Assembly (NCBI RefSeq): GCF_964340395.1
Contig: NC_135552.1
Coordinates: forward strand, 18,084,181 to 18,148,180
Length of the DNA: 64,000 bases
Source: Glandiceps talaboti
Lineage: Eukaryota > Hemichordata > Enteropneusta > Spengelidae
Direction of reading: 5' to 3'
Both the position numbers and the translations under genes were made by a program. The notes under the pieces were generated by a model. That model made no database searches, was not told the origin of the DNA, and worked only from the letters and a program-made list of their open reading frames with translations. Shown here in pieces: positions 1 through 64,000 of this stretch (position 1 is the first letter of the stretch; every line of letters begins with the position of its first letter).

Positions 1-1655
1 ACTGAACCCATGAGGGATGGCCCTTACTAGACTTCTTGGGAGACAAGTGTTTGTATACTTAAGAACTATCCAGTATAGATAAAGATTATTATTATTATTA
101 TTTGACTATGCTGCACTTGTTCACTATTTCCAATATTGAACTCATGATGGTTTTCCACTGTTAGCCGTTCAAGTGCTACAAACCCAATTCGGTGAGTCAG
201 CATGGGTATAATAAACATTGTTTGCATCTCTAAAGCTGTTTGCAGTGTCACTGATAACAGGCTGAATAAAACTGATAACAACTGATATAACACTGACCTT
301 AGCTTTGCCTGATATGATTTACTCCTTGAAAATAATCTTGCACTGTGAACTACACTTTTGAATTACAGTGATCATGGAGAGAGAGAGAGAGAGAGAGAAA
401 TAGTTGCACAGTCAAATTCACCACTTGTTCTTTGTTAAAATAAATGTGGGATTTTGACTTGCAAAATAAAAATTAACTCAAACTTTGGGGAATTTGTTTG
501 TGTTGTATTTCATCTTGAACTGTGTTGGTATCACATTGTTTACATATTCTCTCCTCTATTGCTAGTTTAGGTCATTTAGTCTATTTAAATTCAATAGGAA
601 TGTTTGTACAATCATATAGTGAATCAAACTAATTCATGGCCTTCAGACCTATCCATAGACATATTACTTGCATTGGTTTTTGAACTAATGACATTTAACC
701 ATGTTCCACCACTTACATTTTTCTAGACTTTTGATATGTTATTCAGCATAATATTCTGAACAAGATGGACTAAAAATTATTTCTGTTGCAATTACGTCGA
801 GGTTCGGCCTAAATTTCCTAAATTTCCGCTAGACTGACTGGCATAGCAGTGAGTTTCTTGAAGCTATCGTATTTCAGGCCTGCTGGAATCAATGCTTTCC
901 TGTTCTGAAAGGAAATGAAACGCTAGCCGCTAGCTTTTTTAGATTTACATGTAACATAAATTATTAGTAAACTAAACATGATCTCTGGGAATTGTTTTGA
1001 TAAAAAAAAAATGTTACCATATCGGGAAGTCTTGTTTAACGAATTATCATCCTTGGTACTTGCTTTTCTCCGAATATTGTGGAACTGCACTTGTCCTTAA
1101 ACTTTCGGCCAATCATGTTTCCCTACATAAGACCCTGATATAAGAACCGATTTGATTGGTAGTTGCCAGTCTAGCAGACGCATAATCGTGTCAGCATGAT
1201 TGTATATACAGTATAGTTCGAGACAGTCAATGGGACACATCAACCGGAGCGAAGGATATCCAACAACTCTCTTAGAATTGGTTGAATCATAGGCCACTCT
1301 GTAAAACTGTGTTATTATAGAGAACGTGTAACAGTACGCACCAATCAAAGTAAAGGTTATAACGTGTTTCAGGACGACAGGTAATGTAAACAACAAAGCA
1401 GAAAATTGAAGCTATTTTGCATATTTAGTCACAAGTTCGTACATCTGTAAATTCAATTTTAGCTGCAGTGTCGAAGTGTAGAAGATCACTTTAAACATAA
1501 ATTTCAACTTTTGATTTTTGGTAACAAATTGTAAAATAAAGATGTAATCAGGTGTTTGTTTTAATATTATTATTTGTGAACAGCGTCCTGAAAATTGACT
1601 GTCAGACGTTCACGTGCTACACGCCCAGTAGTCAAACCATTTTCTCCCATCCAAA
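1..1655. other. Upstream flank of plastin, no gene recognised
   Basis: No open reading frame here looks coding; those present are short and lack family features. The stretch holds a (GA)n run at about 376-398, an (ATT)n run near 88-102 and otherwise unique AT-rich sequence. The last few hundred bases must contain the plastin 5' UTR and promoter, because the plastin start codon is at 1656. CpG dinucleotides become noticeably more frequent from about 780 to 1930, which would fit a promoter region, but no TATA box or initiator can be assigned with confidence. Confidence 0.5.
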
Positions 1656-4600
1656 ATGGCGGACCACGAGTTATGCGACAGGTATCAAGTTTCTATGGAC
1701 GTTCTTGACGAAATTCGGCAAAATTTTGCAGAGGTAAGATAGTCGATTAAGTGAACACACAATAACACGTAAGCTAAGCGTATATTCAGTTGTACCGATG
1801 CGATAATTGTGTGGAACAGTCAATCACCGATGACGCCGCTCTCGTCAACGCGTAACGAAACTTGTTCGCTGCATGTTGTAAGTAAGTAAGCATGCATGAT
1901 GCAAGCACCGAAGCAGTGTTGGCGGTAGCTGTGGCACCGGTGGTTGACGGTACATATTTATTTAAAAATACAGCAGACCAAACAGCAGGTTTTACTGTGA
2001 AGATACTGTTCGCATTGACTGGTTATGATATCCGTAATATTAGGACTGTGTCATAAAGTTTCTGTACATTTTATTAACCCGTGCTGCGATAATTGAACAG
2101 CCACTGGATTTAATTAAACTGTTTCTATAATATCGTATCGTAGCCAGACGAAACATTTATACACATCAGCAACGGTGGCTGGTATCAATCATGAGTAGCA
2201 GACCGCCTATGTGGATTATGTATCGAAACCCTGATTATGGTTTGGCACTGGTACAAGTTTCATTAGTCATCAGCCATCCTCATTTATGCAGTATTTTCGT
2301 TTTCGATCTATACTTTTCGGTGTAGTAGCAGGCGTTTTTCTAAATTTGCGTGTAGACTGATGTACAACATACTGTACATGATATGACAAAATGTCATTTA
2401 TAGTGATGTCACAACATTTTGCAGGGTAAAATAAGTATGTAGTCATAGGTAACATGTATATATGTTTACATAACTGTAAAACAATGACAATAGTGTGATT
2501 GACACAATTGTTGACACAGTGGTTTAGTGATATGTGTTATATTCAGAAAAAACTTAAAAAAACTAACACTTCTGCTAGTTCATACTGGAAGAACAAAACT
2601 ATTTTTATATTCCTTATCTATAATATCTGTTGAATACACATCACTGATGACTTAAATGAAATATCTTGATGCACATAAACTATGTATAAAGAATATGTTT
2701 ATTAAGATTTCTCACTATCATATAAAATGCTAGCAACTGTAATAATAGTTGAGGGGTAAAAATTAGATTTAGGAAACACTTTGACCACTTATAGTCTCAG
2801 ACTAGATCATTGATGTCAAAGTTTATGCAGGTCTTGTTTTATTTACATATACAGATAATGAACACATACCATAATTAAAGTCTGTTGCCAGTTTTTTACA
2901 TATATCGGGACTGCCCCTCCATGAACCTGATATCAAACCCGGTAACAGCTGTATACCTGGGCTTGCTGTAAGTTTCATTTGGAAAGTCAGTGAGAGTGGA
3001 AAGAAAACTAGTGGTTGTAGGGTTTGTTGGTTTGTCTGCTTATTTTATCACTATTGACATTTATGATAGCAGAGATTGTTTCTGTGCATGAACTGTCATA
3101 AAGTATTGACATAGCACTTGTCAGTTTGTAGTCTCAGACATTCCGCTCTCCTGACATACAGGTGACATTCTGGGTAGATCCTTATCTAGAACATTGAATA
3201 TTTAAATTTAGTTGTCTTTAAAATGTCTTTGACAGTGTAAAGATGGTTTCAAGACATTTTAATACATTCAAACTCAGTCGCAAATTGTAATTGAATGTGT
3301 GTACACGTCATCGTATTGATAAAAAATTCACATAATTTGATGGTAACTCAAGAAAATTAAAAATATGAATGACATGGAAACAATAGTTGTACAGCAGACA
3401 ATGAAATGTCAGTGAGTATTCAGCTGTAATGAATTCTGTTGATGTTTTGTTTCAATGGTAGTTCAGTATGTGTGGTATGAGTCTATGACATAATGTAGCT
3501 AGGGTACAAGTACTGAATGGTTCTGCTAATGAACTTTGTTAGGTCAGACTACAAACACAAAATCCTTTCATTGAATACAAAGACTATATATGCGTGAAAT
3601 AGTCTTTGAGAAGTAATCAAAGCTGATTTGTTGTGTGCTGCAGTGAATAAAGAATTAACTTGGTTGGTTTGTTAATAGGTGGCTGTCATTACCAGTCTTG
3701 AACTACTGTTGAATACACAAAGACTGAGAGTTAGGCTACCTTTTATGGTCTCTGTCTATACTGACACTATTCACAGCGAAAGGACTTCTGTCAAAACTCC
3801 ATTTGCAGTGACTGTATTTGGTACTTTCCATATAATTTTCATGAAAGCTTATGACAAGTATTCTGATATGCCTCCCTGTGAAAAGGCTTTGATTACAAGC
3901 ATATTAATTAAACTCAACTGTCGTGCTCACATTATTCACTGCATTATAGTGCATATCAAGTCATGGGAAAATACTGTTCCATTATTTTATAAGCCATGAC
4001 AATACGCAAGGAGCTAGATTGAAGGTGGTAAAAATAGTAGTTGAAGAATTTAAGATCTTTCAGTATGAATTTGATGAATAGAACGTTTGTGAACCCAGTA
4101 AACAAAGAATGACATAATGGCTTCCGTGAAAGGAATATACTTCCTCAAGCTTGCCGAGATAAAATAATGGGTGGGGCTGAAGGTGAATGGCTGCACTGTA
4201 AAGTGATATTTTCTGAAGGTGTGTTCAATAGGTGCTGTTGTTCAGGTGAACTCAATAAAATTTAGTATGGCGTTAAAAGAATGCAGGCAAGGAAAACACA
4301 CAGTGGTGTCAGTTTTGTGGTAGAGAATAATGGCCGAAACTGAGCAATCAGATTTAACCTTGCAGTCTCCACTTCAGTTTGGGATTATTTTTAGAGAACT
4401 TGTTTACATCTAGCATATAGCATTAACAGGGAATTATGCTGTATTAACGACTTTTTCATTGTGAGTTATAGAGATAAGACTTGTTAGATGTAATATTAAT
4501 GTAAATCATTATGTAAACAATAGTGATAGCAGAGTGATATTTACTCTAATATTACACCTACACAAATAATACAAATATACATTATGATTTCATGAAGGAG

Positions 4601-7600
4601 AAAGGGTGGGGTAAGGGCAGAGTCCAGTTGTGTCTGAGAAAATGAAATAGACAGAAATCCAGTATACTTATTGCTTTATGGATAGTTTAGCCATTTGAAA
4701 GTAATCATTGAGAAGGTGAAACATAAAATTTTGCTTCATTTTTCCCCCCCCAAACTACGACTTGTTGTCATTTGAAGAATTGTTTGAGGTGATACATGTA
4801 GTTGTCTTCAGTGTTTGTTTTTAACCAAATCCTAAATTTAAAAATATAATTTCTTAAGTTTTAATATATAGATGTATGTACTTACATTTATATGGTGATA
4901 CACATTGAAGAAAAATTGTTAACCAAGAAGAACTGACAAATTTCACTAAGGGATGCTAGAAGTGAAGGTATTACAAACACAGATTTCTACCTGGTTTAAT
5001 ATTTATATTCTATGAAACTGAATGGCATAAGTCCTGTCTAATCATTTTGTGTATGTAAAAAAAATAGCAAATTATGATGTTGTTCAGATCGAATTTCACT
5101 TTAATTGTGTCCAAAATGATGAAAATTAAGTTATTCAGTAAATCAGTGACTAATATGCATCAGGAATCCGTCAGAAATCAGGATAATTCTTTGTATAAAA
5201 ATGACAATAATCCATGGAATAAACTAATCCGGATATACACAGGATATTTGTTCATTTCCATGTATTGGTTGACAGGATATAGTATCCTGTGCTATTTCAA
5301 AACTGGCTGTCACACTTATAGAGTATGACTCATTTTTCCTTGTCAAAACAGCGTTTGTCAACTTCCCTTCAGCAGTTCATGTAGAAACACTGTTATAATA
5401 ATATCATTATTATTTACATTCAATATAACTTTTATGTGAGCGTTGATGTCTACCGCCATTCCTACTGTAAGATTAATGTCAGTAAGAAGAGACAGAATGC
5501 TGCACTGGTATTGAAATAGAAGCCTGTTTAGCTGAGTCACTGAAGAACAATAAATCTGTGTATCTGTAAATGTTCAGGAGTGACTCAATGCAAGTGCTCA
5601 GCATCAAAGGCCATTAAGATTTATATCTGTACAGTGTCTCTGAATTATAGTTGATGACCATAGCCAGGAATCCATTACATATTTTGTAGATCATCTCGGT
5701 ACAAAATTTTAAAAGCCATTGATATAGATCAATCTGTTAGATTCATCTGAATAATATTTAAGAGCCATAGAGTTTGACAGTCTAAGTGAAAGCCTTACTT
5801 GAGATATGGTGTATTTAATATTTAATACCTACATGGCACATGCCTAGAATTTGTTGTCATCATTCCTGACAGTATACCTATCTAAATCAATGTTAAATGC
5901 CATGCAGCTGGCCTAGTAGTAGTAGTAATGTAGCCTAATAGCCAGTGCCATGGAGTGATGCAGGTCACAACCTATTCAAAGACAAATGCTTTCTTATAGG
6001 GGTGGGTCAAGGTTATGGAGAGAAAGACTTAGCTGTATTATACAAATACCTGTAAAGTGCAGTACAGTGTAGCCTTCTGTCTGTTGCCTGCAGCATGTGC
6101 AAGGAAGTCTAGTCGTGAGAAAGTAAAGAAATCACAGCCAAAATATTGGGTTTCCTAGTTGATTGTTGCATTTTTTGATAAGTTTATGTTTTGTTATGTG
6201 TACTATGTCCATGATCAGAGTCCATTATTATGGTGCAGCAAAACCAATCATTTCATAGTAAAGCGAAATATACAATGAATTAAAATATTTAAGAAATCTG
6301 TTAAAATCATCAGGACATTTCTCTCAAGGTTTAATAACAACCCTGTCAAGTTGTTTGCAATGCATGCGGTATCATGTATTTCTATGATGGTAATCCTCGA
6401 GTATACAGATTTGCATGCTGAGCACCTTTCACCTCTTTCTAAATTTGGAAACTTGATTGCTCAGTGATGAGTTGTAAATGTTATCACCCTAGGATTTATT
6501 GAAGTGTAACACAATTTGTCAAAATGTTTTGAGCCCAGGATAAAAAAAAATGTACAGTTTCTACTTGTAATCTAGTATATTGCAATTGTATTGATAGTCT
6601 GTGGTGCATAATTCACAAACTAAAACTTGTTATTTGCTGAAGAATACAGTTGGTATACATGGAATAAAGCAGATTATTTATATAGACAGACAGTTGGTTA
6701 GACAGTTGGTCTACTCCCAGGGTAGTAGTAGTATATTGTCATGCTTGGTCTGTAATAAATTACTTTTGACTTATCAGAACCATTATTCACATCTCCAGAG
6801 TACAGAAAAATGGAAAATTACAATTATGCAGGGACAGCCCACACTGTTAATTACCATGGCAACCAATGATTATTATGATGTATGTAACCTGGGTAATATT
6901 TCACCACTTATAGTGCATAAGTCAATTTAATATTGAGAGCTAAGTGAATTTCATGAAGAAATGCAGAGTAGCTGGATGATTTCAATAATGTGTCAAGTAA
7001 GGGATATTGGCTGAGGTGTTTTATCCAGTAATGGTGGCACTTCTTTTGTCTAGTGAAGTGACAGTGAAATGCAACTGAAATAGTTACTTTTATGAAGGCC
7101 ATGCAGGCAGCTTGTTTGTCAAAGTGTGTATTAGTCAGACATGTCAAGTCTTGTCTCACATTGGTATGTGTATGCAATTGCAAGTACAACTTCCTAGTAA
7201 ACCCCAAATTTATGATCTCCCTGGATTTCAAATACCTCAGATTATATTGATAGTGTTTTGAAAGGACAGCATCAAGTACTTAATCTGAAAAGGGTTGAAA
7301 ATACAATGCACAGTTCTATCTAAAGTAATATACTGTCTAAAATTACCATAGCGTGTACATGCTGCTATTTAAAAAGGTGACTTAGAAAGTGGTTTCAGAT
7401 TATGCTTTTCAATTTTATATGATTCAAATCTGTACAAATTGAAAGTAACTTACAATGTACATATATGTGTGTGTATAGTTGTTAGATGTTACCATAAACA
7501 GTTAATTTGCATAGAAAACAGAGTGTTTGATGTGAATACAAGGGCACAGGTCAAGGAAAGTATTTAAAACAAGTCAACGTACTACCACCTGACTAACATA

Positions 7601-10600
7601 CAATATATCAGCCCACCTTACAGTTAGTTATATGGGCTAGGCCAGCCAGCAGGAAGCTAAAAACAATACCCTATTTTCTGTATTGCTGTATTTCACCATG
7701 CAGGAATGTATCTACCGGTAATACATGTACACCATACAGACGTGTGTCATATTATTCAATATTAGAAGATCTTGATTCTTTCAGGTTTTACAGACACTTG
7801 CAGATAGGAGCACAATGTTCAGTGATGTGTGTGTCATGTTGTAATCAATACCAGATAATGATACTTTTGACCAGTTTCTACATTTACTGTTGAAATGCTG
7901 TCACAATTGTATAACTGTATAACTCCCATCGAAATATATTCGTTGACAGTTTGTGTTGTAGTTTATATTACAATGTGCATCACCTCATGTTTGAAATGAA
8001 GTCAGAATTTGAAATGAATCGATATTGAGAAAGATACATGTACATAAATAACATATGGGTCACCTTGATATACCTATCATTACCTTATATGGTAATGTCA
8101 CATAGGCCACAGCTGATTGCACTCAAGTCAAAGTTTCATGGGTTTGGTGGTGAACTTTTTAATGTTTGGACTCAACCTTGTTGATAACTTTAATACTACA
8201 CCGACCATTGCTATCAATGAGTTGATGATCAAGACAGTTGGAAGCTAGGGTGGAGTCTTATTCTGACAGGTGTTGGTGGGGTTCAGTCTGAGTAGGGGTC
8301 ACCTGGTATCAGTTTTTATTATCAGCGCTGAATAGAGGTGGAGCATGAAATGAGGCCATGACTGTACACAGTAACTTGATAACAATACTTAACAAGTTCT
8401 TAATGCAAGGCGTTGCCGTGAAATAAATCAAATTTTGTAAATGGTACTGAATGGAAATACATTCTGTTACTAAATGTAGCTAACTTAAAGAGCGTGTTGA
8501 AGGCTTGAATGAAGTAGAAAGAATAATGCAGTATTAATCACATGGCAGTGAAGAAGTTAATGCTATAGTTTTAAAAAAACTATGAAACTTGTCTTTGCCA
8601 CATATTTGCCCTATGTGAGTTGATTTATGGCTGTTATTTGCTGTTAGTCATTCAAGCATTTCATGAGTAATAAGTTTTTCCTGAAATAAAAAAATGTTTA
8701 CTTTCACATATCGCTTAATTTTTGTTTAATTCTTGAAACTTAAAAAAACGCACTACATGTATCAAATGTTTAAACAGTCTCTATTGATAGCATGCAGGAG
8801 TTGTTTGTCAGCACACAAAAGGAGAAACACATAAAGGTGTTATAGATCTAGTTACATATGCATGTCATTGCTTTCATCACACATAGTTATGTGTGGTCAA
8901 AGCTATTCATAATTGGTAGTGGATCTAGTTACCTGTGCATGCATTTGACCCTTTCTGTCATACACACAGTTGTGCTGCCAATGTACATATAAGGTGAATG
9001 CAGTGACCTCACTTGCATATGATATATATAAGTTGTACATAGAAACATTGTGTGTTGAAGCACAGGATATGGCTTAATGTAAGAAAATAGATAGAAATGG
9101 AAACTTTATTTTGTTTAGGTCACAGTTTGTGTTTGAATAATTGTGTATAATAAATAATGAATGTACAATGGTAGGTATAATATAAATACTTGGGTGACTG
9201 TTATGGCTTCTGACTGTACCACCATATATCACTATATGGCTGTGTCAGCTAAAAACAAACAATTCAAAATTCCACTGCTGTGGTCTTTAAACTTTGTCTA
9301 TATTACTACCTACTTAAAAAAACTGACAGAATACCATTGTTTCTCCAATGAAAAATAGTGAAAGGAATGATAAAATTATGTTTAAGAATCGGTCTATTTC
9401 ATGAGCAGATGGCAATCTTATGTATGTATTTTTCTACAACAGAAATTGACAATACCAAAGGCAAAATTATTGTTTCCATGACAACAGTTTATTACCATGC
9501 GACCATTTGTATATGCTTAAAACATTGCCATTACTTATGAAAAGAAGTACAGCCTGGTAAAACAAGGTATATTTCTGATGTGGAGTTACTTTTCATGTCA
9601 AAATCGTACTTAATTTTTTCTCTCCATGTGATACAGCTAAATAATATAGTAGCATTTACTTGTTTCCAGTGCCAACCCATCTTATCGAAGATTCCAAACA
9701 GTCAATGCAACACACCAGATACAAAATATGTGACACTGAGTCCGCTCCTATCAACCAGTCAATGCAATCAGTTACAAGAAATAATATGTATAAAATTACA
9801 TGTAAACCCATAGTGTCGTTTGTAAGGCACCAAGGTTACATTGTAAGTCTAGTCTGTCAGATATGACATTCATGCCACACTGTCAGCTACCACACACATG
9901 ATAGGCTGAACAACACAACATATGACATTCATGCCACACTATCAGCTACCACTCACCTGATGATAGGGCTGAACAACACAACATATCTTACAGTCTGATT
10001 TCGTGTCCTAAAAAGAATATTGGTCACTTTGTTCTTGAATTATATAATTACTGTGGTGGGTTTATACTTTCATTTTTGTTAGAATTTAATAGTTTAACAT
10101 TTATTCCAGTCCAAACTCTGTCCTTGTGTTCCCTTGGTTAAACCTATGTGTTCATGGAGTTGCTATATATCATAGGAGATGTACGTGGGTGAGGATGATG
10201 TTTTGAATGTTTGTGACAGCCTTACTTGCATAGATCTTTATAATATAGCAACTTCAGGATCATCTGTGGTTGAATCAATGCCCTGAAAACTACTGGATAT
10301 AGACCAGTTCTAGGAGGAGGTTTGCCATCATTTCTCTGTAGTTTTCAGCAAACCTGGTTTGAAAGATTATATTTACTTAGTGCAAGCCAATACATGAAAG
10401 ACGATATTGGTTGAAGACATCTTTAGTTCAAAAAATGTTTGCTTTGTATACATGTCTTTTTAACTTAACAGTTGACATAAAATGTAAAAATCCATACTGG
10501 CCTTCAAGACACTACACATATGGATTACTCAATGTCAGGGAATGAAATTGGCTGTAGACTACTTAAAAATACAATGTTTACCTTGTCTAGTTGTACATAC

Positions 10601-13600
10601 TAAAGTAGTTTTAGAGTGGACATGTTTATGTGCAATGTCAGAGTGTATACTGTCCCATATTACATGTAACAAGGGAGTGAATTTTCCCAGTGCCCATGTC
10701 TGTACATGTATGTTTGATTATATAATGGAACCACAACTGCTACCCTTAGAATTCTACTGCTCAAGTTCTACTTCTAATCACCATCCACATAACTAATAAA
10801 TCAAATTCAAAAGATATCATCAACTAACTCATACCATTCATTTAACTAACAAATTAAGTCCAAATGACATCATCAACTAACTATATCACCTTTGAAATAC
10901 TTACATTACAGTTGTCACTTCCCTATCCCCTTTTTCCCTTTTGTACCATGTTTAAATGATAACATAATATATATATGTAATTCTTTGTTGTTGTTCATCT
11001 AATGACATGTTCATATACATTGCAATACACTAACTTTCTTCTTACTGTTTTCCAGGAATGCGTTCACTTGATAATGTAAATTGAAAGTATTTTGTTGTCA
11101 TGTGGCCATCTCCTTCCATAGCAAACGCTATCAGTTGTATGCAAACTGTTCCTTCCTTGCTAGTGACTAATATCTTCACATCCTTTTCTGTGTTAACTGA
11201 ACTGCTTTACTAACCACCTTATACATTGACATGTCATGATATACCTATTACTTGCTTTCACATTGCATGTATGTGTATGAGAATGTTGGCTGTAGACAGT
11301 GTAGATATCTACCAGTAGAAATGTGGGCATGTGTTTCACAGTTTGTGCAGGTGTATGTTGCTGTGTAATGTGTGTGCATGTATACAGTACTTATAAACTT
11401 GTAAATTGAAGCTTTCGATATTTAATCCTGTAACCCTGTGGTTTCTAGAAGTCCATGTAAAATTTGATTATACTGTATAAAATATTACATTAGCCTATTA
11501 GGGTTTATCACAGGATGATTCATATTCTAGAGTATGTCAGTTATTATACTGATGTATAATTTTGAAGTCTTCATTTCAGCAATTCTACATGATGACTTTC
11601 TGCAACAAAATGAAAATGAAAATGAAAACCTAGCATGACTTCTTTTCATCATGAGTCTTTTGATACAATGTTATAAACCAAGTAAAAATGGAAATCTGAA
11701 TAAATATCTGCCTCTTCCTGTCAGCTCTTGAAAAGAAAGTGATTTGTAGACATATCCTGTTGAAACAAAACACTTCCATGTGTCTTTTATGAGACAATAA
11801 CTTTGAACATTACATAGAAACGTGACTTAGAAACTTGTACTTTCTCAATGTAAACTTTGCACAAGATTTTCACTTCCTGATCTTGACCTTTGACCCATCA
11901 TGAATCAAATACCCACTTAACTTTAGTTTTATTAGGTTTCTTGAGAACCCTAGTTTTAAACAGACTTACTTGGCAACTGAGAGATGAAATGAGCTAGGAA
12001 ACAGAATGTTGGAATGTAGTAAAAATTATATTATTCTAATGTATTCAGTGTTTTCGCTGACGATTTTTTTGCAATTTTTGGCTATAGAGAAAGTGAAATA
12101 AGGAAATACATGGCAATGAATGGGAAAGGGAAAATCTTGTAAAATTTATGGAGTAACAATTGGAAAAATCGCAAATCAAATTTATGTTCTAGTACGATCA
12201 CTTTTTTTTTTGCTGAGATGTTGGAAAGGAAAGGAAAATCTAGACAATTTTATTTTCAAAATATTTCTTTTATGTAATTGTATATTCAACCAAGATTTGG
12301 AGGACAATGCTTGTAAATTGTACAGAGAACGTTAATAACCAAAGTTTATACTGACTCACCACCTACAACAGGAACACTACACATGTTTACTGAGAATTTT
12401 GATCGTATGTTGTGTGTGGGGTCACAAGGAGTTCAGATAATCATTGAACTAAATTTTTTACTGACTTGACATCTATCACAAAAGCATTAAAATTGTATAC
12501 CGAGAACTTTTGATAATGTGTAGTGCGTGGGGGTTACATAAAATTTATATTGTAAATTATTTACGTCAACTTTCACTAGTATGAAAACTGATATCCCTTT
12601 TGAATCAGAACAATTCGATAGAATAGCTTTCAACAGTAACACATGTATTATCAATTCTATGTTATCTTGCATTGAACATTGGTTCACACTTTCAGTTAGT
12701 GGTTCATTACATACTAAACCAATTGGTTCACACTTTCGGTTAGTGCTTCGTTATATTCTGTTAGACAAAAATGGAATTCTAGGACCTTTGAATTCACATA
12801 ATGATAATTGTCAGCTTTCTGGTATCAACAATATCTCTCAAAAGCAAAGCCCCGGGATGAAAATAATATTTCAGTGAAGTTCTATTTGTATTGATTTTGA
12901 TTGAAATCTCAATGAAAATAGTGTAAAAATGGCCCAGCTAATAATATTTCTGTTATATACCAAGGGTATTATCAGCTGAAATTTACCAAATTTGTATTAA
13001 AATGTAATGAGATAAACATAATTCAGGAAAAGTACTGTCATATAAATTTTTTTTTTTTTGAAAAACCAATCTCCCCATTGATCTAAATGTTTTTTCTCAT
13101 TTCTGTTAGAAAGGGGTCACACATACAAAACATCAGATACCCTGCAGCTTTTTCTTTTCAAGAGAGACCTTTTGTGGAAAAAAACCAACTAGTTGGTTGA
13201 ATAGAATGGGTTTTATTTTCATTGCTAATAGAAGAGGCAGATATTAAAAAAAACTGGTTGTAGAAGTCAGTCTATGGTTTCATCATAGTTTTATATGAGG
13301 ATAAAAGACTACAGTGCATTAATATAGTGAAAACATACAGTACCAAAAATAGTGAAAATAAAATGCTGGTGGTATGAAATAGATGGAAGGCTGAGTGAAA
13401 TGATGATATGTACATGTATATATTTATACATGTACCATATCATATGTATTCCTAACTTAGACAGGATGTGTGTGTGTTATGCAATGTGTGCATACAGTAT
13501 AAGAGATAAATTACTTTATGTGTTAATCTGTCTAGACAATGTTTTGTATTCTTGTCAGGTTATAATGGTATAAGAATTCTAACCACAGTCATATACACAT

Positions 13601-16600
13601 GTATGTAACTAATGACTGTCTAGTACAAGTGGGACACAAATAGATATCACCCATGAACTTGAAGACGTAAACACACAAACACACACACAGACGACATATA
13701 CACACAGACAGACAGACTGACATGCATGCAAAAAATTTACAATTTTAATTTGCATTTAAAATTTGGATGGAACAGAACATATTTCAGGTTCATAGAAATA
13801 CATGTATGTCTTCCACTTCCTTGCAATATTTATCAACGACAAGAAATGGGGTATTTCTACAATCTGTATATTTATGGTCCGTGACAATTTTATCAATCTA
13901 TAATCCATACTGTGTATATTGTGGATTATTTGTAATACTAGTAGATTTGTCATGAGACAGGCTGAGGGTTGTGCATATTTATAGGGAATTCAACAGCTGC
14001 AGTAAAGATGTTATTGATAGCATATGTACATATACTAGATGAATACTACTATGTGTACATTGTGGTTTGTCTTCTTGTTTGTCTGATTATGTTGTGCACA
14101 GCTCATTTCTGGTTACTGTAGATTTGCTAGTATGACAGCAATGAGAGTATTACATCTGTGTATGATGATTGTTTACTCACTGGATATGTAACTTCTCTAC
14201 ACTATAGTGGAACTACATGTAGACTGAATGATTCACGGTTGTTGGTGCTATTCTAATATGGCCGAACCCCACGATGCGCGAATTCAAGTGTGACATACTC
14301 GGGGGTATTTGCACGAGTGCTTGCAGTGTTTTCTGCGACAGTACTTTCATGAGTGTAGCGAGTGAAAGAGCAGCAGAAAACACTGCAAGCATGAGTGCAA
14401 ATATCCCTGAGTAGCCACACTGGAACTCACATGGCATGGGGTTCTGTGATCACATGCTTTTGTGTAGCATGAATGATCGCGTCCTCATTTTCATGTCATT
14501 TGCATCATATATATGTAGGTTTGCAATGTTTTTGGTATTGCACTGCAGTGCAAATATCACCAGTAGTATGTATGCACATGTTCCGGTGCAAGTAATCTCT
14601 GGTATAATTTAAATAATTTGCTAAATACCATTTGGAACAGGTTAAAGAAGCATTTGCAATTATGAATCTTTTAGTTGATAGTGAAACGAGTGTAGTGTAG
14701 TTACAAATCTACTGAGAAGACAGTAAATGATAGACAGGTTAGAAAATGTATTTCAGAATCAAAATATTTAGGACAGTGATTATAACAGGTGCTCAATCAT
14801 TTAAAATAGCTGAAATTTAGCAAACAGCCAACTTTGGTATCAGTCAGTGTACTGTATACAAGCATGAACCCTGGAGTAGAGTTCACTCCAAGGTCTGTGA
14901 TATTAGTTATTGATGATGTATGTCTAACTACTATATTTATACTTAGCATATGGAAAACGAATGACAGATAATGATGTCATCGTCTTGGTTACGACCAGCA
15001 CCGCTTGAAAAAGTAAGACAGGAATGTAAGATTTGATTAAATTCATGAGTGACTAAAACTTGAATGATCAAAAGTCAAGGTGACAATTGTCATTAATATT
15101 TGTAGTATACTTGTCAGTGGACCTGATTTGCATCTTGTGATTGTGCAGCTGATCACATCAAAATGGTACTGATTTTGTAGACATTCAAGTCTTTATATAT
15201 GCATTTGTAGAAGTTGAGATGTATGGCATCTACAAAATGTACCTATCTGTATTTTGAACACAAATATTTACTTAGTTTACAAATTGTAAATATAAATATA
15301 GTTGTTGGACATATATGCCTCTCTAGCTAGTGAGAACATGAAGTAATCTAAAGCTAGCCCAGAGGTTTAGTCATCTAGCCCGGGCATCTAGCTTAGCCCA
15401 AAGATTTGGGTATCTGGCTTGAAAATACTGTTCACCCTAATACTGTGTTGTAGTATACTGTCAAGTCTGTATGTTGAGTCTGATAACCAAGTCAAGTCCC
15501 TGGGCTAAAACTAGCTCCACATATTGGCTCACATTCTCGCCTCCTGGCAACTAAGGACATTATCAAGCTAGATAACCAAGTGTTTAGCATTATCCCTACC
15601 TTAGTAGGTGAATCAGTTTTGATGATAACAGTAAGCTAAATGATTGAAGACCTGTATTAATGAATAACATGTATTATATCATGCACACGCCAAGTCAAAC
15701 AAAAATATGGAATATATGCTGTTGTCGTTCTACATCACTAAAACGTGCATCTCTGGCACAACAACGAGTGTCTACATCACTGGTTCTGCTGTGTTCGAAA
15801 TATGAGTCAAAACGTTCAAAATTGCTATTACTTCCCCGATTTTTCTTTGATATTATTGGCGCTGGTATAATTATGTCATTCTCCAATATTTTTCCTTCAG
15901 GTACATTTATGTCACTCGTAATTTTCTTTGGCTGAACAAAGAAAAATATTGCGGAAGAACATCTAATCGTAGTTTACAGTGACAAATATTTAGTTTCATG
16001 TCAATTGCTTTTAAAATGTAAGATGTAAAATTACAAACTAATAAACATGCAACTATTATTTCATACACCACTAGTTAGTACTCTCATTAATGAGTCAAGG
16101 TGTGAACAAGTTGGGCGTAAAGCTACTACATGCGCTCACACTTAAGAATGTGAGATTTATGTCAAGTATGTAGCAGCTTTATGTTGCTGGCTTGTACCTG
16201 CACAATGACAAATGTATATGAATTAAACTTGACAATTCTAATAAATCAATATTTAGCAAATCCACAGTAACCAGAAACTCTACCTTCGTTGACATGTGGT
16301 GTCTATAAATGGATTATGAATGTTTGCATACACAGTTTGATTTGGATGGTAATGGCCACATTACAACAAAAGAGTTGGGCTCAGTTCTTAAGTCCGTAGG
16401 TATGGATTTACCAGGTTACCGACTCAGAGATCTTGTTGCCGAGATTGACAGGGACAAAAATGGAACCATAGAGTTGGATGAATTCGTAGCAGTAAGTATT
16501 GCATTGATATCAAGTAGATGTTAGTTATATGTAGTTGTACTTGAACATTTAGTATTGATTAGACTTGAAACTGCAGCGTAGATTTACAAGTGTAGTTGCA

Positions 16601-19600
16601 GTGTAGATATGATTATATAGATCTAGACTTGAAACTGCAGCATAAATTTACAAGTGTAATTGAAGTGTAGATATGATTATATAGATCTAGACTTGGAACT
16701 GCAGCATAAATTTACAAGTGTAGTTGCAGTGTAGATATGATTATATAGATCTACACCTGAGTCTGCAGTGTAGATCTAAAAACATTTTCAGTATAGATCT
16801 ACACATGGAGCTGCAGTGTAGCAGTACAGTTGCAGTTGTAGCTGCAATGTAGATCTGCAATTGTAGATGTATAAATCTAAACTTGTAGCTGCAGTGTAAA
16901 TCTAAAATTGTAGCTACTGAGATATAGAATTGTAGATGCAGATTGATTATCAGGAATCATATCTGCTTTATAGTATACAAATGTAGCTCTACAATTATAG
17001 ATGTAGTGTAGACCTACAGATGTGATGGTAATATTTACAGACAACTATATTTCAGCTGCAATATGAATGTAGATCTAGTCTTATGATGATGTAGTTGGCC
17101 ATGATATCATCTTTTTATGAGTCCATTCCTATAATTCTGTTTCAACATGTGTTAATCTGGCCATGGAATCAATGTACAGCTGGTTTCCGTTCTTGTCAGG
17201 CATTCTTAGAAAGACATGACTTTCAAATTTGTGTCACCATGGATGTAAAAAGTTGATGTTGCTCTGTCTACCTCTACAAAACAAACATGTTAAGGATTTT
17301 GGTATATGAGAAAAAAAAACATTTCTGCATATATTATCCTAGGGTATTCCCTTAGACATGATTTCAAAACCTAAGCTGTGAACATGAAGTTTATAAACTG
17401 ACGTTTTGAAAGGTGCACATATTGAATATTTCTGAAATATGTAATTGTAATGACACAATGAAGAATCTACCATGAGTTGAACGCCATCTTTTATGAGAAT
17501 GCCTGCATGCTAGTATCAAAGTTGTAAGGACAAATTTACATGTAAACGACAAATTTCAAAGAAATATCATGGTGAAGTTTTAAGAATTGAAAGTTATTTG
17601 TCTTATTACCATGCCTATTGCAGAATAGATTTAAAAGCTAGAGGAGTCTTCTCTGTATTGCATTTGACTGTGTGATTGTAGAATATCATAGAATAGATGT
17701 AAGAGTTTGAAGTGCTTTCTTTATGGTAGATGTATTCTTCTATGAAGTCTAAGGAAGTGGCACAAACCTTCAAAAAGGCATTGTCTAAAAAGGAAGGTAT
17801 TGAAGCTAAAGGCGGTACATCTCAAGCATCCAGTGAAGGAACAACACATTCATTAGCAGAAGAAGAAACAAGTGCTTTCACTGGTAGGTTCAAATTTAGA
17901 TTTATAATGATTACATTTGTATATGACTATTGTTTACTTGCATGGGTGTGCACATATAGTGGCATACTGATGATATTGCAAATGAGCAGTGCGCCCTCTA
18001 CATTTTAACTTAGCCAATTTGATGTGCCACTGAAGCACACAATTTCTAGTGATGCACCAAAATTGGGTGTTCCCCTATCTCTTGTGGTGACTCATAAGAA
18101 ATGCCAGTTTTTATCACACTGACCAGTGTGCCCTCTAATGATAGCCAAATTTTGTTGTTGTGAGTCAAAATGAGAAAAACTGGGATTTCTTGTGAGTCAC
18201 CACGTAGTAAGAGATAGAGGAACACCAAATTTTGGTGCATCACTAGAAATTGTGTGCGTCAGTGGCATATCAAATTGACTTACATTTTGTACAGGGCACA
18301 ATGATACTGACCCACAACAACAGAGTTTGACTATCATTACAGGGCACACTGCAAATGAGCATATATATGTCTTGCAAATGAGTGAGTATACGAGCATTCA
18401 ACATGAAATCAGGAATGCATAGTCTGAAAACTACCAGTTGTGTCTCCCATCACTCCAAGAACATCACTCCAAGAAGTAAAAGTATCTTTTGTAAACTTTG
18501 GGTTGTAGAGAGTCACTTTATGATTTTACATCACTTACAGTATGGGTGATTGCCAAGAAATACGAAGTGAAAATTATCGGCCGTGAATTGTTTGGTGGTT
18601 GCTCTAATTTAGCGGTCATGCGTTTTGTGGGGCTAGCCTCATAAATATGGAATGGTTGAACCTTGCATATTCATGAGAAACAAAGAAATGTACATTGAAT
18701 ATTCATGAGTTGCCTTTTGTTACCTGTACATTTACATACTTTCCACACATGACTGGATCGGCGTTGGTTCTTTCATTTCATATTTCTCGGCAATCGCATG
18801 TAATGTAAACAATGTAAAATCATAGAATGAGTATAACCCAAAGTTTACAAAAATACCTTTACAAATGTACTTCCTGAAGTGGCATTCCCCTTTTTAAAAA
18901 AAAGGCTAAACTACACCACATATCGGAGTGCACAGTTATTTGTATGAAATTTGCATATTAATATGATCATAATGGTTTTGGTGAATTATACTGTGATGCA
19001 AAGTTAACCACTGTTCATATGAAATAACATAAATGTATTATTTTCAATCCAGTGTTTGTGTAGTGCTCAAGGGTGTGTATTTTCCAAACACCTGTACATT
19101 TTATAAAGTGCAATGCAGTCTTACAAAATTGATGTTGATGCATACATCACACCAAGACATGTCACGAGCTGTTGACAATCACTTCAACACAGAAATCTGT
19201 TTAATAAGGATATTTTGGTACTTGCAGTACCGATTTGAAAACGGCAGTCTCTAATGATCTATATGTATGTTAATGATGTCCTTTGTTTCTTTCTAATTAG
19301 CATATATTAATTCTAATCTGAAGGAAGACCCTGATTTGGCCAACAAATTGCCAATTGATGCCAAGTCTAATGATTTATTCAAATGTGTGGCTGATGGCAT
19401 ATTATTGTGGTAAGTATGAGGGGGCCACTATACAGTATTTGTCAATCATTACTACGGCACTATTAGGGATGTGTATAGCTTGTAGGTTTCTTATACAATT
19501 ACCAGCATAATCAGTATCTAATTGAAGTAAATTTCCAGGCACGAAATATGTTTTTCATTAAATTACTTGATAATGTTACTAGTATACATGTATTTAGTAG

Positions 19601-22600
19601 CAACATGATGAGATTTGGAAGTTACTTAGTTTTGGCAATCTTCTCGGTGAGAGATTTATTTGGAGCTTATCATTTGTTCTTTGTGACAAAATACCTTTTA
19701 AAAACCTTGTTTTGAAAAAAATATATATTCATGGACTTACAAGACATTCTTGATAATGGATATACTTGTAATCTGATGCTGTTGGTCTACAACGGAAGTA
19801 TCAAGAACAATAAATATGAAAAAACATCATTTATTGTGGACTGGATACACAGTGCATTACTTACTTGATACTGCACACTTTTTAAGCCTTTAACCATAAG
19901 AAAATCTGTATTTACAACTAAGATGCATGTGATATTTATTTAGTTATGTATTTGATATTTTTTGTGTCCTGTAAACCAGAGGGCTGGATGAGGCTCTTTT
20001 TTTGTAAATTTTATTTAAGTACAGTATGATTTGTTAAGTCCACATAGGACACCTAAATAAACAATAACATAACATAATATGACAGAACCCCATGGCCTCG
20101 CAATGGGTGGTAGGGCATACAGAAGTTGTTTTCATGAGTGATTCGGTTTATTCTGCCGCCATATTTTCATGAGCGATAGCTCGTGAAAATACAGCAGAAT
20201 AAACCGAATCATGAGTGGCGGTGGCGTTTGTGTCCGGTTTGGAGGCAGCTGACACAAATCTGTAAGTGTGTAAGCTGCAGACGCATGAGGGCAGTTGGCG
20301 AATCTTGCTTTTCCTGGTCGGCTATCAGTTTAAAATGACATTAAGTATTGAATTTGAATGAAAAACGTTTTATAGTTATTTGATACCTCAGAACTTGTGA
20401 TGGTTGAGAAGTGAAATACTTATGAACCAACAAGAAACTTCAAAATGTGTGCAACAACAGGAAAGACACGTATGTGCATTAAAACAAATTTATTTGCTTA
20501 TTTTCATCAGGAATTGGTTTTGCTTTAGGATCTATTTTATCTCAATTTATCTCATTTGCATAGCTAGCAGTGAAAATACCGGTTTTATTTCTGACTGTGC
20601 ATCAACACACACAGTGGTACATATGTAATAATATAACATAACATAACATAACATGACATAATATAACGTAACATCAAGAGAAAGGCCACAATTCTAAGAA
20701 AAAAAGTATTATGAATTTGATGTCATTTAAACAGCAAACTGGTCAACTTGTCTGCTCCTGATACCATTGATGAACGAGCCATCAACAGAGGATCAAAACT
20801 GAACCTGTATCTGAAACATGAGAATCTCACCTTGGCTTTGAACTCAGCTAGTTCCATTGGTTGTAAGACTGTCAACATTGGACCTGATGACTTGATGAGA
20901 GGAACTGAACATTTGGTGCTTGGACTTATGTGGCAAATCATTAGGGTATGTACATAGTGCTATGACAATGTCTGTAGGCTTAGATAGGTAAAGTCTGCCA
21001 TACGATTTGATGACACTGTGTTGGCTTACCAGCTGGACTTGAGATGTTGATAAAAAAGCGGTATACTGTAAATACTATACACAATACTATCATGACATTT
21101 TTCACTTGGGGTAAGAGTAGAGGTGGGGGTTTCTAGAACATCAGCAGGCATTATATATATCAATAGTAAGATGTCCCACTTATAGGTTGTCAACTTGGCA
21201 ACGTGAGATGAAATAGTGACTTTACATACCAAGTGTCTACTGTACATGCTGGTTTTCTCATTGGGTGATTGTCTAAGTACATGTATTTTGTCTACCAGGT
21301 TGGTTTGTTTGCAAAGATTGATTTACAACACAACCCTGGCTTGTTCAGACTTCTGAGAGAAGGTGAGGAATTGGAGGAATTAATGAAATTGTCACCTGAA
21401 GACCTTTTGATCCGTTGGGTTAACTACCAGATGGAACAAGCTGGACATCCCAGACGAATTGACAACTTCAGTGGTGATATCCATGATTCTGAAGTATACA
21501 CCCATCTATTGAAACAAATCTCACCAGCTGATGCTGGAGTTGATCTCGCTCCAATGCAGGTAAGTTGGCATTGTTACCAGTTGAGCTTAAACATATGCAA
21601 TGGCCTCCGAGTCTGACCCTTGCTTTTAAAGGTCAGAGTTTCAGTCCAAATTTCTTGTATTCATGTTATTGGATGAGTGGAGCCATGAGGATTACATAGG
21701 ATAGTTCTTTTGTTCTAGACTGAAATTTTCTATAGCTATGGAAGACAACTGTTTTATTTTATTCCAAAGCCGAACTTGGCCTGTAAGGACACATATACAT
21801 CTTATTCAGATTTTGTAGCTATTAATTTATGTTGTTTTATTTCCATGTAGGAGAGTGACCTGACAGACCGTGCTGAGGAGATGTTGAAGAATGCTGACAA
21901 GATTGCCTGCCGACAATTTGTACAAGCAACTGTGAGTACTGCTTCATAAACATCAATATATGTCTATCTGGAATAGGCCATTCCAGACTGCAAACAGGAA
22001 ATTGAGAATACAGCACCCTTGTTCAAATTGGGGGTATCATCACCTCATAGTATTGTTTCTCAAGAGCTTTGTCCCTTGGTATTCTGTAGAAGTATAAATC
22101 AGGGATGTTTTTTGTATTGTTCAGACATCGAGGAAAGCAGCAGTGCTCTATGATTAACCAAGTATTAAGTAACCATTGCCATTATCCCCCCCCCCCCCCC
22201 CCCCCCCATGGTACAGACAGACAGGAAGTAGAGTGCCACCATGGCAAATTTTTGGAAAGGCCTTTAGGTTGCACTGACCACCTACTGACACAGTAACAGT
22301 TTGCACAGTCTAGCTATTATACCCTTTTTATAACATGATATGTCAAAATATTAATTTTTATTCTCATTTATTGTTCTAAAGAGGCTCATGGTCTCACAGC
22401 TCACAGCAGTGTAAAGCAATATTACTGATAAAAACTCATACATTTGTGCACTACAAAAACAGCAGACTTAAGCAATTAATCAACACTTACAAACATAACA
22501 TGTCAGTGTTTGCAATGACACTCTTGTTTTCACATTACTTTTGCATTACATGTGGTTGCAATTAACACCTTTCAATTCACAAAATCCTTGTATTTGATTT

Positions 22601-25600
22601 CAATTTGTAAAATTTGTAAGTAGAGCATGCCAACGTTGATATTCATCATTTACATTATACTTGTCATGTTATCATGTTGATGAGGGTCGTCATTTTGTCT
22701 TTCCACCATTATTTCATACATAGGATGTTGTTACTGGAAACCCAAAACTTAACATGGCGTTTGTTGCCAACCTGTTCAACATGTATCCAGCCTTAGAAGC
22801 ACCTGAAGATGGTGAAGGAGATGACTTTGGCAAATTTGAAGAAACACGAGAAGAGAAGAGTACGTATAGCGAATCTTATTCTATAGATAAGTGTAGTACT
22901 GATAACGAGCTCTTGAATTCATCACTAACACAGCTCAATGGTAATGATGATAGCTCAGAACGAGATGTGAACACTCAAATACAGGAAACAGATGGTCTCA
23001 ATGATAACAATGTCTTGTCAACAGCTGATTCTGTTAAGTTATTGGACACTGAAATTAGCACTTTGATTGTTGATATATCTAGTTGTGAAAAAGATGGGGG
23101 TGGTGAAGAGATGGAAGGTGTGGAGGGGGAGTCAATCGCAGATGTAAAGGAGGGGAAGTCAGTGGGAGATTTGAAGAAGGGAGTGTCAGTGGGAGATTTG
23201 AAGGCAGAGGCGTCAGTAGGAAGTAATAATAAGCAATCTGAGGGGGATATGAAGGGTAGGGAGTTGGTAGAAGGTTTGAATAATGGGAATTCTGCAGCAG
23301 ATAATGATAGTTTTACTACATATCCAACAGGTACACAAAACGTAGGGCTGATAGATAGTGAAGACTGGCAAAAGTACAATAGTCAGGAGATGAGAGAAAG
23401 TAGGGACCTTAGAGGCACCAACGGTGTAAATGATAATTCACATACTGTAGAGAAACAGAAAAGAGACACAGACGACATATCACTAGAAGAGTTTGCTGCC
23501 AGCTCAATCAGAAAAACAAATGATAACAACCATACTGAATGTGCAACTGAGAGTAACAGAGTTAGGGTAGGAGAGGGTAGTCAGAAAAGACAGACTAAGG
23601 GTCAAGGTACAGCCAGGCAGGGTACAACTCACAGGGTCAAAACTAGTACAGATGATCAGTCATCCAGACAACAACTTACAAGTGAGCAAAGAACACTTAC
23701 AACAGACCAAACTATATCGGATAACAAACACACCACAGATTCTAATACAGTCACCTCAGAAGTGTTGTGTTGTGCTGTAATCATTGCTTGTGTCGCAATA
23801 TGTGCATTTTACTATTTTCATTAAATGTCAGTCAAGCGTTGGTTTCTGTGTTGCTTATTTCATGATGTAGCACTTATGTTTAGCACAATTATGTTGCCTG
23901 TGTTTCGCTTAATATCACTCAGACTTTAAGTGCTACCTATGTTCATTAAATTCATTTAAACACAAGTTAGAATTAGTGCTACTGTGTTGCATATTTCATT
24001 AAACACAATTCAGAACTAGTGCTACTATGTTGCATATTTCATTAAACAAGTCAGATTTAGTGTTGCTATGTGAAACCAGTCATGCTAACTAGTCATGTAA
24101 TGCTACTATGTTGCATATTTCATTAAACACAAGTCAGAAGTAGTGCTACTATGTTGCATATTTCATTAAACACGTCAGAAGTAGTGCTACCATGTTGCAT
24201 ATTTCATTAAATATGTCAGAATTAGTGCTACTGTGTTGCATATTTCATTAAACACAAGTCAGAATTAGTGCTACTATGTTGCATATTTCATTAGATACAA
24301 GTCAGAAGTAGTGCTACTATGTTGCATACTTCATTAAACATATTAGAATTTGTGGATCCTTGTTTAATATTTCAGTGGTTCTGTTGTGTTGCATATTTCA
24401 TTATTAAAGCAGGAGTCTGAATTATAGCTTTAATGTTCGAAGTATCGATCACAATTAATGCTTCTATGTTTTGCATATAATTGAATCTTACATTTAGTTG
24501 GAATCAAAGTTACTATGTTGCACATTTCATGATTTTGGTTCGGATTATGACAATTATGTTGCACACTTCATGACGTCACATGTGCTGATTTCACAATACT
24601 AAATACAGTACTTCAGACATGAACTCCAGGGGGCGCTATATTGAGAGGTTTTCATGTTGATATCAGATGGTGATGATCAAATTATCCCTAAAATTCAAAC
24701 CAATCATGTTTAAGCATCTTGAAGTGCACAAAATTGTCTGCGTTATGTTTGTATGCTTGGGTAAATGAGATGTATAAATTATTATCTTTGATGTGTTGTA
24801 TGTTCTGTTTCATTGGTATCATGTACTTCATATCTTTTGGACGTGTACGGTATATTTGGCTATCAACACAGACATTTTTTGCTCATCTGTTGTATCATTT
24901 TCCATTCTTTGACTTGGAGCTATGTATCTGGTGATGGTGTAACTTTCTGTCATGTTTTTTTCCACATACCACATACTTACTGCAAGCAAGGCTATGTAAT
25001 TTGTATTATTGCAGGTAACCACACTCTATTTAACAGAATATATATCAGCTCTTGATACACAAAGCTTTCAAATTTTTCTTTTTAATAGACACATTTATTG
25101 AACTAAATTGATAATTGCAGGTGATAATATGGGTGAATCCTGTGCCTTGTTGACATTGTAAGACAACTATCATAGCGTCTTACATATATTTCGTAATGTC
25201 TTTTAACTTGCCAAGCCCAATATTAAAACAAGTCTTAGGTTTATATGTATTATAAGTGTTTTGTCACGCTGATTGAAGCATCACTTGCCTGTAGAGTGAA
25301 AGATTTTGTCAGTGTTGGTACTCCTGCTAATAGTTAGCTAATCTGATAAGGCAAAATAAGAAAAAATTGTGTGTTTCCAGTAACCTAACCGACCCTAGTT
25401 TAAGTTGCTGACCCTAAACATTTGAAACATTTAAAACAAAAAGTGAAGAAATTCGTTGTCTTCTTGACCTTCATACACGTCTGTTTTCTTTCCCCAGTCA
25501 TGTCTGTACATATTTCATCAAAATATCACAGAAGGGGTATTCTGACCAACATTTCATTTATTTTTGGGTCGAAGCAATATTTTTCAAAAATAAAAACAAT

Positions 25601-28600
25601 TAAAAAGATAAAGATAAGATAAAATCCCAGGCTCCCTATCCTATTTTCAGAGACCATGTTATTGGAAACACACAATTTTTTTTTCTTTTGCTGAACCAGT
25701 ATTTACAGGATTGTACACAGTGACAAATCTACAACGACTCTGCCTGGTATTTCTCTAGTCTAAGTTCAATCTCACCTGAGGTTCAGCTAACTCAAGGAAT
25801 ACCAACCAGCAGGAATCTCTATCTTTGTTGGACTTACATTGTCATTTAAAAAATTGTTACTGCGGTACAAGTGTGGTAGTAGCTATTGTATCTGAGACTT
25901 GTATTCTTGCCTACTTACAATGGAATAATCCTAGCTAACATCTTGGTTCTAGCTCTGTCTCAGTGTTGTATACTTTTCCTCATAGTTCTTTCATCATGGT
26001 GATATGTTGTCATCTGTTTAATTTGCACCAAGATGTAGACTATGTTACAGGGTGTACTTGTCAGACCCAAGCTCTCCCTCTCTCAGTACCTTCACCATAC
26101 ATTAACCCTATAAGCCTGTGATTTCACCATACATTAATCCTGTAAGCCTGTGATTTCTAATAAACTACTCATCAGTGTGCCCTCTAAGCCAATTTGACAC
26201 GCCACCGACGCATACAATTTCAAGTGACACACCAAAATTTGGTGTTCCCCTATCTCTTACTATGTGGTGACTCACAGAAAATCCCAGTTTTTTCATTTTG
26301 ACTCAGAACAACCAAATTTGGCTATCATTTGAGGGCACACTGGTACACATGTATGTTTATTACCTAACAATATCCCAATAACTTTCTGGGGTTACGAATC
26401 AATTTCTGTGTGTAATTTCAAACTAATAAAACTTGTATTCTAGCCACTAAATCCTGTGCCAAAATACACTATACATATCAAAGTATTTCTAAGCAATATG
26501 AAAAAGGTTAAAGTTCTCTCTAACATAGTTATATTTTATAGTATTTATCTATATTTATAGTATTTTTAAAAGATTGACATGAATGAGGTGTTCCTGTTAG
26601 AATATACAATTTCTTAGAATGAAACACAAAAAGAAATTGACTTCATAAAGTTCCAGAACAGAGCTGTGGTAATTCAAATGAGGAAATTGTAATAAAATTT
26701 ATGCAGCTAGTTCTAGACATAACCTTGATGGGTCTAATGGAAATTCCACTAAAGCGTAGATTTACCTATGTATTGGCCATAACAAAGCCGCTACTAAACA
26801 AATTCCCATAGGAGAGATATAGTATGAGAGCTTGGGTTGAGTTGACTACCTGTAAAATGGCCTACAATGACACCTATTATTATCTGATGTGGGGAAGCTC
26901 TATTGTAATCACTTCAGATGTGTATTCGATGTCGAGCATAAAGTACTTCCTTTCAATTCAGATGTATGTGTGTACCTTCATGATAACATGCTGAAAAGTC
27001 AAAAATTATTGATGGAAATGTACGTACATAATGTGGCAAAACTTTGATGGACTGTACACTGTTGTGATTATGACAAGGCTTCTATCATGTGCTAAGGGTT
27101 GTAGTTGGTAAACTGTAGGCTACAAGTATATAGAGTTTGACATGTACTGTGTTGACAACTTTTACTAGTCACTGCTGCAAATCTTTCATAGTCAACAGCC
27201 AAGTTTTGGGTCCTTCATAGAGAAATGCCAAATTTATATGTAGCAAGTAAAGTTTATTTGATATCACTTTTCAGTGGCTGTCACTCGATTCAGGGATATG
27301 ACAAATCTGGATCATATCAGTTGATTTAATGATAAGTCACCCTTCAAATAACTGGTGTTGTCTAGCTTTAACTGAAATAACATCTATGGTGAATGTACCA
27401 CACAGACACCCTGCTTTCATGCACCTCCAGTTTTAACCTTTGACCTATACATATATGCCTACAAACATTGCCTATAGAGGGCATACTCTGTGGTGATCGT
27501 GTGATGCACATCATTCAATCAGTGCATTTCATCTTGTAAAACAAATGAATAAATTCTCTAAAACCCGGAATCAATCTGTTGGCTATATGCATTTATTTGC
27601 TTGTGATGTTAATATCATTCTCATCTGCATAAAAAGACAGTGTTGTCATTATCACAACTACATGTCATTCTCATCTACATAAAAAGTAATTTTATCTAGC
27701 ATCTATTTGCAACATCGATCATTGCCCACTTGTAGCACTGTTTCTATTTCATTGTAATTTCCTTTCACTGTAATACATATCTTTTCATTCATCCTTGACT
27801 AAATGTAAACCACACTTTTATAACCATACCATGGAACTGTAAGATTTCATATATTCTATTTATGGCGCCATTAAACACAAACTGTTTTTCTTCCAGACTT
27901 GGCATTTCATTCTTTTCTTTGTTCATCAATGTTAGTATCTGTGTTGTCTAACTGTTTCACCTTTTATCCGTCTTGTCTGTTTAGTGTGTACGAGTATTGA
28001 AATTGCAAAGTTCCTTTTTTGTGTTCAAACATAGCATGATATGCCAGCAGGGCTCAAGATTAACAGTAGTCCTGTGTCCACAGACTACCAATTCTTGTCA
28101 TGGGGCTACCATAATTTGCAGCTGGTAGACCACTCAGGCTACCACTGATTATGTGGTGATTTAAACAATGGAAGATATACAGACATAAAGTATTTTAATA
28201 ACACACATATTTCCAATAGAGGAACTCTGTTTTCAGTTCAGGAATATGGGAGTACTGGTCACCATCCTTGGGCTACCACTTTCTGAAATTGATAGCCCAC
28301 TAGGACTACCCCCCCCCCCCCCCCAAAAAAAAAGTTAATTTCAAGCTCTATTATGGTAATGCTGGACACTGCATTCACTCTTTTATTTAATTGAAATCTG
28401 ATGAAATATAGAAGTTGACAGCATGCATTTGCCATTCCATATAAAATATGTGGTGATACTGAACAATTGTACTTGCACTATTTCATGTGAGATATGTCAT
28501 AGCATACACTGACAATGGTTCTGATAGGGATTCAGGACGCATAACCAAATCATATCTTAAAGGCAAATAGATGTGGGTTTTTTTGTGTGTTTTTTTTTGA

Positions 28601-30520
28601 TTTTTTTTTTGGGGGGTGGGGGGGGGGGTGGTGGTGGTCAGTTCTCACAGCAGACCAAATTTTACTAAATTCACTAGATGTACAAATGATATTGTAGGAA
28701 CAGTCCATGTATAATCATTATGACGTCATTCTGTATGTAAAGCTGGTTAAAATCCCAGAGAAAAAGTTGTCAGATATAGGCCAGTTTTCCCTAAGAATCA
28801 CTTATAGATAAAAATGGTATATAAAAAACTCCTTGGGAAGACATGGCCTAATTTGAGATGCCTAATAGTACATTAAATCTTGATAACATAACAATGGTAA
28901 CAATGTCAGATTCATGTCACGCTAAAAAATAACCACCTCGTACACTATCCACCAGCCAATCACTATCTATAAGTCTACCTGGCCAATTGTCAAACCAACA
29001 CGGCCTTTCTGTTTTACTAGCATTAGGTCACACCATGCACATTTACTATTACAATTGTCAAAAGATATGTCCCACTATCTGTATGCAAATCCTGAGGTCT
29101 TACATCGGGCAAATGAAATATTATGTCAAATTAGACAGGTGTACAAAACACAGGTGTGAAAAGACTTGCCATTGATTGGCCAATCACAGACAATGTCCAA
29201 TCATACCTGTACGCAACATCCTAAGGTCATTAATTTGGTTAACTGAAATATATCATGGCAGATAAAATAGATGCATAAAATATAGACTTGGCATTGACTG
29301 ACCAATCATAGACAAACCTCAATGAGTATATACAAAAACCTATAGTCCTCTGTTGGTTGGTCAACTGAAATACTTTGTCAAATTAGATTGGTACACAAAA
29401 TACAGGTGTTAGGGCTTGTCATTGATCAGCCAATCACAGACAATGTTTAATCATATCTGTATTCATAATCCTGAGTCATCTATTGGTCAACTGAAATATG
29501 TCAAATGAGATAGGTACACAAAATATGTTTGCTAGGAAGGGGAACCACTAACTGGTCAATTACATTGACACAAGATGCAGGTAACAGGGATGTACTGTGG
29601 GTCAATTCAAATTTTAATGTCCCATCAAATCTGCATGAAAATAAGCGGTTTAAGAGTCACTGATTTGTTAGTCATGCTGATTTCTCTGCAAAATCCAGGT
29701 GTTAGGGATAGTGATTGGATGTAAATTAATGGGATATTATCTCTTCTGGATCTGATATTCAAAGCATCACCCAAAATCCAGGTGTTAGAATGTGACATTG
29801 AAACACTGATTGGCTAGTTTGTTATCATTCTACCAATCAGATGTACAGGTGTTAGGCGAGATAGACACCAATTGGCTAATATTTTACGTACTACCAATCA
29901 GATAGATGTACAGAGTGAATCCAGGTGTTAGGCAAGATAGACACCAATTGGCTAATATTTTACGTTCTACCAATCAGATAGATGTACAGAGTGAATCCAG
30001 GTGTTAGGCAAGATAGACACCAATTGGCTAATATTTTACGTTCTACCAATCAGATAGATGTACAGAGTGAATCCAGGTGTTAGGCAAGATAGACACCAAT
30101 TGGCTAATACTTTACGTTCTACCAATCAGATAGATGTACAGAGTGAATCCAGGTGTTACGCGAGATAGACACCAGTTGGCTAATATTTTACACTGTATTC
30201 ACTAAATTCAGATGTTTAAGGAGGTCCATTGATAGGTTAAACAAGATAATGCAAGGTGTTAGGGAAGGGTTATTATTGATAGAAATGCAAGGACTTTCTG
30301 GCTCTCCAAGTTTCTGCGTTATATCTCAACAAAATGTAAAATATGGTAAATCTTGTCAAACTGTTAATGAGTTTCCAAAATTTATGGACAACCATTACCA
30401 CTATTAATTTTATTTCTTCTGAGATATGATATACTTAATGGTATGTCTCAAAAACTACATTGTCTATATTAGAAATATGTTCTTGCCCATACACTTCATA
30501 AAATACAGTACACACGCACG

Positions 30521-30559
<39 letters not shown>

Positions 30560-32864
30560 GCACGCACACGCACATACAATAACACAATTTCAATATGCAT
30601 ATCTGAGGTTCTGACTAAATCTCGCATTTAGGTCTGAACAACAACATTTTACAAAGTTCGACCTCATGCAAATAACCAAAACTCAAGATGTGAGTAGGAA
30701 CCTGAGATGTTTATATTGTATTGTTTTTGAGTACATCTTGCTGAACTGTATGTACTTCCTGTACAAGTCAGAAGTAAGTTCTGCATCCGAGGAAAAAATC
30801 CAGTTTTGTGTGATCCTCAAAAGATGGTATCTGGTTCTCTCTAAAAAAACAAAAACAAAGTCAGGTCCGTACCATATCTCTACCAGGTTTGTACACAACA
30901 ATGTATTCCTATACTAATACGTTGTGTTTATACCCCCACCTCTGACCACTTTGAATGGCGTGGTCTGAAGTCACATGCTGTGTGCTTTTAGAGAAAATAG
31001 CATGGCGAAGTGGCATCTCAGATAAATAGATACTCTGCTGTGTTGCTAGTATTCAAAAGTATAGACATTTTTTGAATGAAAATAGACCGTGGTGGTGCAT
31101 GTCACACATAAGCTGGTGTAATGGACCAGTCAGTGCACTGTTTATTATAATCTGAGTCTCACTATGCACTTCTAAATCTAACCATTTCATCATTCAGTAT
31201 ATTATCCCGTAGTTGTTATCTGACAAATTTTGTCTCTCCAATCACGGAACATGGTGACAGGAATCGCCTTGTAACTACAAAGTTGAAAACTTCAATTTAT
31301 AAGATTCTTGCATATCACTCATGTTGTCTGTGAAAGGAGATAAAAATACTACATATATGGATGATATTGTATGTTGTAGAGACCGAGATAGTGAACTGAC
31401 AAGGAACTACCAAATGATCTCCTCAAATATTCTGTGTGTTGACCTAAAATCGTCGTCAGCTTGGTAGATCAAATGACTTACACAGGTTATAACACACACA
31501 GTTCAAAGTTGTTTAGTATTGAGCTCAGTGCTCAGTGCTAAAAACTTTGAAAAGCTTGTTCGTTAAAACCTATTTAAGTGGTTCTATGTGTTGTTATAAT
31601 ACCACTAAAATGTTCTTGAAGTGCACCAGAATCTGAAAAAAAATTGAATTTCATATTGCCATGTATGATATCGGAATTAATAAGTATAATTAAATGAATG
31701 AATGCTCTATTTTCAAAGTAATCATGTGAAAACTAACAATTATTAATTGTACAGGATAACATGGTTTTATTGCTGATTGGAGAATCAGTTTGTATTATGT
31801 AGTCAATAGTACAAGTAGAGCTGATATTGAATAGCAAATAACTAGATATACTAGAATGCCAACAATGCTGTAAAAGTGTAATACTAACAAATATGCAATG
31901 TGGGTTTTTATTTTCTTGTTTTGTTTTAATAGCATGACTGTTTTATATAGTTTATTTAGGGGATTATTTCAGACGTTTTATCACTTGCCTTACAGCATTC
32001 CGTAACTGGATGAACAGTCTTGGCATCAATCCATATGTCCAACACTTGTACAGTGATCTCTGCGATGGCCTGGTCATAATACAGGTAAGTGTTATGGAAT
32101 ATGAGAATATGAAATGGTGACCACTCTGTTTAGATACAAATGTTAATGAAAATATATAAATAAATAAATAAATAAATAAACAAGGAATGGTCCTGGTGTC
32201 CTCAGTGATCTCTGTCAAGACTAGGCTGTTGTATAGATGATTGTCTTTTCTTAGTCAAACATGTTTGCATTGGTTTGGGTCATTGTACAGGATGTGCGTG
32301 GAGATATAGATTTGTATATCTCTACATTTTGGCTTCTTTGCACACATAACTTTACAATCATATTGTGCTTTTTTCTTGTGAATTTTACTTGGTTCAGAAA
32401 ACATACTTTAATAGTTAATTTCAAAATCACCATTTTTCATAACTCTTTAAATGTGGAATACATTGTCTTTATTATTATCGAGACTGCAGTGGGACAGGGC
32501 TGCAGGAACTGTATTTCCTGGTTGAAGGTTTGTCCCATTTGTGAGATATTCATTCTATTGCTGTCCTTTATTATTAGTTATTTGATAACGTGAAACCAGG
32601 CTGTGTGGAGTGGAACCGAGTGAACAAACCTCCATGGCCCAAGATTGGTGGTGGTAAAATGAAGAAAATTGAAAATTGTAATTATGCTGTTACTCTTGGC
32701 AATAATATCAAATTTTCATTGGTTGGTATTGAGGGAAACGATATCCATGATGGCAATGAAACATTAACTCTAGGTAAGTTAAAATTGTACAAATTAAACA
32801 GCTGTACACATACACCTTGATACACACCAGGTTTTTTTCTCTCTCCCTCCCTCCCTCTCCCTCC

Positions 32865-32947
<83 letters not shown>

Positions 32948-33029
32948 CTCTCTCCCCCTCCCTCCCTCCCTCCCTCTCTCTCTCCCTCCCTCCCTCCCTC
33001 TCTCCCTCCCTCCTCTCTCCCTCCCTCCT

Positions 33030-33079
<50 letters not shown>

Positions 33080-35683
33080 CTCTCTCACTCTCTCTCTCTC
33101 TCTCTCACTCTCTCTCCCCCCCCCCACATACACACGCCCCACACTCACGTTCATGTATGTTTGCGCAGCGTAATCTATGTGTAGAATATCTCATCTGAAT
33201 GTATCAAAAGTGTTTATAAAGACTCAAAGTTTACTTTGTTGATGACAAGAGCTCTTCCTGCAAATAAACAGCACCAAGTAAAATGTATAAATATACATAA
33301 GAATTGAAACTGATCAGAAGCTGTTTCCTTCAAATGCAAAAAAAAAAAGTTGTAATAAGGTGTAAAGAAGTTGTCTGCATTCATAATTAGACTGTGTGTG
33401 TACCTTGAAGTATGTATCCATTCCTGTTACTTAGGATGGTGTTTAACTAGCGGGAAAATTGAACAATGCAAGATTTCAGATCAATTCTGAATTTAGATCG
33501 ATTTTGAGCAAAGTGATATGCCTATATGTGTTATTACTAAACTCACTTGTGGTTGATGATTGGTTACTGTTTAATTACAGCTATTGTGTGGCAGTTGATG
33601 AGGGCATATACGTTACGTATTCTGCAACAAATATCAGAATCTAAACAGCCCATAACTGACAAAGAGGTTGTTGAATGGTGTAACAATACAGTAAGTTTAA
33701 TATTTCATAACACTCTTTGTAAGGGTGACCCCATTTTTTTTCATTTTTCTCATTACTCTTTCATAACAACTATGAGTGGGTGGTGGGTCGGTTGATTTAT
33801 GAAAAAAAAGTTTTAAAAAGAATCCATCTTTGTCATGTTTCTCTGTCTCTCCTTTTCCTCCTCTCCATCTTCTTTTTATTGGAGTCCTGATAACAAGCCC
33901 TTTTCTAGCTTCTCTACACAATTGCCCTACTCAAATAATTTCCGTTACGAAAGAAATGCTCTGCTCATGAACAAGTATCGTCATCAGTGCCATGACTGTA
34001 GATGACATCGACAGTCCAGACACTTGCTTATTAGCCCCCGCCGGGCATAGTCCGGGGCGGGGGCTTATAGATTGGGCTCTGTCCATCCATCCGGACATAT
34101 GTGCGTCCGGAGCCATATCTTGGACATTCATTGACCGATTTCGTTCAAACTTAGTAAATGGATAATGAACTATGACTTACGTATGCATGTCAATTTGTTT
34201 TGGGTATGATGAATTTAGCCAACTTAGAGCCATTTTTGGGTCAAAAATGTGATTTTTGGTCAAAAAACATAAACTCCAACACTACTGGGCAGATTAGCCT
34301 GAAATTTGGTTGGAATGTTCTGTGTTATTCTGCAAATTTTCTGTAAAACATTGTGGCCCTAGCAACAATAATCATGCCCATAGCAACAACCAAATGGCAG
34401 TGTGTTTTGGTCAAATAACAACCTCATCAGGTAGGCAGGTGGATAAACATTTAAAAAATGTATACAAATGAACCTAGCAACAAGACCACGCCCATAGCAA
34501 CAGCCAAATGACCACGCATATCGCAAATTTAACATTGATTAATAGGCAATCGAATAAACATTCAAGAAAGGTATGTAAATGTGCCTAGCAACAGGACCAC
34601 ACCCATAGCAACAACCAAATGATCCAGTATAGTGCAAAGATAACAATGAATAATGAATCTGTAATGAGTTATGGTCATTCCAGGTTATTTGGGTTTTAAA
34701 AGAAAGAAATAAGTCAACCTAGAATATTTCTAATCTTAAAGAATGTCTGATTTTGTTTGTTTGTAGCTGAAGAAAGCCCAAAAGACTTCACATATTAACA
34801 ATTTCCAGGATCACAGTATTAGTGACAGTAGGGCAGTGGTAGATTTAATAGATGCCATCAAACCAGGATCAATCAACTACAAGAACTTCAGAGAAAACCC
34901 CAGCAGTGATACAGTGAGTATTAATATTATTAACACTGAAGTAAAGCTTTTCTCTGTGCTACACTCGTTTATAGCATTCATAGTACAATGAGTAACACTG
35001 AAGTAAAGCACTTTCTTGATGTGCTACACTCATTTATAGCTTTCATATCAAGTATAAAAATATACTGTTTCAATTGGTTTATTTACAAGCCTAGCATGTG
35101 GCCTTTCGAATGTGGTCAATTAGCAAATGAAACAGTATACTTTTACACTTGATGTGGATGATATAAATGATTGTGGTATATACAGAAAACTCTTTACTTT
35201 GGTGTTATAGGTTGTATTGCCTACCTCACATGTCACATACTTGCATTGCATGTTTAATAGATTAGCACCAGTCCTTCACTAACTGACTCACATGGAGAAC
35301 ATGCAGTAAACAGTTTCAGGAGATCATCAAAACACCTCATAGATATTACAAGTCAGGAGTGTTTTAAGTGATGGTTTTTGTTGACATCACAGTGTTGTAT
35401 GTTACCATATCTTGTCTGTTTTGTTATCATGACACTGAGAAAGGTACATGCTAAGTGTTGAACTAGCTAACAAGACAGTCTGATTTTAATTCATGCTCTG
35501 TAATCCTGTGTTGTGTATCTCTTGTAGGACAAATTTTTGAATGCCAAGTATGCAATCTCGATGGCCCGTAAAATTGGAGCCCCAGTATATGCCTTGCCTG
35601 AAGACTTGGTAGAAGTCAAACCCAAAATGGTAATGACAGTGTTCGCCTGTCTGATGGCTCGTGGTATGACGACCTCCAAATAG
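1656..35683 (+). CDS. PLS: Plastin/fimbrin, Ca2+-regulated actin-bundling protein (13 coding exons, complete)
   Basis: Plastins cross-link actin filaments into tight parallel bundles in microvilli, filopodia and stereocilia; Ca2+ binding to the EF-hands weakens bundling. Coding exons: 1656-1733, 16336-16491, 17730-17883, 19301-19409, 20735-20945, 21299-21559, 21851-21931, 22724-22859, 31996-32084, 32578-32773, 33581-33690, 34767-34913, 35528-35683. All junctions are GT-AG and all phases agree, giving 627 residues, close to the usual 630. EF loops lie at residues 28-39 ([12 protein letters not shown]) and 64-75 ([12 protein letters not shown]), both with canonical Ca2+ ligands. CH1-CH2 cover about 122-375 and CH3-CH4 about 395-620. 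Family signatures include [32 protein letters not shown] and [22 protein letters not shown] near the end. The start was chosen because exon 1 gives the EF-hand entering helix ([10 protein letters not shown]) in phase with exon 2. Exon assignment is by eye. An alternative intronic C-terminus is listed separately. Confidence 0.96.
9865..9985. repeat. Two-copy tandem duplication
   Basis: Two adjacent copies of a unit of about 58 bp share the strings catatgacattcatgccac, atcagctaccac and ctgaacaacacaaca, differing by a short insertion and a few substitutions. It lies within plastin intron 1 and has no coding content. Confidence 0.7.
14262..14446. mobile_element. Foldback (snapback) MITE-like element, copy 1
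   Basis: Nearly the whole segment is one hairpin. The left arm begins with gaaccccac and runs through gcttgcagtgttttctgc; the right arm carries the reverse complement, gcagaaaacactgcaagc, and closes with gcatggggttctg. Arms are about 88 bp and the centre reads tttcatgagtgtagcgagtg. No coding capacity and no clear target duplication. A related hairpin is at 20084-20240. Confidence 0.65.
15664..15935. repeat. Dispersed repeat, copy 1 (plastin intron 1)
   Basis: This segment aligns by eye with 40880-41110. Shared blocks in the same order include gtcgttctac followed by atcac/gtcac, a ggttctgc block, tcgaaatatgagtcaaaacg, and an AT-rich 3' part ending in ccaatatttttcctt / ccaatattttccttt. Similarity is perhaps two thirds overall with local near-identity. 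No coding frame is preserved between the copies, and the 91-codon frame lying over copy 1 is therefore not treated as a gene. Confidence 0.6.
16336..16491 (+). CDS. PLS: Plastin exon 2: both EF-hand Ca2+ loops
   Basis: This single exon (52 codons, phase 0 at both ends) encodes both EF-hand loops of plastin (residues 27-78), separated by the linker [15 protein letters not shown] typical of the family. Position 1 of each loop is Asp and position 12 is Glu, so both sites look competent for Ca2+. The acceptor follows a pyrimidine-poor tract ending in acacag and the donor is gtaagt. An in-frame ATG lies upstream at 16309, inside intron 1; a start there would lack the first EF helix, so I treat it as intronic. 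Confidence 0.93.
16492..17729 (+). other. Plastin intron 2 with 64-bp minisatellite
   Basis: Starting 70 bp after the donor, a unit of 64 bp is repeated: starts at 16561, 16625, 16689 and 16753, with the motif agacttgaaactgcagc and the end gattatatagatct. After these copies the array decays into shorter units of the form ctgcagtgtagatct up to about 17050. The rest of the intron is unique AT-rich sequence. Confidence 0.85.
16559..17050. repeat. Minisatellite, 64-bp units decaying into short ctgcag/tagatct units
   Basis: Three well-kept 64-bp copies followed by degenerate short ones. The array sits close to the 5' end of intron 2, as do other minisatellites in this window, but unlike those at 42.0 and 54.0 kb its unit does not include the splice donor itself. 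Confidence 0.85.
17987..18351. mobile_element. hAT-like MITE, copy A, with an 8-bp target duplication and a nested copy
   Basis: The element begins cagtgcgccctct and ends agggcacactg, imperfect inverted termini. It is flanked by an exact 8-bp duplication, caaatgag, at 17979-17986 and 18352-18359. It is interrupted at 18124-18303 by an inverted copy of the same family. Terminal CAGTG and 8-bp duplications are typical of hAT transposons; there is no transposase, so it is non-autonomous. It lies in plastin intron 3. Confidence 0.85.
18124..18303. mobile_element. hAT-like MITE, copy B, nested inside copy A in opposite orientation
   Basis: This 180-bp copy starts cagtgtgccctct and ends acagggcacaatg. 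Flanks acactgac (18116-18123) and atactgac (18304-18311) match at 7 of 8 bases and read as the target duplication of the second insertion. Removing copy B restores continuous alignment of copy A with copy C (26173-26342). The two inverted copies together make a long hairpin. Confidence 0.85.
18460..18888. mobile_element. Long-terminal-inverted-repeat foldback element
   Basis: The left part (about 18460-18577) and the right part (about 18770-18888) are inverted copies of each other over roughly 120 bp. Paired strings include ttttgtaaactttgggtt against aacccaaagtttacaaaa, atgattttaca against tgtaaaatcat, and gattgccaagaaatacgaa against its slightly diverged complement. The intervening 190 bp are unrelated to either arm. 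No reading frame and no convincing target duplication. Confidence 0.65.
20084..20240. mobile_element. Foldback element, copy 2 (right end altered)
   Basis: A strong hairpin at about 20132-20214 pairs tcatgagtgattcggttt with its complement aaaccgaatcatga, around the centre ttttcatgagcgatagctcg. The left end has cagaaccccatgg, matching the terminus of the element at 14262-14446, but the right end does not complete the inverted repeat, so it is truncated or diverged. Located in plastin intron 4. Confidence 0.55.
20626..20675. repeat. (ATAAC)n short tandem repeat
   Basis: Pentanucleotide run of taacataacataacat type, 20 bp or more, in plastin intron 4; a similar short stretch occurs at about 20062-20083 beside the foldback element. 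Confidence 0.8.
22186..22207. repeat. Poly(C) run
   Basis: An uninterrupted C run of about 22 bases in plastin intron 7. Its length should be treated as uncertain because homopolymers are prone to sequencing error. Confidence 0.9.
22724..23824 (+). CDS. PLS: Plastin exon 8 read-through: alternative terminal exon with C-terminal membrane anchor
   Basis: Exon 8 normally ends at 22859 (donor gtacgt), but the same frame continues without a stop to 23824. The resulting isoform would be 716 residues: 395 shared with plastin (EF-hands plus CH1-CH2), then 321 unique ones. The unique part is rich in Asp, Glu, Ser, Thr and Asn with almost no Pro. It contains a short tandem repeat around residues 487-540 (variants of SVGDLKKGV) and a basic Gln/Thr-rich segment near 620-690. 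It ends with a hydrophobic stretch at 697-715 ([19 protein letters not shown]) followed only by His. One segment this close to the end is the layout of a tail-anchored protein; four Cys lie in it. An open run this long is very unlikely by chance in AT-rich intron. CH3-CH4 are absent, so bundling should be lost while actin binding remains. No transcript evidence is available here. Confidence 0.75.
23965..24355. repeat. Minisatellite of about 42-bp units carrying ATTAAA
   Basis: Around eight units of the form gtgctactatgttgcatatt followed by tcattaaacacaagtcagaa, with units of 41 to 43 bp and one unit interrupted by about 20 bp of other sequence. Nearly every unit contains ATTAAA, the commonest variant of the animal poly(A) signal; one copy has ATTAGA. 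The array begins about 140 bp after the stop codon of the alternative plastin exon and could provide its 3' ends. The function is inferred. Confidence 0.8.
26173..26342. mobile_element. hAT-like MITE, copy C
   Basis: A 170-bp element with termini cagtgtgccctct and gagggcacactg, a 12-bp inverted repeat with at most minor mismatch. Flanks ctactcat (26165-26172) and gtacacat (26343-26350) agree at 6 of 8 bases, consistent with an old target duplication. It is the clean reference copy for the nested pair at 17987-18351. A 33-bp two-copy tandem repeat (caccatacattaa units) lies just upstream at about 26091-26155. Confidence 0.8.
28048..28350. mobile_element. Candidate MITE with cagggctcaagattaac termini
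   Basis: The left end cagggctcaagattaac and the right end gttaatttcaagctcta form an imperfect inverted repeat. Between them the string ggctacca recurs several times and a C/A homopolymer run precedes the right end. No target duplication is evident, so the assignment is tentative. Confidence 0.45.
28960..30190. repeat. Composite CCAAT-rich minisatellite block
   Basis: The first part (to about 29540) has four diverged units of roughly 117-133 bp, each with a gaaatat/caaatt stretch, a gccattgattggccaatcac-like stretch and an atcctgag-type end. After a transition zone, a well-conserved 76-bp unit repeats with aggtgtta at 29923, 29999, 30075 and 30151. Each 76-bp unit includes caccaattggctaat and taccaatcagatag, so it carries CCAAT on both strands several times. 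It lies in plastin intron 8; no coding frame runs through it. Confidence 0.85.
30511..30573. repeat. (CA)n microsatellite with CG-containing interruptions
   Basis: Run of cacacgcacgcacgcacacac type in plastin intron 8. The reading frames over it are artefacts of the repeat. Confidence 0.95.
32839..33125. repeat. (CT)n/(CCCT)n polypyrimidine tract of nearly 290 bp
   Basis: An almost pure pyrimidine stretch on the + strand lying 65 bp after the donor of plastin exon 10. It alternates ct, ccct and cctc units, with single G or A interruptions near the 3' end. Both strands give long reading frames of Ser-Leu or Arg-Glu repeats, which are not genes. Such mirror-like homopurine/homopyrimidine DNA can form triplex structures. 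Confidence 0.95.
34034..34650. repeat. Interspersed repeat with GC-rich terminal hairpin and internal tandem units
   Basis: It opens with a hairpin, gcccccgccggg paired with ccggggcgggggc (34034-34064), conspicuous in this AT-rich DNA. A body of about 290 bp follows. Then come three units beginning cctagcaaca at 34358, 34473 and 34584 (about 111-115 bp apart), each with cccatagcaacaaccaaatg or a close variant. The structure suggests a non-autonomous dispersed element; there is no reading frame. Located in plastin intron 11. Confidence 0.6.
34990..35208. mobile_element. Foldback element in plastin intron 12
   Basis: Left arm from taacactgaagtaaag to atactgtttcaattg; right arm, inverted, from tgaaacagtata to tttactttggtgtta. 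Arms are about 85 bp and roughly three quarters identical by eye. A second, partial copy of the left arm precedes it at about 34937-34975. No coding capacity. Confidence 0.6.
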
Positions 35684-35830
35684 ATCAATTGATCTTATCA
35701 AATGTTCTTTCTCAGTTTGACTGAGTTGGCAAATCATATGAATAAAGCTAATCATATATACATTGAATTAGGATTGTATAAAATGCAAAATGCATCAAGA
35801 ATCTATTACCAAATAAAGTTGTTTTTTTAA
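35684..35830 (+). promoter_or_regulatory. Plastin 3' UTR with two AATAAA poly(A) signals
   Basis: AATAAA occurs at 35741-35746 and 35812-35817, 58 and 129 bases after the plastin stop codon; the second is followed by a T-rich stretch (gttgtttttttaaaa). Either would give a short 3' UTR. Use of both is an inference. Confidence 0.75.
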
Positions 35831-36449
35831 AATCTATTTTGATGAGTCACACAGTTGGCATTTATATTTACCCAGTAGTCATAAATATTAGGATAGTCTA
35901 GATTGTTGATTTGTGTTCTGTTTTGAATAGTTTATAATGTAATCATAATATCTGCACCAGAACCGAGAAGAAAGCTGCTGGAATTGACATAAATATTACA
36001 GTACGTGGTTAGATGTCATAGCAAACAAACAAACAAACATTATGTACCATGCTTCACTGTTTATTTAAGAACAAATCAAGTAAATAAGAGATTACAATGT
36101 AATCAGTTTTAATTGAAAAGAAAGGTATGGAGAATACATTCAAGATCATTGACTTTTTTATCGTTACAGCAATGGTAGCAAATATGTAGAAACATTTATA
36201 TGGTAAAGTGAGATTTGCATAGTACACTTTTAGCATAGTTTTAGGATAATGTGTCGTAGTTCACTACTCTACTTTATACACAGTTCAGCAGTCTTCACAT
36301 TCAAACTTGATATCACATTTAGATGAATTTTATAGGAGGTAAGACTCGCAGGCCTTGGGTTCAATGTTAAATCCAATTCTATCTTTACTTTGTAATGTTT
36401 CTAAAGTTTCATATCATTACGAACAAAGATGTTGTTTACTTGTAACTAT

Positions 36450-36950
36450 GACCAAAACCTTGTAGCTAGCCAGCTGATGAGAGTTTTGTTATCGCAGTCA
36501 ACCACGTTGTAACATTGTAGCTAGCGAATGAACAGTTCTCTTATCACAGTCCACCCACTTTGTAACAGTGTAGCTAGCTGATGAAGAGTTCTATTATCAG
36601 AGTCCACAATCTTGTAACAGTGTAGCCAATTGATGAACAGTTCTATTATCAGAGTTCACCACCTTGTAACAATGTAGCTAGCTGATGAACAGTTCTGTTA
36701 TCACAATCCACCATCTTGTAACAATGTAGCTAGCTGATGAAGAGCTGTTATCACAGTCTACCACCTTGTAACAATGTAGCTATCTGATGAAGAGTTCGAT
36801 TATCACAATCCACCACCTTGTAACAATGTAGCTATCTGATGAAGAGTTCGATTATCACAATCCACCACCTTGTAACAATGTAGCTATCTGATGAAGAGTT
36901 TTATTATCACAGTCCACCATCTTGTAACAGCGTAACCAGCTGATTAAGAG
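36450..36950. repeat. Minisatellite of about 53-bp units
   Basis: Nine to ten units of the form caccttgtaacaatgtagct followed by agctgatgaagagttctatt and atcacagtc. The most similar adjacent copies are at 36765-36925. It lies about 0.7 kb downstream of the plastin poly(A) signals. No reading frame persists through it. Confidence 0.85.
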
Positions 36951-39900
36951 TACAATGTATCAGATTATAATATGCCACCACCAAAAAAACAACTATCTAC
37001 AAAGAGCACAAGGTCATAAAAAGGAAACGTTTTCACCACTGTAATTTGGATGTATATTAAGAGGTTTATATGTTTACTGTATAGCCAGCAATAAAAAAAT
37101 ATTTTGCTTATCAAATCACTTAGACTTACTGGACAGCTTTTCATTTTCTTAACGTATCATACATGGAACTGGAAAATAAATCATTAAATATAGTACTATA
37201 TAGATTTATATCTGAGAACTGGAGAGGGCCATCCTCTAGTGTAGTAGCAAGTTATTTGCACAATTACAGGAGGCTTAATATGAAATTGAGAGAGATTTAC
37301 AAAATAAAACTTGTTATACCAGAGCTGGCAGCTTTCTTTCAAAATCAGTAGTGATTTGTCTGTACTTTACATAGCAGCTTGAAAAAACAAAAGAACAAAA
37401 AATGTTTTTCTATATATTTTCAGAAATATGGGATGTGTCTATAAATTTTGTTACTCAATGAATTGTAATCTGTATGATTACGAAAGTTGTACAATTTGAG
37501 ATGAGAAGGATATGTAAAATTTTTGAGATGCGAAGGGATATTTTTTCCAGGTTGTTGGGGTTGATCGTAGTTGTCAGTTTTTGTTATTGTTTTGTCATGT
37601 ATTATTGATTCTTACTTCACTGGCATGCCAACCTTTCTTATTGAATTATCTTTGTAAGTTGGTTCTCTGGTCTTTGCTATGAATATATAGATTTATCATC
37701 AATACAGAATCCTGTGTTTTCTTTTTTTTGTTTCATAGTTTGTTGTATGTGTGTGTGTGGTATACAGCTATTGATTATGGTCAATTGTCAGAATTACTCA
37801 GTGAATGAGTCGATTTTCTGAAATTTGTTGAAACAGCAAAACAAATATTACATGTGTAATTCACTATGTTGACACAGTTTTTGGGTTTTATTGAAGTAAA
37901 GTGAAAACTGTTCTTATACATGCCTAGTCTAGCTGCTAGAACTCGTGCTTTCTTCTGATAGATATGAGGGTGGAACATTCTGTAGTCTGTTCGGGCTAGT
38001 TATCGCCCTCACTTGCGACCTTCGGTCACCTTTACAGTGAGCAGAATAGACCAAGGAGTCTAGCAGCAAGACTTGTACATGCCCTTCCACTTGATCCGCA
38101 TGCCCATTGCCAAAATACCTGGTATGTCCCCCTCTAATTATCCTCTCCCCATGTCGGAATACTTCCCACTCTCTTCTCCCCATCATTCCGCATTGCTGGT
38201 ACTTTTACCTTCTTTTTGCAGCCCCTTGTCCACAGTCCTCTGAAATATACGTTTTGTCCATTGAAATACTGTCTGTTTTCTCCTAACCAACAACCCCGCC
38301 CCCTAAAAATATCGTGTACGAAGAGGTTTTTGCGAGAACAGTTTCGTTATAGAGGAACTGGGGTTGGCAATATGTGATATTGTAAAGGAGTGGTAGATAG
38401 ACGTTTTCTTGATTTTAACATATCACCGTGTGAGGGCGATATTCAACAGGCACGTCACATGAGTTGAGAAGAGACCACCAGATAACTGTGGTTGATACTT
38501 GTTGCTGTGTAGCGTTTAGTGATCTGAGAACGAAGATTGAGATCCAACTTTCATCTTGCACAATGTTAAAGCTCCGGGAGTTGCATGAAATCAAAAGTAT
38601 GTATGACGTTTTTTACTGATCAGTAAAAAATAATCTAAAACATGACAAATGATGTGGTGACAGATGAGTGCGTAATGTAATTTGAAAGTATAAATGCTTC
38701 CGTGACTTGTATCTGATATTGGTAATTAGGAACTAATGGATCCGGAATGAATATTGATTATCTTTACAATATAAATGAACACTTTTTAGAATGTCATCTA
38801 TACTGGACATTCTTGGCACTGAATCTACCTTTCTTCACGTTGATTATTTCAATTTTCAATGGATCGCCGTGGACATACGAATCGATGAAAGGCTAGGATT
38901 TCTGGGGAATGATTGTGATGATTCACCAAACAACAACTCCATCTAAGAACAACTTTCACTTTCCCCAATACATGCAAAAAGTGGTGTAACTATTACTTAA
39001 TACATTAAGCACGTCTTATAGATCATGAAAAAATGGCAAATTAAAATGAGTGTCTGAACGCTTTCCGTTTCTGATGGGTTACACACGAGATTGCAGTCAG
39101 GTGTAGCCAACGAGTCGTTTTTCTGAAATTATTACAGAAAGTTAAAACATAGCTAATAAACACTTTTTACATAATAATTTTACGTTTGATTCAAGATTGG
39201 AGGGGAAAGTGAAAGCTGTTCGTATCTGCCCTCCCACTGCGATATTACACGACCTGTCCTCCCGCCAGATTGTCCACCATGGACGAGGGTCTATGGTGTA
39301 GTGTACTACTAGTATTAAATTTGCTACCAGCATGGATGTATTAGGGATGCTATTAGTCTATGCATGTGTGGTCTATGCTACTAGTAATGTTTTTGTTGCA
39401 TTTACTATCTTTGGTAAAGTCTTCAGTATTCACAATAGTCTCAATAGTATAGTCTCAGATCACGATTTTTTGCCAACTGAGACTATTTTCAGGTAGACGT
39501 TTTTTTTGCTTTCTGAGACTGGCAAACTGAGACTCTCAGTTCATGGTCTTAGTTTAACGTTTTCGGTACCCTTACGTACCACGTGTCCGATCGAAACTGG
39601 CGAGGCAGTGCATTGAGATTGTAGCACGATCTAATATGACACGCGTGGTTAAAAATTAATTATTGTATCACACAATTAATTTACATCTTGTGAATAGTAA
39701 AATTTGTAGTAAAAAAAATAGTAAAATTTGTTCACTAACTTCCTGAAAAAATATCGAAAACTGCCCGCTTTGCCCACTACCTCCGCCTTTCCCCATATCT
39801 TACAGCTGAAATATATGTTGCCCGCTGACATACCGGGCCATCTTCCCCTCCCTCTGGTCAAGCTTGGAAATTGCCCGCCCACTGAAAAATCGTGTACGAA

Positions 39901-40879
39901 CAGATTTTTGTACGACCAGCTTCGTTGGCTGCACCTGTTACAGTGCTAGCTCAATGTTAGTGCAGCAGTGCGCAGTCCCCACTTTTGAGGCGCTTAGACG
40001 TAAACTAATGCACAGTTGTTTTGTAACGTATAATAAATAGTTTTAATGGTGTCATAGCGTTGCTTAATTCTGATGCAATCCTCTGCTCAAGGATTTTAAA
40101 ATTGTAGAGATTTGCTGTATTTTGAAATGTTTGAACTTGTTCATATATATGTATTTGTCAGTTTGATTGTTTCAAGTTATATTTGTTTTATAATACTGTT
40201 TTTGTGCGTGAATTTTTTTTAGCTTTTTGATTTGTCTGTTTTTAGCTATGGGATATTTTGAGCGTTGTTGCATTATTTCTTTTCCCAAAATAAAGTTTAA
40301 TAATAATAATTGATTTAATTTATAGGCATTTCAGTAAACTGACACGTTGAATACGGGTATTTGTGTTAGAATTGTGGATCTGAAGGTCAAAACAAAACCC
40401 GCATGAGATAGTGTTAGCATCAACAGTAGATAGAAGTTAATAATCAGCAGAACATAGTTATGAATTAGTTTAACAGCGCTGTAGCTAGTTCCACGCCATT
40501 TTATTGTAGTCTCAGTGACAATATTCTAACGGTGAGTAGCCTACTCATGACATTACTTGAACGACACGTATTGTAATTATGGTAGCCATCACAGACTGAT
40601 CTAGAAGGCCACTTGCGCACAGACAGTTGTTGTCTTGGTTACCGAGATTGTGTCTGTTGTGTTGTGAACATATAGTGTAATCATTATGCCATGCTCGTAC
40701 ATTTGTATTTCGATTAGCAGGTCTCTAGTACACATATTGCATGATGTATGTCAATAAGTTTACTTGTTGATTATTATGAAATGTGGAGCCTAAATTTTAG
40801 CTTACCTTTTTATCAGTTTATACATAATGTCCTTTTCGATCAGCTGAATCGTCTAGCATGAACTATGAACTGAACTCGA

Positions 40880-41110
40880 TAACACTGATTATACTACGCA
40901 CAAGCCAAGAAATTGTCTTCGAACAGAAAATATGATACCCTGGTCGTTCTACGTCACGACAATCCGCGTCTACGCCATTGGTTCTGCAGTGATCGAAATA
41001 TGAGTCAAAACGCTCACAATCACCAGTTTTGATTCATTTTTTCGTGAATTATGTTTTGGAAGGTAATACTTTTATTATTCCCCAATATTTTCCTTTATTC
41101 ATCGGAAAAT
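40880..41110. repeat. Dispersed repeat, copy 2 (just upstream of the unknown gene)
   Basis: Aligns with 15664-15935 through blocks including tcgaaatatgagtcaaaacg and ccaatattttccttt. It ends about 100 bp before the start codon at 41214, so it probably forms part of the promoter or 5' UTR of that gene. Confidence 0.6.
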
Positions 41111-41213
41111 TGTTGTGTTGAATCTTCTTATAAATGTAACCATCACCAAAAATATTATATCAAATAATGATATTTTGACAGACAGTGCACTTTCTACCTT
41201 TATTCGACCGTAG

Positions 41214-44200
41214 ATGTCAGACCACGGAATGGACGACGAGTTGTCACAAGGCACGTCGGTAAATGACGAATTGACTCTACATGCAATTTTGACAGCGATT
41301 CACGGACTACAGTCAGATCTCAATGGTAAACTAGACATTTTAGAACGCAAAATAACATCACAAAAGGAAGACATATCCAAAGATTTGAAAGGCGAATTAG
41401 AGAAGCTGAAAAGAGAAGTCCAGCAGCCCTCACCAGGGCATGTGATTGGCACAATGGTGGCATCCCCAGATGAGGTAAGTACATGAAGTTGTATAAGCTT
41501 TGTATTTACTGCGTAACCAATTATTTTAGATACTTCAAATCAAACTAGTCACCTTAAAGTAGAGATTGGTTGGTAAATAAATGCATGGCCCAGAAATCAA
41601 TCATTGACAAAACTCTAACAGCAACAACTACTCCAGTTTACAATTTGTGTTTTGGCTCGAGTCAACATCATCTGATGGATAGACTGCCATTGGCTACTCT
41701 TCGCATTTCACTTTCCATTTTAAGCTACTAGTATTCGATCATATCAGTCCTGAAACATAACAAAGGTAAATATTTATACTTCAACTTGGTGGAGACTCTG
41801 AGGTCAAGTTTGACACAACTCTACACGTTTAAAATTACGCTATCAGGCTTTAGAAAAGAGGGAAGGATGCATTTAATATATCACTAAACCATATCATATT
41901 TTTTACATTTTAGGAAAGAGTGTTAGACGATGAGAGACAAGCGATAAGCCCTGATGATGGTGATGATGATGATACTAAAATAGAACGGATCAGGATTCCT
42001 AAGATTAAAAAACGAAAGAGACGTGGGCTGTGTAGCCAGTTACTGTGGGGGTAAGACAAAGTGACGTGGGTTGTATAACCACTTACTGTGGGGGTAAAAC
42101 TAAGTGACATGGGATGTGTAGCCAGTTACCGTGGGGGTTAAGACGAAGTGACGTGGGCATTGTTACAGTAGCCAGTTGCTGTGGGGTAAGAAAAAGTGAC
42201 ATGGGTTGTGTAACTAGTTACTCTCCCGGGGTTACTCTATGTGTTAGTGTGTGTGTGTGGGGGGGGGGGGGGCGGGGTGTTACGAAGTAAAACAATCGAG
42301 TTGCTGATGGCAGTGATGGCCACCTATGTACACTACATTCTCACAAGCTAGAGTATTTTTTGCCGGCTGACGCAACGAAAAATCAGCGTTGGCTGATAAG
42401 ACTCGCCATAGACTCCGGTGATGTATGACGATTAAAAAAAACCCTGTGTGTTATTGTAAATCATTTGATCTACCAAGCCAAGATGATGAACATTTTTGGT
42501 CGAATAGTTATTTTTAAATGAGAAACTATTACGAGCTTTCAAATACGATTTTGTCGATCTTTGAGTTGACTCTAAGTAATTAATGTCTTTATTTTACTCT
42601 CTCACAGTCCCTTCAATAGTCACAATGAAATGGTTCATCGTTTCCGAGATTTCGTTAAAAATCACCCAAAGCGAGATCGGTTCAGAAAACTACAAAGTAA
42701 ATATGGCAAAAAAGTCAAGTTTGCTGATGACGACGACGACGATGATGGTGGTGCTCCTGTATTACATTCTATACTGCCATTTGGGGGAGGTCACTCTAAA
42801 ACTGGTGACATATTCGGTGTTATAGTCCACATATTTACTTCCCTGCAGCCTATCATTTTACCCCTGGTAAGTGGAATATTCCATCCAATACAAAGAGAGT
42901 GCACCGTGATGGTGGTGGGTGGAAGTAGACTAGTGCTATCAATCATCGAATCTTACGGTCTCTCTTTCATAATTCGATACCAGGTTGGCATCCAGACTAG
43001 GGTGGGATGATTGGGGGGGGGGGTAGTTTCCTGACAAACTTTGATCCATGGGATATCTGTCTGTTACGTCCATGACTAATATCGGCTCAGATGTGCTAAA
43101 CGTCACAAATGGTAACAGGAATGGTGGTGACGAGAAAGTCAGGTAAGGGTCATCAGATTCAGGTTTGTCAAATCAAAAGGTATGACCCTAGGCTAGAATT
43201 GTATCCTTTTAATAGTCAATAATGAACATCGAAGGACATGCTTCTAGTTACAACTTGCGATTAAAATGTGACTGATCGCTGTAACTGTTTTGATTGTGTG
43301 TGTGTGTGGGGGGGGGGTAGGGGTTGCGAAATATGTTAGACAAGTTTTAGAGCGGCTGAATACCATTTTCTTTATGGACGTCCTCTTTATCAAATTGTGA
43401 GAGTCACAAGATTTCAGTCTCATAAACCAGAACTGTTATTTCTTCCGCGACACTGCGAAGTAAAGCGGTGCGAAATAAATTGGCGGTGCGTCTTTGAAGG
43501 TGCCATAAAAGAGTCTGTGGTTTACGACGATGTAAGATTTGGAATATAAAAGTTTTCGTTTTATCTTAATATCCTATTATATGCTGGAGGCCTAGGTCTA
43601 TAAAGGAGTGTTTTTTTTTTTTTACCATTATCGGCTCTTACTACTAGCAAGTATTGTATGTTGTAGTAAAATATTTTTCCTTAAAAATGATATAAACAAA
43701 CATGTTGTTCATCTTATGGAAATATTAGCAAAATGGAGATGGGGATACAAATCTGTGTTATTTCTGTGTATTTGATGAATAGTTGTAGTATAGTTTATAC
43801 TTTATTGATGATACAACTACTTAGTTTAAATGTAATAGTGTTGTTTGGTTGTCTGTTTCCAGCTTACCGTTGTTTTAAGTCACCCTGCCTCTACTAAAGT
43901 TATGTTATTTGTGCAAGCAGCGGTTATGTTTGGACAGACGATTATCGGTAACCTTATCAATGCCAATTCTAAGAAATTTGAGAAATTTCGACAAGACTTG
44001 GAGGTACGTGCCAGACAATTTTTATTTTACCATTATTTCTTTGTGCATTAGAACCACATTTATTGAAATGTTTCAACGGGAGAGGGTCGTGTTTTAGAGA
44101 AAGGAACTTGTGGAAGGGTCACTTGTTAGCACGCCGGAGTTGGGGGAGGGTCATATATTATGCAACAGCCCGGGCCTGATTTCCTCCGGACCCCCCCTGT

Positions 44201-45363
44201 AATTACTGAAGGTTACCTTAGTCCTAGCCCGAGTTGGATATAATCGAAAATACTTAGTAAATGATAACTATAGCCCGATTGCCTGTATTGATTGTAGCGA
44301 CACGTGTTTATCGAGAAAGGGATAACTTGAAACGTAAAATGGTAGAGAGATACAGCATAAAGCGTACTATAGACAAATACATGATATAGACAAATACATG
44401 ATGTGGTGTATTTTGGCTGGACGTATTCAAAACCAATGCTATAAATTGATTTTACAACGATACGGTAAGGTACTGTATTTTCACCCCAAGTGGTCATAAC
44501 AGTACAGTGTTGCCTTTCAATCGACAGATAGAAGAACTAGAAGCAGCACGTAAAGGAGATGATGTTAACATTTCAGCCAAAAGTTATGTAGTAAATGAAC
44601 ATCTGACTGTCGACGACGACGACGATGATGATGATTATGATGATGTAGACGCTAGTTCACCTCTATTGAGACAGATGAAGCAAATCATCAATGCCAACGC
44701 TGACGACGATGGTAGGACGCTTCTTGGTTAATTTCACTGAATACAAGATAATTAGTGTTTCACCACTACATCCAAGAAATAATTATACCCATTGCAGAGA
44801 CAACATACCAACTGTAAAATACGAATATCAATAGTCATATAGTAAATAGTTTGTGGTCAAGTTACAAGTGCGCAGTGGTAGTGAACCATGGTCACGTGGT
44901 ACAGTAAACGGTCTATTAATATGATAACGAGAATATTGTATACCAAATTATGCAGGTTGACGTCCTTTTGTTATTTTTACGCTTTCCATATAATATTATT
45001 GTGCAATGAAAACATATGCATTCCCACTCATATCGGCCACGTGCGAACAAAGGATCTTTGTACTTTGTCGTACGTGTTGTTAAAATGGTCGTATCGTTAC
45101 CTCTGTCTGTATATCATTAAAAAAGATACACCCCTCTATCGTCAATATTGTTAAATTTCTAATGACGCTCATTTTGTTAAATTTCAGACTTGGATGACGA
45201 TGAGGATGAAGGTGTGAATGTACCATCTAGTGAGATAAACTCCAGTATCATCCTAACCATCATCAGCTTCGCTGTACATTTCTATCTCCTTGACAACCCT
45301 GTTTGTCTTTTCCAGTTCTCATTCAACAATTCAACATGTACAAACGAAACATTCACGCTTTAA
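41214..45363 (+). CDS. Unrecognised poly-Asp, coiled-coil, probable membrane protein (6 exons, 385 aa)
   Basis: Exons 41214-41474, 41914-42050, 42608-42866, 43863-44003, 44528-44711 and 45188-45363 join with GT-AG borders and consistent phases (0, 2, 0, 0, 1) to 385 residues. The ATG is preceded directly by an in-frame TAG, which supports this start. Visible features, in order: a heptad-like helical segment at about 21-70; a basic cluster at 117-124 (KIKKRKRR) that could be a nuclear signal or a cytosolic positive patch; poly-Asp at 173-179; hydrophobic segments at about 201-224, 231-251 and 347-362; a second poly-Asp at 295-302; a further Asp/Glu-rich patch at about 325-335. Three N-glycosylation sequons (N374, N375, N380) lie in the C-terminal tail, which would suit a lumenal or extracellular end. 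I recognise no family. The consistent splicing makes a real gene likely; the function is unknown. Confidence 0.82.
42018..42232 (+). repeat. Minisatellite spanning the exon 2 splice donor of the unknown gene
   Basis: A unit of about 44 bp, of the form gacgtgggctgtgtagccag + ttactgtgggggtaagac, occurs about 4.5 times. The first copy contains the last 31 or so bases of exon 2 and its donor (gtaaga at 42051). Following copies begin near 42063, 42107 and 42151 and each repeats the exon-like part and a donor-like site (gtaaaa, gttaag, gtaaga). Reading past the first donor meets TAA at once in frame, so use of a later donor or retention would truncate the protein after about 133 residues. Confidence 0.85.
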
Positions 45364-46212
45364 TGCATGACTCTTCAGTGAACCAGGGAATTACACTATA
45401 CTAGTATATAGACAAGTGATAGATATTCGCCAACCAGTACAAGTGTAGATGACTGCTGGTATTTTATCCTTTCCAAATATTCTCTTCCTAATTTTTTTTT
45501 CAATAAAAGTCTATGGCATGCTATTAAACATGGCTTGTAATTGTCATGCGCTTACTAGTCTAGTTCCTATACGACATGTACGACGCGTTACGCTGACAAC
45601 GATCATCTATACGTATATACGTGAGTGGAGGTGATCATAGTAATCGTAGGAAACAGACTATGCGCTACGAACAAGTCCAGATAAATTTCTAACGTCCATG
45701 TGTTGCTTGTATGATTACCGTAGACTTTAAGTCACAAGGTTGAATGTACACGTAGCGGCATTATCAATAGAAAGAATTAATGATATATAATAACTGTCAT
45801 TTGTGCCAGCTGATAAATAACATACATTATAAAGACACAAACATGTATCGATTTTCTCATTATCAAAACAGACTGCTTAGATTATCTGGTTTTTGCTAGT
45901 TTCAATATTTTCTTTCCGGTTTTTTCCTAAAATTTAATTTATCTAACGTGTGTTCTTTATTTGCCATTGCTAATAAAAAATGCATTAAGTAGACAAAATA
46001 TAAACCTATGTTCGTCATATTGTCTCTGCTATATACTGGCAAACGATTGGTCATTGATGCCGGAAGTGATGTCATCGTTCCTTGATTGGTTTATGATAAT
46101 CAAAATGACTGCAATTATGTAAATACAAATAAAATCAAGCAATCCCCAGGGTTTGTTTCATTGTCGGCTGCACCGTACCCAAGATACGTCTCTGCTGCTA
46201 TATCCTAACAAC
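45364..46212. promoter_or_regulatory. 3' end of the unknown gene and GSTO-1 promoter region
   Basis: AATAAA at 45502-45507, 139 bases after the stop of the unknown gene, is the best poly(A) signal. Upstream of GSTO-1 there is a cluster: ggccaatc-type CCAAT boxes on the minus strand (gattggt at about 46045 and 46084) and gccggaagtgatgtcatc at about 46058-46075. The last combines an ETS site (CCGGAAGT) with a CRE/ATF-like half (TGATGTCA). It lies about 150 bases before the GSTO-1 start codon. Factor binding is inferred from motif only. Confidence 0.5.
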
Positions 46213-49614
<3,402 letters not shown>

Positions 49615-51287
49615 ACTATGGAACTGTGATAACTGAAGGGTAGTCTTAGTAATTCATATTGAATTTTCAAAACAAAGATATGAAAAGGCAACAAGTGACA
49701 AGTTAATTATTACATTTGAAAATGAAAATCCATATATATTATATAAGACTGATAATTTCATATGTCTATAGAGATCGGAAAACCCGAATGCAGATTCGAA
49801 CAGAAAATGGGTACCAATACAACAATTCACTGTACTACAACCCGTTCAAAGTTACCGTTTAGCGGATGTGTGTGATACAACCATGCAGAAACCAATAAGA
49901 GAAACTGCACATGCTATAGCAAGATTGAATGAATGCAGTCTTCTCGACATTTTGCTTAAACAAAATGAACTAAAGTGACCCACATATGCAGACGTCAAAA
50001 TATTGGCGCCCACGTGTCTGTATCTTGTTGCAGTACATGTGCATTTAACTGTAGTGGTTTATTTCATTTAGACTAATGTATGTCGTAGTAAGATATTGTT
50101 ATCTTACTATCTTAGTGTATAACACGCAGTTTCTTATTGGTTTGTGCGCGGTTGTATAAAACAGTACCGCTGAACGGTAACTTGAAATGGGCAGTAACAG
50201 ACGCCACCATACGCTTTCAATACAAAACTTATCATTACTGAAGGAGTGTAAACGAGTAGAGAGTTTGCATTGTGGGATATATGTTTATGGATCATGGACA
50301 CCACCAGTCAACTTGAACTCAATCAATAATCCACCAAGTTTTACATACGGCTCAGGTGTAGTATACATGTATTAGTAGTTCTGATGTGTATTAAAGTTTG
50401 ATCTACTGATTTACCTGTAAAGAGTGTCGTATCTTTCCACACCCTTTCATTCCTCATCTACCTCTCTACTACACTTATTTTCTTTGCATAGACTAAATTG
50501 CCTAGCCACCCACTCCACACTGCCCCCACTTCTATTCTGTCTACCCCTTCGATCGCTACATCTCACTTTTTATCTCTTCCTCCTCCCCTTTGGGATATCA
50601 CGGATAGTTAGGGAAAGTGTGCATATCATTACGAACATAGACAAAAGAAGATGTAAAACCGAAAAAATGGTGTTCGTTGTCGGCATTTATCTTCAGGGTG
50701 TTTCTTATCTAAATATACTAATACTATCTTGAAAATAAATATCAAAACAAGATAACACCCCCTGTGTTCAGTCTTTGTTTTTAAGTTACTGTAGCATTTG
50801 AATAAGACAACCCCACCTCAAAGTTTAATTGTTCAGAATGTATACAATAATCCTTTTGAAGTGTATTTTTTTCGGTTTGACTTAGGAATTCAGTTTCATT
50901 GTGTTTGCATTAGTTCCTTTCATTTTATTGTACCTCCGAGATAAAGTATGTGTTCTAAACCACAAATAAAATCAAAATCAAAATCAAACAAAATCAAAAT
51001 CAAATCAAAATCAAAGTCAAATCAAATCAAATCAAATCAAATCAACTAAACTAAACTCAACTCAACTCCGCTCAAATTTGTTTACCATTTACATTCAGTT
51101 CGTATGTACGGTGTATTAATTACCTTAATCTTATATCACCATACTTCATGCATAGGCAGTGGTCTCCCCGGCCCTCCACTGTCTATAATGTCACCTGATC
51201 GCAAGTCACCTGACTAGCCTGAATCTGCATGCACCCTGCATCACATCACACACGATTTGAGGTCTTCGTAGACAATCGGAATCCGTG
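49615..51287. other. GSTO-1 to GSTO-2 intergenic region
   Basis: No gene recognised. It includes a run of caaaatcaaaatcaaat-type pentamers/hexamers at about 50963-51066. Immediately before the GSTO-2 start is the 19-base string gtcttcgtagacaatcgga (51262-51280), repeated exactly upstream of GSTO-3. Open frames 50187-50375 and 50424-50732 show no homology. Confidence 0.55.
50963..51066. repeat. (TCAAA/TCAAAA)n tandem repeat
   Basis: About 100 bp of tcaaa and tcaaaa units, degrading into actaaactcaactcaa at the 3' end. Confidence 0.9.
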
Positions 51288-55552
<4,265 letters not shown>

Positions 55553-58500
55553 AATGTATACTTTTGTAAACATAAGGAAATGTTATGAATACTGGATTGG
55601 ATATGCTGTCATATAGTCAATTCTATGTACCCAATTTCACCATGATATGTGTGGTGCGCATTTGAAATCAGGCAGAATGGAAGATGCTGTTAACAACAAA
55701 TTTTAAGTTTTAGAGGCATTAGTTTGTCCCAGGAAATAAATGTATCATAACAATATTACACTGAATATGTGATATTACTGAATACACTGAAAGCAAGAGA
55801 TGAATGCTTAGTCATTGTTTTTCATAACAATGACTTCTTCATGCATGCAATCATTTTACTGATGCTAGAATTACCAAAGTGTGCAATCATTGATATCCTT
55901 GAATGTTATACAACATGTGAAAATATCATTAACTTTACATTTACGTAGTATGAATATATTACCTTCATTTATTCAGTTGCCAATTATTGATAAACTTCTT
56001 AAATTATTAAATTCTTAAATTATTGATAAACTTCTTCTCATTCCCAATGACAGGACCCAAGGCAATCACTTGTATAAGTCTTGTATTTCCATTGACTTAC
56101 AGAAAGACTATTTAAAAGCTTATACAAGAAATGTTCTGTTTTCAATGGTAGACAGGCGTGTTAATTCAGGCTGATATATTTGTATCAGATTATTTACAAA
56201 TGTTTTAATGCACTAGCAGTTGAAAGTTTTGGGCATTCAGCTTTCGATAGAGGATGTGATAATAGCTATATGTAATCATGTAACCACTCACTATCCAACA
56301 TCAAGACAGCAACTTTACTAATTCCTCTCGCCACCAAAATATTGTTGCCATTTTTGCATGTGATAAAGTATACTTTGTTCCATCACATTATGCTTAATAG
56401 TAGCCTGAAAGATGCAGTCGTTTTTTCCACTTATACACTAGCTCCCCAACATTGTTTTAGTAGTTTGTATTTGTAGATTATATACAGTGGGGGGGGGGGG
56501 GGTCTGGAAATTTTGATCAAACACTCATTATACAGTGTGGGTGTTTTCATACTGACTCTAACTGTCGATAAACTGGATACTATACTGTGACTGGATACTA
56601 TGCTGTGACTGGTGGCGAGAGTAATTAGTACAGTTCCTGTCTTGATGTACGATAGTGAATAGTTATGTAAGTGGACCAATAACTCTACCTTTCAGACTAG
56701 CTTAACACCACTACAGTTCAATTTACTCAATGTCCTACATGGCAAACAGGGTATTAATTTGTAATCATTTCAAGAAAAATAACCATTGTTCATTAAATCA
56801 ATTATAGTTGATTACAAAGTCAAGAAAATTTTTAAAGAAATAGATATGTTGATAGAACTATTTTTCAACCAGAGAACACATTGATTGCAAAGATCATGCT
56901 TTCTAGAACATATTATGAAGTTTTTACAAAGACATGTTTTCCTGTTTTTAATTTGATGACAATTTTAAACATTAAACTTGCTTCTCAGGCCTCTTTATCA
57001 CAAATCATTGCAGGTGACTCAATATATAGGATGAATTCAAATACACATTATATATGTATCACAATTGTTATTTTGAATTTGAAATTGTAGTTATATATGA
57101 TGCTGTATTCTTAAATAGTGTCAATACTGAAGCTGTACGTACACGATGTGCTGTAACTGTTGGAAATATTTTGTTGTTCCATTCAAATAAAGAGAAAATT
57201 GTTTGAATTTATTACCGTGATTTGATTTGATTTGATTTATGATTTTTATGATTTTTATGAACAATGGTTGGGTTTTTCATGCTTGTTTAGTTTGAATGGT
57301 GTTTTAAATTCTCTTATGGTATGATAAATATGTTTTGTGAATATATGTGAGTGACTTTTGTCAGATATGATGAGCTTGGTTTGTTAAGCACATGATAATT
57401 ATATTTTGATGCTGCTGCACATGCTTAATACTTTCCAGGGTATATATATATATATACTTGTATATCACATGCATGGATGATGTTAGTCATGTGACAGCCA
57501 ATATAATGTTTATTCCATGCTATGACAATGTCGACATGATGTTCTCATATTACAAAGTAATGCATGTCACATGCATAGATGATGTTTGTCATGTGACATG
57601 AGTGTGTTTATTACATGCAAACATAGTGTATGCCATGCTCATAATTATCAAATATATTAATAAGCGATGATTTATGTGATAATTCGAGCAATGGCATAAT
57701 ATGTTGTGAGATATAATAATTGTCACATGATAGAACAATGGTTGTCATGTGATAGAACAGTGGTTGTCACATGACAGGATGGAGGCCACCTTAGATATAG
57801 TATAATATTCATGTTATAAGCCTAATTTTCTTTCTCTTTCTCTTAGCACATCCAACACATGCCAACTTGTGAAGACCATTACAGAGTTTGGAAAAGCCTT
57901 TAAACTTCCAGAGATTATTCTTAATAAAGCATTTCTTGGCATCTTACGGATCAATTAGATCAAGTGTAACACCCTGAAATCAACATGTTAAAATAGACTC
58001 ATCAGCCTCAATTCAATGTTGATGGATGCTGGGTGTTTCTATATGAACACCAGTATCAGGATGGAAAAGAAATGTGTGAACATTACAGTACTCAATCTGC
58101 TAAGATGACAGTTTCCTTGAAATATCATTTATGAAATTTAAATATATGTCATTCTCAAGTAGACAAATATTTACAACAGTTAAAAATCTATTGGCAGTGG
58201 CAGGATTACTAGTGGTCATGATATGTTGAATTTGATGTGGATTAATATATTATGATGTATTGAATACATTTTGATTTGTTAAATTAAAAAGGAAAGATAT
58301 ATTGCATACTTGACAGAATTGTAATTGTTCAAGAAACAGTGATGTATGCACTTATGATTGCAGTATTTTAGTAGTTTTATTGTGTCTTTTATGTATGTTT
58401 ATCTCACGAGTTTAACTTTTTGTACTTGATTTTATTTCATTTCCCAATGTTTTTAATTTTTAACTGTAATTGTTCAGCACTTTTTAATATTTGTTTTAAA

Positions 58501-60200
58501 ATAGGGCGCTATAGAAAATAAATAAATGTTAAAATAAATGTTGTCTGTAAGTGACATGCCGATCAGCCCGATCACCCAGGCAATAGATGTAAACATTTTC
58601 TTACCGTTTGGAAATTAATCTGCATTTGATTTTGTTCAAGTATTTCATTTAGGAAAGGGTTTGAAATACAAGTTTAGGTAATTCTGCGCATTCATGTAGT
58701 CACTGCTTGATCGAGACCAGCATTACGAATTAGTTTCCAATCATTTGTAAATATTTGTACTATATATTTTGAATAATAACAATTATTGTAAGAAATGTAA
58801 ATTAGTTGTTTTATCAGTTGTTTCTCTACTTCAGCAAATGCATGACTGAATACAGGTCTACAGAATAACTTTTACAAAATGTAATTTACCTAAAGTTCAT
58901 TTTTATAACCCTAACTTGGATATTGCACACTGCTGGCTGATATTTTCATTTACGTATATACTCGTGCATGATACATACTATATAACATTCATGTAATTTT
59001 CCCATTGCACAAGGGAGGATTCTTGTGGAGAGAGTAGACACAGAATAATCTATAAAACCAGAAAGGTAATAAATGGTAATTACAAACCTCAAACTACCAA
59101 ACAATGACATCAAATCTTACAATTGATTTATACTTGTGGATTGTTGAGAGTGAGGGTGGGGATCTAGTCTAGATCTTTTCTATTTTCGACTTCATCTCAT
59201 GGACCACCCTATAGTGTACGTTGCACTCCAGTCAGAATGTCAAAATTGAGTCCTGGACGCAAACCAGCCATGCAAGCAGGGCTAGAATCACCCATACTCA
59301 ATCATCACTCATCTCCATTGATATTCTGCATGCTGTGTGGATGTACCTAGGGTTGAGTATATTTAGATGTATTCATGGCAAGATTATATCTGCTATTTTC
59401 TGTTTCACTAAATTTGCTGGCACAATTGAACTGGAGGGCATGGTGAAGTAAGTGTGTGTGTGTGTTTGCATAATCATGTGAATGAATTTAATAAAGCAAA
59501 AAGTGTTTCGCGGTTTCAGGGGACAGTACTATGATGAATTCTGTCCTAAACTACATGTAGACTAATGTAAATAATTACACAATTTTGTCCATGGATTGAT
59601 GTGCTAAATATAAGATTGGTTACATTATTATGTGATCAGAAGTACTGCAATGTACTGTAACAGTTGTAAATGCTTTACATGTAAACAAATTAATGTCAAT
59701 ACGTATAGCAATAAACTTGACCTTTGACCTCTCGAATGAACTATTGGGGGCGAAGTGGCGACACGCATAACTGCAATAATTGTAGCATAATTAGTTTTTG
59801 TTTTTGAGCATTTTATCGTTCCAGGGTTTTCACTCAAAACTATTAAAGATGCAATTATTGCAGCTACCCTACTCATTACAGTGTTGTAGTTGTACAATGA
59901 TTTTATTTTAAATGAAAATGATGTCTGGTTCCTGTGCATACAGTACTAGTATTCAGAGATCCTTTAAGTTTTGTTTACTCGTAAATATAGTTTTAATTTA
60001 GATAAGAGGAGTAGAATGGACAAGGTGTCTTTATTTAGTCAATAAAGAGAGAATTATATACAGGTGAAAGAGAGAAAACAAGCCAGGGAAAGAAGGAAAA
60101 AAGTTTTATATCACCACAAAAATCAGTCAGTCAGTTGATCAATATCACTCAAAAAAATAAGTTTTAATTTATTTCACCACAAAAATTTAATCAAATAACC

Positions 60201-60350
60201 AATCAATCGATCGATCGATCGATCGATCGATCACTCACTCACTCACTCACTCACTCACTCACTCACTCACTCACCCACCCACCCAACCAACCAACCAACC
60301 AACCAACCAACCAACCAACCAACCAATAGATCGATCGACCGATCAATCCA
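60201..60350. repeat. Compound tetranucleotide microsatellite
   Basis: Successive blocks of (ATCG)n, (CACT)n, (CACC)n and (CAAC)n with a return to gatcgatcg at the end. Adjacent blocks differ by one base in the unit. The Trp-Leu-Val-Gly frame on the minus strand is a product of this repeat. Confidence 0.93.
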
Positions 60351-60816
60351 TTACACACTCGCTGCTCCCTGTGCATCACACCCCTAATCTTATAATTACC
60401 AGGGCAATAAGTTACCATCACAAATGCTTTATCTCTTATCTTTTTGGAGATTATCACTCCAAACAAACATTCAACCATGTGCAAACTAGTATAAAATCAA
60501 TCGGTCAATCAAATAATCAATCGATCAATAGATCGATCTATCAATAAATTAATTAATTACACTCTCTCTGCTCCCTGTGGCTGATGGGGCACCTGTGACG
60601 CCAGACGTACGGACAGTATTACATAATCACTATGTACATAATTACAAGCTTTAGAAACATACTAACGACTGTACCGTGTGAGAAGTAGAACGGTGGACAA
60701 TTGAACTATACAGAAGTCAACTATCATTACGTGTAAAATACAAAGTCATGCATGATTTGCATTTCTGGCTATTTTAAAAGTACCGCTACTTTACTCTGCA
60801 CCACATACTCATTGGA

Positions 60817-60842
60817 GTCTTCGTAGACAATCGGAGTCCGCG
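60817..60842 (+). promoter_or_regulatory. 5' leader block shared by GSTO-2 and GSTO-3
   Basis: The string gtcttcgtagacaatcgga occurs at 60817-60835 here and at 51262-51280 upstream of GSTO-2, ending 7 bases before each ATG. Surrounding sequence is less similar, so the block may be a conserved leader or core promoter element, or just recent common descent. No known factor site is recognised in it. Confidence 0.55.
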
Positions 60843-63800
60843 ATGTCCCTCAAACATTTAGCCACAGGTAAGAATATCTAGTGAAACACTTGCGGTTTAT
60901 ATGGTAAAGTTTTGATCATTGTAATTGTCGCTTGTGTGTTGAGGATTGGTTCTATAGTAAAACCCGAATCACTGAAATAATAGACAAAACTAAACAGTAC
61001 CACAATGTGTAAAAGTGAACTGTTTGTTATAGATGATGGGAATTCTTTGTCATAGTGAAAGCTTTACATAGGTCTGGATATGACTGAAATGTTGTGTCAG
61101 TAACTGGTTGCAGGTATCGTACGACTCTGGTGATCGTGAAGTGGGTGTCTGCTTCATTTACACTCACCGATCTGAGTGTGAGGCCGTTTGGCCAAACAGC
61201 GAGGTGCGCAATACTTCGATTACTAGCTATTGCACCTGTGCCACAGGATAACACATCATATACCTAACAAGAAACGAACTTCATTACGATGAAAAATTCA
61301 GTTTTATATGAGCCAAGCTTTTTTCAAAATTCGTCAACTCGTCTGAGCTTAGTCATTCCGCACAAAATTGTTATGCAATGGTCATGTGTTAATAAGTACT
61401 TATTATAGTAACAAGTGACCCTAGCCCTACAGCGTGTAAGTGTATAAAGTGTACCAGTATATTTTAGTTGTGATTTATAATTATTTAGTCTGGGAGAGGT
61501 CACACCATGTGCACCACTCTGTGATATGATTCCTGAAAAATTGATCCAAAATTTATTATAATGTGTCATCCATAGCAATTAAAGTTATGGGCTGATCTTG
61601 ACAAAATTTTGAGAGAACATTAAATTGTGTGAAGATTAAGTCCTGGGAAAGTTCTGTGTTATTTTTTACCTATCTGTTATAATTGTGATTATTAACACTT
61701 CATCACAGACATCAAGTAGATTCGAGCTTTTCACGTTCACATACGTCATGATTTTGCTTATATACGTATATTGCAATATGTACAGACTCTATTTCTTACC
61801 ATGCATCCAAATTTATTTCAAATTCACCCGTTGATTCCAGTCAAATTCTCCCATGATAGTAATAAGGAGTATTTAGTGGAAATTACATTAGTCATTGGAG
61901 TATTTAATTTAAACTTGTGAATGCGATTAGCTGCTAGTATAAAGTGTGTGTACTAGCTGTCTTATTACCTCCTGCAACACTTCAACACTGAAATATATAT
62001 ACTATTGTATTGTGTATTACTCTTGGTTATTCAGCTTCTGTTTATGACAATTTAGTTATGAATGCCAATGCCAATGCCAATGCTACTAACTACTACAATG
62101 TCAGCAGTTGTACGATGTATGAATGCTATTTCGACAAATCATTGTTTCTGTTGACATAACACAGATGATGTCGTGACTCAGCACATTTTGACCGTGTTTG
62201 TTGACTTTTAGCGTCAAGTAGTTCACGTGTACATGGTGTACCCACGTCACAGCTTGTCATGCTTAGGTTATGAACCAATCTGATTGAAATCTGATGTTAG
62301 ATAGGAAAAAAAAACTAACGTAAAAGACGCAATAACGATGGAATAAAGGTAAATACAGGAAAACCAGCCTATCTAACATCAGATTTTAATCAGATTGGAA
62401 AGGCGTTCGCCCAGGAAAAACAAAACTAACGTAAAAGACGCAATAACGATGGAATAAAGGTAAATACAGGAAAACCAGCCTATCTAACATCAGATTTTAA
62501 TCAGATTGGGTTATGAACGTATAGCATACATACATGTAGTCTGGGTACCAACTGAGGTCTAACAACTGTAGTCTAAGCACAGTTGGCAGGTATAAATCGT
62601 AACGATCCTGTATAGAAACTAGACTAACATACATGTAACTTGTAAGCGTTTAGAACCACTTGTTACTGTAACAATACATGATTCCAGAAGATCGATAGCA
62701 AGTCAAAATAACCTTTGGTTTATTTGTTGTATTTACAGGTGCAGCCTTTCCTCCACTGAAGGATGGCACTATCCGTCTGTACAGTATGAGATTCTGTCCA
62801 TTTGCCCAGAGAACCAGACTAGTACTGGCTGCCAAAGGCATAGAGTAAGTTCATTTAGAAACTATAAGATATGATAGTTTTCCAAGAGAGAAGAGTACTA
62901 GTTGAGAATATCATTAATTATGCATACAGCTAAATCTGGTGATTAGTAAACACTTACATGCTACGAAAACGTTTTACAAAATATGTAATGTTTTTTATGC
63001 TTGACTCATGCATGCATCATGCATCTGTCAAGTATTCTTTCATTTAAGTAACCTCTCTTAAAAATTAACAAACAATAGCAAATTGTGTCATTATGCAAAG
63101 TAGCCTAATAAATATGCAAGAGCTTCATCAAAACACATTCGTACCTGATTCCATTTTATTTGAGCCAGCTCGTTTTAAAACAATATTATAATGATTATAT
63201 TTGTTCTGTAAGATGCTAATTATGCAAATTCTGTTGACGAATATTGCAATATGCATATTACAGAATTTAATATTCATATTTTTTACTAATAACAGTAAAT
63301 GGTTCTAGACATATGTGAATACAGTTACATTTTCATTTTAAACAGTCATTTCTTGAATGGTTGGTATATTTTATAAACCACTGTCAAGTCCATGCTTGTC
63401 ATATGTATCAATCCAAATCCTATAACATCTTTAAAATGTACATCTATCAACCGGATTTTAATTTAGTCAAATCCACAGATATATGGCAAAAGCAGACACA
63501 ATTTGTTAAGTAATATGCAAATTAAGATCATTATATATGCATACATTTCACACAAGAGTTGACGATACTCTTGATCAGATGTCATCGTTGTTAATTTCTT
63601 TGCATCAAATTTTAATCTGGACAGGTTGTTTTAGTTATTGATGACACAGTCGGATAGGCAGATGTCGTTTTTCACAAATTTCCTTTGAGAGGTAAAATAG
63701 TGTTTGATGAATAGCATGTTCATACAAAAGTGTAAGGAACCTGTTACACGGGGGAACACATTCTCATTTCATAGTCAGTAACTGTAAGTGTTTGTACATA

Positions 63801-64000
63801 TGAGAATGAACTCGTCACATGTAGTTTACTTGACCCAAATGGTCACTTATTGACCCAATCCTACAACCAGTTCACGTAACATGACAAGTGGTCAGTGTCA
63901 CAAAATGACCCAGTGTCCAATACCAACCCTCCTCCATTGACCAATGGTCATAGATTAATTGAAACAACGCTCCATCCTACAATCTCTGTAGACATGACCT
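60843..64000 (+). CDS. GSTO: Omega-class glutathione transferase, gene 3 (exons 1-2 only; continues past the window)
   Basis: Exon 1 is 60843-60867 (MSLKHLAT plus one base, donor gtaaga) and exon 2 is 62739-62844 (donor gtaagt). Exon 2 encodes the start of the thioredoxin-like domain with C28-P-F-A-Q-R and differs from GSTO-2 exon 2 at 5 of 106 bases. Similarity runs about 15 bases into both flanking introns (tgttgtatttacag before, gtaagttcatttagaaa after). Phases 1 and 2 match the other two genes. No exon 3 was found in the remaining 1.15 kb, so the gene is cut by the window edge. Whether it is intact cannot be told. Confidence 0.85.
62173..62183 (+). promoter_or_regulatory. Antioxidant-response-element-like motif in GSTO-3 intron 1
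   Basis: GTGACTCAGCA fits the ARE core RTGACnnnGC and the NF-E2/Maf site TGACTCAGCA, bound by CNC-bZIP/small Maf dimers that induce many GST genes. It is about 1.3 kb into the gene. One such match within a window of this size could arise by chance. Confidence 0.4.
62275..62509. mobile_element. MITE with 31-bp inverted termini, internal duplication and 8-bp target duplication
   Basis: The left terminus ccaatctgattgaaatctga (62275-62305 with its continuation) matches in inverted form cagattttaatcagattgg at 62368-62398 and again at 62479-62509. The right 110 bp or so is present twice in tandem, sharing actaacgtaaaagacgcaat and aacgatggaataaagg. The whole is flanked by an exact 8-bp repeat, gttatgaa, at 62267-62274 and 62510-62517. 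That places the duplication inside one inserted element. No transposase. Located in GSTO-3 intron 1. Confidence 0.85.
62845..64000 (+). other. Start of GSTO-3 intron 2
   Basis: AT-rich unique sequence with no exon 3. Near the end (63838-63955) it has scattered gaccc and tggtca strings and one TGACCAATGGTCA (63938-63950), echoing the 38-bp minisatellite in the same intron of GSTO-2. The two introns probably derive from one ancestral intron. Confidence 0.6.

Follow-up and report, generated by a model that had tools for sequence, protein, structure and literature searches.

The question raised by this locus is whether a plastin gene of the hemichordate Glandiceps talaboti can end inside one of its own introns, and whether the product of such an ending would be held in a membrane. 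The window (the whole stretch of DNA analysed, 64,000 nucleotides) corresponds to contig 5:18084181-18148180 of the 590-Mb assembly of this species.

Canonical plastin gene and the open extension of exon 8

The canonical plastin gene occupies the + strand from 1656 to 35683 and has 13 exons (Table 1); every donor is GT and every acceptor is AG. The product spliced from the 13 exons has 627 amino acids and is identical, letter for letter, to P0001, which is the NCBI protein 'plastin-2-like [Glandiceps talaboti]'. Pfam analysis identified an EF-hand pair (EF-hand_7 at residues 18-81) and four CH stretches, and the plastin-3 structure 7r94 aligns to residues 10-623. The canonical spliced form has the organization that defines the plastin/fimbrin family, an EF-hand pair and, after it, two actin-binding domains (ABDs) of tandem CH type, with four CH domains in all. 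Two AATAAA signals lie near the canonical 3' end, at 35741 and 35812. Joining exon 8 to 31996 reproduces P0001 exactly, so the exon 8 donor at 22859 is real. This donor agrees with the consensus at 6 of 9 positions, the lowest score among the 12 donors, tied with exon 2. Intron 8, from this donor to 31996, has 9,136 bases and is the second longest in the gene. Scoring used the common donor consensus and common hydropathy scales.

Table 1. Features of the plastin locus, in positions of the window
Feature	Position	Strand	Evidence
Plastin exon 1, start codon, MADHEL...NFAE	1656..1733	+	matches P0001
Plastin exon 2, most of EF-hand pair	16336..16491	+	Pfam EF-hand_7
Plastin exon 3, region after EF-hands	17730..17883	+	matches P0001
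Plastin exon 4, ABD1	19301..19409	+	matches P0001
Plastin exon 5, ABD1	20735..20945	+	matches P0001
Plastin exon 6, ABD1	21299..21559	+	matches P0001
Plastin exon 7, ABD1	21851..21931	+	matches P0001
Plastin exon 8, canonical form, donor AGA/GTACGT in codon 396, ABD1-ABD2 linker	22724..22859	+	matches P0001; 1aoa/3byh alignments
In-frame extension of exon 8, 965 bases including stop: hydrophilic linker, membrane-type segment, stop	22860..23824	+	frame, coding signature, hydropathy
27-bp (9-codon) tandem repeats in extension, then diverged AEASVGSNN	23122..23229	+	repeat scan
19-residue hydrophobic segment, predicted tail anchor, isoform residues 697-715	23762..23818	+	Kyte-Doolittle mean 2.64; AF2 helix
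ATTAAA polyadenylation-type signal, overlaps stop codon	23820..23825	+	motif scan
43-bp minisatellite, 9.7 copies, eight ATTAAA; candidate polyadenylation region of short transcript	23929..24340	+	repeat and motif scan
Plastin exons 9-13, ABD2 and stop, canonical form only	31996-32084, 32578-32773, 33581-33690, 34767-34913, 35528-35683	+	matches P0001

The initial annotation had described exon 8 as open for 321 codons past its donor, and this was borne out. The unspliced frame runs to a TAA at 23822-23824, which gives 366 codons counted from 22724, and one split codon plus 320 whole codons lie beyond the donor. After the 11 other internal donors an in-frame stop occurs within 1-41 codons, versus 321 for exon 8 (split codon included). 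The three forward frames of the extension contain 0, 21, and 48 stops; if 69 stops were placed randomly in the frames, one of the three would be stop-free with a probability of about 2e-12. Given the dinucleotide make-up of the rest of the intron, any single starting point would open into a 321-codon run with a probability of about 6e-10; for one donor, the earlier estimate of well below one in a million is correct.

Control segments of 960 nt were taken in 160-nt steps on both strands of 15 sampled 10-kb loci, with N-containing segments excluded. A stop-free frame was present in 16 of the 1,684 segments, spread over four loci; 12 of these share one 960-residue open frame in locus L015, and 4 are in L006, L007, and L008. 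These loci look like genes or mobile elements rather than plain intron. The 150-kb genome sample contains 18,366 open runs, 12 of which have at least 300 residues (6 masked-N artefacts, 2 in simple tandem repeats, and 4 gene- or mobile-element-like). Since long open frames also occur elsewhere in the genome sample, open length alone is insufficient as proof, and the extension is taken as coding on its composition and frame, not on its length.

Coding contrast was calculated with a model of base use by codon position, which was trained on the canonical exons, with the extension outside the training. The in-frame contrast is 0.311 for the extension versus 0.305 for the canonical coding sequence, which had served as training data. 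Of 4,000 random draws of 960 nt from the 15 loci, 53 contained N and were dropped; the remaining 3,947 all stayed below the extension, with a maximum of 0.233. The introns of the plastin gene itself gave the same picture: 187 overlapping segments, cut from six introns or parts of introns, peaked at 0.135. The quarters of the extension gave 0.359, 0.404, 0.307, and 0.174, and the in-frame reading was favoured in all four. The last quarter, which holds the hydrophobic end, has the weakest contrast, with 0, 1, and 6 stops per frame. Because of this low contrast and the few stops in the other frames, the anchor is the least supported part of the extension. The repeat period is 27 bp inside the extension, a multiple of three, and 43 bp after the stop. 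Compared with the 590-Mb genome of the species, the extension has one match at E <= 0.001, namely itself, and on this basis a repeat or transposon origin was rejected. We take the extension to be protein-coding, now or until recently.

Several other features of the window were recorded. Exons of two adjacent glutathione S-transferase genes are located on the + strand at 47781-48068 and 53725-54075 (Pfam GST_N_3, E 1.8e-10 and 2.6e-11); likely later exons are at 49270-49611, without a family match, and at 55211-55549, with GST_C_2 at E 0.004, below the family cut-off. We presume from the look of the sequence that both genes belong to the Omega class. Further minisatellites occur at 29846-30191 in intron 8 (76-bp, 97% matches) and at 36467-36951 downstream of the plastin gene (52-bp, 86%). 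Long TC/AG microsatellites at 32838-33116 and 48896-49231 give spurious open frames of more than 100 residues. The window has no Rfam match at the gathering score, and a known structured RNA and a tRNA were both rejected.

Predicted short product and its hydrophobic tail

Translation of exons 1-7 with the extended exon 8 gives a predicted product of 716 amino acids, with the EF-hands, the switch-helix region, and CH1-CH2, and without CH3-CH4. In structure alignments, residues 100-369 pair with solved ABD1 (1aoa) and residues 389-619 with solved ABD2 (3byh). Exon 8 ends at the ABD1-ABD2 border in these alignments, and ABD1 is therefore complete in the predicted short form. Four CH domains are expected of a plastin/fimbrin, and the predicted short form diverges from the canonical protein before CH3-CH4; it would be a product of the plastin gene and not a complete plastin. 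About 300 hydrophilic residues follow ABD1, with 57 D+E and 32 K+R in the 320 residues of the extension. This linker is acidic and rich in Ser/Thr/Asp, and is likely disordered.

A 19-residue hydrophobic segment one residue before the stop had been reported, and it was confirmed at the C-terminus, where a single His separates it from the stop. In a hydropathy scan of all 716 residues, the maximum falls on this segment, and windows starting before residue 690 do not exceed 1.44. The AF2 single-sequence model of exon 8 with the extension (366 residues) predicted a helix at 345-365, with block mean pLDDT values of 66 (341-350), 90 (351-360), and 85 (361-366). The pLDDT is below 50 for 324 of the 366 residues, which points to a disordered linker; lacking an alignment, the model of the exon 8 part itself is poor. 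The predicted short form has one C-terminal hydrophobic segment, no other membrane-type segment, and no hydrophobic N-terminus, which is the arrangement of tail-anchored proteins. The genome sample contains 4,526 random open runs that end in a stop and have 20 residues or more, and 25 of them close with an equally hydrophobic 19-mer; a hydrophobic end by chance is rare, yet not vanishingly so. When exon 8 and the extension were queried together, no Pfam family was found at E <= 1, and a known domain in the extension was rejected on this ground.

No homologue of the tail was identified in about 5.8 billion proteins, which were searched with different length ranges and denser words. Among the proteins listed in the search, the three named hemichordates (G. 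talaboti, Ptychodera flava, and Saccoglossus kowalevskii) show one plastin each, of the full-length kind. A short isoform of at least 380 residues sharing exon 8 should have appeared in this search, since the exon 8 part alone suffices for a match. Of the 48 proteins listed for exon 8 with the extension, none covers more than 16% of the query, the first ~11% of which is canonical exon 8. This leaves three readings: an annotation that lacks the short form, a tail of recent origin or rapid change, or a tail that is seldom used. The earlier statement that no plastin isoform of this kind is known agrees with the open-licence papers listed, none of which, by title and abstract start, describes a membrane or truncated plastin isoform.

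Proposed alternative 3' end and competing explanations

ATTAAA occurs ten times within 23820-24403, about 17 per kb, compared with a background of 1.9 per kb for AATAAA/ATTAAA on the + strand of the window. Eight of the ten are not independent, because all eight belong to one minisatellite. This 43-bp array may have spread its ATTAAA through repeat growth. Extended exon 8 has the structure of a composite terminal exon, with a usable 5' splice site upstream of intronic polyadenylation signals in the same exon, the signals being candidates. Human composite terminal exons are typically associated with large introns and weak donors according to the available text of PMC3708835, and AAUAAA/AUUAAA is present in 80% of the human events in that of PMC5928244. 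The same part of PMC5928244 also describes much longer introns for skipped than for composite terminal exons, and a depletion of transmembrane-domain genes among users of intronic polyadenylation; these two findings count against the composite-exon reading here.

The initial annotation had proposed that intron retention with early polyadenylation would make a membrane-bound, Ca2+-responsive, single-ABD protein. The open frame, the coding signature, the single-ABD layout, the predicted C-terminal helix, and the polyadenylation-type signals all speak for this proposal, but its 'Ca2+-responsive' part was weakened. It is probable that the exon 8 extension is used as an alternative last exon, which would give a single-ABD plastin whose C-terminal helix is predicted to hold it in a membrane. 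The wider reading is favoured by a smaller measure: through the choice of intronic polyadenylation, the plastin gene may switch between a soluble two-domain bundler and a membrane-inserted one-domain tether, and a calmin-like protein may have evolved within a plastin gene in one acorn-worm lineage, with its anchor in an annotated intron.

In the proposed mechanism, the weak donor of the 9.1-kb intron would be left unused, and cleavage and polyadenylation would occur near 23.8-24.4 kb, as in a composite terminal exon. Whether the bundler or the membrane tether is made would depend on which of the two competing processes, splicing or cleavage, prevails. The EF-hands, the switch-helix region, and ABD1 (CH1-CH2) would be cytosolic, followed by the ~300-residue linker, and the tail anchor would be inserted post-translationally. 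The short form would bind one filament and tie it to the membrane; the spliced form would bundle two.

The extension might also be part of a longer internal exon, in which a downstream in-frame donor joins 31996 to give a full plastin with a long disordered ABD1-ABD2 linker, and the hydrophobic end is seldom, if ever, produced. Two donors in the extension have the phase of exon 9 and agree with the consensus at 7 of 9 positions each (23681, CAA/GTGAGC; 23117, AAG/GTGTGG), and the drop of the coding contrast in the last quarter is consistent with this arrangement. However, the frame stays open beyond the two donors and takes in the protein's one membrane-type segment, and the 48 proteins listed include no annotated plastin that carries a linker of this sort. 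This alternative is unlikely. We give a similarly low standing to the possibility that the short transcript is a damper, where intronic polyadenylation diverts plastin transcripts and the hydrophobic-tailed product is cleared by BAG6 and the proteasome. C-terminal hydrophobicity has been linked to proteasomal degradation of noncanonical proteins, and the authors doubt that tail anchoring is the fate of many of them (PMC12863090, available text); the empty search of ~5.8 billion proteins for the tail also fits. But the same text describes tail-anchored proteins as being recognised at the SGTA/BAG6 checkpoint and escaping degradation despite their hydrophobic tails. Moreover, a damper needs no 320 open codons, and the coding signature of the extension equals that of the canonical exons.

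It is more doubtful that the open frame is a separate nested gene, or a coding relict that was inserted into the intron and shares the frame of exon 8 by luck. No homologue links the tail to plastin and a lucky in-frame join has about one chance in three, but the frame is continuous through the donor without a stop, and the extension has neither a second genome match at E <= 0.001 nor a Pfam family. A chance open frame in non-coding intron is the least credible explanation and very improbable: the long open runs in the genome sample are in its favour, but they are set against the ~6e-10 per start at intron composition and a coding contrast that no random or own-intron segment matched. The use of the extension as an alternative last exon is considered the best explanation.

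Comparison with known systems and calcium control

The predicted short form was compared with proteins of related layout. It would come from the same gene as a plastin/fimbrin (PLS1-3, Sac6, and FimA being family members), and the EF-hand pair, the following region, and CH1-CH2 are common to both. It differs in the absence of CH3-CH4, so it would not bundle in the same way, and in its membrane-type C-terminus. Calmin (CLMN) has a tandem CH actin-binding domain and a C-terminal transmembrane segment, and is encoded by a separate gene without the EF-hands of plastin. Only the layout is alike; in the present case it would arise when the plastin gene uses an alternative 3' end. Nesprins (KASH proteins) have an N-terminal tandem CH actin-binding domain and a C-terminal membrane anchor. 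They carry a KASH peptide after the membrane helix, whereas the predicted short form has one His and no KASH-type tail. KASH/nesprin membership was rejected for this reason, together with the lack of a Pfam family at E <= 1 in exon 8 with the extension. Of the resemblance to calmin or nesprins that had been suggested, the likeness to nesprins is weak.

The available text of PMC5928244 and PMC3708835 describes the IgM-type composite terminal exon, where the C-terminus and the membrane state change when the 5' splice site is passed over and a polyadenylation signal in the intron is used. Use of the intronic site costs IgM its membrane anchor; in plastin it would add one. An intronic polyadenylation that adds, rather than removes, a membrane anchor would be the novel aspect in plastin.

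According to the available text of PMC5286426, no proteins other than plastins are known to have two actin-binding domains in tandem, and bundling is given as their primary function in that of PMC7244493. For plastin 3, Ca2+ inhibits bundling but affects binding only marginally, and ABD2 is locked in the model proposed (PMC7244493, available text). For L-plastin, the switch helix was proposed to steady ABD1 (PMC5286426, available text). Published work puts Ca2+ control mainly on ABD2, which is absent from the short form, and this goes against the 'Ca2+-responsive' label; on the other side, PMC5286426 lets the switch helix act on ABD1. Since ABD2 is the main Ca2+-controlled part in these works, the actin binding of the short form would likely be less Ca2+-sensitive than the bundling of the full form.

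If the proposed reading is true, a changed 3' end would be enough to turn a bundler into a tether, opposite in direction to the IgM switch. The two published models disagree on the site of Ca2+ action (ABD1, or mainly ABD2), and the short form would be a natural test between them. It would also be a membrane-actin linker new to the hemichordate proteins matched in the protein search.
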